Position numbers and translations under genes: made by a program | Notes under the pieces: model-generated | Databases searched by the model: none | Told to the model about the DNA's origin: nothing | Seen by the model: the letters and a program-made list of their open reading frames with translations, nothing else | In this document: positions 1 through 64,000 of the stretch, in pieces | Numbering within the stretch: position 1 is the first letter of the stretch | How the letters are laid out: each line of letters begins with the position of its first letter | NCBI GenBank assembly: GCA_035236585.1 | Contig: CP141127.1 | Span: 72,459,495 to 72,523,494 of the forward strand | DNA from: Warburgia ugandensis | Lineage: Eukaryota > Streptophyta > Magnoliopsida > Canellales > Canellaceae | Direction of reading: 5' to 3' | DNA length: 64,000 nucleotides

Positions 1-900
1 GAAAAATTTCATTACCTTAAAGTACTTAATTTTTTTATTAGTTTACTACTTGATTCACATGCTCAATCAATCATGCATCATGCACATCATTCATAGTTAA
101 ATTTCCATTCCAATTCCATAAGTTTTATGCACTCAAATCCCCTTATATTCATAAATAGTTGGCTTAATGCTTAGAACTGATGTTACACCTTAACTATTCT
201 CTTTATTGCTTTCTTTAGATTTCATGTGTGTAATCCTAAAAATCATATGCACCATCCATCTACATCCTTAAAAGTTCCACGCATACAACTCCATGGAGCA
301 CGCGCATGGTACTTAAGGAAGTTTCTTTGATTAAAGTGTGTGATCTTTAGTTTAGTTCTAGTTTAAGAATTCTTAGTTAATTCATTGCATTTTAGATTGT
401 TTAGAAAGTTTATAAGTTTTGTTGTTTTTAGAAGTAATTATTTTCATCAAGTTTCCTTAATTGTGCTTTTCAATTCCATGCATGTTTAATTACCTTCCTA
501 TTTAAATCAAATCAATCTTCCTTGGGCTAAGACAAGTAACTTTAATCAAGATCTAACCTATTGAAAATCCATGAGATTCTTGTAGGATCGACCTCACTTG
601 TGTATATCTACTATAATTGATACATGTGCTTGTGAGTAAAATTAAACATACACCAATTATACATATTTCATTTCTTTAAGTATAGTGTCTTACTTAGTAG
701 CAAAAGAAAGATGGGACTATAAATGTCATTAATTGTGTCATCCTCTAGAGGATAGCACTGGCCAAACAATCAAGAATGAAGTTGTTGAAGAAGTTGCTTC
801 TCGAGTTTTAAGTGGTTCCACATGTATACTAACCTTGTATCGCTTGAATTTTATACTTTAATAATATAACTGATAATATCATTTTAATTAAATTCTTTAG
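1..900. other. AT-rich sequence, no gene recognised
   Basis: I see no conserved reading frame here. Around 545-680 the + strand carries a GATCGACCTCACTTGTG-like stretch that resembles the 3' portion of some plant gypsy LTRs, but there is no primer-binding site after it, so I do not call an element. The part from about 780 is probably CACTA sequence leading into the fragment at 901. Confidence 0.3.
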
Positions 901-1092
901 GAAAAACTTGCCCAAGAAATCACATCTAAAGAAACTCTAAGCAATACTATTACAAAGGAGGACATCTTGTATATGGCTATGGGCAATAAGGACAAGCACC
1001 TTAGTCCAGTAAGGGACCAAAGGCATGGTGTTGTTCATTCCACCTTCTTTCATCAAAAAGTACCTACTCTTAATAATGAGAAGGAGTTTTAG
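901..1092 (+). pseudogene. CACTA element TNPA-like protein fragment
   Basis: A 63-codon open stretch without a start codon, ending in TAG at 1,090-1,092. It contains a D-I-L-x-x-A-M-G-x-K-D-K-H core followed by a V-R motif. This resembles the conserved block in the small DNA-binding or capsid-like proteins (TNPA, plant transposase family 24) of En/Spm elements, which bind subterminal repeats. The upstream AG at 899-900 could be an exon start (inference). The Ulp1-like fragments and CACTA 3' end lie downstream on the same strand, with a LINE between. The call rests on motif shape rather than a search, so confidence is moderate. Confidence 0.5.
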
Positions 1093-1589
1093 AAGTTAAA
1101 TTACCATTGCATAATGACATAAAGGTGAATACACTTAGGACTTGCTATGAGAGGCTTAATACTAGCTCCTTAGAACCCTATACATCACTCACATACTAGC
1201 TACAATTCTAGTAGAAATGAAGGGGAGGAATAGCAACATGTGCTCTTTGAAGCAGATGTGCTGGCCAAGGAAGTATGTACCTCATCAATTTTACTTTTTC
1301 ATTGTCCAATTAACTTTCCTACGTCATCCTTTCTTATGCATCAAGAATTTCTAATTCCGAGTGGAACATTAATACTTACTAAACTTCACTAATGCCAGTC
1401 CCAAGCCCGAATAAAAAAGGAGGGTTTTGTGTCAAGTTCTAGCCGGTAAGTAAAACCTTTTTTGAAGAAGTTGAAGATGAGTTTATTATTTTCTCTTCTT
1501 ACTTACAAATGAATATGCATATGTATATTAATTTGTAAGAAAAAATGATAACGAAAATCATCTTTAGCCTCTTCATCTGATCTTGGGTG
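1093..1589. other. Unassigned spacer between CACTA fragment and LINE
   Basis: No reading frame recognised. A hairpin occurs at about 1,498-1,546, where TTACAAAT pairs with ATTTGTAA around an AT-rich loop. The 5' junction of the LINE lies somewhere in this stretch and I could not place it exactly. Confidence 0.3.
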
Positions 1590-1649
1590 TAGTGAAAAAT
1601 AGGCAAGGGTTGCTAGGGCATTCCCTAAAAAGTGACATGCTACATCAGA

Positions 1650-2100
1650 TCTTAGGAGAGTCAACATAGCTTGTATCCAAGAAATCAAGTGGAAAGGGGC
1701 TAAAACTAGAGAAATCGGTGGGTATAAGCTTTGATATGCAAAAAAGGATAGTAACAAAAATGGCATAGGAATAGTGGTGAATAAAGAATTAAAGGATAAA
1801 GTTGTAGACATTAAAATAACCAGTGATAGAACTATAATAATAAAACTTGTCCTAGTAGAGCAGATCATAAATGTTATAAGTGTATATGCACCACAAGTAG
1901 GGTTAGAAGATATAATCAAGAGATAGTTTTGGAAAGATATGGACGGAGCCATTTAAGAAATTCCCAACACTAAGGGGATATTTATAGGAGTAAACTTAAA
2001 TGGCCATGTAAGAAAAGAAAAGAAAGGATATGATAGGTATATGGAGGGTATGGTATTGGAGAATGAAATGAGCTGAGGGAACTATCCTCGATTTTTCTTT
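1650..2100 (+). pseudogene. LINE apurinic-type endonuclease domain, broken
   Basis: The + strand translation contains A-C-I-Q-E-I-K-W-K-G at about 1,665-1,700, matching the Q-E-T/I-K-W motif of LINE endonucleases, then G-I-G-I-V-V-N at about 1,755-1,780 and V-Y-A-P-Q at about 1,880-1,900. In the family this domain nicks target DNA to prime reverse transcription. Several in-frame stops interrupt it, and the G-D-F-N metal-binding motif appears changed to G-V-N-L-N near 1,990. Non-functional; recognised by order and motifs. Confidence 0.7.
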
Positions 2101-2648
2101 GGCATATAACTTGGCCCTTGTAAACAAATTCTTTAAGCAGAAGGATGAACACTTAATAACCTTTAAAAGTGGACTCTATAAAAGCCAAATAGACTTTTTG
2201 TTACTTAGGAATACTGAAAGATCAATGTGTAAGGATCGTAAGGTGATACTCGGTGAGAGTTTAACCTCACAACATAGGTTAATGGTTATGGATATCTACA
2301 TTAAAAGATGGAAGAAAGGAAATGAACTTAATAAGTACCCAAAAACTAAGTTATGGAACTTAAAAATAACCTCACTCACAAATAAGTTGATGGTAGTGCA
2401 AAAACTGGGAGTATCTAAAGGTTAAAGGCAATTAGTAAAGGAATCCTGGTGGTTGAGTGAAATAGTGCAAAAAGTTATTACATAAAAATGGGTGTATTTT
2501 AAAGCATGGCAGAAAACTAGAAATAATGAAAACTATGAATAGTATAAGAATGCCAAAAAAGGTTGCTAAGAGAATAGTAAGTGAGGCTAAACTTAAGGCA
2601 TATGATGATCTCTATAATAGACTATGATCAATAGAAGGTAAGAAAGAT

Positions 2649-3660
2649 GTGTTTAAACTTACAAAAATAAGACAACAAAAGGGTAAGGACTTAGGTCACA
2701 TTAGGCACATTAGAAGTGATGATCAAAGGGTACTAGTCAAAGATGATGAGATCAAACAAAGGTGGGAAAGTTACTTTCAAAAATTGCTAAATGATAATTG
2801 CCCCAAGAATATAGGGATTGAAAATTCTATAAACTTAAATAACATTGGACATTATAGATACAACCATAAGATTAGAGGACCAAAAGTGCAAAAGGCCTTG
2901 AAAAAGATGAAATTAGGAAAGGCCTTAGGGCCTGATGGTATACCAATAGAGGTTTCGAAGCATATGGGGGATAGTAAAGTAGTTTGCTTTGACTAAGTTA
3001 TTTAACAAGATTATAAAATCAAAGAAAATGTTGGATGAATAGAGGATGAGCTCTATTGTACCAATTTAGAAGAACAAAGGAGACATACAGAGTTGCCATA
3101 ATTATCAGGTGATCAAAATTATAAGCCACCATATGAAACCTTTTGAAAGAGTGATTAAGAAGAGGCTATGACATGAGATAAGTGTATTGGAGAACTAGTT
3201 TGGTTTGATGCCTGGGAGGCCTGCCATAGAAGCTTTTTTCTTTCTAAGATAATAGATAGATAAATATAAGTAGAGGAGAAAAAACCTCCACATGGTCTTT
3301 ATTGACACAGAGAAATCTTATGATAGGGTCCCTAAAGAGTTAATATGGAGGGTGTTGAGCAAGAAAGCGGTTTTGCGAGGGTATATAAACATTATTAAAG
3401 ATATGTATGAGGGAACGGTAATAGATGTTAAGACCAGTAGCAGAGAGACTAGTGATTTTCTTATGATTATAGGATTGCGCTAAGGATTAGCATTGAGCCC
3501 ATACCTTTTCACGTTGGTTATGGATGAGTTAACAAAACATCTACATGAGGAGATTCCATGCTACATGCTATTTACAGATGATATAGTTTTAATTGATGAG
3601 ACAAGAGAGGGCGTAAACACAAAGCTAGAGTTATGGATAGAAGCATTAGAACCTAAATGA
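2649..3660 (+). pseudogene. LINE reverse transcriptase, broken
   Basis: The N-terminal finger motif appears as K-A-L-G-P-D-G-I-P near 2,920-2,945. The palm appears as V-F-I-D-T-E-K-S-Y-D-R-V-P at 3,295-3,335. G-L-R is followed by a stop where Q is expected, then L-S-P-Y-L-F near 3,495. The catalytic box is F-T-D-D-I-V-L near 3,575, where Y/F-A-D-D is usual; both aspartates survive. Stops and at least two frame changes split the domain. The element would have copied its own RNA at the nicked target, as RTE-clade reverse transcriptases do. Dead copy. Confidence 0.8.
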
Positions 3661-4340
3661 TTTAAAATTAGTTGAACTAAAATAGAGTATATGGAATGCA
3701 ATTTTAGTAAGGAGAGGAGCTAGAGTGGAGGACCAGTCAAGATTGATAACCAAGAAGTCCCCGTAAAAGACCACTTTCGGCACTTAGAATTTATGATTCA
3801 TGAGAATGGAGAGATTGAGAGGGAGGTTGCCCAGAGAGTCCAAGTAGGTTGGAACATATGAAGATGTGCATTTGGAGTTTTGTGTGATTGGCGAGTGCCA
3901 CTCAAACTAAAAGAAAAATTCCATAGGATGGCTATAAGGCCAGCCATGCTCTTTGAATTAGATTATTAGGTAGTTAAAGAACATCATGTTCATAGGCTAA
4001 GCATAGCAAAAATGAGGATATTGAGATGGATGAGTAGCAAGACAAGAAAAGATAGAATTAGGAATGAAAATATTAGGGGAAACTTAGGGGTAGCACCAAT
4101 AAGTAACAATATGAGAGAGATTAGACTTAGATGGTTTGGACATGTCCAACGAAAACTAAAAATGGCACTAGTTAGGAGTGAGCAATGCAAGTTGAAGGTT
4201 CTAAAAGGGTAAGGGGAAGGCATAAAAGAACATAGACAGAAGTGGTGAAAAAATATTTAAAAACATTGGAATTAAATGAACCCATGGTAAATAAAGGGGA
4301 ATGGAGGAACAAGATTTATGTGGCCGACCCCTAATTAGGA
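3661..4340 (+). pseudogene. LINE C-terminal region after reverse transcriptase
   Basis: This continues the RTE protein. A readable segment at 4,012-4,210 has M-R-I-L-R-W-M followed by [11 protein letters not shown], the conserved tail motif of plant RTE and related LINE polymerases (R-W-x-G-H-V-x-R). Downstream, K-I-Y-V-A-D-P at about 4,310-4,332 is the usual last motif before the short 3' UTR. The catalytic domain lies upstream. Stops occur between the segments. Confidence 0.7.
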
Positions 4341-4444
4341 TATGGTGTTGAAGATGATGATGACGACTTCAATGCCTGCTAGCCTTGAATACTAGTGAAA
4401 ACATCATCGAAGTTGGTTCATCGTATGAGGCTTGATCCTTTGTT

Positions 4445-5090
4445 TTGCATGGAAAGAGTATGGAACCACACACTAAGCATGTGTGTATTACCCAGGCCTT
4501 GAATGTGAATGCCTGCCTACCATTTATAATAGAATATGATGATATTTTTAACATTGGGAATGTCCTTAGACATCTCATTGCTTTGTTGAAGAAATTTGTC
4601 CTTCCTGTAAAATTTAAGGTATATATCCTGCCATAGCAAAATATACATCTTCAAAAATAGCTTTTAGAGACTCAATTTAATTGTTCACTAATTATATCTA
4701 ATGTTAATATGAAGCAATAGTAATCATCATTGAGGCCAACTTCCTCTTCACTAACAACCCCTGTTGTAACAATCAAACTACTAGTAGTATTTATCTTTAT
4801 TTTCATTATAAAATTGAATGTATGTAATGAATAATACTAACTAAAGTTTGTACAAATTTACATGAACCATTTAAGGATTGACTGGAAGTCCCACCTAACA
4901 TGCCTCTATCCCTGAGGATCCTTTATGCAATCATTAACAAAGATACGATAATCAACCCCATACTTCTCGAGGTTGGAGTGCTTGTCAGTGATATAGTTGA
5001 AGTACCACTATTGGATGAGGACTCGTAAGAGTTTGTGAATGGTATCAACTTGAACACTCTCACATTGTCTCTAATGAGCTATATGTAAAT
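4445..5090 (+). pseudogene. CACTA-encoded protein, region upstream of the Ulp1 domain
   Basis: The frame at 4,445-4,636 contains an H-G-K-S-M-E-P start, a C-L-P-F-I core and a later L-I-A-L-L-K-K run. This matches in outline the H-G-x-x-L and P-I-P blocks of the long plant CACTA protein that ends in a Ulp1 protease. A second block at about 4,870-5,090 reads P-P...L-R-I-L...I-N, then D-E-D...F-V-N-G-I-N-L, resembling the D-D-V-x-Q-F-x-N-x-x-x-I block of the same family. Stops and a probable intron lie between. Recognised by motif spacing, without a database match. Confidence 0.5.
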
Positions 5091-5403
5091 ACATGCTTCG
5101 ATAACAATACTTCATTTTACATATTAATCAATAATGTTAAGTAATAATTATTTCCTTTATGCAACTTCCTACATGATATAATGAGACAATTAGAGTTTGA
5201 TGATGATGTCTACCAATTTCTCAACCTTGTTGTCATTTGAGGAGCAACAAAGCAATGGCCATTGTAAAGGCAAGTGGTAAATGTTCTACCAGGGTTCTTC
5301 TACTGCTTGAAGGTGCAAGCCTTAATGATTCCCTATAATAATGGTGGTAAGTTTGAGTTTACTTGTTGTCTTGCCAAATTGTATATGTTCTACACATAAG
5401 ATT

Positions 5404-5935
5404 GTAAAGTTCAATTGCAATTCATATAATTGTATTCATATGTCTCACTGGATACTATTGGTTTTGGATGTCCATGGTGGGATGCACTATTTTTTATTCT
5501 TGTGGATGGCATATCCGTGCCTCACTCCCTCACTTATTGAAATAATAGATAAGTAATCTTTTCATCTATTTATGTATTAAATATATATATGTGCAAATAT
5601 AATTTATTAGCTCATAACTAATATTTTATTAAATTGTAATGTATTTGAACTATAAATATCAAGTGCATGGGTTATATGGGCCGAACTAACTGATATTGCT
5701 CACCCAACAAAAGTCACTTGGAAGAAGGCCAAGGTAAGGAAACTATTAATTACTCTATTTTATAAATTAAAGTTACAATTACACATGGTACTTATTGATC
5801 CTTTTTGGCTTCTTTGCTATGTAGTGCCCTAAACAACATTCTAGTTTGGAGAGTGTGTATTATTTGTTGAGATACATGAGAACCCTAAATGCAATGGTGT
5901 TAGGGTCTCAAAATTTAGAAAGGTAAAACACTTTT
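5404..5935 (+). pseudogene. Ulp1-like (C48) cysteine protease domain of the CACTA element, broken
   Basis: S-H-W-I-L-L-V-L-D at about 5,440-5,475 matches the catalytic-histidine strand (H-W-x-L-x-V) of Ulp1 proteases. After a likely intron, C-P-K-Q at about 5,825 and S-V-Y-Y-L-L-R-Y-M-R at about 5,852-5,880 match the Q-x-x-x-x-x-C-G-Y-Y-V-M-R-Y-M block of CACTA-encoded copies. The catalytic cysteine position reads serine, so the protease would be inactive. In this family such domains are thought to be captured SUMO-protease relatives; their role in transposition is uncertain. Confidence 0.6.
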
Positions 5936-6544
5936 ATTGGTCATAAGAGTATATTTTTTACAATATATTTTTTATGGATTCCAGTTAAAAGAATGTTATT
6001 GAATTAAAAATGTTGTCTTGCAAGCTAATGTATTGCCTTAATGGGGAGCCAAGCCGAGATACTCCAAGTTAGATCTCAATGGCATAAGATGCAAATGGGC
6101 TAAGTATGTATTGCATTTTAATTGGAATACATGTAAAGTGTAAACTTTCTCATTCATTAATACAAAACTAAATGTCTTCATTTATATGAATGTAGCTTGT
6201 ACTTTTCATTAATTTCCTTGAAGTGCAATTTGTTTATGTGATGAATGAGGGAAAGTTGGACTGTGGAAGTAAATATGTGTATATGTGTATAGATACATGT
6301 GAAGTTATTCTTTCATGTCTTTGAATTTTTTATGTTGGATGTGAAATGTGCATATGTGAATGTTGAGCATGGATGTTGCAAAGATTGAAGTGAATATAGG
6401 TGTTTTAGTTTCTCTTTTCAAGATTTTTTAAGGTTGTAGGTTATATATAGTTAGGTTTTGCATAAATGTGAAGGAAGATGTCAGTAGTACATAGTGTGTG
6501 AAGGAAGATATTGTAACAGCAAGTTAAGATAGTAGTGTAATAGC
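5936..6544. other. CACTA 3' non-coding region
   Basis: AT-rich sequence between the protease remnant and the subterminal repeats. No reading frame or RNA gene recognised. Confidence 0.35.
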
Positions 6545-6850
6545 AATGAAAAAGAAATTCACAGAGTTTATAAAGTCAATTTTGCAAAACTTTTAAAGTC
6601 AGTTTTAGCAAAAGAAATTTTTAAAGTCTACTTTTAAAGATAGTTTTGGCATAACTGACTTTAAAAATCTCTTTAAGACTGTAAAATTTTAAAGTCAGTT
6701 TTTGCAAATTGACTTCAAAAGTTTGTACTTTTAAATTCAATTATGAGGAATCACCTTTTTTTTCTTTATCAATTTTCAAAGTTGACTGTATAGAAGATAG
6801 TTATGGAACCATCTTCAATATATATTTTTAACCAACTTTAAAACCTTCTA
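6545..6850. repeat. CACTA subterminal repeats
   Basis: Short units built on TTTAAAGTCAGTTTT or its complement AACTGACTTTAAA recur in both orientations, for example near 6,590, 6,625, 6,650, 6,690 and 6,705. Arrays of this kind next to CACTA ends are binding sites for the TNPA protein in characterised family members. Here they lie directly before the terminal TAGTAGTG. Confidence 0.65.
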
Positions 6851-6852
6851 GT

Positions 6853-6860
6853 TTAGTAGT
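6853..6860 (+). other. CACTA 3' terminal inverted repeat (TAGTAGTG)
   Basis: TAGTAGTG is the complement of the canonical CACTACTA end and closes the subterminal repeat block. The partner 5' end was not found in the window. Confidence 0.6.
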
Positions 6861-7190
6861 GCTTGGAAGGAAACAAAAAATTGAGTTTCTCGAGGTAAAT
6901 CTTTTCAAACAGATTTGATTTTGTGGCAATTCCACTTAGAAGGTAATGGGTTACTCCTCCAGTACGTCATTGTATAATGCTCAAGGCTTTAGGTTGAGTA
7001 GTAGGGGCAACTTTTAATTAGCCCAAATGATGGATTCAATGAGTTCTTCTCAATAACGATGGTTGTTGAATAGAAACATTAAACTAAAAGCCCAGACAAA
7101 ATGAGCACCAAGGAAAAAAGACCCATATGCAGATAATGAAGAACCATTAGACTAAATTACCGGAGATGCTTGTGCCCATAAGAAATCTTG
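6861..7190. other. Flank of CACTA element, probably decayed gypsy sequence
   Basis: Weak + strand coding similarity to the start of a gypsy RNase H is possible after 7,080, but only the part from 7,191 is convincing. Confidence 0.3.
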
Positions 7191-7432
7191 AATACTATCA
7201 AGAAAGAGTTGTTGATAATAGTCTTGACTGTGGACAAATTTAGATCCTACTTACAATCTAAGGTAATGATCTATTCGGATGAGGTGCCAATGAAATACCT
7301 TCTTTAAAAGGAGGACTCAAGCATAGAATCATTGGATAGATTCTTCTACTTTAGAAGTTTGATATTCAAATTTAGAACAAGAAAAGTTTTGAGCATGTAG
7401 TAGCAAATCACCTATCAGCAAATTATGCTTTT
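7191..7432 (+). pseudogene. Ty3/gypsy RNase H fragment
   Basis: One + strand frame reads K-K-E-L-L...V-D-K-F-R-S-Y-L, then S-K-V-M-I-Y-S-D-E and M-K-Y-L-L, then F-K-F-R-T-R-K. This matches the family series K-E-L-L-A-V-V-F-A-L-x-K-F-R-x-Y-L, K-V-x-V-Y-T-D-H-A-A-L-K-Y-L-L and L-x-I-R-D-K-K-G. The aspartate of the Y-S-D motif is kept but the following H is E. Two stop regions are present, after M-K-Y-L-L and near the end. No flanking LTR was found, so this is an orphan fragment of a gypsy polyprotein, perhaps of the Athila or Tat type (inference). Confidence 0.7.
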
Positions 7433-8130
7433 TTCACTCTATCTCAAAGTATTCATTCACTCAAAACTTATCTGCATCCATTTCCACTTTTCATAAGTGA
7501 GCATGGGCTTTTTTGAGCTGTTTACCAGCACTTCTACCCAGTTCTTCTAAAATTTGAATAGTACTCAAGATCCTTTCTTTTCTATTATCTAATAAATCAC
7601 TTAATGAAAGTAGATTATCTTCCCAGTCATTTCACAACTTCACTTTCATGAACTCTTCATATCAAGAAGTTCCATCCTCATAGCTAGGTCAACAAGGAAC
7701 CTTTGGATCAAATACAGCAATGATTGCATCTGAAATATTGATCATTCAAACTATTGTTTGCTCTCTTTCATCAAATACTATCTACTACTATACAACCAAC
7801 CAATTACTTGAAATGAAAAAAAAAAAAAAAAAAAAAAACCCTTCTACAACCATAAGAGAGGATTTCTTGATTTTGCATCTAATTGAGTTGTACGAATATG
7901 ATAATCTTTTCGATGATTTATTAGAACCCGTCTACTCACACTTTACCAAGACCTTCAATTTCCATTCCAAAGTCACTACTATAGTAGAGAAAATTGAAGA
8001 ATTTTTTAGAAGTCATTATGTAAGCCTAAATGATTCAAATAAATGCCTAAATTTTATTAGTTAGATCAAATTAAACTTTGAATGTTCAAGCCTAGGTATT
8101 CTTAGAGTCGCAAGCATAATGGTGTTGCCT
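7433..8130. other. Unassigned; 115-codon frame with a poly-A run
   Basis: A + strand frame at 7,720-8,064 includes a run of lysine codons from an A tract (7,816-7,838), followed by an acidic, hydrophobic segment with no motif I recognise. It lies between two RNase H fragments and is probably more element debris. I do not call it a gene. Confidence 0.3.
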
Positions 8131-8445
8131 ATAATTATGAAGACAAAATTATCATTGAATGTGTACGGCATTTTGGTTTTGAAGTTTCAATGGAAGAGAA
8201 AATACTCATTGTAATGACCAATATTTTGTTGGCAAATAAATTTAAAAATTTTCATTTAACTATTGAAGTTGAATCTAAGTTAGTGATCATTTGGATTGAA
8301 AATTCAAACATAGATGGGAAAGATCTGATAACATTCTTTATGAAATTGATGATATTTTGAGTCATAGGTAGTTCACTCTTAAGCACACACCTAAGTTAGG
8401 AAATTAGGAAGCCAATAATCTCATAAGAGGAGGCTAAGTATTAGG
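8131..8445 (+). pseudogene. LINE-type RNase H (RVT_3) domain fragment
   Basis: The + strand reads V-E-S-K-L-V-I-I-W-I near 8,265-8,300, then D-D-I-L in a second frame near 8,345, F-T-L-K-H near 8,375 and E-A-N-N-L near 8,413. This is the order D/E-S-x-x-V-V-x-W-I, then x-F-x-x-x-H-V-x-R-E-x-N-x-x-A-D seen in the RNase H domain at the C-terminus of many plant LINE-1 elements. The D of the expected G-D-S motif is replaced (V-E-S), and a frameshift and stops break it. No intact neighbour domain. Confidence 0.5.
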
Positions 8446-8933
8446 CATGTGAATTAAGAACACTAAGAAAGGAATAAGTGGTAGGCAATGTGATATTTTG
8501 TTGATTTTATGCTGTATTTTGTTTCTTTTGACTCTTTTAAGGTTAAATTGGATTTTTATAATGACGAGAAACTTCGTTTGGACCCCTTTCTAACTAGGAA
8601 CAATCCTTTTTTTTTCATTCAAAGTGGTTTAAAGAAACTTCTATATTTTTGCAATCACCGAGATCGTACTAATAAGCAGAAATGTATAAAACCATACTCA
8701 ACTACTAGTTGTTATCAAAGTGGTACTCTCCATTATGAAAATAGCAGATGTAACTTACTAATTGCCAAATATTCCTTAGGCACATCGCTCCAATCATGAT
8801 TATGTTAAAAGCTTCAATCGTGATTGTGTTAAAATGACTAACAAATTTGATGTTTCGAGGTCCACCCACCATTAAGCATTATTTTAGGTTCCTTTTGTAA
8901 TTTCTCAAAAAAAAAACACGAGAAATCCAAAAA
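8446..8933. other. Unassigned sequence before the inverted LINE fragment
   Basis: A 96-codon + frame at 8,509-8,799 shows no motif I recognise. An A-tract at 8,908-8,917 lies shortly before the inverted LINE end. Confidence 0.3.
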
Positions 8934-10420
8934 TGTCATCATCGTCGTCGTCAAGACCTTAACCTGATTAGGAGTTGACCACATCAATCTTACTCCTCTA
9001 TTCCCCTATTAAGTATCATGTCTTTATTTAATCGTAAAGTTTTTAAATCTTTTCTCACCACTTCTATCCATGCTCATTTAGACCTTTCCCTTGCCCTTTT
9101 AGAACCTTTGACTTAGATTGCCTCACTCCTTGTGACAAGTGCCATTTTCAGTCTCAATTGGACATGTCCAAACTATATAAGTCTAATCTCCCTCATTTTG
9201 TTACCTATTTGTGCTACTCCTAAGTGTCCTCTAATGTCTTTATTTCTTATTCTATCCTTTCTTGTCTTACATCTCATTCATCTCAACATCATCATTTTGG
9301 CTGTACTCATCCTATGTATACTTCCTTCCCATCGCATCCTTCCATGTGTGTTAGAGATATAAAGTGAGTGCACTAAAAAAGAATGAGAACTAGGTTGATC
9401 TATTCTATGGCAAAGCATCCGAAGCATAAATGCACACTAACACAGTCTTTGCAGAGAGATAGGAGCATCCAATGTTGTTCTTTAACTGCCCAATATTCTA
9501 ATTCATAGAGCATGACCGGCCTTATAGTCATACTATATAAATTTTCTTTTAGTTTGAGTGTCACCTACCGATCACACAAAACTCTAGAGGTTCATCTCCA
9601 TTTGTTTCAATCCACTTGAATTATCAGGGTAACCTCCCTCTCAATCTCTCAACTCTCATGAATTATCAATCCCAAGTATCGAAAGTGGTCTTTTAGGAGG
9701 ATTTCTTGGTTATCAGTCTTTATTTGTGCTCCACTCCTACTCCTCTCATTGCTAAAATTCTATTCCATATACTCTACCTTAGTTCCACTAATTTTAATCC
9801 TTTAAATTCTAATGTATTGCTCCAAAATACTACTTTGTATTTATGCCCTCCCTTGTCTTATCAATCAAAATTATATCATTTGTAAATAACATGCACCATG
9901 AGATATTCTCGTGTTGATGTTTTGTTAACTCATCAATAATCAACATAATTAAAAAGATACTGGCTCAATGCTAACCCCCCTTTGTGCAATCATATAGTGA
10001 TTGAAAAATCATTGGTCTCTCTGGTAGTAGTCCTAACATTTGTTACCACTCCCTTATACGTATCCTTGATTATGTTTGTATGTCCCATGAAACCCCTTTT
10101 CTCACCCGACACCGGCCAAATTAACTCTCTAAGGATTATATCGTGAGCTTTTTCTAAGTCAATAAAGACCATGTGAAAGTGCTTCCTCCTCTCTCTATAT
10201 TTTTCTATCAATTGTCTCGGTAGGAAAATAGCTTAATTTCATGGTACACCTCCTAGGCATAAAACCAAACTAGTTCTCTAATATATTTGTCTCATGTTAT
10301 AGCCTCTTCTAAATTACTCTTTCAAAAAGTTTCATATTATAGCCCATAAGTTTGATCTCAAGATAATGAGAGCAACTTAGTATATGTCATTTATTATTAT
10401 AAATTGGTACAATCAAAATA
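8934..10420 (-). mobile_element. RTE-type LINE, 5'-truncated copy on the - strand
   Basis: The reverse complement of the 3' end of the LINE at 1,590-4,367 starts here with a GTCATCATCGTCG tract (8,935-8,947). The - strand frame at 9,990-10,211 contains V-F-I-D-L-E-K-A-H-D, the palm motif of the reverse transcriptase, and the K-R-G-F-M and E-T-N-D-F motifs also seen at 3,290-3,480. The C-terminal tail R-W-x-G-H-V shows as its complement near 9,140-9,175. The copy lacks the endonuclease and ends near 10,420. 5' truncation is the usual outcome of target-primed reverse transcription. Confidence 0.75.
9950..10340 (-). pseudogene. LINE reverse transcriptase fragment
   Basis: This is the palm region of the truncated RTE copy on the - strand, with the first catalytic motif (F-I-D-L-E-K) readable at about 10,160-10,180. 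Compared with the copy at 3,290-3,480 the protein has similar spacing but many substitutions, so the two insertions are not recent sister copies. Stops interrupt it towards lower coordinates. Confidence 0.7.
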
Positions 10421-12810
10421 AGAAGGAAAAAATCTCGCCATCCCTTGCCACTAACCAATTTTTCTCCAGGAGGGAGAGAAGTAGAGAGCATGTTCACTCT
10501 CTAGATTGCCACCATTAGTTCCAATTATGGGCTCATCAAAGGCCTTGATTCTTAGTCCAATCTCTCAAGCTTTTTCTAGCTAAGCAACTACGAGAACCCT
10601 TTCTTCCTCCACTGGTAGTAGTAGCAATGATGGCCAAGACATGGTGCTTCATCATGAAACAAATCTTCTCCAATGAAGAAAATCAACAAAAAATCAGAAT
10701 GATAGGTAGTCGATGGTGAGGTACACAAGATCAGAGAAAAGAATCCTCCTAGAGAGTGCTTCGTAATCCTAAGAGGCTATTCCCACAACGAGCATATGTG
10801 TTAGCAGTTCATGAGAAGAACTCCCCTTGTACTCAAAAGAATCGATAAGATCTCTCTTTCCCATATTCTCAGCGTTTAAAAGTCTTCTCTTGTCATTCAA
10901 CTGAAATTTTTTTTTTTTTTTTGTATTCATGTGTTAAGTGATCAAGAGCATCTCCTATTTACCAATTTCACCAATCATAGTGATAAAACATCGATTTTTA
11001 TCATTCTTTAATGGGAATAAGAATCCTTAAAGTCTTTCTTGGACAGTTAATTAACATAAGTAAGATTACTTTTACAGATATTTCCTCCATCACCTATAAT
11101 CTCTTAGGAGCACTAATCACAATGTTCTTTGCATCAATATATCTAATACCATTAACTTTGTGGTAATCAAGACTAATTGATTTGGGTATTCAAGAGACAA
11201 AGATTTGATAGAGGGGTATTCATGTTCGTAGGATTTGGTGATTTTGGAGCTAGTCGAATTCGAAAATGACTCTTCTGCAGCCTCTTTCTCTCTCCCTCTA
11301 CCACTACAAGACCCACAGCAAGGGTTTGGATTTCCTAATTTTTTAGTTTTGAGTGCTCTAATTTTTTTCACTTTTTATACTTGAGGTTTTTTATTCAAAT
11401 GCTATAAAAGAAAAATAAAATTTAATAAAATTTTGACTGGTAGGTCCTGAAACACAATTTTGTTAGTTATTATGATGGATTAGTATGGAAGGAGTGCAAT
11501 GAGGAATCTTTTGTAGTACTTGGGTCATTTGATGTTTGCACAGTAGAGGGTACAATCTTAATTAAAGTTGGCAATAGTAGGGGGTTTCTTACATTTGTAC
11601 CTATTAATGAAACTTAGTTCTTATATTTCAAGAAAAATACATAATTTACATGGTGAAGCTAAAATATAGGGGGACCATGTGATCTAAGCCTTCCATCCAT
11701 AGTAACAATCTATTTAAGATAGGTAGGGCCATAGACAATCCTCAGCCTATTTAAGGTTGGATTCTATAACCTAGTCCCTGATCCTTAGCCATCCATTTCA
11801 TATCACAATGTTAATAATGACTAAGATCACCTATTTGAGAAGGATTTTGGGGCATCGCCTTATATTTTCACATATAATTCTAGCTCAAAACCATAATCAT
11901 AAAAGATTTAGGCGCGTCCACATGCAAATAGACAAGTCCATAAAGAGAATTTGTGTTAGGCTATTATGTTTCCTTTATAATGATATACAATCTCATTGAC
12001 ACTTTTAATCTTACAGTTATTGGAGAGGCAACTCAAGAAAAGTGAGGTTTCTTTTTAACTTCATAGAGAGGAGTTCATATCCTGAGAAATCAAAATATGA
12101 CTTTATGGTTGATCTTATTGATTGTGAATTGCAATTTTTGTCTCTCTCTCTTTTTTTTTTGAATGGTATGAATTGTAACATTTTGGTCAGTTTGATTTTT
12201 CCTTTTCATTGTTCATGAAACCCTTTGCAAAAATTTGATATCATGTTCTAGTGGTGAAGGTTGGATTTTGAGGAAGAAGAACATACTTTCCCAAGAGTGA
12301 ACTAGTGGCATGGTTTAAAAACTAGCTGACTAGACTTAGGGACCAACCGATCACGGATCAGATCTATAGGAAACTTGGTTGGATTGACTAAAAAACTTGA
12401 ATGATCTCATCATGAATTTAACTCAATGATTGGGTGAGTTGGATTGGAAAATAAGGGCGAGTTTTTGGAAAGATTGACAATTTTCTTGATGACTGACTAA
12501 GTTTTAAAATTTTAAATTAGAATCTTGATTTTATTGAAAATATAAATCTTTCAATATGCAATTAAATGTTAGCAACACTTCTAGTTCTATAAAAACTTCC
12601 TACTCTAGGGTTGGCCAAAATATATTGAAAATCAACCTACTTAAAAAATTCAAAAACCTTTCCTCTTCTAACTAAAAACTATACCAATCGTTTCTTCTGC
12701 CTCACCAACATAGTGTTATCAAAAATATCTTTCTTCCTCTCATAATGCTAAAAGATGGAAACTGATGGTAATTTATAATTTCAAAATTTTCTAGTCTATG
12801 TTTTTTGTTT
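10421..12810. other. Unassigned AT-rich region left of the MULE
   Basis: About 2.4 kb in which I recognise no coding domain. The - frame at 11,117-11,371 encodes a short S/K/E-rich peptide without motif. A T-tract lies at 10,906-10,922. The stretch 12,300-12,500 contains repeated ACTAG-, GACTGA- and TTGGATTG-like words common in decayed plant repeats. The last nine bases (12,802-12,810, tttttgttt) would be the MULE target duplication. Confidence 0.3.
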
Positions 12811-13010
12811 GGGGTTTTTTTTTACAGATTTGCCATTGCATTTTTGCATTTTTGCTAAAGAATCCAACATGCTGACATTTTTGTAAATTTGCCATTAAGT
12901 TTGTAGTAACTTTGAAAATTTGCTACTCTATTAGGTTTTCATCCTCTTTCCCTATTAAATTTTACAAAATTCCAATATTACCCTTATCTCTTTTGGCAAC
13001 ATTTTTTTTG
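12811..13010 (+). repeat. MULE left terminal inverted repeat
   Basis: T-rich inverted repeat beginning GGGG. Its TTTGCCATT word and the block 12,950-12,990 match the complement of 44,340-44,520. Similarity is patchy in the middle and strong near the inner end. Confidence 0.65.
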
Positions 13011-13092
13011 GCCCACTAGTATCTCACTGTCGTGACCCCACCTATGTTACCTAGGTTGCCATCCCCTACCCCCCTACCTAGCACAGTACCCA

Positions 13093-13490
13093 TGTAATAG
13101 ACCGGTGGCTCCCACATACAACAATATTGTCTGTGCTAGAAAACTGGCTGCCCATACAACCAGCCCCCTCACAATTTTGTTCTTCCCTGGTTTCTCAAGG
13201 AAAAGGCCTTGTTCTGTGGGCAAAGTGAGCAGTGGATACAATATTGTCTTCTTTGGGTACCTCCCAATCCATCCCTCAGCCTTCATCGTTAAACGGTACC
13301 TCGGCCTTCAAGGCAACGGTTCACCCCTCCAGGTTTTGTTCCATATGGAGAACTTTCCTCAGGAGGCCTTGTTGTAAGGAGAGTCACACACCACTCTTAT
13401 CAATAGCCTAGTAACATTGCCCTTAACAATGTGGAAATAACTCTCTATCACTAAGCCATCTCCCATCTACGGGGTACCTAGGCCTCCACA
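13093..13490 (-). repeat. TRIM 3' LTR
   Basis: Starts TGTAATAG and ends CTCCACA. It aligns with 13,595-13,821 over its first 100 and last 120 bases, including CCCACATACAACAATATTGT and the terminal GGGGTACCTAGGCC word. The middle (about 13,200-13,370) has no match in the partner LTR and includes a second ATACAATATTGTCT word and a second GGCCTTGTT word. Confidence 0.8.
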
Positions 13491-13576
13491 TCTTCCCTCC
13501 TTAGGGAACACGCGTCCCCGCATGTTAACCACAAAACTAGGAGCCCACATGCGGCCAGCCACACACGGGGTTAGGG

Positions 13577-13594
13577 GTTGGCTCTAATACCATC
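13577..13594 (-). promoter_or_regulatory. TRIM primer-binding site (initiator tRNA-Met)
   Basis: The complement reads GATGGTATTAGAGCCAAC immediately after the 5' LTR end. It is one base different from the TGGTATCAGAGC core complementary to the 3' end of plant initiator tRNA-Met. Confidence 0.85.
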
Positions 13595-13821
13595 TGTAAC
13601 AGCCTAGTGGCTCCCACATACAACAATATTGTCTGCTCTAGGAATCGGGCCACCCATACAACCAGTCCCCTCATGGTTTTGTTCTTTCCCGAGGATAAGG
13701 CCTTGTTGTAAGGAGATTCACACACCACTCTTATCAATAGCCCAACAACTTTTCCTTTGCAATGTGAGACTAACTCTTTGTCCCTGAGTTCTCCCATCTA
13801 CGGGGTACCTAGGCCTTCACA
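13595..13821 (-). repeat. TRIM 5' LTR
   Basis: 227 bases, TGTAACAGCC to GGCCTTCACA, followed by the duplication ACCCA. Direct repeat of 13,093-13,490. Confidence 0.85.
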
Positions 13822-13826
13822 ACCCA

Positions 13827-14329
13827 TGTCCTCGGCCCTGAGCAGAAACCAATACCCCCCTCCCCTATACGGCCCTCCCCCCACCATCATGGTACCTTGC
13901 ATGGTGACCCCTCCTTAGAACCCAGTTCCCTCCCCCCCACCCCCGCGTACCCAGTTTGTTGTGTGCCCCCCTCGATATCTAGATCTACCCCGGTACCCAG
14001 CCTCGGCCTCCCCCACACCAACTCTACCCAGTCCCCCCCCTCTCTAATCAGTGCTACCCAAATCTCTACCCTCCTCCCAATGCTACCCAATAACCCTCCT
14101 TTGCTGACACTACCCAGGTCGCCTCCACTGGCGAAAGGTACTCGATTGCCTCCCCCCACTCCCTCCCCGTGCTGGGATAGTGAGCAAAGGTAGATGCTAC
14201 CCAATCACCTCCCCCCAGCCAGCAGTACCCAATCACCTCCCCTCACTGGGACAGTACAATACCCCAATCCTGCCCCCAAAGTCGACTATGCCCTTGCTTG
14301 ACGTTTGCCTAGCTCCCACGTCGTAGTCC
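13827..14329. repeat. C-rich imperfect repeats inside the MULE
   Basis: About 500 bases of very C-rich + strand, in strong contrast to the AT-rich surroundings. A TACCCA-centred unit recurs at irregular spacing (about 13,948, 13,994, 14,024, 14,056, 14,083, 14,110, 14,197, 14,225), often followed by ATCACCTCCCC. The open frames seen here on both strands are by-products of low stop-codon density, so I do not call a protein. It may be captured GC-rich sequence or a MULE subterminal satellite (inference). Confidence 0.6.
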
Positions 14330-14334
14330 CTATT

Positions 14335-14680
14335 TGTAACACCCCAGGTTTGTATCTAGAGATCCGATTTCCTCGCAGGGAAAGAGGATCACCACCTTCC
14401 TTCATTGGCAATGGAATTGGAATGGAATGGGGATGTCGTTATCAAAATGACCCCCTCTAATTTGAGTCCCTTGCCTCATTAACACAATGCCCTCCGATCT
14501 TAAAAGGTTCATATCTCCCTCATTCGAACTCCATTTTTGACATTCTTTATACTGTTCAAATCCTAACGACGTGTATTTACTAAATTTAATAGTGTCAATT
14601 CAAAATTATATTTATAAAAATTTTAATTTTATTAATTCATTTTATTACTAGTTTTAGGAGTAAAAATTGAGGATATTACA
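14335..14680 (-). repeat. Tekay-like 3' LTR, internally deleted
   Basis: 346 bases. About 14,360-14,680 aligns well with 43,999-44,309 of the 5' LTR (shared GGGAAAGAGGATCACC and ATCTTAAAAGGT words). The outer end TGTAACACCC matches the 5' LTR end at 32,791. The roughly 2.8 kb in between is missing, with the junction near 14,350. Confidence 0.8.
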
Positions 14681-14696
14681 TCCTTCCCACCTTATA
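14681..14696 (-). promoter_or_regulatory. Polypurine tract of the Tekay-like element
   Basis: The complement reads AAGGTGGGAAGGA directly before the 3' LTR start TGTAATATCC. This is where plus-strand synthesis would be primed. Confidence 0.8.
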
Positions 14697-14744
14697 AAAA
14701 TTTCCTCCTTGAAATTTTGGTACATACCTCTATGTAAATAGCTC

Positions 14745-15547
14745 TAGGTGAGTCATCCTTGTCTCATCTTCTGTCTCCCATGTAGTGTGTGGTGTTGTCA
14801 AAGGAGCTTGATTAATGGAATAGTCTTAGTCCTCAACTCCTGGACATTACTATCTATGATGCATATAGGTCTCTCCTCGAATGTCATATCAGGCTGCAAC
14901 TCCCTTGGGATCTGCTCTAGTACGTGAGATGGGTCTTGCACATACTTCCTCAACATGGATGCATGGAAGACATCGTGTACATCTGATATTTGTGGTGGTA
15001 AGACTAACTGGTATGCTATTAGCCCAACCCTGCATAGGATCTCAAAAGGGTGAATGTACCTAAGGCTAAGTTTTCCTTTATTTTCCAAATCTCATTACTC
15101 CTTTCACAAGGAAACGTTTAAGAACACATGTTCACCCACTGTTCCACCAACTCGGACTTCACTATGTGTCTCTCCCCCACATCACTCCAACATAAAGGTC
15201 ATCAACAAGGTCTTCCATAAAGTACCTCATATGGAGCCAAGTCGATGCTTACATAGTAGTTGTTATTATATTCAAACTTCACCAGTGGTAAATGATCCTC
15301 CCAGCTACCCTTCTAGTCCATGATACAAGCCCTCAACATATCCTCGATCGTCTAGATGGTCCTCTCTGTCTGGCCATCCATTTGGGGGTGGAATGTGATG
15401 CTAAATCTCAGCCTCGATCCCAAAGCCTCCTGCACACTCTGCTAGTATTTCGAAGTAAACCAAGTGTTGATATTTGAAATAATCATCAATGGGATCCCAT
15501 GTAAGCTCATGATATCCTTATCATACAGGTTTGCTAAGCTATCCCCA
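14745..15547 (-). pseudogene. Integrase C-terminal half and chromodomain-like tail
   Basis: Reading from 15,547 downward: L-A-N-L-Y and L-H-G-I-P near 15,530-15,490; F-H-P-Q-M-D-G-Q-T-E-R near 15,395-15,360, with the catalytic-core H-P-Q-x-D-G-Q-T-E; a Y-E-V-L-Y-G-R-P block near 15,225; L-S-L-R-Y-I-H-P-F-E-I-L and V-F-H-A-S-M-L-R-K-Y at 15,070-14,950. The end with T-F-E-E-R-P, T-I-P-L-I-K and H-H-T-L resembles the Tekay chromodomain-like tail. Integrase joins cDNA ends to target DNA; chromodomains are thought to steer insertion to heterochromatin. Several stops. It is the other half of the integrase at 29,178-29,480. Confidence 0.85.
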
Positions 15548-16806
15548 TGTTGATGATTTTTGCCAGTGCACGAGCTATTGTGGTATAGCTAATGCAAGTA
15601 TGGGTTGATCCCACAAGGACGCGCTTTAAGAATTTGGAGTTTTTAATCAAATTTAATTATTTAAAATTAAAATTGATTCACAAAAATTAACAGAAAGAAA
15701 TCAAACTTCATCTTTAGTTTAACAATGAAATTCTAGAGGTCTAATTCTAGAAAGAACAATAAAACCTTAACTAAAACTAAAACTAGAAAGAAAAAAATAA
15801 GAAAAATCTAATTCCCTGTCTTAAGTACTATACAATTCTTCAATTCTGGTATCACAAACCGTCATTAGACTCCATCACTATATTCAACATATCATGGATT
15901 AATGATTTGATGGATGAATTTGTTAGATTCTTCAAATTTTTAAAGATCTAATTGAATCAAGGAATTTAAGAACTAATGGCTTAATTCTATTTTTAGGACC
16001 CAAATTGAAGATCAGGAGTAGCAATTAAACTAGAAACTATCCTAAAACATGTTATAAAATTTAATTAAAATACTCAATTAAAACAAATAAGAAATTAGAG
16101 TTTTTTCGTAGTTAAACCAGAACCCTTAAATTGGTTAAATAGGAACAAATAAGATAGTTCCTAGATTAACTACAAAACGTGAATAACTAAAACTGGAATA
16201 ACATAAAATGCGAAGAGTAATAGTAATAGGACAGAACATGTAAATTGAATTATTCTACTCAGGGCAAAACAGGAAATTTTTTCAAAACATCCTTAAAACT
16301 CCTGTAAAACCCAAATCCACGGAAGAAGACGACTTTGCCAAAGAAGATGCCCAGAATGATGAGATGTGCAGACACCTAACGGTTGAAGATCCGAGCTAAT
16401 TGTGATGACCCGGGTTTTTGTAACACGTTTTGTAAAGTATTTTGAAAGACAGGGCCCTTAAGAGTGTAAAAAAATTTCGCAAAACAAAGCAGCGGAAATT
16501 CTTTTCTTTAGAACTTGTTTTGAAAACCCAAGTCACCACTTCATACATAACATAAGTACAATTTGTGTACAAAATAAAATTCCATTGAAGGAATATACTT
16601 TTATTAAATCTCCAGGATCCATCCAATGGTTCACAGTACAGCCAAATCTAGTACAATACTTGTCCAAATTACATAATCCAAAACTCAAGCTCACCATACA
16701 ATAAAACTCTCAACAAAGAAAAATACATGTCTTCAAGGGTATACCTTGAAGATTATTCTCTTCAAGTCTTCTATTGTCTTTAGCTCCTAACTCTCCTTCC
16801 CTGTAT

Positions 16807-16837
16807 CTGAGATATTGCAACAAGTACAATATCTCAG
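16807..16837 (-). other. Conserved hairpin in the long LTR, copy 1
   Basis: CTGAGATATTG pairs perfectly with CAATATCTCAG around a 9-base loop and is followed by AAGC...GCTTGGTAGG. Equivalents occur at 35,429-35,469 and 33,296-33,327, all 400-520 bases from the LTR 3' end. Confidence 0.7.
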
Positions 16838-18330
16838 TAAGCAATGCTTGGTAGGGGATTCAAGAAGCATAATAATTGACAAGGTAATTCCAATACTTCA
16901 TAATCTCATTATCCTTAAACATACTCTTTACTTGGTAAGTTATGTATATCTATATAAATACATACCCTTCATGGGTAAACCAGTTAAATTTGTGAAAGTA
17001 GTCAAATATCATTCCCAGCTAAGCTGATCAATTCTCTCCATTATGAGAATTTAGTATTACAACTAATCTTATACTGGGAATTTCCCTTCTTAGGAAATAT
17101 GGGTAATATACAATTACCTAGCATTTCATTATGCTAAAACATAAGGCATTTCACTATGCCTATTCTCATATGCATCATAGTGCAAAATAATCAGAAAGGT
17201 TGCTATGCTGCAGTCTAATCCGTACTAGCGTGCTTGGATAACTGCCTTGTTCACCACTGATACCACGGTGCAAAATATTATGTCACTGCCCGTATGGAGG
17301 GGCAAAACTTTCACAGTGGTGGCCTTCCCATAATTGCCACCACCCGACTTTTAGCCTTTCTTTGGGCAAGGTATCATCATAACATCAAATTTCAAGGAGC
17401 GGGTAACCAAACCCTCATAACTCCTCTAGCAATAGCATTCCCCTAGGCTTATGCCTATTAAAACAAATTCACAAGCCTCCAAGCTTGTATGTAAAATAGA
17501 TTTCATATATATCAGACCATATGTCTGTTTACTTAGGGCTGAAATATTTCCTAGTTTCCTATTCGCTTATAGTTTAGTCCTTAACCATCTTATATGTGTT
17601 TGGTTGGATCATAAGGTTTTCAAGAGATTTAATACAAGTATTATCATTACTCTTGTCAACATAAGATCATGAGTACAATCATGTATATCTCATGTAAATG
17701 CATTCATCAAATCCTCCTACCTTTAAGGATTGATCTCTTTTCCCCAATCTTCCATGATCCTAACTGATGTATGTAATCTATACATCCATACATATTGTCA
17801 ATATATAAATTATGAACAATCCTATTGATCGCTAGATCTGATGTTTAGAATGATCTTTAGATCATTCATATTTAGAAATTTTTCTATCTCTAAGGCTTTG
17901 TATGTCCATCTCCTTGATCTTGATCTTTCATAGATCCATTGATTGACAATCTACACATGTTGATAAAGATCAAGGTCCTAGATCTTCTATCATCTAGTTC
18001 TTCTTTGATCTAAGTTCAGTCATTGGATCATCCCTATGGAGGATGATCTTGGTTTTCTTCCATGAATCATCTTTGATCAAGGGTTTGGATTATCTAATCT
18101 AATGAACTATAACAAGTATACTAATAAACATGCATACTAAGTACAATATAGTGTTCTTATTCTTATTGTTCTTAATCATCCAAGATCTAATGGATCTTGT
18201 TTGATCATCCTTTTCTTACTTACTGTTTTTATTAGGGTTAGGTAATTTACTAACCTTTTATGCTCTTATTATTATTATTCAACCAATTAATGTGCTGGTT
18301 GAAGGTAATTTATTCAAGCCTAAATCTAGA

Positions 18331-18715
18331 CTGCTCCTCTTATTTCCACTTGGCTAAGGCTTACTAACTGAATGGGTGAACACAAAGTAGTTACTTCAAT
18401 CCTCATGTAAAGAGGCGTTTAGACCTTACAAAAGTCAACGAAAGGTAGGGGAAGAGCGAGGCTCTATTAGATAACCCCCTTAACCACTATGTTCATCATT
18501 CACTAGAATGACCATAGCTCAACCTTTCATAAGGTTCCTATAGGCATGTTTACCCTAAGTACTCTTTCTAATGGATTTTAATTAAGTCCATGAATATTTA
18601 TAATGTCATTCATGGGGTTTATTATTATTTTTCTAGTTTGGGCCAAGGATTTGATAATCCTTATATTGTCCTACTAACTATAGCCCTTACTAATTAAGTC
18701 CAAAGTACTCCATTC
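18331..18715 (-). other. Shared leader module, copy M1 (in the long LTR)
   Basis: About 380 bases with high local similarity to 26,088-26,466, 37,323-37,706 and 56,653-57,045. Common words on the + strand include CTCCTCTTATTTCCA, GGCGTTTAGACC, GAAGAGCGAGGCTC, AACCCCCTTAACCAC, CATAAGGTTCC and TAGCCCTTACTAATTAAG. Two hosts are long LTRs and two are LARD bodies. It has no open frame. Confidence 0.75.
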
Positions 18716-20690
18716 TTATTTGTGTCATGAAACTCTACTTTCTCATTAGATTATATTTTTGATGCTTTATGCTCTTTATCTCATAACAAGTAGATCTACT
18801 AATAACATTTAACCATAAATGAATTATAAATTTAAAACATAAAACTACATAATTTAACATTTAATGATAATGAGGCAAGGTACTTAAAATTACTCTAACA
18901 TTATTTCCTACTAATATACCTTAATAACTCAATTTAAACTAACATGGACTTAAGGTATAATCTCATACTATAGTATAAACTTATATGAAATTCTAGCATT
19001 GTCCTGAGTTAGAATGGCATGAAATCATACTAAAGTGCCCCTAAGATAATTAAATCTAGCACCTTATGATAACAATGAAATCACATATTATGCTAAAGTC
19101 TAAGTGTTATACTAGCATACTTTATAACATAATCATATTTAAAATGCTATTATATAAAATAAAACTAATTACATTAACATTTTTAGAAACCTTTACTTAT
19201 GATCCAACCATTAGATCTTAGATCTTTTCCTTTGATTAAGGATTTTAGTTATATTTAGGGGATTTTCTTTATTAAGGTCCAAAGATCATATTGATCTATT
19301 TTTGTCATAATCCATTCATGATTTCCTTGGATTTTATCATATCAACATTCATTCTATCCATCTCAAGGATCTGATCACACTTGATCTCATTGATCAAGTG
19401 GGTCCCTTTATATTTTTAGGGTTTTTCTACCATAATGGGTAGATCCCTTAATATATCTCCGAATAAACCATAGATCTCACTTTATTTCAATAGTATATCA
19501 TTATTAAAACATATTTTCAAGACCTCATCATCTCAGATCTTGAAGATCTAGGTAATTGGAAACTTATTTCTTTAATACAGAAATTTTTACTGAATATTAT
19601 GTCCATTTTATTATTTCATCAAAAAATAGAGGTTTCAAGCTTTCCATAGCTTCTTTCCAATCTCAATTTGGAGTTCAGATGGCTCTGGAATTGGATCTGG
19701 AAGTTCACAGTCCTTCCTAGGGGTAAGATTTGATCTGGGCCCAAGGAACGGACGGCCCAGATCTTTCGGGCGAAAAATCAAGCCAGGTGGACGCGTTCGG
19801 TTTGTTGGGCGTGTCCGCTAGGATGAACTGAGGAAGCGCCCTTAAGGGGCGTCCACAGACGCAGATGGGACTAGTGGGATGCTCATCGTCCTCGCGCTCG
19901 TAAAGGGGACTCCCGTCTAGCGTGTCAACTCGTGGGTTTGACGGACACGCCATCATCTCGCTTGGGACGATGTCCCATGCACAGCGCACATGCCGTTTCT
20001 GACGGTGTGTCACGTGTGCGTCTTGGGCGCCGCTAGATCCGGAGATCAGACTGTCCATTCTAGACCGTCCAATCAATCCTCTCTCAATTGAGGGCCCAAA
20101 ACTTCTCTGATCATTGTGAAAATTCTACCCTAGGGGTTTTGGACCCTTCCGAATTGATTGGTGTAGTTAGAATTTTCATTTGAATACTCTATCATCCAGA
20201 ATTAAGGGTTCTTGTGTTTACTTTATTTTTACCTTTTTATTACCAAAATAAATTACAGTAAACAAAAATTTACATAAAATAGTATTAAACATCTATAGAA
20301 AGTATTTCCACCTACCTGATTGGAGAAAAAACCTTGGTTAGATGCCCAATTTAAAAGGAATACCTTGTTGATGAAGATATGGCCTAAGATCCACCTTTCT
20401 TACAAATTTTCGTTGTTTGAACCATTGGATCTTGAAATTGATTTGGGGGTTTTCTAGAATATATATGTTGGGAAGTTTTGGACGGTGAAATTGATGAAAT
20501 TAGATCTGGAATAGAGTGCCTAATCAATTTTAGGTCTCTTGTTCCAATCTAAAAAGAAAAACAAATTGAAAAGAGAGATATCTCTTGGAAATTTTGGGTT
20601 TTTTGGGAGGGATCTAGGTCTAATTTTTTAGGGAGAGTGAAGAAAATTTTGTGGGGATTTTATGAGAATTTTTGGAGGATTTTTGGGGTT

Positions 20691-20700
20691 GTATTTATAG
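20691..20700 (-). promoter_or_regulatory. TATA box of the long LTR, copy 1
   Basis: On the - strand the sequence reads CTATAAATAC, a good plant TATA box, about 610 bases inside the LTR. The second copy has CTACAAATAG at the matching place near 42,825, so its box is damaged. Confidence 0.65.
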
Positions 20701-22177
20701 GCATTTTGGGTCTTTTTTCATGATTATAATATTTTATTTTTTATTATTAAATGGCATGAAAGTCTCCCATGCTCCATTTTTTCTTCCCCATGCCCCATTT
20801 TTCTTCCCCAAGACCAGCTGATATTTTTTAACCCATGACTTCATGTGGGCTGCTCATAAGATTCAGTTTTGGGTCCCTTGTGGGCCCCACATGGTGTAAA
20901 AAGACCGTTTTACCATTTATGTATAAAATTTTGGGTTTTATACCCATGATCTCGGATTTGAGTGTACTTAGTGGCGTTGGATTGGTATTTCTCAGTACAT
21001 TCTATATTTTTATGTCTCATATTTTGATTTTTGGGAGATTTTGATTTTTAGGTAAAATTACTATTTTACTTTTTTGTCCAAGAAATGAAGAAATTTAAGG
21101 ATTTTTCATCCAAATTCAGAATTTGTTGTGCTTACAGTCATTTTGAAGGGTTTGCTAAGTTTAATTTCAATTGTACATGTCTTATTATTTGATTACATTT
21201 TTATAAAAAGTATATTCTAAATAACCCTAATATTTCAGCCGGAAATATCTGAAACTCAAACTTTATTGATTTTCTCAATCAATTACAAAAATTGGGGTTA
21301 TTACACAGATGAGGTTGGGTGAGGTATCGATGAGTGGGCATGCTGGCTGGTGGGTTCTTGTCCAATGAGGGAAAAAAGATGCCTTTTCTGGGCGTCGTCT
21401 GGAATAGATCCAGCTTGTGCCTGGTTGGTGAAGAGGAACGACTAGGGAAACCATTTGGTGCGAGCAGTGATGAGGGAGCTCCCAGCCTGGGTGGAGGGCT
21501 ATGGAAAAGGAGGTGCAATGAAGGCAGGGGCTGAGGGAGTGCTGGAGTGTGGTCGGTAAAAGAGGGAGAGAAAGGGCAAAAGAAAACTACCCCTGCTGAG
21601 CAAGCCGACCTAGTAGTTGGGTATTGGGTCTAGTCAATGGAGACAATCACATTGGGTAGAGGAGGAGAAGGGAAGGGGATTGGTGCGATGTGCGGTGAGC
21701 TGTGAGCTGTGAGCAAGGAGAACAAGAGGGAGAGAGAGAGAGATGGGGGTTGCAACAAGGGAAAGAAGAAGATATGGTAAGAGGAAGAGACCGAAGAAAA
21801 AGAGCGGGAAGAAGGGCAATGTCAGGCTAGAAGAGGAAAAAGGGAAAAAATTAAGGTGTGCAACAATGGAAGAGGGGGCTAGGTTTGTAATGTGAGATAA
21901 GCGAGAGATAGAGATCCAGGATGAGGAATACATGAAAGAGAAAGTTAAGGTTGCGTGTGTGAATGGGAAGTATAGAATCAAGATGAAAATAGGAAAATGT
22001 GAATAGAGATGGGGATCTGGGTTGATACGGTGAAGCAGATGGAAACTGGCAAGGTGATGCGTGGAAAAAATAGCATGGTGAAAAGTAGGAAAAAGAAACT
22101 CCAAATGGCATGCTAAACAAGCAAAGAAAAACAAACCAGAACTCCCAAAACATCCCCTTCACTCCATACGGTTCCCC

Positions 22178-22187
22178 TCTTTATAAG
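22178..22187 (-). promoter_or_regulatory. TATA box of the LARD 3' LTR
   Basis: The - strand reads AACTTATAAAGAGG here, about 410 bases from the LTR start. The same box is kept in the 5' LTR at 28,763-28,772. Confidence 0.6.
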
Positions 22188-22591
22188 TTTTTCCCTTGGT
22201 AATTTTCCTCCTTTCCTTAGTTTCCTATTAGGAAACTTTCTCCAATTTAGGACTCCTCTTCTATTAAGACACCTTCTTCTTTTAGGAACCCTACATCCCT
22301 TGCCTTATTGATCTTCAAATTGATCTGCACTGTTGAAATTAAATCTGAGCAATCCACCTCTCCTTTAGTTGATCCTCAAAACTAAAGACTAGATTAGAGT
22401 TATCTAAACCATACATTAAGCATCCACTTAGCTTAATTGATCATCTGACCATTAATTTTGATAATTTATGGTTGGATGGTTGACCTGAGCTAATTTTTAT
22501 ATTTTATCCAAAAAAATATCAAATTAATGAGTTAGATGGTCTAATTAAATGCTAAACTAGGGTTCTTTTAGCCAAAATTAAACACTTAACA

Positions 22592-22606
22592 CACCCCGAA
22601 CTAGCA
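22592..22606 (-). promoter_or_regulatory. LARD copy 1 polypurine tract (weak)
   Basis: The complement ends CGGGGTG immediately before the LTR start TGTTAAG. It is shorter than the nine-G tract at the same place in copy 2 (53,063-53,075). Confidence 0.5.
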
Positions 22607-24189
22607 TTTTGCTAATCCCAAGCAAAACATGCATAATACTATTTTACACAAAACTGGTACAAGGTGACACTTTTGTAGGTACTCACGATTGCATTTAACA
22701 CATGCAACAAGCCCTTGGACCCCTAGGTTACCCCTAGTGGACGAGTTAGACCTCGTGAGGGTTTATTGTGATTACACCCACAAAATTCGATAAGGCTGAG
22801 TCCCGTATTTCATCTTGGAGAATCCTCATTCATTAGCAATTTTACTAGTTTTTCACAACTTAATGAAGAGGATTTGACAATTTTACATATCATACATTTA
22901 AAGACATTTCATTTGAGCTATTTCTCAGAGTGCATATATGTGTACAGCCACATAAATCTTTGACTTCCAACTAGATATGCTTACATTCCATTGGAAAGAT
23001 GCCTTGACCTCAAATCCTCACAGGTATATGCTTAGAAATAAAACTCTTAGATAAGGGGTTTAAACATATTTCTCTCATTATGTGATCGAATCCAATAAGC
23101 TAATGGTTCACATAATTCTTTTAAATGGTCTTGAGACAAAGAAAAGTTATCCCTAAGAGTAGATGTTATCACCAAGAATATTAGGGGTCTTTTACCTTAA
23201 TTCTTTTCTTTTTTTTTCTCCTCTTTAAGGCTATGTCCACCTAAGATCAATAGGTCTTTAACTAGGACAAAATGTAAGCTTAGGATAGGTTTAGAAAAGA
23301 AAGGTATAAATATTTCAATGATTCAAAATTGAGTAGATGTCTTCAATGAATATATGCTAGGACAACTTTTCTTTTGGGTTTATACTTGAAGTGAATTTCT
23401 CTTTCAAATTTTGGTCTTTCTTTTTCCTTTTTTTCTTTTTTTTTTTTCTTTTCACTTTTTCTTTTTTCTTTGGAAGAAAGACAACTAATTTTTCTCACTT
23501 CTTTAACTTTTTATCCTATTTTTGAATTTTTTCTACTCTACTCATTTTGAAGATAGGTAGTTGTTATTTCTTTTACTGGGTTATTCTAGATTAAGGTGAA
23601 TGGGTTTAAGAAAGAAAAGGCTTAATAACAGGCTCGAAAGTTTAACTAGTGGTATACTATATTAGGTAAGCTTTATGTCTCTAGGCTTAGCAAGGATGGC
23701 CTATATCATTTCCTAGGTTTCCTAAAGCCTATTAGATTCAATAAATTTTTAGAATTAAAGCTATTATTCCTATTTATTCTTGATGTTTAACCAAAACAAC
23801 GATAACAGGATCACACTAATGTATGTACGCTGAAGAATTTATGGAGTTACTTATAACTCTCTAAAGAAGATAGTCTCAAGCTCTCACTAGGTTATAGGTC
23901 TCCACTAATTTCCCTCAGGGTCTCTAAGTCATACCTCAATATTAGTCTTGATTATGTGCTATGTGTAAATGGTTTCCGAGAATTAACTTTCACAAAATGC
24001 TTTAACACATAAATGATATGCAAAACTAATCATATGCATTCCCATTAAGAGGTGAAAACTGTATATGTACTAAATTCTGAACATCCAACTCTCATCATAA
24101 TAAGGGAACTCTACTTTAAAAACATTTTTTTTCAAACAAAATTCATTTAAAAAAAAAACTCAAGAAAATTTAAAATCTCTATGTGCATC
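22607..24189 (-). other. LARD body, 3' non-coding part
   Basis: No coding domain. A block at 22,685-22,765 (TCACGATTGCATTTA..., CCCCTAGTGGACGAG, CTCGTGAGGGTTT) is conserved at 53,145-53,235 in copy 2 and could be a structured RNA region near the 3' end. A T/C-rich tract lies at 23,400-23,475. Confidence 0.5.
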
Positions 24190-24306
24190 TACACCCCCCA
24201 ACCTAAATGAAACATTGTCCCCAATGTTTGAAAAACATAGGGTTCTATATGGAAGTTGAGTGATGTAAACTCTAAACCCTTGGGTTGCCTCCCAATAAGC
24301 GCTAAG
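24190..24306 (-). other. Conserved hairpin plus G-tract motif in the LARD body
   Basis: On the - strand: CGCTTATTGGGAGGCAACCC, then AACATTG-GGGA-CAATGTT (a perfect 7-base stem), then TTGGGGGGTGT. The GGGAGGCAACCC word and the ACATTG...CAATGT stem next to a G-tract recur in many plant gypsy elements (general knowledge). Copy 2 has a decayed version at 54,689-54,812. Function unknown; the G-tract looks like a possible internal polypurine tract. Confidence 0.6.
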
Positions 24307-24750
24307 TTTAACATCTTCATCCCAAACATTACTTAACCTAACTTTCTAAACCTAGAGCTTATTTGCCCTAATCCTAACCCTAAGATGAAATGGTAAGATT
24401 TCTCATGCCACTTCAAAATTTTGCGGTAATCTATATATTGCCTCCACCTTGAAATTTTAGGTGGTGGTATGAATATAATACAGTAGATCACCACAATTGT
24501 GAAGGTAGTGGGACCATATTGTGGATCCCCCATCTTCATTATTTCATGATAGTCAATATAATTGATCCACCTTGGAAATTAAGGTGAGGGTACACAATGA
24601 CTGCATGAACTACCGTGTATTTCCTTGGGCCATATGGTGACAAATAGTCCTTGTCTTGACCAAATTGAGGGATAATAATGACCATTCTATTCAGTTATCT
24701 TTTTCCTCTATGTCCCTATCATTGTCATGAATTAGGGTAATAACCTGACT

Positions 24751-25356
24751 CTACCCTTCTCTAATAAGTTGTTCTTGTATTACTAGAGGCGGGGATAAGG
24801 TTTGGCTTAAACCCTGGTTATCTTCTAATACGTACCCTGGAGTAGGTTGATGCATATCAATTGACTCTGCTTCTTGTTTGATAAGCACAGGTACGGTATC
24901 AATCGTGTCTATATTACTATCTGATGTTTGTTCAAATAATGCTGCTAAGTCCCAATCAGGTACATCTTCTACATTGAAAGTTGCAATTTGAATTTCATGC
25001 TTTATAGGAGGATATACTGTGGCTTGCCATCGAGAAGTATCCATCAGAGGCACAGTATCCAACAACTCATGCATCTCCTCAATAAATGTGTCTTCATCAA
25101 AGTCATAAAAATAGGTAGGACACGCATCTAAAGGATTAGGGTTAGATTTATCTAAAGCTTTATTCTCTTCATCAATGGAAGTCTCTTCATTATGAGAATC
25201 AGGACACGGCTCGAGTATATCTAAGTTGGAGATTTCTAAGGATGGTTGTAGACTTTGTGGGTCATAAGGATCATAGGAAATTTCCATCCTAGTTTCAAGA
25301 ATAAATGGCTCTTCATTATCCCTAATTTGTTTCAATGTCTCCTCTTTTGTTTTCAT
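24751..25356 (-). CDS. Acidic 201-residue protein of the LARD element, function unknown
   Basis: The longest open frame of the element (ATG at 25,354-25,356, stop at 24,751-24,753). It is strongly acidic and rich in D, E, T and P, with no cysteine/histidine cluster, no membrane segment and no recognisable catalytic motif. Residues about 128-200, beginning with the W-D-L-A-A-L-F-E-Q-T block, match the frame at 55,159-55,470 in the second LARD copy (W-D-V-Q-T-L-F-A-Q-T), so the reading frame predates the split of the copies. It follows the gag-like remnant at 25,357-25,810 and may be the C-terminal part of the same original protein. Whether it is made is unknown. Confidence 0.55.
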   Translation of the reverse strand: MKTKEETLKQIRDNEEPFILETRMEISYDPYDPQSLQPSLEISNLDILEPCPDSHNEETSIDEENKALDKSNPNPLDACPTYFYDFDEDTFIEEMHELLDTVPLMDTSRWQATVYPPIKHEIQIATFNVEDVPDWDLAALFEQTSDSNIDTIDTVPVLIKQEAESIDMHQPTPGYVLEDNQGLSQTLSPPLVIQEQLIREG

Positions 25357-25810
25357 TCCGTATTCCTAGCAGCTATGCCTTGTTCTATTATTTCACACAT
25401 ATTTTGCATATTTTCTTCTAATAGTAGTTCTCCCCGTAGAGGAAATGACTCATAGAGTTGGTATTGTTGTGGTATTGGGGTACTGAAAAAGGATTGAGTA
25501 GGCTAAACACATGATGGTTGACCCTAATATTTTGAATTATCATGGTAGTGTTGACTAGGGTGAGACCATTGTGGTTCTTGCTAATATTGGTAATCCTAAG
25601 ACCATGGTTGTTCATGATGCCTAGCCCATCCATTAGAGTCTTGATGATTTGTCTCAGAATAAAAATTGCTAGGGTATGTGAATGCATTAGATGCATCCAC
25701 TGGCTCTTGATAGTATTCATTGTATGTGGAGCTTCATGGGAGCTAGGAAGGAGTCGAATAGGGATGCTTAGAATACGTATAGTCATTATGGTATTGAGGT
25801 TGTAGCGCAA
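25357..25810 (-). pseudogene. Gag-like Q/Y/P-rich region of the LARD element
   Basis: The reading that matches copy 2 (55,789-56,019) contains Y-Q-L-Y-E-S-F-P-L followed by E-E-N-M-Q-N-M and ends just before the acidic frame. Composition rich in Q, P and Y, followed by an E-rich helix, resembles the C-terminal region of gag from Athila/Tat-type gypsy elements (family knowledge; no search done). Stops break it in this copy. The other open frames over this stretch are in different phases and are not supported. Confidence 0.45.
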
Positions 25811-26087
25811 CTTGCCTAGAAGCTATTAGCCTAAGCAATTGACTTTCCATAAGATCTAACTGATCCATCTATGCATCTAATCTATGAAATCTATCCCCTT
25901 CTTAATAAGCCTTTCTTTTTTCTTTTCTTTTTTTTAAGATGAAAACTAACCTACATGATGCAACCTAACTTCCTAGAAAGATGCACAAACAAAGGGCACA
26001 ATATAATCCTTGAGGCTAATAAGCAGCAATATTTTTACATTCTTGAATTTGTATGGGGACAATACTTTTAATTAGCCTAATCTAGCA

Positions 26088-26466
26088 CTCCTCCTATCTT
26101 TTAAATTCAACTATTGCTTACCAATTAGGTTATGCGCAAGTTGGTTAATACAACCCTTATGTAAGGAGGCATTTAGACCTCACAAACATCAACAGGAGGC
26201 GAGGGAAGAGCGAGGCTCCATTAGACAACCCCCAATAACCACAGTGCTTAAAAGCCACTAGAGTGACCATAAATCGCGTCTTTGTAAGAGGGTCCTACGA
26301 GCATGTGATGGCCCTATAGGTCTCTTTTGATTGATTTTAATTTGATTTGAAGGGTAGGATAGCGCACTTGAGGTGATAATCCTAGGTGGGCCAAGGAGTG
26401 GTGATGAATCCACCCTTGATCTTATGGGGGTAGGGTGCCCTCACTAATTAAATTCTACACTCCATG
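26088..26466 (-). other. Shared leader module, copy M2 (in LARD copy 1)
   Basis: Starts about 570 bases downstream of the primer-binding site on the - strand and ends before the gag-like region. Similar over its length to M1, M3 and M4. Shared words include GGAGGCATTTAGACCTCACAA, GGGAAGAGCGAGGCTC and CATTAGA-AACCCCC. Confidence 0.75.
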
Positions 26467-26685
26467 ATAGTTTGATCAGGATATATGTCATCTTAAAGCA
26501 TTAACCATGTCCTAATATATAATTAAAAGCAATCAACTAATGCAAAACCCTAAAAATGCAACAATTATAAATGATGCTTTCAATATGAGTTACACTACCA
26601 AATAATGCAAATTTACTCTTAATGCAAGCTATAATATAGGAAATAAATGAGTGAAGAAACTTACAGTGGGGTTTCTGATGAAGAT

Positions 26686-26714
26686 CAAGTGTGGGCCACC
26701 TTACCCCACACTTG
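26686..26714 (-). other. Conserved hairpin downstream of the LARD primer-binding site
   Basis: CAAGTGTGGG pairs perfectly over 10 bases with CCCACACTTG around a 9-base loop, about 320 bases from the primer-binding site. Copy 2 has the same structure at 57,375-57,403 with changed bases. A leader hairpin at this place could serve in RNA dimerisation or packaging (inference). Confidence 0.65.
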
Positions 26715-27034
26715 TCCTGTATTAAACAACCCTTTTAAAATTAAAATGGAAATTACAATTTACAAGGATCCTCACTACAACATACACTAAAAAAAAAATT
26801 CCTATTCTAGGAAAGCAAGGAAATTTCCATTTTGATGAAGATTTCCTTGCCAATTTCCTCCACTTTCCTGTTTCCTTAAAAAAGAAAATTAGAAATATGT
26901 ACCAATTTCAGGAAATTAGGTGGTTATGCACTAAAAAAAATTAAAAAATACACAAAAAATGCTAAAACTATGCAATTCCTATAATTTTTTATTTTTTTAT
27001 TTTTAATTGAATTTTATAAAAACTCTGTTGCAGG

Positions 27035-27052
27035 TCCCTGGGAACGGCATCA
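27035..27052 (-). promoter_or_regulatory. LARD copy 1 primer-binding site (tRNA-Asp-like)
   Basis: The complement TGATGCCGTTCCCAGGGA agrees at 14 of 18 positions with TGGCGCCGTTGCCGGGGA, complementary to the 3' end of plant tRNA-Asp and used by several gypsy lineages. It lies a few bases after the 5' LTR end. Confidence 0.7.
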
Positions 27053-27058
27053 AAAACT

Positions 27059-29172
27059 TATTGATATTTTTCACAAGTGCACAGGCTATTGTGGTATAGC
27101 TACTACAAGTACAGGTCGATCCCACAAGGATGCGCTTTAAGAATTTGGAGTTTCTAATAAAATTTAATTATTTAAAATTAAAATTAATTGACAAAAATTA
27201 ACAGAAAGAAATCAAACTTCATCTTTAGTTTAATAGTGAAATTTTAGAAGTCTAATTCCAGAAAGAACAGAAAAAAGAACAATAAAACCTTAACTAAAAC
27301 TAAAACTAGAAAAAATTAAGAAAAATCTAATTCCCTATCTTAAGTAATATCCAATTCTTCAATTATGGTATCACAAACCTTCATTAGACTCCATCACTAT
27401 AGTCAACATGTCCTGGATTGATGATCTAACAGATGAATTTGTTAGATTCTTCAAATTTTTTGAGATTTATTCGAATTAAGGAATTTAAGAATTAATGGCT
27501 TAGATTTATTTTCAGAACCCAAATTGAAGATCAGGAACAATAACTAAACTAAAAACTATCCTAAAAACATGTTATTAAATTTAATTAAAATTTTGAATTA
27601 AAACAGACAAGAAATTAGAGATTTTTCGGGTTAAACATGAACATATACGATAGTTCTTAGATTAACTACAGAACATGAATAACTAAAACAAGAATAACAT
27701 AAAATACGAAGAGTAATAGTAATAGGACAGAACATGTAAATTGAATTATTCTACTGAGGGCAAAACTAGAATTTTTTTCAAAACATACTTAAAACTCTTG
27801 TAAAACCCATATCCACTAGAGAAGACGACTTTGCCAGAGAAGATGCCTGGAATGATGAGATGTGCAGACGCCTAGTGGTTGAAGATCCCAGCTAATGAGG
27901 TTGGGTGAGGCGTCGATGACTGGGCATGCTGGCCGGTGGGTGCTTGTCTAATGGGGGAAAAACAACGCCTTTTCTAGGCGTCATCTGGAACAGATCTAGC
28001 TCGTGCCTAGCCGGTGAAGAGGAACGACTAGGGAAACCATCTAATGCGGGCGGTGATGAGGGAGCTCCTGGCCTAGGTGGAGGGCTGTGGAAAAGGAGGT
28101 GCAATGAAGGCAAGGGGAGAGGGAGTGCTGAAGCGTGGTGGGTAGAAGAGGGAGAGAAAGGGAAAAAGAAACTATGCCTACTGAGCAGGCCGGCCTAGTA
28201 GCTAGGTATCAAGTCTGGTCAGTGGAGACGATCGTGTTAGGTAGAGGAGGAGATGGAAAGAGAAGAAGGGAAAGGGGATTGGTGCGATGTGCGGTGAGCA
28301 AGGAGAACAAGAGGGAGAGAAAGAGAGATGGGGGTTTCAACAAGGGAAAGAAGAAGAGATGGTAAGAGGAAGAGACAGGAGAAAAAGAGTGGGAAGTAGG
28401 GTAATGTTGTGCTGGAAGAGGAAAAATTGGGGTGTGTGACAATGGCAGAGAGCTGGGCTTGTAATGTGAGATAAGCAAGAGATAGAGATCCAAGAGGAGG
28501 AATACGTGAAAGAGAAAGAGAAGAAAAAGTTAAGGTTGCATGTGTGAAAGGGAAGTATAGAATCAAGATGAAAATAGGAAAATGTGAATAGAGATTGGGA
28601 TCTCGGTTGATACGGTGAAGCAGATGGAAACTGGTAAGGTGATGCGTGGAAAAAACAGCATGGTGAAAAGTAGGAAAAAGAAACTCCAAATGGAATGCAA
28701 AGCAAGCAAAGAAAAACAAACCAAAACTCCCAAAACTTCCCCTTCAATCCGTACAGTTCCCCTCTTTATAAGTTTTTCCCTTCCTCATTTTCCTCCTTTC
28801 CTTAGTTTCCTATTAGGAAACTCCTCCAATTTAGCACTCCTCTTCTATTAAGACACCTTCTTTTAGGAACCCTTCATCCCTTGCCTTATTGATCTTCAAA
28901 TTGATCTGCACCATTGAAATTAAATCTAAGCCATCCAACCCTTCTTTAGTTGATCTGCAAAACCAAAGACTAGATTAGAATAATCTAAACCATACATTAA
29001 GCATCCACTTAGCTCAATTGATCGTCTTACCATTAATTTTGACAATTTATAGTTGGATGGTTGACTTGAGGTAATTTTTATATTTTATCCAAAAAATTAT
29101 CAAATTAATGAGTTAGATGGTCTAATTAAATGCTAAACTAGGGGTCTTTTAGCGAAAATTAAACACTTAACA
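27059..29172 (-). repeat. LARD copy 1, 5' LTR
   Basis: 2,114 bases, TGTTAAGTG...TCAATA on the - strand (the last bases correspond to TCAACA in the partner). The stretch 28,080-28,560 is almost pure purine on the + strand, so the several open frames over it are composition artefacts. No recognisable protein. Confidence 0.85.
28763..28772 (-). promoter_or_regulatory. TATA box of the LARD 5' LTR
   Basis: CTTATAAAG on the - strand, about 400 bases from the LTR start, identical to the box in the 3' LTR. Transcription would start shortly after it and run toward the primer-binding site. Confidence 0.6.
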
Positions 29173-29177
29173 CTACA

Positions 29178-29800
29178 CTCTGGTTCTGTCTGATAGGAAG
29201 AAAATAAGTGAATTTAGTCAACCTGTCAATAACGACCCATATCACGTCATGTCCACTAACAGTCCTTGGAAGGCCCATAATAAAATCCATAGTAATGTGG
29301 TCCCACTTCCACTCAAGGAGATCCAATGTCTGAAGCAACCCTCATGGTCTCTGATGCTCTAGCTTGACTTACTAACAAGTCAAACATTTGTGCCATGCAC
29401 TTTCCAACATCCTTCTTCATCCCGTTCCACCAAAAATGTTGCCTGAGCTCCTAATACATCTTCATACCTCCGAGATGAATTGTATACTAGGACTGGTGTG
29501 CCTCCTGAAGTAACTCACACCTCAAATCATCATCTACCAACACCACCAACCTACCCTTGAATCTGACACCTCCATTTGGTCCTCTAATAAAATTGGTCTT
29601 GTTTGACAGATCTTAAGACTCCTTATCCTTGCTCTGTGCCTGTAGAATTCTATAGAGGAATTTAGACTGAGTCAACAGATTGGCAATCATCACTCCAAAC
29701 TTCCTACTCAAGGCATCTGCAATGACATTAGCCTTTCCTGGGTAGTATTGTATGGTGAAGTCAAAGTCCTTGAGATATTCTATCCATCTACACTACCTCA
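29178..29800 (-). pseudogene. Integrase N-terminal half of the Tekay-like element
   Basis: On the - strand, W-K-W-D-H-I-T-M-D-F-I lies at about 29,325-29,290, followed by G-H-D-V-I-W-V-V-I-D-R-L-T-K at about 29,270-29,230, the first catalytic aspartate region of gypsy integrases (family form W-x-x-I-x-M-D-F-V...V-V-D-R-L-T-K). Upstream, 29,345-29,480 holds the decayed H-x-x-C zinc-binding region (C-L-T-C readable) with stops. The frame stops being integrase exactly where the LARD begins at 29,172 and resumes at 15,547. Confidence 0.85.
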
Positions 29801-29885
29801 TGTTCAAAACACTCTGAGTAAAGAAGTACTTGAGGCTCTTATGATTAGTAAAAACTTCAAACTTATCGACATATAAATAGTGCCT

Positions 29886-30074
29886 CTAGGACTTCAATGC
29901 AAATACCATTACTGCTAACTCCAAATCATGAGTTGGGTAATTCACCTCGTGTGTCTTAAGCTGTCTCGATGCATAGGTGATTACCTTCTCATGCTGCATT
30001 AGTATCGCTCCTAGGCCCTTACCCGAAGAATCATAATAAACCACATAACTGCCCAAACTTGAGAGTAAAGCCAA
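29886..30074 (-). pseudogene. RNase H of the Tekay-like element
   Basis: Reads [14 protein letters not shown], then I-T-Y-A-S-R-Q-L and [10 protein letters not shown]. These are the usual gypsy RNase H motifs (S-D-A-S-x-x-G-L-G, Y-A-S-R-Q-L, E-x-N-Y-x-T-H-D-L-E-L), with the catalytic D and E kept. The frame closes just after F-A-L-K-S. RNase H removes template RNA after copying. It lies between reverse transcriptase and integrase, as expected. Confidence 0.85.
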
Positions 30075-30212
30075 AACTGGTGTGGTAGTAAGTCTCCTCT
30101 TGAGCTCCTAGAAGCTCTCCTCATAGGCATGGATCCAAACAAACTTAGTGTCTTTCCTGGTCAAGGAAGCCAACAACGATGCAATCCTTGAAAACCCCTC
30201 AATGAACTGACG

Positions 30213-30958
30213 CTAATACCCTGTTAAATCGAGGAAACTACATATCTCTATCATAGTCGTGGGTCTCTCCCAGTGTAACACCGCTTCCACCTTAGCCGGG
30301 TCTACAACCACTCCATCTTTGGATACTACATGGCTTAAAAATTGCACTTGCTCCAAGCAAAAATCACATTTACTAAGTTTTACGTACAAGCGATACCAAC
30401 TAAGTGTGTCCAACAACATGCGGAGATGCTCCCTGTGTATCTCATGGCTAGGTGAGTAAACTAGGATGTCATTGACAAAAACAAACACAAACTTATCCAA
30501 ATAAGCTTGAAAAACTTGGTTCATCAAGTCCATGAACACTGCCGGTGCATTGGTCAACCCAAATGGCATCACTAAGAATTCATAGTGGCCGTAGCGATTC
30601 CTAAATGCAATTTTCAAGATGTTCTCTTCTTTAACCCTCAACTGGTGTTATCCTGATCTCAGGTCTATCTTGGAGAACACTTGCGCTGATTGTCAATGCA
30701 TAGCCTCAGTGATCTATCCTTTTTCTTCAAAAAGAGGACTGGTGCTCCCCATGAAAACTCACTTAGCTTGATGAAGCCCTTATCAAGTAACTCTTGCAAT
30801 TGTACCTTAAGCTCTCTCAACTCTGCTGGTGCCATTCTGTATGGTGCCTTAAAGATAGGTGTCGTACCTAGCACTAAATTAATAGTGAAGTCAATGTCTC
30901 TACTCGACAGTAATCCTAGTAACTCCTCAGGGAAGACATCTGCGAACTCTCGCACCAC
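30213..30958 (-). pseudogene. Reverse transcriptase of the Tekay-like element, broken
   Basis: The first part (30,958-30,700) has [19 protein letters not shown] and L-R-L-C-I-D. The second part (30,641-30,213) has R-Y-G-H-Y-E-F, M-P-F-G-L-T-N-A-P and F-V-N-D-I-L-V-Y-S. In the family the last box is Y/F-V-D-D, so the catalytic aspartate reads asparagine. Around 30,695 roughly 75 bases that normally link C-I-D-Y-R to F-S-K-I-D-L are missing and the frame shifts. The enzyme would copy element RNA into DNA; this copy cannot. Confidence 0.9.
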
Positions 30959-31227
30959 ATCGATATCCTCAATCTAAGGTTGTGTACTATCTTCAACAGT
31001 CACATAAGCGAGAAATGCTTTGCACCCTCATGCATAACACCCTGCTGCCTTGGTAGAAAAGATGATGCATGAACTAGACAAGCTTTTTCTGCCCTGAAAT
31101 ATAAATACTGGTTGCCCACCTCAAAAATAATTTGCTTCTTACGGCAATCCATAGTAGCCCAATATGTAGCCAATCAATCCATCCCTAATATGACATCTTA
31201 ATTGACCATATCCAATAGAATGAGGTC

Positions 31228-31449
31228 TCAATCCATCCTCACACCTGATAACGCCACTGGTATCTCCTGAAGATACTCACTAGCCTCTATACTCTCTCTC
31301 ACGGGTGTCAAAATATCCAACCTAAATGCTAATTTATGAACACATACGTCAAGATAAGAAGCAAAAGTATATGAAATAAATGAATGAGTGGACCCTGTAT
31401 CAAAGAGGGCCCTAGCATGTCTGTCTAAGACTAGAAGAGTACCTTCCAC
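31228..31449 (-). pseudogene. Aspartic protease of the Tekay-like element
   Basis: Contains A-L-F-D-T-G-S-T-H-S-F-I-S, the D-T/S-G catalytic motif of retroelement proteases, and a hydrophobic continuation. In the family it cuts the gag-pol precursor. It lies between the gag zinc-finger remnant (about 31,590) and the reverse transcriptase. The frame is open for 73 codons only. Confidence 0.85.
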
Positions 31450-31559
31450 AACCTGATTTGAGGCCTATACCTACCCCGATGTGATAACAAAAACTCATCC
31501 CTATCTCCGTGCCACAGACCCATCTTTGCACCCGTCTCATCCTACTTCTCCTTCCGTAC

Positions 31560-32653
31560 CTTAGGATAGTCTTTAAGGAAATGTCCTACACCCCCCGCCC
31601 CCCACGACCAAAACACCTATACGACTGTCTCTGAAAAGGTGACTGGTGGTGTCGCTAATATTGTTGTCTGTCAGGTCCATTACACACTCGCTCAGGGTGC
31701 TAACCCTTGCATTTGTCACACCTCCTCTTTTCTGTGTATCTCCTAGGCTTGGTCGGTTGTTGATAAACTAGTGCTCTATGTGACCACATCGCACTAAATG
31801 GTCTCTTGCCCTTAGCGAGAGAGTACAAGCTCCCTTTAGTCTAAAGAGAATTCTTCTTCAACGTGGAGGCCATGTCAGCGACATCTCGTACAGGCGTGGG
31901 TCATGAAGTAATTACTCGATCCCTCAGGCAGGGTGTCAACCCATCCACAAATCTTTTCATGGCCTCCTTATCTGAGGCAAGCACGTCAAGAGCAAATCTC
32001 CTTAGTTTAGTAAATCGGTTCAAGTACTGCTAAACCGTCATATCCCTCTGCTCCAGGGTGGCAAATTCTTTCTTCAATGATTACAATGCATGTGGTGGAA
32101 AGTACTTGTCATCAAAAAGCCTGCTTAAAAGCTTCCCAAGTATTCATCTCTGTGGATGATGGTCGTGTACATGTAAAAGTCTGCCACCAAAAACTTGCCT
32201 CACCCTTTAGTAGGTAAGCAGCTACTCAGACCTAATCCTTGCGTAAAACCTCCATTGCATCAAATGTCTTCTCTGCCTCAAACAATCATTTCTTTGCCTC
32301 CTCAATATCAACATCACCATAGAAGGGTGGCACCATCTTTTGGAATTACTCCAATAGTTTATCTATCTTCTTAGAGTTACTCGTAGCATCACCCTCAGTG
32401 GTCTTAGGTTTTAGTGGTGCCTACACCTAGTGGGTAGACTGAACAAATGAATCTATTGGTGCCACTGGGGTGGCACCACGAGGTCTGGGTTCACAAGTTG
32501 AACTGTAGTCCTAATCTATTACTGTATGAGGGGTATCAATCCTTGCATCACTCTATTCACTAACTCAATATCGTGATCCCCTTGATCAGAAGACTTAGCA
32601 GGTGGGCCAACTGGCGTAGCACGGGTAGACCTTGTCCTTCTTAGAGGAGCCAT
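31560..32653 (-). pseudogene. Gag of the Tekay-like element, broken
   Basis: The probable start is the ATG at 32,651-32,653 (M-A-P-L-R-R-T-R-S), about 120 bases after the primer-binding site. A retrotransposon gag core is readable at about 32,360-32,180: F-Q-K-M-V-P-P-F-Y-G, then E-A-E-K-T-F-D and L-L-K-G-E-A-S-F-W-W. A zinc-knuckle remnant lies near 31,610-31,590, reading Y-R-C-F-G-R-G without the full C-C-H-C. Many stops. Gag forms the particle that houses reverse transcription. Confidence 0.75.
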
Positions 32654-32771
32654 CTGTAGGGATTCAAATATCACTAAGTGTAAGTTCCTCCCTCCTAGTT
32701 CTCTTTTAACTATGATTCATGGACTGTCATATACATATAAGTAGACCTTTGTAATGATTATAATGGAATAG

Positions 32772-32790
32772 ACTAGGCTCTGATACCAAC
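32772..32790 (-). promoter_or_regulatory. Primer-binding site of the Tekay-like element (initiator tRNA-Met)
   Basis: The complement reads GTTGGTATCAGAGCCTAGT, an exact TGGTATCAGAGC core, directly after the 5' LTR end GGTGTTACA. Confidence 0.9.
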
Positions 32791-33295
32791 TGTAACACCC
32801 TGAGTTTTTATACCATTTTTTTTTATAAATAATAATAATAAATATCGTTGGGATCCAAAAGTTAAAAGGTTTTATTTGCTATATTGTATAAAATGTTTCA
32901 CTTAAAAACTCCCGGGTGTTATTTCCTTTTTCAAAAACATCGCAACCACGATTATGAGATAAATATAAGTATGCAATAATAAATTTAAAACAATACTAAT
33001 ATCAAATCCAACATCAAAACCAATGGCTCCTTTATTTTAAACCATCAATATCCAAAACATAATAATGTGGCCTAGGGTCTATCCATCATAACATTCCACC
33101 ATACTTAATAACATGTCCATAGTGCATAAATGTCACAATCAACTCAAGTATAAATGTATACAGTCCATAATATAAATATGAAATGCAGTCTATCTCATCA
33201 CTCACATCGAGCTATCTATTAGTAAGGTAAAGATGATTCCTGCTGCTATCACGATTCCACCACGGTCTTGCCTTTCCTGTTGTCGCGCTCAATAT

Positions 33296-33327
33296 CTAAG
33301 GCATTGTAAAACAAAGCAATGCCTCAG
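33296..33327 (-). other. Conserved hairpin in the Tekay-like 5' LTR
   Basis: AGGCATTG (33,299-33,306) pairs with CAATGCCT (33,317-33,324) around a 10-base loop, then AGCAAGCTATTGCTTGGTAGG follows. Two base pairs differ from the long-LTR version in a compensatory way. Confidence 0.7.
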
Positions 33328-35428
33328 CAAGCTATTGCTTGGTAGGTACATAGACACTTAATGTAATAACAATTGAAACATAAAAAGCATGTTGAATAGC
33401 AATGCTAATATAAGTGTAAGTCATAACATTTGTGGAGTATAAGTATCATAAGAAAAATATCATGTGCGATAAAAACATGAATCTCATGAGTGTAAAATAT
33501 GATACTCTTATGGGTGTAAAACATGATCTGATCCAATCTCAATGAACATACAATAACCAACAGGGCACCCCAAAGTATATGGGTCCCACAAGTGTCTCAC
33601 ACACTCGTACAACAGATCATGAGTACTCATATCAATCCTCTGAGTGTCGTCACACGTAGGCATACAATAACATCTCCATGCTCATCATGCAAGCATACAG
33701 AACAAGAGTGTTGATTGTCATGCTATAATGGCAACCACTCTAGGGTCTTAACCACCGCTGCTCCCCATCAACATCGTAATGGGAGACTTGATGTCTATCC
33801 CCATGGGAAGGCCTAGACCAGTAGTGTGAACTACCCATGTTACCAAATCCCTATCGAAAGCCATATGCGGGCAGGTGTCTATCATATCATAACCATATTA
33901 TAAATTCAGAGGGTGGGTGGCCGGTCCTACTCCCTCCTAGCATGACATCCACCGAGTGAGAGCACCCGTCATAAATTGTAAAACATATAAATCGCGTATC
34001 TCGTAAAATCAGGAGCACTCATGGCTCACAATCCCCAAGGCACACCTCTCATCCTAGGGTTAGCCTCTCAAGGGATTAGCCACCAAGCTTCCACCATTGA
34101 TTGTATGAAAAACCATCAATCTCAGTGATGCAATAAACAAAGAAAGATATTTATTAATCATATATAAGATACGCGATATCAATACCATAAAAAAATCGAT
34201 CATAAAAACCCATTCAATGTACTAATGAAATCTCATATCAATCATGGCATAAACTTTGAAATTTACAGATATTAGAAATGAATAAACATGTGACAATCAA
34301 TCATGATGCTATGATGATGCAACATTTTAGAAAATTAAAGTGCCACATTAAATGTCATCACCTACCTTAGTGAAAGTACAATCAAATCAAATCAGGCACA
34401 TACACCTCTCAAACCACGTGCTCTGATACACCTATCAGTATCACAGTACTATTTTGAATTATTTATTTCATCTTAATAGAATCCATGGCCATCCAACCGT
34501 TGGATCATTCTTTAAGGCCTCTGATTATGATTAAATCATTAATTATAACCTTAATCATCAATAATCAATGTCATTTCATGTTCATCTACTCATTTTAGTG
34601 TGTATCTAAAGTTTACACATTGATTTGACAGTTAGATCACTCTCAGATCAACGAATTCCATGATCTGGGTTAGATCAATGGTCCAGATCAATTCTAAGAT
34701 GAATACACCTAATCCATTCCTTAGATTCATCAATTCATCCTTTAATTCATCCAATTATTCAAGTTCTAAGGTTTGATTATCCTCTAATCGACCTCATCTA
34801 AGTAATTGAGTACATTTTCGTAGGTTTAATCAATTAACTAAGCTCAAATCAAGGTTTAGATGTTAAATTCATGTTTACGTTGTTGAGACAATTCCAACGG
34901 ACCTTTTGGATCAAAGATAGGGCTTATGTAGCCTCCATAATCTCAAAAAAACCATTTCAGATCAAAATCCAGACAAAAACTCCAGTTTACACCGATTTGC
35001 ACCTGCGGAACAGTTTACACTGATTTATACCAATGTAAACCGGCATACCTAGTGTGATGACCTGGATTTTTGAAATACATTTTGTTATTTATTTTCAAAT
35101 GGTGATCGACCAATTTTGCAAACATTTTGATAACTTACGTAGCGAAAATATTTTCTTTAAAATTCTTTTCAGGAAACCCGAATGCCACATTTCAGTCACA
35201 AATACATACATAATTTTGTATACAACATATGTTTCGAAAGAAACTCATTTTATTAAAATTACAAGATAGATCCAGCAATTCACATACATAGCCCCTTTAT
35301 TATATCTTATGTCAAAAATACACAAATCAAAATACAATCCAATCTTTTCCACAATAGTACATAGTCTTAATCAATAGTATGGTCTTCATCTTCCCATGTC
35401 GTATCTTTCCATTCTTTTCTTTCTATGT

Positions 35429-35469
35429 CTGAGATATTGTTAATATTCAAACATTTACAAATATCTCAG
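35429..35469 (-). other. Conserved hairpin in the long LTR, copy 2
   Basis: CTGAGATATT pairs with AATATCTCAG around a 21-base loop, followed by CAGGCTATGCTTGGTTGGGG. Homologous to 16,807-16,837; the loop is longer. Confidence 0.65.
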
Positions 35470-37322
35470 CAGGCTATGCTTGGTTGGGGATTCAAGAACA
35501 TATGGAATCGTATAATTCAAAAGTACAATATTCATAATCATCATATTCCATATGAATCACATAATTCAATTTCTATGAACCATACCATATATGATCATTC
35601 TATCATATAATTTATCATGTAACATCCACTATGATAATTCCACACCACTCACCACTAGATCGTATGTATATATATATATATAAATAGTCAAAAATCGTGA
35701 ACAATAGTCAATAGCTCAAACATCAATAATCATACTCAGATATACTGAGTTGATAAATCATCCAGACTCTTGCTAGAAAAATACTCCCTCATTAGGGCAG
35801 TATTAGAATCTCACTATGCCATGCATCATAATGCAAATAATCAAGGACTACCATGCTGCAGTCTAATCCGTACTAGCACACTCAAATAACTGCCCTATTC
35901 ACCAATGATACCATGATGGAAAATATTGTGTCACTGTCCATATGGGGAGACAGGACTTTCACAGTAGAGCCTTCCCATAATTGTCCAACCCTACTTTTAA
36001 CCTCTCTTTGGGCAAGGTATAATAATATCATCAAATTTTGGAAAGCAAGCCCTCATAACTTCCTCAGCATAGCATCCTCAAGCTTATGTCTGTTTAAAAC
36101 AAAACCACAAGCCTCCATGCTTGTATCTAAAATACTTCTTGGACATCTTACACGATCTGTCTATTTATGTTATCATCCTCGTATTCAATATCCTCATACT
36201 AAGGATATAATTTCATTTCTAAATTTAGGGATCCTCATTTACAATGAATGATACCCATGTTCATATCAGTTTAGGGATTAATCATTTGTTGTAAATGATC
36301 CCCATTTCCTTTAATTTGGTATTCACATACCAAATGTTATTAAGTGTAAGTATACTCATTTGATACAAATGATATCCATTATTATTATGTTTTTATCTAA
36401 GTTTAGGGGTAATCATAAATAATACCCAGGTATTTATTATGTATTCCATCTAATTTCAATAGTTATCTCTATCTCTTATACATGAATTATGATTCAAATA
36501 TAACTAAGCATTTTATTATTCTTAAACATTATAATGCCTATGTATAACAACAATTCCGTAGACCATAGGTCTTGTATTCTTAAAGTTCCACTTACCTTCA
36601 TGTAGTGATCCATCCCTTCAGAGCTTCCATGATTGATGTATGTAATTTATAAATACATACATATTGTCATTATCTGTACAATTTTGGATAATCTCCAATC
36701 TATATTCCTTATCTAATCTTGTCCTTTGATATAAAGAATCTAGATCTATCTTGTGTTCCTATCATCCATACAATCTATCTTCCTCAAATAGTATTTTATC
36801 CTATTGATCAATAGATCTGACGATTAGAATGATCTTCTAACCTTTCAGACCTAAGTATTTTCTATCTTTAAGTCTTTGTGTGTCCATCTCCTTAATCTTG
36901 ATCTTTCATAGATCCTTTGATCAACCATTTATACTTGTTGATAAAGATCAAGGGCCTTGATCTTCTATCATCTAGTTCTTCTTTGATCTAAGTTCAGTTA
37001 TTTGATCATCCCCAAGGAGGATGATCCTGGTTCTCTTCCTTGAATCATATTTGGTCAAGGGTTTGGATTATCTGATCTAATGATCTAGATTTGATCTACA
37101 ACATACATACTAATAAACATGCATATTAAGTACAATACAATGTTATGATTCTTATTGTTCTTGATCATTCGAGATCTCCTTATGGATCTTATTTGATCTT
37201 GATTATCTTACTTACCATTTTTATTAAGATTAGATATTTTACTAACCTTTTATGATCTTATTATTATTCAACCAGTTAATGTTTTACTGGTTGAAGATAG
37301 CTTATTTCATCATAAGTCTAGA

Positions 37323-37706
37323 CTACTCCTCTTATTTCCAATTGACTAAGGCTTACTAGTTGAATGGCTGAACACAAAGTGGTTACTTCAATCCTCATGT
37401 AAGGAGGCATTTAGACCTCACAAACGTCAAAGAAAGGTACGGAAAGAGCGAGGCTCTATTAGAAAACCCCCTTAACCACCATGTTTAGCATTCATTAGAG
37501 TGACTTTAGCTCAACCTTTCATAAGGTTCCTCCAAGCATTTTAACCCTGCGTACTCTTTATAATTGATTTTAATTAAGTCCATGAACATTTAAAATTTCA
37601 TTCATGGGGTTTATTATTCTCCTAGTTTGGGTTAAGGATTTCATAATCCTTATATTGTCCTACTAACTATAGCCCTTACTATCATTAAGTCCATATCATT
37701 CATTCC
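37323..37706 (-). other. Shared leader module, copy M3 (in long LTR copy 2)
   Basis: The closest relative is M1 at 18,331-18,715. It also matches M2 and M4 in the LARD bodies, for example AAGGAGGCATTTAGACCTCA and GAAAGAGCGAGGCTC. Confidence 0.75.
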
Positions 37707-38986
37707 ATGTAAATGTCCTTCAATTATATTTTTCATTTAATTACATTTTCAATGTAATTTACATAACATAAGCATTAAAGCATAAATAAATAAATAAATC
37801 TAACAATTAAATCTACTAAGCAATAAAAGACATTTACAATATCATTCAATAATTCAAATAAAAATTTAACATGGCGTAACTGATCATCATGATCCAACGA
37901 TCATATTGGATTTCTATTCATTTTTCATCCATTTAGGGTTTAGATCTTGATCTTTCATTTTCCTTTAGATCTAATACATTCTCTTAATGTGATTTTATCA
38001 CTAAATAATTGATGCATCTCATCAAATGATCTGATCCTTCTTGATCCAATCGATCAAGAAGATCTTAAGCCATTTTATCCAATTTAAGGGCATAGATCTT
38101 AATCTATCCCAAATTATCATCATCAAGTCCATCAATCCATATGATCTTAACTTTATATCATCATCCAAATACATCCACACTATCCAATCTTCCTTTATCA
38201 AATTGATCAAGGAGATTACCATTCACTTTTATGGATTTTACTACTTTTAAGGGTCAAGATCTTATGATCTAGAAAATAAATTACATCCAACCATTTAATT
38301 ATTGTAATTATACATTTAGATCATCATATAACTATTTTGGAAGGTCTTATCATGCTTGATTAATCAGATCATGAAGATCCATGCTCACTTTTATGATTTT
38401 TCTTCTTTTAAGGCTACGTCTCTTAATTAAACACAGATCAGTCACTTCTAACCATTGATTCCATGTTCTAGAAGCACAAGATCATCAATGGATCAGAATT
38501 ATAAAGTTTGATCATTTCAAATTTCACTGATCATAGGAATTAGTAATACTATTCTTTTTTAACAAAATTTTACATGCATCAAAACATAAATTTTTTGAGT
38601 TCAATACCTTATACAAGTAACAAGAAATCTATAACAACTTTTAGATCTAAAATTGGAGCTAAATTGAGCTCTCAATTGAAGAAACAAGGTTATAGTTCAA
38701 CAAATGGATGGCTCAGATCTAATTTAGGCGAATCGGGTGCGGGGACCACCATCGGCCCATGTCTGTTACCACCTTTTACCTGTGATCTGAGAGGGGTGAC
38801 TGGCTATGGGCGAGATGGGGCTAAGGGCGAGATGGTCCAATCTGGACCGTCTAATCACCTAGCCTTGGATCACCCTCCAATCCTTAAAATCAAGAGCTAA
38901 GATTTCACCTCTTGGGGATTTTGGGCCCCAAGATTCCATCTAATGGCTTAGAATTTACTTATGAGCTATCAAAGATGGAGATCTCA

Positions 38987-40433
38987 TGTGACGACCCAGG
39001 TTTTCCCCAAGCATTTTTAAATGCAAGATCTAATTCATAGGGCGAGATGCATCCCTATTTGAAAACCATTTTATAAAAATGATTCAATGCAGCTAAAAAT
39101 CTTTTCTTTTAAACTCATTTTGAAAAACCCCTAGTGTCATTTACTTTCACAACTACCAAAGTAATTTTTGAAAATTTCAGAAATTATAAATGTCTTCCCA
39201 AGTCTATCCAGTTACAGCTCACACCCCATTTGTAAATAAATACAGATACATGCCCAAAGGGTAGAGAGTTTACTTACATTCATACTTGTCTCTTCTTCAT
39301 TTACTTGATCTTAACACTAACATTTCCTGATGCGTCTCCTACTCGTGAGTGGAGCTATCCTGAAAAATAATATATTTGGGTGAATATTTCTCATACCCAA
39401 TAGGTGATTTGATATTACCATTTTGAAAACACGGTAAGCAACATGCATGATTCCAAGAGCTTTTCATGCAAAACATCAGTGATTCTTTCTGTGTAAGCAT
39501 ACATAGTTATGCATAAAACATAAGGTTGTTGATGCAATTTTAATCATGGAATCCTTTCTTATAATCTAGTATTCAACGATATAAATATGATCAAAATCAT
39601 GAAATAGAAATCAATAGATCCATATACGAAAATCTCGACAAATGCATTAAACCAGCGAGTCAAATATAATAAGCATGAAACTCTTAAATTAGTCATCATT
39701 CAAGCAGATGCTAGTATCATGCACATTAGTCTCTCGGCATAAATGTCATTCCAACTGGTCATGAGTACTCGTATACGACCATCTTAATGCTATATGCATA
39801 TCAATCACACTGAAATCATAGGGTCACTATGCTCATGACCAGAACTACTCTAAATTGTGTGTCTCCGATATCTAGAGACCAGTCCACCATAGCCTCCATG
39901 GCGACTATGGATATGTCCTTGAAAGGGTGCCGTGAACACCTCTAGTGGTCGTCCCTGTTTACCACAGGAGTCAGGGAAGGGACAATACGGTTTTTGGCAG
40001 CGATACCATCCACCTTTTTGGTGGTAGAGGCTGAGAGGCCAAACCCATACCCCTCAGCATAGTGCCCATTAGGCTCAATAGCCCAATAACATACATAGTC
40101 CAAATCTCAAATCAACATAAATCACGCAATTTATGCATTTGTTTTCAAAGTATGCGAGTATGGCATAAACTCTACTCATGCTAGTACCATAATTAATGTT
40201 ATAAATCTGTAAACTCGTATAAGAATGGCATGGTTTAAAAACACATACTAATTACAGCAATAGAAACAGGAAACTTAATTTGGGATGCACTTTGAAAACA
40301 GATTAGTATCAGATTACTACCTCGATGTTCCTTGAATCGCGTTATTTACTACTCGATCCTGGATCACTTTTGTGCAACCTTGGATATTAATGGATAACAA
40401 GGATTCCGTATTATTTTCCAACCTTTACGGATC
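38987..40433 (-). repeat. Palindrome, left arm (inverted LTR end)
   Basis: About 1.45 kb, complementary to 40,556-41,721. In about 120 hand-aligned bases (39,738-39,858 against 41,133-41,255) I count roughly 10 differences. It holds a 277-base segment (about 39,180-39,456) absent from the right arm. Its outer 200 bases resemble the ends of the long LTRs at 16,401 and 35,053, so it is a related LTR family. Confidence 0.85.
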
Positions 40434-40555
40434 ATTACGTAGCCTTATAGATTAACGGCTAGATCTACCTTTTTGGCTCTATAAGCCCTTGCTTAGTGTG
40501 CTTCTAGGCTAGATCTAGAAGATCTTTATAGTTCTTAGGACGTATAAGGATTTGT

Positions 40556-41721
40556 AAAGGTTGGAAAATAATACTAGAATCCTTGTTATCCATTAATATC
40601 AAGGGTTGCACAAAAGTGATCCAGGATCGAGTAGTAAAGAACGTGATTCGAGGAACATTGAGTTAGGTAGTCTGATATTACCATGTTTTCAAAATGCATC
40701 CCAAATTAAGTTACCTATTTCTATTGTTGTAATTAGTATGTGTTTTTAAACCATGCCATTCTTATACGAGTTTACGGATTTATAACAATAATTATGGTAC
40801 TAGCATAAGTAGAGTTTATGCCATGCTCGCATACTTTGAAAACAAATGCATAAATTGCATGATTTATGTTGATTTGAGATTTGGACTATGTATGTTATTG
40901 GGCTATTGAGCCTAGTGGGCACTATGCTGAGGGGTACGGGTTTGGCCTCCCAGCCTCTACCACCAAAAAGGTGGATGATATCGCTGCCAAAAACGGTATT
41001 GTCCCTTCCCTGACTCCTGTGGTAAACAGGGGCGACCACTAGAGGTGTTCACGGCACCCTTTCGGGAACATATCCATAGTCGCCGTGGAGGCTATAGTGG
41101 ACTGGTCTCTAGATACCGGAGACACATGATTCAAAGGATTTCTGGTTGTGAGCATAGTGACCCTATGATTTCAGTGTGATTGATATGCATATAGCATTAA
41201 GATGGTCATATACGAGCACTCATGACCAGTTAGCATGACGTGTATGCCGAGAGACTAATGTGCATGATACTAGCATCTGCTTGAATGATGACTAATTCAA
41301 GAGTTTCATGCTTATTATATTTGACTCGCTGGTTTAATGCATTTTCCAAGATCTTCGTATATGGATCTATTGATTTCTATTTCATGATTTTGATCATATT
41401 TATATCTCTAAATACTAGATTATGAGAAAGGATTCCATGATTAAAATTGCATCAATAACCTTATGTTTTATACATAACTATGCATGCTTACACAGAAAGA
41501 ATCACTAATGTTTTGCATGAAAAGCTCTAAAATTTTCAAAAACTACTTTGGTTGTTGTGAAAGCAAATGACACTCGGGGTTTTTCAAAATGAGTTTAAAA
41601 GAAAAGATTTTCTACTGCATTGCATCGTTTTTTATAAAATAGTTTTCAAATAGGGATGTATCCCACCCTATGAATTAGATCTTGCATTTAAAAATGCATA
41701 GGGACAACCCGGGTCGTCACA
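40556..41721 (+). repeat. Palindrome, right arm (LTR end next to the primer-binding site)
   Basis: About 1.17 kb, the inverse complement of the left arm, with a 277-base gap at about 41,530. It ends GGGTCGTCACA and runs directly into GTTGGTATCAGAGC. The 122 bases between the arms (40,434-40,555) pair only loosely, with GGCTAGATCT present twice as a direct repeat. Confidence 0.85.
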
Positions 41722-41827
41722 GTTGGTATCAGAGCTAGACCCCGACACGGTGTGGGTGGCTAGCCGCACGCGGGCGCTCACGTGTGGTAAGACATGCAGG
41801 GCCGCGTGTCCCCTAAGGGGGAGAGGT
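41722..41827 (+). promoter_or_regulatory. TRIM primer-binding site and body of the chimeric element
   Basis: GTTGGTATCAGAGCTAG begins at 41,722 with an exact initiator tRNA-Met core. The rest aligns with the complement of 13,491-13,576 (GGTGTGGGTGGCTAGCCGCA, then CGCGTGTCCCCTAAGG) and ends in a purine tract GGGGGAGAGG before the LTR. Confidence 0.85.
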
Positions 41828-42097
41828 TGTGAAGCCTTGGCCGATGAGGGCGGGTTGATGAGAGTTGGCCAAGAGGGTTGGCAGGCTTCTAGGCAAGGTG
41901 AGGGATTGAGTGTTAGTCCCACATCGCTAGGGGAAAAGTTATTAGGCTCTTGATAAGAGTGCTAAGGACTTCCCTTACAACAAGGCCTTTTCCCCTACCG
42001 GGGCAAGAACAAAACCATGGGTGGGCTACGTGATATGAGCCTCAATCTGCTGACACAGACAATATCATTTCAAGGTGTGGGCCCTCGGGCTGTTACA
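41828..42097 (+). repeat. TRIM-family LTR of the chimeric element
   Basis: 270 bases, TGTGAAGCC to CTGTTACA. It shares with 13,595-13,821 (complement) the words CTCTTGATAAGAGTG, TTACAACAAGGCC and ACAATAT near the end. No second copy lies upstream of the primer-binding site. Confidence 0.8.
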
Positions 42098-44314
42098 TCT
42101 CAACCATGTTGCTGGATCCGTCGTTCCTGACAGATCAATGGCCGGGGAGATCACCTAGAGGCCGGAAAACCTAAGGGAGGTGCCGAAATGGAAGGGAAAT
42201 GAAGTGGGTGGCCTACCTATGCCAATTCGATGAAGGAATTTCACCGAAGGAGCTATGTACTGGAGAAATAAAACCCTAGATGCCGAAAATACATACAACA
42301 AACAAATTCTCTATTGTCGTTGCCATAAAAGATGGAAAATATGGAGGAAACATAGATCCCCGTGTTCTTAACATATTCAACAGTCCAAGATTTGAGTTTA
42401 ACAGTGGGATATACTGGAAGAATGTGAAAATTATGCTGGAGATAGTGACCTTGCTAGAGGTTGTTCTTCATTTTGAGTTTTTTGGCAATCCAAGAGGTAG
42501 ATCATCATAGGACCTTAGGGCTTATGTAGATTTCCTTAGCCTGAATAGATCTAATGGTGGAGACCTAGATCTATGGGCTAAGATTCCTTTGCTAATTGAA
42601 TTAGTGTTTCATGGGAGGAAACCCTAGTTCATCGGGGATGATGCATCCCTAGACGCTCCCAATGCAAACACGGGGTTGTTTGCCCCAGTGCGTCTGGGGA
42701 CACACCCATAGAGAAAGAGAGAAATGGGGAAGATGGAGAGGAAGTTTTGAGCTGGGATTTTGGGGCATTATAGGAGACCTCATGAAGAACATTAAAAAAA
42801 AAAAGTTTTGGGAATTTTATGGGCTATTTGTAGGGATTTTTGAAATTTTCATAATTATATTTTATTTCTTTTTATTATTAAATTGTCATTGGATTCCTAC
42901 TACCACCTCCTTCTCCACTAGCAGCTGGTAGTATTTTGACTCATGATGGTGGTCTTCCAAACTGTTGGCCCACCTTATGGGCCCCACATAGTTGTAAAAA
43001 GACCATTTTGGTGTTTTAATTTCAAAAATGGAGAAAAATAGGGTTTATTCCTACGAACTCGAAATTGAGAGTACATAGTGTCGTTTCTATTTGTTTTCCT
43101 AGTACATTCCAAATTTTGATGACTTAGGTCTCGGTTATGAGTAAAATTATTATTTGACCCTTTTATTCATAAAAATAGAAAAAAAAAAAAGAATTTTTAG
43201 TCCGGACTCAGAATTTGACGTACTTATAGTCATTCTGATCAGTTTTTCGAGTACATTACAAATATCCAAGTTTAAAGTCTTGATTTTATTTTTATAAGAA
43301 CGAATTTTCTGGAACTCAAAGTTCCAATTCCACTTTTAAATTTTCAACTTTTAATTTTTAATAATTCAATTATATTCATAAAAATTGGGGTTATTACACC
43401 TGGGAAGCACTGACTCTGGAATGTGCTGTAGAACACACCACGTGCTTCCTGGTCGTCAGGACACCCCCATTTGCATCCTAGTTTTCAAGATGCCGGGGGT
43501 TCTAGCTATCCATGATAGAGAGTGACAGCATCCCCTCTTGCCGTGTGCTGTGTGTGCACATGACAGAGTGCTCAGGCCACGTCTGTACTTGGGCTTCCCT
43601 GTCAGTGTCCTGGGTACGTCGTCCATCAAGGACGATGAACCTGAACCATCCATTCTCTTTTGACTCGATAGGAGCCCTAAATGCTCTAATTTTTTATCTG
43701 TTTTTGCAATTCCTAGGGTTTTTGGGGCCAAAGATTATATTGGACAACTTAGAGCTACCATCCGAGTTGTTCTTAATGTGGGTCTAACCATGATCCACGG
43801 TTTTGATTTCGTAGGCCTTCTAACGGCCATTGAGACTAGATCCGACTTGGATCTGTGAGAGAAAAGTCGGAGAGGGGAGATCGAAGTCCTCCAATGAGTG
43901 CAAACGTTAGATGTGTTTACCAGAGAACGCGGCAAAGAATGCAAGGGTTCCTGGCTATTTGGCATTAGGGACAAGGGGAAAACATGCCTTTGTAGTTGGA
44001 GATCCGATCTCCTTGTAGGGAAAGAGGATCACCGCCTTCCTCCGTTGGCGATGGAATTGGAATGGAAAGGGGGTGTCGTTATCAAAACGACCCCCTCTAA
44101 TTTGGGTCCCTTGCTTAATTACCAAAATGCCCTTTGATCTTAAAAGGTCCATATCTCCCTCTTCCGAACTTCATTTTTGATGTCGTTTATACCGTTCAAA
44201 TCCTATCGATGTTTAATTACTAAATTTAGTAGTTTTAAATCATACTTCTATTTATAAAAATTTTAATTTTATTAACTAATTTTTAGGAGTAAAAATTGAA
44301 GATATCACACTATT

Positions 44315-44520
44315 TCTACCAACTTTTCCAGTGACCAAATGTTTGGATAAGGGTAATATTGAAATTTTACAAAAGTTAATAGGAAAAGATAACAGAAACA
44401 AACAGAATGGCAAATTTGCAAACGTTTCCAAAACTTAACGGCCAATCAGCAAAAACCTAAAAACCTTGAAATTTTTTGCAAAAAGACCAAAAACTAATGG
44501 CAAATATGCAAAAAAAGCCC
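44315..44520 (-). repeat. MULE right terminal inverted repeat
   Basis: 206 bases, inverse to 12,811-13,010. It contains GGGTAATATTGAAATTTTAC and TTAATAGG, matching the left TIR in complement, and ends AAAAAAGCCC. It starts right after the gypsy target duplication CTATT. Confidence 0.65.
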
Positions 44521-44649
44521 TTTTCTTATATATTTATTAGTATTAGTTAAAGTTTGTTTGATTATTGAAATGTACATCTATAATGTTTATGAATTTTGCA
44601 CTATTCTCTAAATCTCAAGTCAAACAATGGAAGTTTCATTGTTTGAATA

Positions 44650-44890
44650 CAACTACATATTCAAATCAAGTAGTTATAAGCATAGAAGAATGCAAAGATC
44701 CTGTTTGGGCACATGGAATTCCCATTTCAAAAGACAAGAAGAAGATTTTGTGTAATTATCGTGGAGAAATGATATCTGGAGGATTTTTTTGATATAAACA
44801 TCATCTTGCAAGAAAACAAGGTGAAATTAAACCTTGTGTAAAAGCTCCAAAAAATATTTGCAAAGAAATGGGTGAGTTTTTGAAGTGAAA
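44650..44890 (+). pseudogene. hAT transposase BED zinc-finger fragment
   Basis: The + strand reads D-P-V-W-A-H-G-I-P-I, then D-K-K-K-I-L-C-N-Y-R-G-E-M-I-S-G-G, then (after a TGA at 44,790) Y-K-H-H-L-A-R-K-Q-G and P-C-V-K-A-P. This is the BED-type zinc finger of plant hAT transposases (C-x-x-C...H-L-A), a DNA-binding domain at the transposase N-terminus. The second finger cysteine reads arginine, and the stop replaces the residue before Y-K-H-H, so it is inactive. No other hAT domain or hAT terminus was found nearby. Confidence 0.7.
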
Positions 44891-47030
44891 AATCTATCTT
44901 AATTTTGTAGGTTTATCATTGATGTTGGTTTGACAAAAAAAAAATTTATATTTTTTATTTGTATATATATTTTTTATTTAATTATTTTTGTAATAGTTCC
45001 TGGTAGAATTACTTGACTCGGTGAAAAACTCAAGCTGTCCGAGTTTTCTGAGTTTTTGAGTTTATGAACACTGACTAGTGGTGACTACTTTTCCTGCTTA
45101 CCACAACTCAACTCGCAAGATATTTTCTTCTCCTACCAATAGTGCTACCAAAACAGAAAAGGAACGAAAGCAGCGTCTCTCTGTCAAGTGAAAGAGAAGT
45201 TCAGAGAACTTGGCTACTAAAATGCACAGCTAGGATACGCAACAAGGCAGCGGTTAAGAGGCTTGCAGGATAAGATCATCAGGGATGTTGTTTAGTTTGT
45301 GAAAACGACTTAGATAAGGGCATAATCGATTACCTTGATGAGGAGAGAACGGATGGAAAGCAGTTAGGTGGCGAAGGAATTATGGCAGCTATTAACTAGG
45401 TTTTCTTGTATTTCCCTTAAGCATTGTGCAAGCTGAAGAAAATTCAGTGGCTGACATTCTCACATCAAGGGCGATTAGGATCTAAGAGTCCTCGGACCTT
45501 GATTTTGTCCGTACTTGTCAAAGACGCTATGTGTAATAGTATTAGGAGAGGAGACGGTTTAATTTCAGCCTTCATGTTTGTTCGTTTGTTCGTCGTGTTG
45601 ATGATGTCCTAATTTGTAGTTTCCGTTCTCGTAACGCTTCTTCTCTTTATGAAGGAAAAAAGGTCGTAGGTAGGTTGCTTCCACGTACTTGTATCCTGTA
45701 GAAATGCCCTCGTTACATAATCCATGGAGGAATATGCTTGGACCCCATTCCTGAGAGGTAGATCGTCGTCCTTTTGTGATGAAGATTATGCATTTGGTGG
45801 TTCCTACAGTCGACAGGTCATAAAGGTTCAAGATACTCTAGCCATTGTACGAATGGCTTACTAAGAAATTACAACAGAATCAAGAAGAGGCACAAAGAGA
45901 CTATTCATTCGATGGACGGAGACGTGAGAATGAAAAAAACTCTCTTTGGCTAGTTGCATCTATTGGTTGTTCCTACTTGACATGGTAATCCTATTTGAAT
46001 GCTTGATTGCCATAATCAATAAATCAAACGTTCAAACCAGACGATGTTTCATGAGGATAACGACAGCGTGGGCCTGGGCTCACAGCCTAGGTAACAACCC
46101 AGCATACTTGGTAACCATTAATGCGCAATGGCCAGAAACCCACAATCGTTAACGAAGCCCTGAAATAAGCTCTGTACATCAATGGTTAAGATCACCTGAT
46201 CAGTGAAATTAACAGCAGCGGGAAGAACGTCTGGATCAATGGATCTACTGATCTCCACGGGTTTTCAGTAAGGGAAATGAAACTGATTATGTCTTGTTTG
46301 ATTTTTCGTCCTCTTAATGTTCGAAGGTTCGCTCCTTGTCACCTATGACGACAATAATCACAATGCTAAGTTCGTCAAAGGGCTCGATGAGCCTTCATTT
46401 TGTGCCCAATTTCATCTTAGACTGCCCCAAATCTTGCTAATCAGATTAAGTTTTGTGACATGTTACTAGGCTGGTTTTAAGCTGTCTACCCATCCTGCCC
46501 ATTAACGTCATCCATTAACCAGCAACAACAGTTGAGTTCACTCGACCTCCAAGTGCCTTCACCTCAAGTCTACCCCTTCCTTCGCAACCCCGGATAATGG
46601 ACCTCCCAACCTCCTAATGTGGCCCGCACCATTCATAGGTGGGCCAATAATGGGTGGGTCTATAACCTCCTTGGAGCACTTTTACAAAGATACCGATCAT
46701 ATACATATGTTGGTACAATATAGTGCATTAACTAAATACATTGATCCAATGGTTAGGATTGTCTAGTCTGTGTCATTAATTAATAGCGCTGTCGTCACAG
46801 GGTGCACGGATATTATCGATCAATCAATTTTGGGACCCTGCCATGTAGTGCAGATGCAAGTGCACGTCACAATATGCATGTTACAGGCCACATTTTTTGT
46901 AGTTGTGCCAGAATTAATTCCTCCAAAGATGCGAAAGCAACATATCATTTTTGTTATGGCTTCGGATAGATATTCACCCATGTTCAATAGTCCAGCTAAC
47001 CTAGAAACCCCTCAAAGGTGTTATGTTTAA
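44891..47030. other. Unassigned region, short frames only
   Basis: Short frames on both strands show no conserved motif. 44,990-45,075 has repeated ACTCG/GAGTT words common in decayed plant repeats. Base composition is closer to balanced at 45,100-47,030 than in the neighbours, so part may be old genic or element sequence, but I cannot name it. Confidence 0.3.
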
Positions 47031-50000
47031 ATATGGGCAGATAAGTACAGCCCGTAGTATCTATGTTCAGAAATTATATTCAACTTATACATTTTACGGT
47101 TATCCTTTATACTTCAATCCCTAAACTTTTATTTTTGCAGATTAGTCTACTGAACTAGTGAAACATTTTCATTCTAAGTCATATCCAACATATGTCTATG
47201 GGAGTCAATGGATGTTGATGGAAGTTTGAAGTAGGCCCCACATGTATATTATAATTTTTGTAGAATTTGTCAAGGGACAAAGTGAAAAAACAATAGTTCA
47301 ACTAGATGAATTAATTACTTAAAAAGGTATAAGAAAAAATAAGACCAAAGCCAATTCAACTTCTTCAACAAGAAAAACCTAGTCCTCACATACTTATTGG
47401 TTCTAACTAAAATGCTATAGGGGAAAACTTTTGTATCTTGTAGGAGAAGATGAGTGGAGCTTTTCACCGCCTAGTTTTAAAAATGTTGCTCTTTTCATTA
47501 GAGTTTTAAAAATTAGTTTTCAATTATGAAATTCTGAAGCCCTAATCTAGAAATCATTAAATTTTGGATTAATTCCAATGAAAAAATGAATTCATATTTA
47601 CCAAAGAAGATAAGCAGAGCTTTTTACATGCAAGATTTAAAATCTCCATCTGATTCCCTTTTTTCTTTGGAGGTTTGAAAAATAATTTTTAGAACTAGAA
47701 TCCAAAGATCCTAACCTACAAATATTTAAAGTTTGGACAATTTTTAGTGAGTAATGCATTTGAGGCTTTCCCAAGAAAAGGTTGTCGAATCACATGGGCA
47801 CCAACTATGAAAACATTGATTTATGCCTTTTCAATGATTTCTTGGAAAAATAATAATTTAGATCCAGGTTCTAATTGATCTAATGTATAAAATCCTTATA
47901 TTTAGAAAACAATTTGTAAGATATAGATTTAGATTGTTGCTAGAAAATGACTGCCAAAACTCATCATGTGCATCTTTTCCTCCGAGATAAAGAACTATCT
48001 ACTAACAACAATTTAGTCCCTCCACTATTGTTTTTCCACTTTGATCCTTGGATAAATTCTGCAAAATTTATTTTACAATATTCTAATATACATTTTGGGA
48101 TCCACTTCAGAAGTCCATCAACTTTTTTTTTATGCCTGTAGATGGATATTGGATGGAAGTACTTACAATGATAATTGTTCTAATAATGCAAGGACTTTTC
48201 TATAAAAATAAAACTTTAGGGAATAAAATGTAAAAAAAAAGAAGTAGTAGTTAGAGATAATAAATTGTACTTTTCCCTCCATTTTAATATATTTCTTTTA
48301 GACATCTTCATATGGTCCTATCCAAAATTCTCGCTTCTATTTTCCCATACAAGTTACAATTTCCGCATAGGAGTCCTTAAGAACAGACAAGGATGGCCAT
48401 CCATGTAAGTCCAAGTATCTTCTATGAATTGGTTAATATAGAGAATAATCTTTTCCAAGAAACTAAGTAATCTTTTATATCTTTTCCTTACTTTTGGAAA
48501 ACCTGTAGCAAGGGATTGCGTAGATATAATAAAAATTAAAGGTTAAAAGACACCTTTTACCTTTGTTTTCTAAAAGTAAATATTTCTCAAAACATGGAGT
48601 GTGAATCTATTTCACATTTGAATTGAAATTGTGATATTGATGATGCAAGTTATTCCCTTCTGATTAAGCACGTAATGCCACAATTGAATGGATTTGTACA
48701 TGAGAGAAATGAAAAGATTTGTACAAGTTATACATTTTATCACTGCTAGTGAGATAATTATTCCCACTCCAAACATTTATTATTCTAGTTTTACCTTAGT
48801 TACTAGTATATTTGCATCATGTGATACATGGGCTGATCCATTTGTTCATTTATCTAAACCACATACTCATGTGCTCTATTTCTCTGAAAAATAAGCACCA
48901 ATTCAAGTACAACATACTTCATTGAAAATAAGGTGAGTGAATTTAATTCATATATAGAGAAATTGAGAGTAAGAGAGATTTTAGGGTAGAGAGAATAATT
49001 GAGATTTAAAGATAAATAGATAGATACATAGAAATATAGTGTTTCTAAATAGTACAAGAATATCCTAAATTAGAGAGAGTGAGAGAGAGAGGATGAAGAA
49101 TAAAAAAGAAGGTTAGAAAGAAAAAATTAGAAAGTTTGATGAAAAATTGAGAGACATTAATGACCCTTAAGAAGACCTATTTATTGAACTAACTGTATGT
49201 AAGATTATAATACAAGAAGAGTATTGAATTAGAATTAGAAATTAAATAGGAAAGGTTAGAGAGAGAGAGGATTGATGGTAAGAGAAGATATTCAATAGAA
49301 TTAGTATTGAGAAAATGGGGATAGAAATGCTAAAAACACATAGAAGATATAGAAAGGGAAACTTTTAGTGGTCAAGTGACAAATGTGTAGAACAATTGGT
49401 CACAAACAACTTAGCATCTACCATGGAATACTCTTGGTTGTAGGTTTGAGTCATTACTTTACCCTTTGCTAATAATTAGAATTAGGAGTATGCGTGAATG
49501 ATTTGCTTTATAACTTTGTTCTTGTGACAAAAAATTCCTTTGGAGCTTTATTTATTCATCTAATGACATAAAAGTAGTTAAAAATTCAGAAATGTATACA
49601 TGGCACAAAAAAAGGTTCAAGAAAAAAATGTCACGTAGTAGAAGTTGAAGAAGGGCGGCTCAAAAAAAAAAAAAAAAAAAAAACTCATGATAATAGATAA
49701 TAGATATATTTGAATGTTTATCAGCATAAAAAAAAAATAATATAGATAGAGTAACCAAATATAAAGCATAAAAACGTGGTGGACAAAGCAAATATGTGAA
49801 ATTACATGAATTGCAAATTGAAATTTAAATGATTTGAGAGAGAGATGGATGTATAAACAAAGATTATTAAGGCTGAGTCATTTGACTAATATAATAGTAC
49901 ATAGTATAAATAAAGCTTAAGGGCTGAGAAAATGGATTTAAATTAGGAAAAGTTAGATATCTTCCATAACAATGGTGTTAAAAAGTAATAAAAAAGAAGA

Positions 50001-50368
50001 AAAATATTAAGGAGAAAGCCACTTGGTTGCTCAAGGAAACAACCTCCTTCTATGGATCACATTGATATAAAAAAATTCATTTAGGCTGAGGAAATTGTGA
50101 GACATCAATTTTTGTGGCCTATTGCTTGTTGATAAAATATCTGTTTGGCAAGGGAGCAAGCCACATGGGTTCCCTGCTAATGATGTACATTTTATCCATA
50201 TGGATTCCTAGATCAAAATAGGTACACTTCAAACATGAGCCTAAAGAGTGTTTTTTTCCCTAGGTGGGGAAAGTGCCTTCCTTAGTAAAGTGACTTATAA
50301 AGGAAGGACAATGGAGAGTGATTACTTAAATTTGAGGCTATTGAGATAAAGAAGATTAATAGTGACTT

Positions 50369-50415
<47 letters not shown>

Positions 50416-52749
50416 AAAGAAAGACAAGCATGAGGGTGGTTACCTAAATCTAAGACAATTGATGTGAAAAATATAAAAACAAATATAGTAGGGCACCTGA
50501 CCCTTTTGCTTTAATATAGAGTAGATGCATAAGAAGTAGAACTAATGGTTGGAGTTACTTGAACTGGTGAAAAATGTTGAGAGATTAATAGAATTTCATG
50601 ATCCATCACAGGTCGCAATAAATTTAAGCTATAACGTAATTGCATTTTATTTTATTAGTTTTTGGTTTGTAGTAGGAGTTAAGTGTTTATGATTAAGATA
50701 GAGTTTATCATAGAATTCAATTTCCTCCTCACTAATTTAATTGGAAAATCCATCACAAAAAGACATTTGACAAAGACATCAAATCCCAGATACTATAGTT
50801 TAAATGCTTGAACACTCAACTTAATTTGAATGTGAGAGAGCTCTAGTTGACTTGTAACCATTGTAACTCAAAAAACCTCATGGTAGGCTTTGAACATTAC
50901 TTATTTGAAATTGATTTATAAATAAATTTCACAATATTTCATAACAAACTAATGTGGAGTGTTAGTTAGACGGCAACTTGATCGTTTGTTGATCCTGAAA
51001 TTAAATTTACCATCTAACTTTAAATGTGAAAATGGTTTGTACAATTGTACTTGGTTGCTCAAGGAAGAAGTACACATTGGGGCCCACATGTGCCATGTTG
51101 GTTGATTTGATGTGTTGATTGGGTAAGTAATGACAAGCTCATTCCATTGATGTTAACTTGGTCTTAATTTGACATTAATAAACCTCTCATCTCATTAAAA
51201 AACTGTCGTTTATTGCTAGGAAAATTATGGAACATTTTTAGTGAGTTATAGCATACCTATGAAATATCCATTTTACAGGGGAATAAAACATATAGTTAGT
51301 TAGTAATAGTGTGAAACTTTATTGGTATGGATCTACATGTAAATCTCACCATGTTGGCTCGTAGAGTGTAGTTGTTGTTTGAGCAGCAATGTGCCCACTT
51401 GGTAGTTGAACTCTATAAATATTTTGGACTTAACCAAGCTAGCTATCAATTGAGTTGATTTTCTTGTGAGTAAACTTGGATAAGAGGAACTCAATTTGCT
51501 AGTGAGTTGTGTTAACTTGAAAAAATTTCCAAGTGACTTTCAAATTGTAAAACTACTAGCCAGCAAAATTCATGACAGGTGGAATCTATTATGGAAAACT
51601 TCATCTATAGTAAATTCAAGTGTTCATTTTACTGTTTAACACATGATTCAATTCAATATTGACTATCATCCCTAACATGTTGTTCTATGTCTAAACTTCT
51701 AGAACATGTTAGGCCATCCACCAAAACTCTCCAGTGGATGATTCTGAACACCATATGATTTCTAGTCTATTCTAGACCTCATATGAAAAATGTAAGATTT
51801 TTACATCAAATAAGACATGCATTTTGTGAAATTATCTAATTATATAGGAGCAATAGGCCCATGATTATGTTATGCATGACTTATTCTTCCTTCTTTGGTG
51901 TAAGTTGAGAAAACCTCTAACAGGCACTTCACAAGAAGGTGGGGGACTACCATATCCATTTCTATTTATGGACCATGAATAGTAGTTTGATTGAATTAGA
52001 CTCAGAATTTAGCTAATCTGGACCATCAAGCGATAGGCCAAAAATCCCATCAGTTAAACTTAGTAATAATTGGACCAAGAGCATAAATTTGGATTGTCAA
52101 CAACAAGAATGCATTGACTGATGGTTAGAATCTTAAAACTTCCCGCATCTTAATAAATACATCTTATAGCCTTACATCCTTGAACTTTAGGTTAACATTG
52201 AGTTGTAGCTCTCATATTACAATAGGCATGGCATGATGGCCTAGATAAACATTTAATTCCTTTTATGTTTATCTATTTCAAAAGTAAAGAAAGTAGCTTT
52301 ACCTATAGCAAAACAATGTTCAAAGCTTACATCATAACTAATGAATCATCATTTTCTAAGACAAGGTTATTCATAAAACACATGTGGCAGGGCTTTAAAG
52401 ATGTTATCTATATGATGCTTGGAGCAGAACAAGGCCTACTATATCTATCAAGAAACTGAAGCATTTAAGAAAAGTATTGTGGCATTGAAGCAAGGCTACT
52501 ATGACATGCATAACCATTTATCAAGCCCATTAGACTCTGACTTGTTTGTTCACCTACGTGAAGTCTAGAAAGTTAGCATCAAGCTAGCTAAGTCTGTAAA
52601 TGTCGTATTGGGCTAGCTAGTAGGTACCATTTTCCTTTGAAAAATAAATTAGAGTTGGTGGAGAAACTATTAGTCGAAAGTAGTCATCCTTTGTTTCCCC
52701 TAAAGTAATCTTGGATCTTGACCACACCTTTGGATTATTGAGATTTAGA
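47031..52749. other. AT-rich, gene-free region with GA-rich stretches
   Basis: I recognise no protein domain in any frame. GA-rich stretches occur at 48,950-49,280. A run of about 22 A follows GGCGGCTC at 49,662-49,683 and may be a retrotransposed poly-A tail, but no source sequence is evident upstream. Confidence 0.35.
50370..50423 (+). repeat. (GAAA)n microsatellite
   Basis: About 11 near-perfect AAAG units followed by an AAAAG interruption. Confidence 0.9.
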
Positions 52750-53062
52750 CCTTGATTTGCTTAGGTTTCCTAGTTAGTTTAGGAAACTTCATGAATGACT
52801 TCAATTTTCATCTCTATAAATCTTGGCTGTTGGATTACCTTCTCATCAAGTACAAAAGGTGAAAAGCTCTAATTAAATCCTAAAAAATTTGATTATTCAC
52901 ATAATCAGAATTAGCCTCTGAACCTATAAAATATCAAATGAATTATTAGGTCAAAAATGTATATGGTACAAAAATTCCAAAAAACATCCTAAAATGACAC
53001 TATAAGTTATAACACATGAGCAACTAATTTGGTGATTTTTATACAAAATTGGATGCTCATCA

Positions 53063-53075
53063 CCCCCCCCCAACC
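53063..53075 (-). promoter_or_regulatory. LARD copy 2 polypurine tract
   Basis: The complement reads GGTTGGGGGGGGG, immediately followed by the 3' LTR start TGATGAGCATCC. Confidence 0.75.
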
Positions 53076-54688
53076 TACATTTTCTTAGTCCCGAGCAAAT
53101 CATGCAAAAAATTATGAAAACAAAAAATGGTTGCCATTGTCATTGGTTCTCACGATTGTATTTAGCATATGCAACTAGCCCTTAAATCCCTAGGTTGCCC
53201 CTAGTGGATGAGGTAGGCCTTGTGAGAGTTTGCTCTGAATATACCCACAAAATTTTTATAGAAGTCCTTTAGTCTTCTGAGAAAATTTTCTCCTATTCAT
53301 CTTAAGTTAAATGTTAATTTTAGCCTACTAATAAAGATGAACAAAAAGGTTCAAAATCCCACCCTTATGCTATCCCATTATTTCATTAAACTTAGGAAGG
53401 TGTGCTATATCAAATATATATAATTAGTAGTTTCCATGTCAAACATAACCTAAATTACCACTTAAATGTATGCTTTGACTTCAATTCTCATAGGATATTC
53501 TTATCACTTTGAAAGAAGTCACTCAAAAGTGGTTACAAATCTCTTTTTAATATGTGAGTATAATGTTGTTCATTAAGTCCAAAAGTCTCACATATTTTAT
53601 ACAGAAGAATGAAAACTTAGAAAGGATAATAATGGTCTCATAAAAGAATATTAACTGCTAAGAATGTTACACTTTAGCAAATTCCTACTCATCCATAACT
53701 ATATCCAAACCATACTTCTCCTAAGATCAATTTAGTACTTCTATTAGGACGAAAAATTGGCTTAGGTAAGGGTTATCAAAAGAATGGGTATAAAGATAAA
53801 CAAAGATTGACTAGAAAATATGTAAAAGTCTTTTATCAGTGTATTCACAACTTTTCCATTTTTCCTTACATGAGTGAACATTCTTCTTATTCATTGACTA
53901 TCTTTTTCTTTTCTTTTTCGCTTAACTTTATATATAGACTTTTTGAACTTTTACTTATTTTTAACCTTTGTGATGTTCATCTCTTGAATTATGTTATTCA
54001 TACTTTTTCCAATATGGTCCTCAATCTTCTCCTCATATTTCTAAAACAAATAGGTAATGGATGTATTATTGGGGTTCAATATCGGTAAAGGTTGTTTTGC
54101 TAATAAAGAAAAGGCTTATATTTTAAAAGCTCAAAGGTCTAACTAGCAAAAAATAACATAAGGAAGGCTAAAGGCTCTAGTTAAACATGGATGACCCCTA
54201 TCATTTTTCAGGTTTCATATGACTTAAAGATGACCATAAACTTAAGAGATATATGGTATAGTCTTTTGTGATTTCTCGATAGTTGACCAAGATGAAGAAT
54301 AATGAGACCAACTAAGAACTAGTGTACACTAATGAAAATTTTGAACTTATGTATAACCCTTAGAAAAGGAAGAATGGCTCTACACTGACTTAGGCTATAA
54401 GTCTCCACAGATCTTCTTTAGGGCTGGAAGTTATATTCTCTTTTCCACTTAAACTATATATAGCTATTTTGTGCAATTAATATTTTTAAGTTTAATTTTT
54501 ATGAAACACTTTAGAAAAAGAATAAAATGATGAACTAATTGTATACAACTCTATTAATAAGCTAAAGTTCAAAAGATAGCTAAATATTTTGACCACTTGA
54601 ATTCACATCTTCGTAAAGGAATTATCATAATATTATTTTTTTAATTTTCAAAAAAGCAAGAAAAACTAAGAAATCTCATGCATATCTA

Positions 54689-54812
54689 TACTCTCCAACT
54701 AGAACTAAAAATTGTCCTCAATGTTTTAAAATATAGGATACCTGTATGATGAATGGGTAATGTAGGATACTGAGACTCTAAAAATCCTGAGTTACTTCCC
54801 AATGAGCCCTAA
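54689..54812 (-). other. Decayed hairpin plus G-tract motif, LARD copy 2
   Basis: Equivalent of 24,190-24,306. The ACATTG-AGGA-CAAT stem is shortened, the G-tract is lost, and the CTCATTGGGAAGTAACTC word replaces CTTATTGGGAGGCAACCC. Confidence 0.55.
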
Positions 54813-55158
54813 GTTTAATGTATTCAGCCAAACATAGCCTATAACTAACCTAACTTTTTAAAGTTAATTCTAACCCTAACAATGAAATGAAAAAATCTTT
54901 CATGCCACTTCAAAATCTCATGGTAGTCTATATACATTCTGTACCATGAAATTTTTGGTGATAGCAACAATATGACATAGTAGACCACCACAATTTTGGA
55001 TTTGGTGAGATCACATCAAAATTAATGATCATCCATCTTTAGAATTTCATGGTAGTCCATATACTTCCTCCACCTCATCATTTGAGGGGGTGGGAACATG
55101 AGAGAATAAAAGATGATTGTGAAATTTGTTGGACCATATTGAAATAAATGTCCCTTTT

Positions 55159-55470
55159 TCAACAAATTGAGGGATGATGGGGCCCGTAATAACTAGTACA
55201 TTTTTTTCCCTTTTCCCTTACATTTTTCAAAAATAGGGGTACAAGCTGACTCTGCACTTCCTTAAAAGGTTGTTCTTGATCTAATAGAGGCAAGGTGGGG
55301 CTTAAACCCTTAGTGTCTTCTAATTTCCTAGAGTTGTGTGATGTAAGTACATCAGTGGTCTCTTCTTCTTCTTGTGCTTCTAACACTAGTAAAGTTTTAG
55401 GTGGACCTGTATTGCTATCTAATGTTTGAGCAAATAAGGTCTGCACATCTCAATTGGGTATATCTTTTGC
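55159..55470 (-). pseudogene. Acidic LARD protein, copy 2, broken
   Basis: Reads L-F-A-Q-T-L-D-S-N-T, an E-rich run, then L-E-D-T-K-G-L-S-P-T-L and Q-E-Q-P. These align with residues about 133-200 of the 201-residue frame at 24,751-25,356 (L-F-E-Q-T-S-D-S-N-I, L-E-D-N-Q-G-L-S-Q-T-L, Q-E-Q-L). The upstream half carries stops. The frame here runs past the position where copy 1 stops and ends with Y-Y-G-P-H-H-P-S-I, so copy 1 may itself be shortened at its C-terminus. Confidence 0.55.
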
Positions 55471-55788
55471 ACTACATGACTCAAATCAAATTTCAAGATA
55501 TGTAGGGTGTTCTAATTGATCTTGTCATTGAGAAGTGCCCATTAATGGTGCGGTATCTAATAAATCATTCACTTCATCAATGGATGTGTCTTCATCAAAT
55601 TCATAAAATGAGTAAGACATGACTTAATTAGATCTAGGTGGTGGAGGATTGCAAGGATGGTTGTGGACTTTGTGGCTCAGAGTGATAAGATGATATGTCC
55701 ATCCTAGTATCATTATAAATGGGCAAGGATGGTGAAAAACTTTGAGGCTTAGTAGGAGTATATGGTAATCTCACTCCATTTCCTCAAC

Positions 55789-56019
55789 CTAATTTTTAAC
55801 TGTAGTAAGATTTAAATAAATTATTGCACTAAGTTGTTGCATACTTTCTAGATTTTGAATCTCTTCTAATGATTGTTCCTCATGTTGTAGAGGAAATGAC
55901 TCATAAGGCTGGTATTGCATTGGCATTTGGGTATTGAAAAAGGGTTGAGTAGGTTGAAACCGTGATGGTTGACCCTGATAATTTGGATAGTTTTGATAAT
56001 GTGGATCAAGGTGAGTCAT
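55789..56019 (-). pseudogene. Gag-like Q/Y/P-rich region, LARD copy 2
   Basis: 76 codons open. It starts M-T-H-L-D-P-H-Y-Q-N-Y-P and continues with F-Q-P-T-Q-P-F-F and Y-E-S-F-P-L, then an E/Q-rich helix with S-L-E-E-I-Q-N-L. This resembles the C-terminal region of plant gypsy gag proteins in composition and in the S-L-E-E helix; no zinc knuckle is present. The copy 1 counterpart is 25,357-25,600 on the same strand. Confidence 0.5.
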
Positions 56020-56652
56020 GATAACTCTTCTTGATATTGGTAATCCTGAGACCTTGTTTTTTCATGATGCCTAATCCATCCATTATAGTATGCCTTTGGA
56101 TAATAATTGCTAGGGTGTGTGAATGTAGTAGGTGTATTCACTAGCTTTTGATAATATTCATTATAGTTGGAGCTCGATGGTTATGAAGTAATGGGATATT
56201 GTAGGTTAGAATAGGTGTGGGAATTCTCATATTGAGGCTAATGGTCTTGCCTAAAAGCATTGAACCTATTCATCAGACTTTCCACTCTCTCTGTCTTAGT
56301 GGCCATTCTATCAAATGTATTGGACATATTAGGAGTATCTCTTGTCTCTATCTCATAAATATCCTCATAATGTAACTGCTTAAGAGTGAAATAGTATGAC
56401 ATTGATGGTAGATTATCCCTTTCTTGATAAGGCATTGTACTTAACTTTATATACAAAGAAATAATTCATTGTATACAATGAATGAGTACCCATCTTTTTA
56501 TGACATTTAATGGAATACCCTAACTATATGATGCAACCTAAATGCTGGTCCTAAATCTAAATGATGCACAACCAAATCCTAATAGTTTGCTAATGAGCTC
56601 ACTAGATGATCTTTAATAATGAAGGGTGCTACCGTATAACCTAAATCTAAGT

Positions 56653-57045
56653 AGCTCCTCTTCTTATCCAAACTCAAGTATTGCTTACCAGTTAGATTCT
56701 GCTCTAAAGTGGTTAATACAATTCTCATTTCATGAGGCATTTAAACCTCAACCAACAATAACAAAAGGAGTGAGAAAATCATTTAGATTTTGAATACCCA
56801 CATTAACCACAATGCTCAAAAGCCACTAAAGTGGCAATAGATCTAACGCTTTAAAAAGGTTCCTATGAGCTTGATAACCCTAAGTCTCTTGCTACTTGAT
56901 TTTAATTTATGTTCAAGTGTTGGGATTGCAAAAATACAGGAAACTTTATTGATTTACCTAGGGGAGACAAGGATCTAGTGATGAAATCCAGTCCTTATCT
57001 TTTGAGGGTTCCTATGGGGCCCTTACTAATATTGTGATCCATTCC
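56653..57045 (-). other. Shared leader module, copy M4 (in LARD copy 2)
   Basis: Starts about 670 bases downstream of the primer-binding site on the - strand. Shared words include CTCCTCTTCTTATCC, TTGCTTACCAGTTAG, GAGGCATTTAAACCTCA, AAAAGCCACTAAAGTGGCAA and GGCCCTTACTAAT. The most diverged of the four copies. Confidence 0.7.
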
Positions 57046-57374
57046 ACCATAAGGCACTTAAACATGAAATGAAATCCAACAAAAGAAAACTAATGCCTAC
57101 CTATATGCTATCTAACAAAGGGTCCAACACCTTAATAGACAGGACACTATAACCATGTAGCTTATGCTTTAGTTATAGCTGAGCTTAGGGTAACCTTTGT
57201 TAAATAGGTGCGTAACTAATGCAATAGTCCTAAACAAAGATGCAACAAGTAAGATGAATGCCCAACTGTATGACTTACACTATCATCCATAATGCAAGAT
57301 TACACTAAGTGCACCTAAATTAGAAAAATAAAAAGAATGTGAATGATACTTATAGTGGAGTTTCTGATGAAGAT

Positions 57375-57403
57375 CAAGTGGGAGCCACCATGGCCCTCAC
57401 TTG
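57375..57403 (-). other. Conserved leader hairpin, LARD copy 2
   Basis: CAAGTGGGAG and CCCTCACTTG form 9 of 10 pairs, including one G-T pair, with the loop CCACCATGG. Homologous to 26,686-26,714. Confidence 0.6.
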
Positions 57404-57715
57404 TCCTGTTTAAATACAACCCTTTTAAAATTGAATAATAAAGTGCAAAATACAATGGGCCTCATTACAAGTTTCACTCAAAACCCTATTCTAAAATAGA
57501 AATAAAATTCTAGTCTAAGTTGATGAAGCTTTGGCCCACAGAATGACCACTGCTCCCTTACCAATTTTCCCTTGCACAAAATCAAGCAAAATATGGTCAA
57601 TATGAGGAAATAGCAATAAATGCAAAATAATGAAAATTTCTAAACTATTGCACCTTAAACCCAGACTAGAGTTAAATAATCTAAGTTAAGATCCACCACA
57701 CAATTCTATTGTGAT

Positions 57716-57733
57716 TCCCCCACAATGGTGCCA
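57716..57733 (-). promoter_or_regulatory. LARD copy 2 primer-binding site (tRNA-Asp-like)
   Basis: The complement TGGCACCATTGTGGGGGA matches the tRNA-Asp type site at 14 of 18 positions, with mismatches different from those of copy 1. Confidence 0.7.
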
Positions 57734-57744
57734 AAAACTTCTTA

Positions 57745-58216
57745 TGATGTTTTACTTAACTCACAAGTACACTGATCTATTGTAATAGATGCACTTGAGT
57801 GAGGTCTACCCTAAGAGGAATCTAATGGTTTGTGTGTTAGGTGAACCTTTATTTAGACTATTTAACCTAGCCAAAGAAAGTGGTTTTTAGCCTAGACTTA
57901 GGAATTAACCTAACATGAAAACTAACCACATGCATGGTAGTGGAAACTTGCTAAATTATGAACTTTCTAAAAACTAAAATTGGAAATAATCTTAAACTAT
58001 CCTAACGTGATACTAAACTTGAACAATGGAATTTCAAATTTCTAAATTTTTAGCCCCAACTAGTGAAGGGCCAGAGAAACTCTCTAGTTATGAATCGGGT
58101 ATAAAACCAACGGGGGTACTTGGTTATAACTCAAAATCCACTATTAGATGTTTGTTGCTTTACTAGATGTAAACATGACTAAGATAAATAATAAAACAAG
58201 AAAAACTTAAGGCAAC
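57745..58216 (-). repeat. LARD copy 2, 5' LTR end part
   Basis: Between the gypsy reverse transcriptase and the primer-binding site. The last 60 bases before the primer-binding site (CACAAGTACACTGATCTATTG in complement) resemble the LTR end of copy 1 at 27,070-27,130. On the - strand it begins at about TGTTGCCTTAAG. Little else aligns by eye, so the exact extent is uncertain. Confidence 0.5.
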
Positions 58217-58960
58217 ACCTAAAATATTCCTCAAATTCTCATCTTGCTCCTCAACACTGCTCCAATAGATGAGAATGTCATCGACAAACATGATCGCAAA
58301 CTTGTCTAAGTGGTCTTTGAACACCCTATTCATCAAGTCCATGAATAACACCAGCATATTCATCAACCCGTATGAAATTATAAAAAACTAGTAGTGGCCA
58401 TATTAGACCTAAATGTAGTCTTAGGGATGTCCACATCCCAAATCCTCAACTGATGTTATCTAGTCCTTAGATCAACATTAGAAAAGACTCTAGCTAATTG
58501 TAACTAGTCAAATAGATCATCAATACGGGGAAATGGGTACTTGTTCTTCATAATGACCCCATTCAATGCTATGTAGTCCACACATAACCTCAAGGAGCCA
58601 TCCATTTTCTTGACAAATAGGATTGGAGTTCCCCATGGCAAACCCTGATCCAGCAACTGTTACAACTAAACTTATAGCTCCTTAAGCTCTACATGAGCAA
58701 TGTGATAAGGAGCCTTGGAGATAGGAGTTACTCCAGGAAATAACTCAATGGTGAACTCCATATCTTATGGGTGGCAAACCTAGTAACTCCTTTGGAAACA
58801 CATCCCTATACTCTCACACAACATTGATCTCATCAATGTAAAGCATCTGTTCCTCCTATGTCTCTTAAAGGCTAATTAAGCCTGACAACCACTGGACAAA
58901 AGATGTGTTGCTACTAGCCAAGATGATACTTGCACCTACAATATCCAATCTCCTCTAAAA
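58217..58960 (-). pseudogene. Reverse transcriptase of gypsy element 2, truncated
   Basis: From 58,960 downward: V-F-P-K-E-L-L-G-L-P near 58,800-58,770; G-N-S-N-P-I near 58,630 (family G-A-P-V-L); L-F-M-D-L-M-N-R-V-F near 58,345-58,316; F-V-D-D-I-L-I-Y at about 58,287-58,264, the catalytic box with both aspartates kept. The readable frame then changes after L-R-N-I-L, where homology ends. Multiple stops upstream. The role would be cDNA synthesis. Confidence 0.8.
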
Positions 58961-59049
58961 GCATAGTGACTCCCTGTCTGGAGCGTATAGTGTCACCTGC
59001 TTCTTTCGATAGTCAACTAAAGTTATGTGCTTAGCCAACCAGTCCATAC

Positions 59050-59345
59050 TAGTATGACATCGAAGTCTTGCATGCCCAGCACAATCATGTCTCCACTCAA
59101 CCTCTTACCCAATCATTGGTACATCCTAAACAAACTCTTACACTACCACTAGTTCATCCACCAATGTGGTAACCTCTAACAAAAAATCCAACCTACATGA
59201 ACGAACATTCAAACATGTAGTGAAACTACCAAATATAGAAGAGTGAGTAGATCCTAGATCAATAAGTACACGAGTATGTCAATATGCTATTAGAAGAGTA
59301 CCTTCCACAATACTGCTAGATGAGTGAGCTTGGTCGATAGTAAGT
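59050..59345 (-). pseudogene. Aspartic protease of gypsy element 2
   Basis: Reads V-L-I-D-L-G-S-T-H-S-S-I-F near 59,270-59,230. The family motif is L-I-D-S/T-G-S-T-H-S-F, so the residue after the catalytic D is L. Later M-D-W-L matches the usual G-M-D-W-L near 59,045. Stops are present. Confidence 0.7.
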
Positions 59346-59379
59346 ATAGATACTTGCCCCTAACTCTTGAGAGCTTGAT

Positions 59380-60407
59380 CCTTTCTAGGTGCCTGATCCT
59401 GTTGAGGTAGTCTCACTCTATTGACTCTAGGACACTCTCATGTAAAGTGGCCCTATTGGCCACACACAAAGCATGTATGACCTGGTCTTGTGCAACGCCA
59501 ACCTGGATGTCATCATTGACATCTCAACACACTCCTTAGTCATCCTCTTTTCCTTTGTCCTAACGTAATGCTAGTTTGGTTGGCCAAGTAGGAGTCTTGA
59601 CAATAAACTTCTTCTTCTTCTTCTTGAATCCTCCATATGATAGCTTAGGGCCATTGAATCTACCTCTATCTTTACTAGAATCCCTCAACTCTTGATCTAA
59701 TACAGAAATAAGCTCCACAGCAAGAGCTACAAATGTGGGTTGTGAAGTTAGAATCTAGCACTTTAGGTCAAAGTTTAGACCACGAACAATCTTGTGAACC
59801 GCCCTATGCTCTAAAGAACATGCATTTGGTGCAAATCTTCACAATCGAGTAAACTCTGCCTAGTAATGCACCACTATCCTTTTGCCCTGCATGAAAGTTG
59901 TGAAATCTAGCTCCATCTTCTCTTAAAGATGTGTAGGAAGAAACCTGCCAATGAAGATGACCTTGAAATCATCCCAAGTGATGACATCATTGCTCTCAAA
60001 GAAACTCCTCTAAATAGTTACTACCACTAGGCTGCCTCATCAGTTAGTATGAATGTGGTCACTGCAACCCGAAAATCCTTTGGCATTGTTGTCGCCTCAA
60101 ATATCCTCTCTACTTTAAATAGGAAAGTGTTAGCTGCCTCCAGCCCATCTCTACTAGAGAAATTAGGAGCAATCATCCTAAATCTCTCAAGCAAGTTGTC
60201 CACTGTGGGACGCTCATCTCCCTCTAGAACCATCACCTCATCTACACCCATGTACCAATTTTAATCCACAATCTCTACATCATCCTCTGCAAAAGAAGGT
60301 CCACGAACTCACTAACTGCATTACCTGGGTTTACTACTGCCCCCAGTCCTATCGATTGTCTGTCCATCCAATGGAGATGGCAAATCCACACTACATCTCC
60401 TATGAGG
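59380..60407 (-). pseudogene. Gag of gypsy element 2, broken
   Basis: The probable start is the ATG at about 60,405-60,407 (M-P-H-R-R). An open stretch at 60,027-60,251 includes N-L-L-E-R-F-R, F-L-F-K-V-E-R-I-F-E and F-R-V-A-V-T-T-F-I-L, the retrotransposon gag core. A zinc knuckle is readable at about 59,480-59,440 as C-F-V-C-G-Q...G-H-F...E-C, with the full C-C-H-C spacing but two stops inside. Gag would package the element RNA. Confidence 0.75.
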
Positions 60408-60544
60408 CATTGAAATCAACCAAGATTTCATTAGATTCCTTACTAACAATTGTAACTAATATCTCTACTTAAGTCTAGGACTTAGTCTTCCTATGTGTTG
60501 ACACTTTGATCTTTTTGGGATTCTACTTGTGAGTTGTATGGCAT

Positions 60545-60563
60545 GGGATCTAATACCAAAAAC
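60545..60563 (-). promoter_or_regulatory. Primer-binding site of gypsy element 2 (initiator tRNA-Met, decayed)
   Basis: The complement reads TTTTTGGTATTAGATCCCA directly after the LTR end GGATGTTACA. It differs from the TGGTATCAGAGC core at two places. Confidence 0.75.
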
Positions 60564-61960
60564 TGTAACATCCTAGTTTTAAAAAATATTTACCAACTTT
60601 AATTTGAAAACAATGAAAACTTCTTACTAGGTGTTACTATCAAAACCTCCACACATATGTAAAAAAATTATTCTAACATAAATATGGTTAGAAGTACATG
60701 CCACAGGATCATAACTGGTCATAAATATTGTCACACATCCATTTAAATTAGTAAACAGCCCTTGTTTAAAGTTCTACAACCATTTTGTGTAAACAAAATA
60801 AGTTATATACAACCCAAAACAAATTCCTATACATAGAATCTACCATGTAAGCACACAAAAAGTATTGCTATCGTACATCTAAGTCAACCTCCATGCTTTC
60901 ACCTACTCTATATCCCTCACACTCGAACTCCTTAGGGTATCACTTGAAAATTTTGGTTGTTGGGGGGGAGTAAAACAATCACTCACTAGGAAGAAAGCTA
61001 ATATAAACCAAGTGTTAAAAAAAGAAACTATGCATCCATAAGTAAATGTAATACATAGTCCAGAGATGGGTATAACTTAGGTTTTGTTTCCACAAAAGGA
61101 CCAAATACTATGTAAAAATGAGATGTGATATTGTGTGAGATGTAAATCACATGGAAAAACCACAAAACCCAAGTCATGCATAATTCAAAAAATCAATAAG
61201 TCATCAACTTAATAAAATTCTCAGTAATTGGTAATCAGTGTGCACAACCCTCTATCCATAAGACAACTGAGCCCACGTCACCATGAGAAAACTAATTGAT
61301 TAGAAATCATGATGGCATATAATCTTAGCATCAGGGACATCGAAGTCTAAAATCTCAAGAGTGACCGAACCAATCTAGACTCTTATGCTCATAGGTCCCT
61401 ATCATCACCTCACAGCCTAATCCACGCTGAACCTCATGGGGCCACTCAGCTACCTTAGAGTAGTTCCCCATCTACTATTTCCCTTCGTCTCCATTGTAGG
61501 GCCGGTATTAATATCATCTTAGAGGACAATGGCCAACTGCGCCTCCTAGCATATGGTCTCCAAGACTTATAGTTGCACATAACAAACATGCCTTGATCTT
61601 ATGGCCATCCCAGATGTGCCTCGAGGTCTTACAAACACCCTAGGCATGCATGCCTTTGGGTTTTATGGTACTCAAATAGCATCTACCAAAATGATAATCA
61701 AAATCGCATCTCCAAGACTTATGACTACTCAAAGAGTGCCTACCTAAAACATCGATGAAATCTATACCCAAAGGTGCATCCTCAACATCAATGAAATCAT
61801 AGCCATCCAGGCTTGTGAATGCTCATAGAACACCTGCTTAAAGCATTGACAAAATTGCATCTACCAAGACTTAAGGCTGCTCATAGAGTCGATAGAAATT
61901 TGTATATTTATGGCTTATAGTGACTCATGGAGTATATGACAAAAACATCACTAAATACCA
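60564..61960 (-). repeat. LTR of gypsy element 2 (5' LTR, 3' part)
   Basis: Begins TGTAACATCCTAG on the + strand at 60,564 (LTR end on the - strand). Layout resembles 32,791-34,100 of the other gypsy LTR: an early A/T-rich part, an AACAATCACTCACTAGG word near 60,974 at the hairpin position, and a block near 61,430-61,520 comparable to 33,720-33,840. The far end of the LTR is not recognised and may be beyond the window. Confidence 0.55.
61690..61930. repeat. Imperfect tandem repeat inside the LTR
   Basis: Diverged units of roughly 80-100 bases built on GCATCT-CCAAGACTTATG, CTCA-AGAGT and AAA-CAT-GA-GAAAT. About three units are discernible. Confidence 0.5.
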
Positions 61961-64000
61961 AACCACAGTGCTATATACAAGGTAGGTCAATGACATGTGT
62001 GAAACCAGTGGTTATTAACAAGGTATTCTTTTGCCATCTTTAAGTTATCTAAAACTTAGTGTTTTTTTTCCTTAACCTCTAATCTCAATCATAGCATTAA
62101 GTCTAAGAGTAATAAGCTTCTTTCTACCTTATGATTAGTCACTGAAACAATTGCTAAATCACTCATCCAAAGGTGAGACATTTCAATGTGCATTTAAGTA
62201 GATTTTCCTATAATTCATGGACTTAAGAGCTATGCTTAACCCTTGTTTTGGTTACTCTTGTATCTACTAGTATACCATACTTGCTAGGATTTCTAATTGT
62301 AGTATATCTCAAATTTTCTAGCATCAGTAAGTTGGCCATAAACATAAAGTTTAATTTATGATTAAAATGTCACAAATTTCCAATGTGGTTTATGTTCCAA
62401 CTAAAACAAGCAGTCCACTTTCCAATTTCCATAAGTGTTACTGCCTAAAAATCTTAGAATTCTATGTCCACATTTAGTCCATCAACTTTTAATTCTAAAG
62501 AATTACAAGATATTAAGACATGACTATCAGCCTCCATGTGCAATCTAAAGGTTTAACAACTCTTCACAACACCTCATACTAAGCATTAAGACTAGGAGCT
62601 TGATGTTTCTTTTAAAAAAATAGTGTAGTCATCATGTTAACTATGTGAACATCTTCAAAAGAATCATCAAGACACTTATCTATTCATTAAGTGTTCTAAT
62701 GCCTCAATTAGATGTAGACAAATTTTCACAGCAGAAGTTGGTTATGTCTCAACCCTTCCTCCATTTGTACCATAAGTTAGGAAAGTCATGGAAATTCAAT
62801 CTAAGTTCAATCGTCCATTTATGAATCAAATTTTTTTTAATGTCCTAGGATAACAACAATATTTCATTGCTTAACCCATGACTTAGTGCACAACCATGTG
62901 AAGTGAGAACTAGGCACCAAATCCATGCCTTCAGATTTCAGTGGAAATCAGTAGTATGACTGTACTATATGCGACCTAATCTTATCATAAATGTTAGAAA
63001 ATTAAAGTATAGTCATGAGGTATTCCAAATTTATGGTTAGCTACTATTTGCTAATGTTTATCCTCAAGGGAATATGGTACTGCATTGCAAATTTTCTGCA
63101 ATGGTTGCACTTTCCTTCTCATTTGCCCCTAAAAATCAAGCGATCTACTAAATTAAAATGGGTAGATTTCATACCTAACAATGGGAATTTATGTTTGAAC
63201 AAAGCAACACTAGAATTTAACCAAATTTTAAACACATTCTAGTTGAAAATGTGAAGATGCACTGGTCTCAGTTTTCTACAGAAATTTGTAGGTAATCAAT
63301 GCCACTCCTCCTACTAACAAGCTATTAATTCCTTATCATTTCCATACTAAAGCTCAATGGAACTTAGTGCTGATAAAGATGCATTCTTTCCCTCATAAAC
63401 CACGTTCAATTTCCATCAAAATTTTAGTGATAACAAGGCATACTAATAGCTATAAACTTAGTCCTCATAACAAGTTTATAAATTACAAGAATAATGCAAA
63501 AGAAATACTCCCACATGCATGTGTTAGTCCACCATCAATTCCACTCAATCCTTGGCTTAACATTCCCTATCTTATAGCATGTTCTATCATGTGTAGCAAT
63601 CTCAAGCAAGGATCATGAAAATTGAAGCTTTAAAAAAATCCCATAACACTAAGCACGTGCATCATGGGTACTTTACAAAACTCACTTATATACTTCAAAT
63701 TATCTACTAATTTCTTGAAATATTTTCTAGCATAAGTTCATATGAGAATCCTTCCTATTCTTCTACCTAATTTTGAGATTCCAACAATCAAATTGCAATG
63801 GAGAGATTTTGCCCCAAATTTGTGCCAAATCTCCACTCTAGCTAAACATCTTTAGCTTTGCACAAGCTCTCCTCAGTTGGTGATATTCCACCTTGCCTCC
63901 TTCCAATTCAGCTCCCAATATTTGCTCTTACTTCTCACCCAATCTCAACTGGTTCTTCTATTCTAGTATCCACCAACTTCTTTATAGTAGATTTTTCCTC
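61961..64000. other. Unassigned AT-rich region, possibly LTR continuation
   Basis: No protein domain recognised in any frame. By length it could be the rest of the gypsy 2 LTR, but no terminal ACA with a target duplication was found. Confidence 0.3.

Follow-up and report, generated by a model that had tools for sequence, protein, structure and literature searches.

A folded gypsy-type LTR end joined to a TRIM at the primer-binding site in Warburgia ugandensis: a probable chimeric product of reverse transcription

A single 3,111-bp object joins an inverted repeat of a gypsy-type LTR end to a TRIM body and a TRIM LTR, with the switch between the two families inside the primer-binding site (PBS). 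It is found at positions 38987–42097 of the 64,000-nucleotide stretch of Warburgia ugandensis DNA analysed here, referred to as the window (assembly GCA_035236585.1, contig CP141127.1, positions 72,459,495 to 72,523,494 of the forward strand). The object is probably a chimeric LTR-retrotransposon cDNA, formed from a snap-back minus strand by second-strand transfer onto a TRIM. Its features are collected in Table 1.

TCTCA flanks both ends of the object and the TG...CA tips are flush with this short (5-bp) target duplication, as is found in LTR-retrotransposon insertions. The object does not display two LTRs of the kind that are identical at insertion; the left end is a gypsy-type U5 palindrome and the right end is a TRIM LTR. 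At the inner joint of the object there is no target duplication belonging to either the left or the right part. Separate nested insertions of the palindrome and the TRIM part are rejected, since neither has its own duplication there. A preliminary description of this DNA had proposed one unit with one target duplication, a left part formed by a folded gypsy-type U5 end and a family switch at the PBS. The flush TCTCA copies, four inverted block pairs (91–94% alike) and a gypsy-type GT spacer, with TRIM sequence after the PBS, bear out all three, and the separate insertions that it named as a check are not found.

The object splits a solo LTR that is older and belongs to a related family. The three largest pieces of this target are 63–70% alike and collinear to a second solo LTR in the window (16401–21305, 4.9 kb, related family, element antisense). 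The second solo LTR sits in an older repeat, of which an uninterrupted copy is found at 27061–29173. The window also contains a large inverted repeat pair (3055–4299 and 9004–10413, 74–84% alike, about 5–7 kb apart).

Table 1. Positions of the object, its parts and its target in the window
Feature	Positions	Strand	Remarks
Target duplication, left copy	38982–38986	.	TCTCA, 5 bp
Outer arm and loop: 3′ (U5) end of gypsy-type LTR	38987–40539	-	antisense, 1,553 nt inward from the U5 tip (TGTGACGACCC...)
Stretch present in left arm, absent from right arm	39182–39455	-	about 275 nt
Presumed seat TAGCCT	40440–40445	+	for the 3′ end ...AGGCTA, as in ordinary copies; loop about 95–100 nt from seat to 40539
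Inner arm: same U5 end	40540–41721	+	sense, 1,182 nt, end ...GGGTCGTCACA
Spacer GT	41722–41723	+	gypsy type, LTR end to PBS
PBS	41724–41735	+	TGGTATCAGAGC; gypsy-to-TRIM switch
TRIM internal region	41736–41827	+	purine-rich tract (GGGGGAGAGGT) at its end
TRIM 3′ LTR	41828–42097	+	270 bp, TGTGAAGCC...GGGCTGTTACA
Target duplication, right copy	42098–42102	.	TCTCA, 5 bp
Target: older solo LTR, related family, split by the object	35053–43398	-	flanks CCTAG/CCTGG; collinear with solo LTR 16401–21305
Inverted block pair	39456–40317 / 40667–41528		862 nt, 94%
Inverted block pair	39075–39181 / 41526–41632		91%
Inverted block pair	38987–39079 / 41629–41721		91%
Inverted block pair	40317–40406 / 40577–40666		92%

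The palindrome makes up the left 2,735 bp of the object and is an inverted repeat of the U5 end of the gypsy-type LTR. A gapped alignment of arm against arm, running into the loop, shows 1192 identical positions among 1284 aligned. The arms thus differ at about 7% of positions, and they differ by a deletion as well, which makes a simple assembly hairpin unlikely. Other copies were sought in the 1.12-Gb assembly of 14 contigs; every genome search scored 40 candidates, out of thousands in some cases, and copy counts are therefore lower bounds. Ordinary copies of the LTR carry the stretch of about 275 nt, and the right arm has therefore lost it. In two copies whose match spans the deletion site, C1:19582156 and C5:21828517, the gap end points differ from those of the right arm. 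Thus the loss looks private to the right arm, and derivation of this arm from another parent without the 275 nt was rejected.

A tree of 26 LTR stretches places the left and right arms as sisters (support 100/99), each with a tip length of 0.036. The LTR-pair tips of the elements L009, L010 and L011 in the same tree are 0.022–0.039. Sister position and branch lengths like those of LTR pairs show that the two arms have a single origin and were identical when made. In one aligned stretch, the arms have five bases in common that none of the ordinary copies with a base at the site carries (of the 5 ordinary copies shown, 3 to 5 have a base at each site).

The direction of the fold is given by the loop. 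The antisense half runs through the loop to TTCTTAGG at 40532–40539, and ordinary copies do likewise (TTCTTAGGCTATAG in L017 and L020). The sense half restarts at ACGTA, about 100 nt closer to the U5 tip. Ordinary copies continue without a break from the outer-arm sequence into that of the loop. The loop therefore belongs to the outer arm, and self-templating is possible solely from the strand that starts at the left U5 tip; the opposite strand, not having made the loop by then, could not fold on itself. This polarity, with the start at the left tip, is that of a minus-strand cDNA extended from the PBS, and it is the one needed by the fold-back model put forward in the preliminary description. 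The object displays two features of a self-primed cDNA, namely arms identical at origin and a loop on the first-made arm.

A possible pairing seat is also present. The end of ordinary copies, ...AGGCTA, could pair over 6 nt with its own TAGCCT in the outer arm. The present junction, TTAGG/ACGTA, is two bases (CT) short of this pairing, which is assumed from ordinary copies. No seat of 5 nt or more for the present-day 3′ end is found in the outer arm, where just 3 nt pair at 40443. A 6-nt seat within 150 nt turns up by chance at 73 of 953 points. For snap-back, the position of the loop is the stronger evidence and the pairing seat the weaker.

The following steps would account for the object. 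A minus-strand cDNA primed on gypsy-type RNA would have been extended from the PBS over about 1.55 kb. The 3′ end of this cDNA would then have folded onto its own strand, with AGGCTA/TAGCCT as the likely seat, and copied back through U5 and the primer copy, and the predicted product is a U5-U5 palindrome with a plus-sense PBS end. Replacing ordinary plus-strand strong-stop DNA, the PBS end of the palindrome would have annealed to a TRIM minus-strand cDNA in the same particle, at the complement of its PBS. Once completed, the single linear molecule would carry a gypsy U5 tip on its left and a TRIM LTR tip on its right, and integrase would have inserted this linear chimera with a 5-bp duplication.

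The main rival to a self-folded minus strand is the joining of two identical cDNAs. Microhomology end joining, before integration or during it, would have linked two cDNAs of one gypsy-type source head to head, both of them broken inside the LTR and one of them an ordinary gypsy-LTR/TRIM chimera. Such an origin is unlikely, if less so than the other alternatives. A microhomology at the joint that is short or imperfect is compatible with end joining, and L012 is an example of two different LTR molecules joined in inverted orientation, with ACCTA shared at the joint. However, the break points in the focal LTR are just about 100 nt apart, which a hairpin expects and which independent breaks would reach by coincidence. 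End joining also requires two near-identical source molecules, as the sister position of the arms (100/99) demands, and the 5-bp target duplication is clean.

L012 (C3:18303800–18310800) consists of about 1.32 kb of antisense U5, about 0.43 kb of sense U5, PBS, interior and 3′ LTR, and its outward-facing U5 tips are 1,734 nt apart. The wider stretch L029+L030 (C3:18296000–18315800) shows a direct repeat of about 128 bp (91%) on either side, in place of a 5-bp duplication. In a tree of 46 U5 ends, with a bootstrap that had not settled, the right arm of L012 is sister to its own 3′ LTR (99/93) and the left arm is not. L012 was dropped as a second self-fold, because its arms are not sisters and two different LTR molecules are joined.

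No second self-palindromic case was found in the searches, which scored 40 loci per query and give lower bounds. Among 67 tips in 52 fetched sequences, several of them duplicates of one place, outward-facing U5 tip pairs are found in the focal object and L012 only; the scan covers the fetched stretches, and a possible second tip of L019 or L022 would lie just past the fetched end. L019 and L022 each show a possible head-to-head LTR pair about 5.6 kb apart, with LTRs only 78–79% alike. These two loci (C3:31102000 and C3:31221500) are 120 kb apart and share the same inverted-LTR arrangement, perhaps as a segmental duplication.

A special case of the self-folded minus strand is the exact model of the preliminary description, in which the fold lies at the R boundary, full-length minus-strand strong-stop DNA having ended at the cap site and folded back. 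In this exact form the model is doubtful. The fold point does lie about 36–38 nt downstream of a conserved TATAAAA in ordinary copies, as the model would have it; here TATAA is found in 34 of 36 matches from 30 loci, and TATAAAA in 31 of the 36. Against this, a second block, GGCTATAAGAAGCCCTC with a CT-rich leader, is present about 0.85 kb farther upstream, with TATAA in 26 of 32 matches from 28 loci. In the L010 LTR the upstream block is at position 403 and the block near the fold at 1,248. A TATA block with a CT-rich leader has the typical look of a plant core promoter, and the upstream block looks more promoter-like than the TATAAAA near the fold. Thus an incomplete strong-stop DNA is at least as likely to have folded back as a full-length one.

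At the other end of the palindrome, the two families meet inside the shared PBS, which we take to be of the initiator tRNA-Met type. The 2-nt spacer GT matches the gypsy-type LTR ends of L010 and L053. The TRIM LTRs that were read have other spacers, GA in the window and AG in L053. The right part of the object shows the features of a TRIM: a PBS, a short non-coding body, a purine tract, a short 3′ LTR and relatives with such LTRs. A TRIM LTR at the 5′ end is absent from the object. A TRIM copy with two TRIM LTRs is found on the minus strand of the window at about 13093–13830.

The joint recurs in the genome. A query across it (41560–41830) matches on both sides at no fewer than 10 other loci among the 40 scored, and the other 29 stop at query positions 174–179. 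With a longer query of tip, body and TRIM LTR (41530–42097), at least 9 other loci cross the joint (40 scored); the remaining 31 long matches start at query positions 173–196, on the TRIM side, and cover the body and LTR. Two of these 31 adjoin each other on C8. Combined, the two queries give at least 13 distinct other places, two of which are 149 kb apart on C5 and are perhaps one duplicated event. An additional joint is found at C5:81225278–81225562, where by match coordinates an LTR of the focal subfamily meets a TRIM body. In total, joint-crossing matches are found at at least 14 other places, some of which may be copies of one event. Two of them, L053 and L054, were read.

L053 carries at 2661–3365 a tandem TRIM joined at the PBS to a sense gypsy-type LTR end: 387 nt of the sense U5 end of a related LTR are followed by GT, the PBS and then TRIM body-LTR-body-LTR. 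Its 5′ end and target duplication were not found in the fetched stretch. L054 consists of GCGCC, a 2.73-kb sense LTR starting TGTAATGACTCC, TRIM body, TRIM LTR and GCGCC. Its LTR is a diverged relative that aligns only in parts with the L010 and L052 LTRs. The first 11 nt of the TRIM side of L054, the spacer and 9 nt of the PBS, are lacking, and its switch point therefore cannot be placed. L054 shows one target duplication with a complete LTR on each side, whereas the focal object shows the switch at the PBS and one target duplication with the left LTR folded.

Matches across the joint at 14 or more places, and L054 with its own target duplication and an ordinary LTR, show that gypsy/TRIM chimeras recur. 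Intermolecular second-strand transfer at the PBS is the best explanation and the simplest source of these recurring chimeras. Second-strand transfer between co-packaged molecules occurs. The wide occurrence of the joint makes second-strand transfer onto TRIM cDNA, as the preliminary description had it, the best account of the joint in the focal object as well. That description had also regarded the composite as without a named class. It recognised a real and unusual object and interpreted its logic largely correctly. The joint with a TRIM is broader than was thought there, as it recurs, and the palindrome is so far a single case. Of the other TRIM copies in which it had suggested looking for a palindromic 5′ end, the two that were read, L053 and L054, show no palindrome upstream of the joint in their fetched stretches. 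For retroviruses, minus-strand transfer is described, at least in part of one account, as taking place within or between the two packaged RNAs (PMC3187697).

The recurrence of the joint also bears on a third alternative, in which an ordinary gypsy-LTR/TRIM chimera was inserted first and its outer LTR half was later replaced in the chromosome by an inverted copy, through replication template switch or gene conversion. Ordinary chimeras are known from L054, and at C5:81224545–81227191 a chimera of the focal subfamily has an LTR that, by coordinates alone, looks straight through the fold point. However, the inverted copy in the focal object stops exactly at the U5 tip and the target duplication, where a chromosomal rearrangement has no reason to stop, and the divergence of the arms matches that of LTR pairs of the family. 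Later replacement is thus quite improbable.

The parent LTR is straight. A 1,301-nt query from the left arm gives at least 39 other long matches at 87–91% (40 of 12,083 candidates scored), and two-LTR relatives have LTRs of about 2.8–3.0 kb. One of these is L010, a two-LTR element whose LTR ends in GTCACA, followed by GT and the PBS. L052 has an LTR of 2.97 kb and GAACC as target duplication on both sides. With the junction query (40 scored), the match to the antisense half ends at window 40537–40544 in every one of the 39 other loci, and the sense half is matched on the other strand, as in a straight LTR. Thus the parent LTR is not palindromic, a point that the preliminary description had set as a check, and the fold is private among the scored loci. 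That the palindrome is the normal LTR of its family can be dismissed almost entirely: nothing was found in its favour, all 39 loci are straight-patterned, the arm is present in a single orientation in 16 of 20 fetched loci, the inverted joint of L012 is made of two molecules, and the second inverted pieces at L019, L022 and L021 are several kb away and only 76–79% alike.

An older related element around L012 carries Retrotrans_gag and RVP_2, and its LTR pieces are 70–81% alike. The LTR group is therefore probably gypsy-type, by LTR kinship. In L010 and L052, which have focal-type LTRs, no sense frame outside the LTRs reaches 90 codons, and thus the direct gypsy-type donor may itself be non-autonomous.

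With about even confidence, a wider proposal is made. RNAs of the gypsy-type family and of the TRIM would be reverse-transcribed in the same particles and their cDNAs would swap ends at the shared PBS, leaving some 15 fossils in the genome. Once, a self-primed minus strand would have stood in for plus-strand strong-stop DNA; the integrated molecule, carrying the U5-U5 palindrome, would then have had an inverted gypsy U5 tip on one side and a TRIM tip on the other. The object looks like a chromosomal record of minus-strand cDNA self-priming and of a second-strand transfer that joined unrelated elements. A test for the mobiliser of a TRIM that needs the genome alone is suggested by the recurrent joints, namely a search for foreign LTRs fused to TRIM bodies exactly at the PBS. 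If the proposal is true, PBS joints point to the helper family of a TRIM or its close kin, which is unknown for most TRIMs. In part of one survey (PMC4717578), larger related elements are given for just 11 among 289 TRIM subfamilies, and four of these are putative autonomous partners.

A literature search that left most subscription journals outside gave no recognised report of an integrated U5-U5 palindrome or of a gypsy/TRIM joint at the PBS. LTR swapping between autonomous and non-autonomous soybean elements was reportedly described by Du et al. in 2010, and LTR exchange between partners would be the likeness, going by the title alone. TRIMs and tandem TRIMs, as part of the survey describes them (PMC4717578), share with the object a small body, a PBS and short LTRs, and the tandem array is also found in L053. 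Unlike those TRIMs, the 5′ LTR is here replaced by a gypsy-type LTR or by a folded LTR. In HIV-1, self-primed minus-strand strong-stop DNA is known as a by-product (PMC4668388), with a 3′ end that primes on itself, as is proposed here. The HIV-1 by-product is linked to the TAR hairpin, whereas the present object is fixed in a chromosome and a fold at the cap site is only a possibility. Complex LTR elements of grasses (Angela, Squiq, Opie) were built by template switching, as set out in part of the account of Sabot and Schulman (2007, PMC1950507). Like the object, they display one target duplication and two parents combined in reverse transcription. In those elements, as far as that part goes, the outer LTRs belong to one family and are alike, and the proposed switch is between R regions. 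In the object described here the switch is at the PBS, the families are unrelated and the outer ends differ, one of them being a U5-U5 palindrome.
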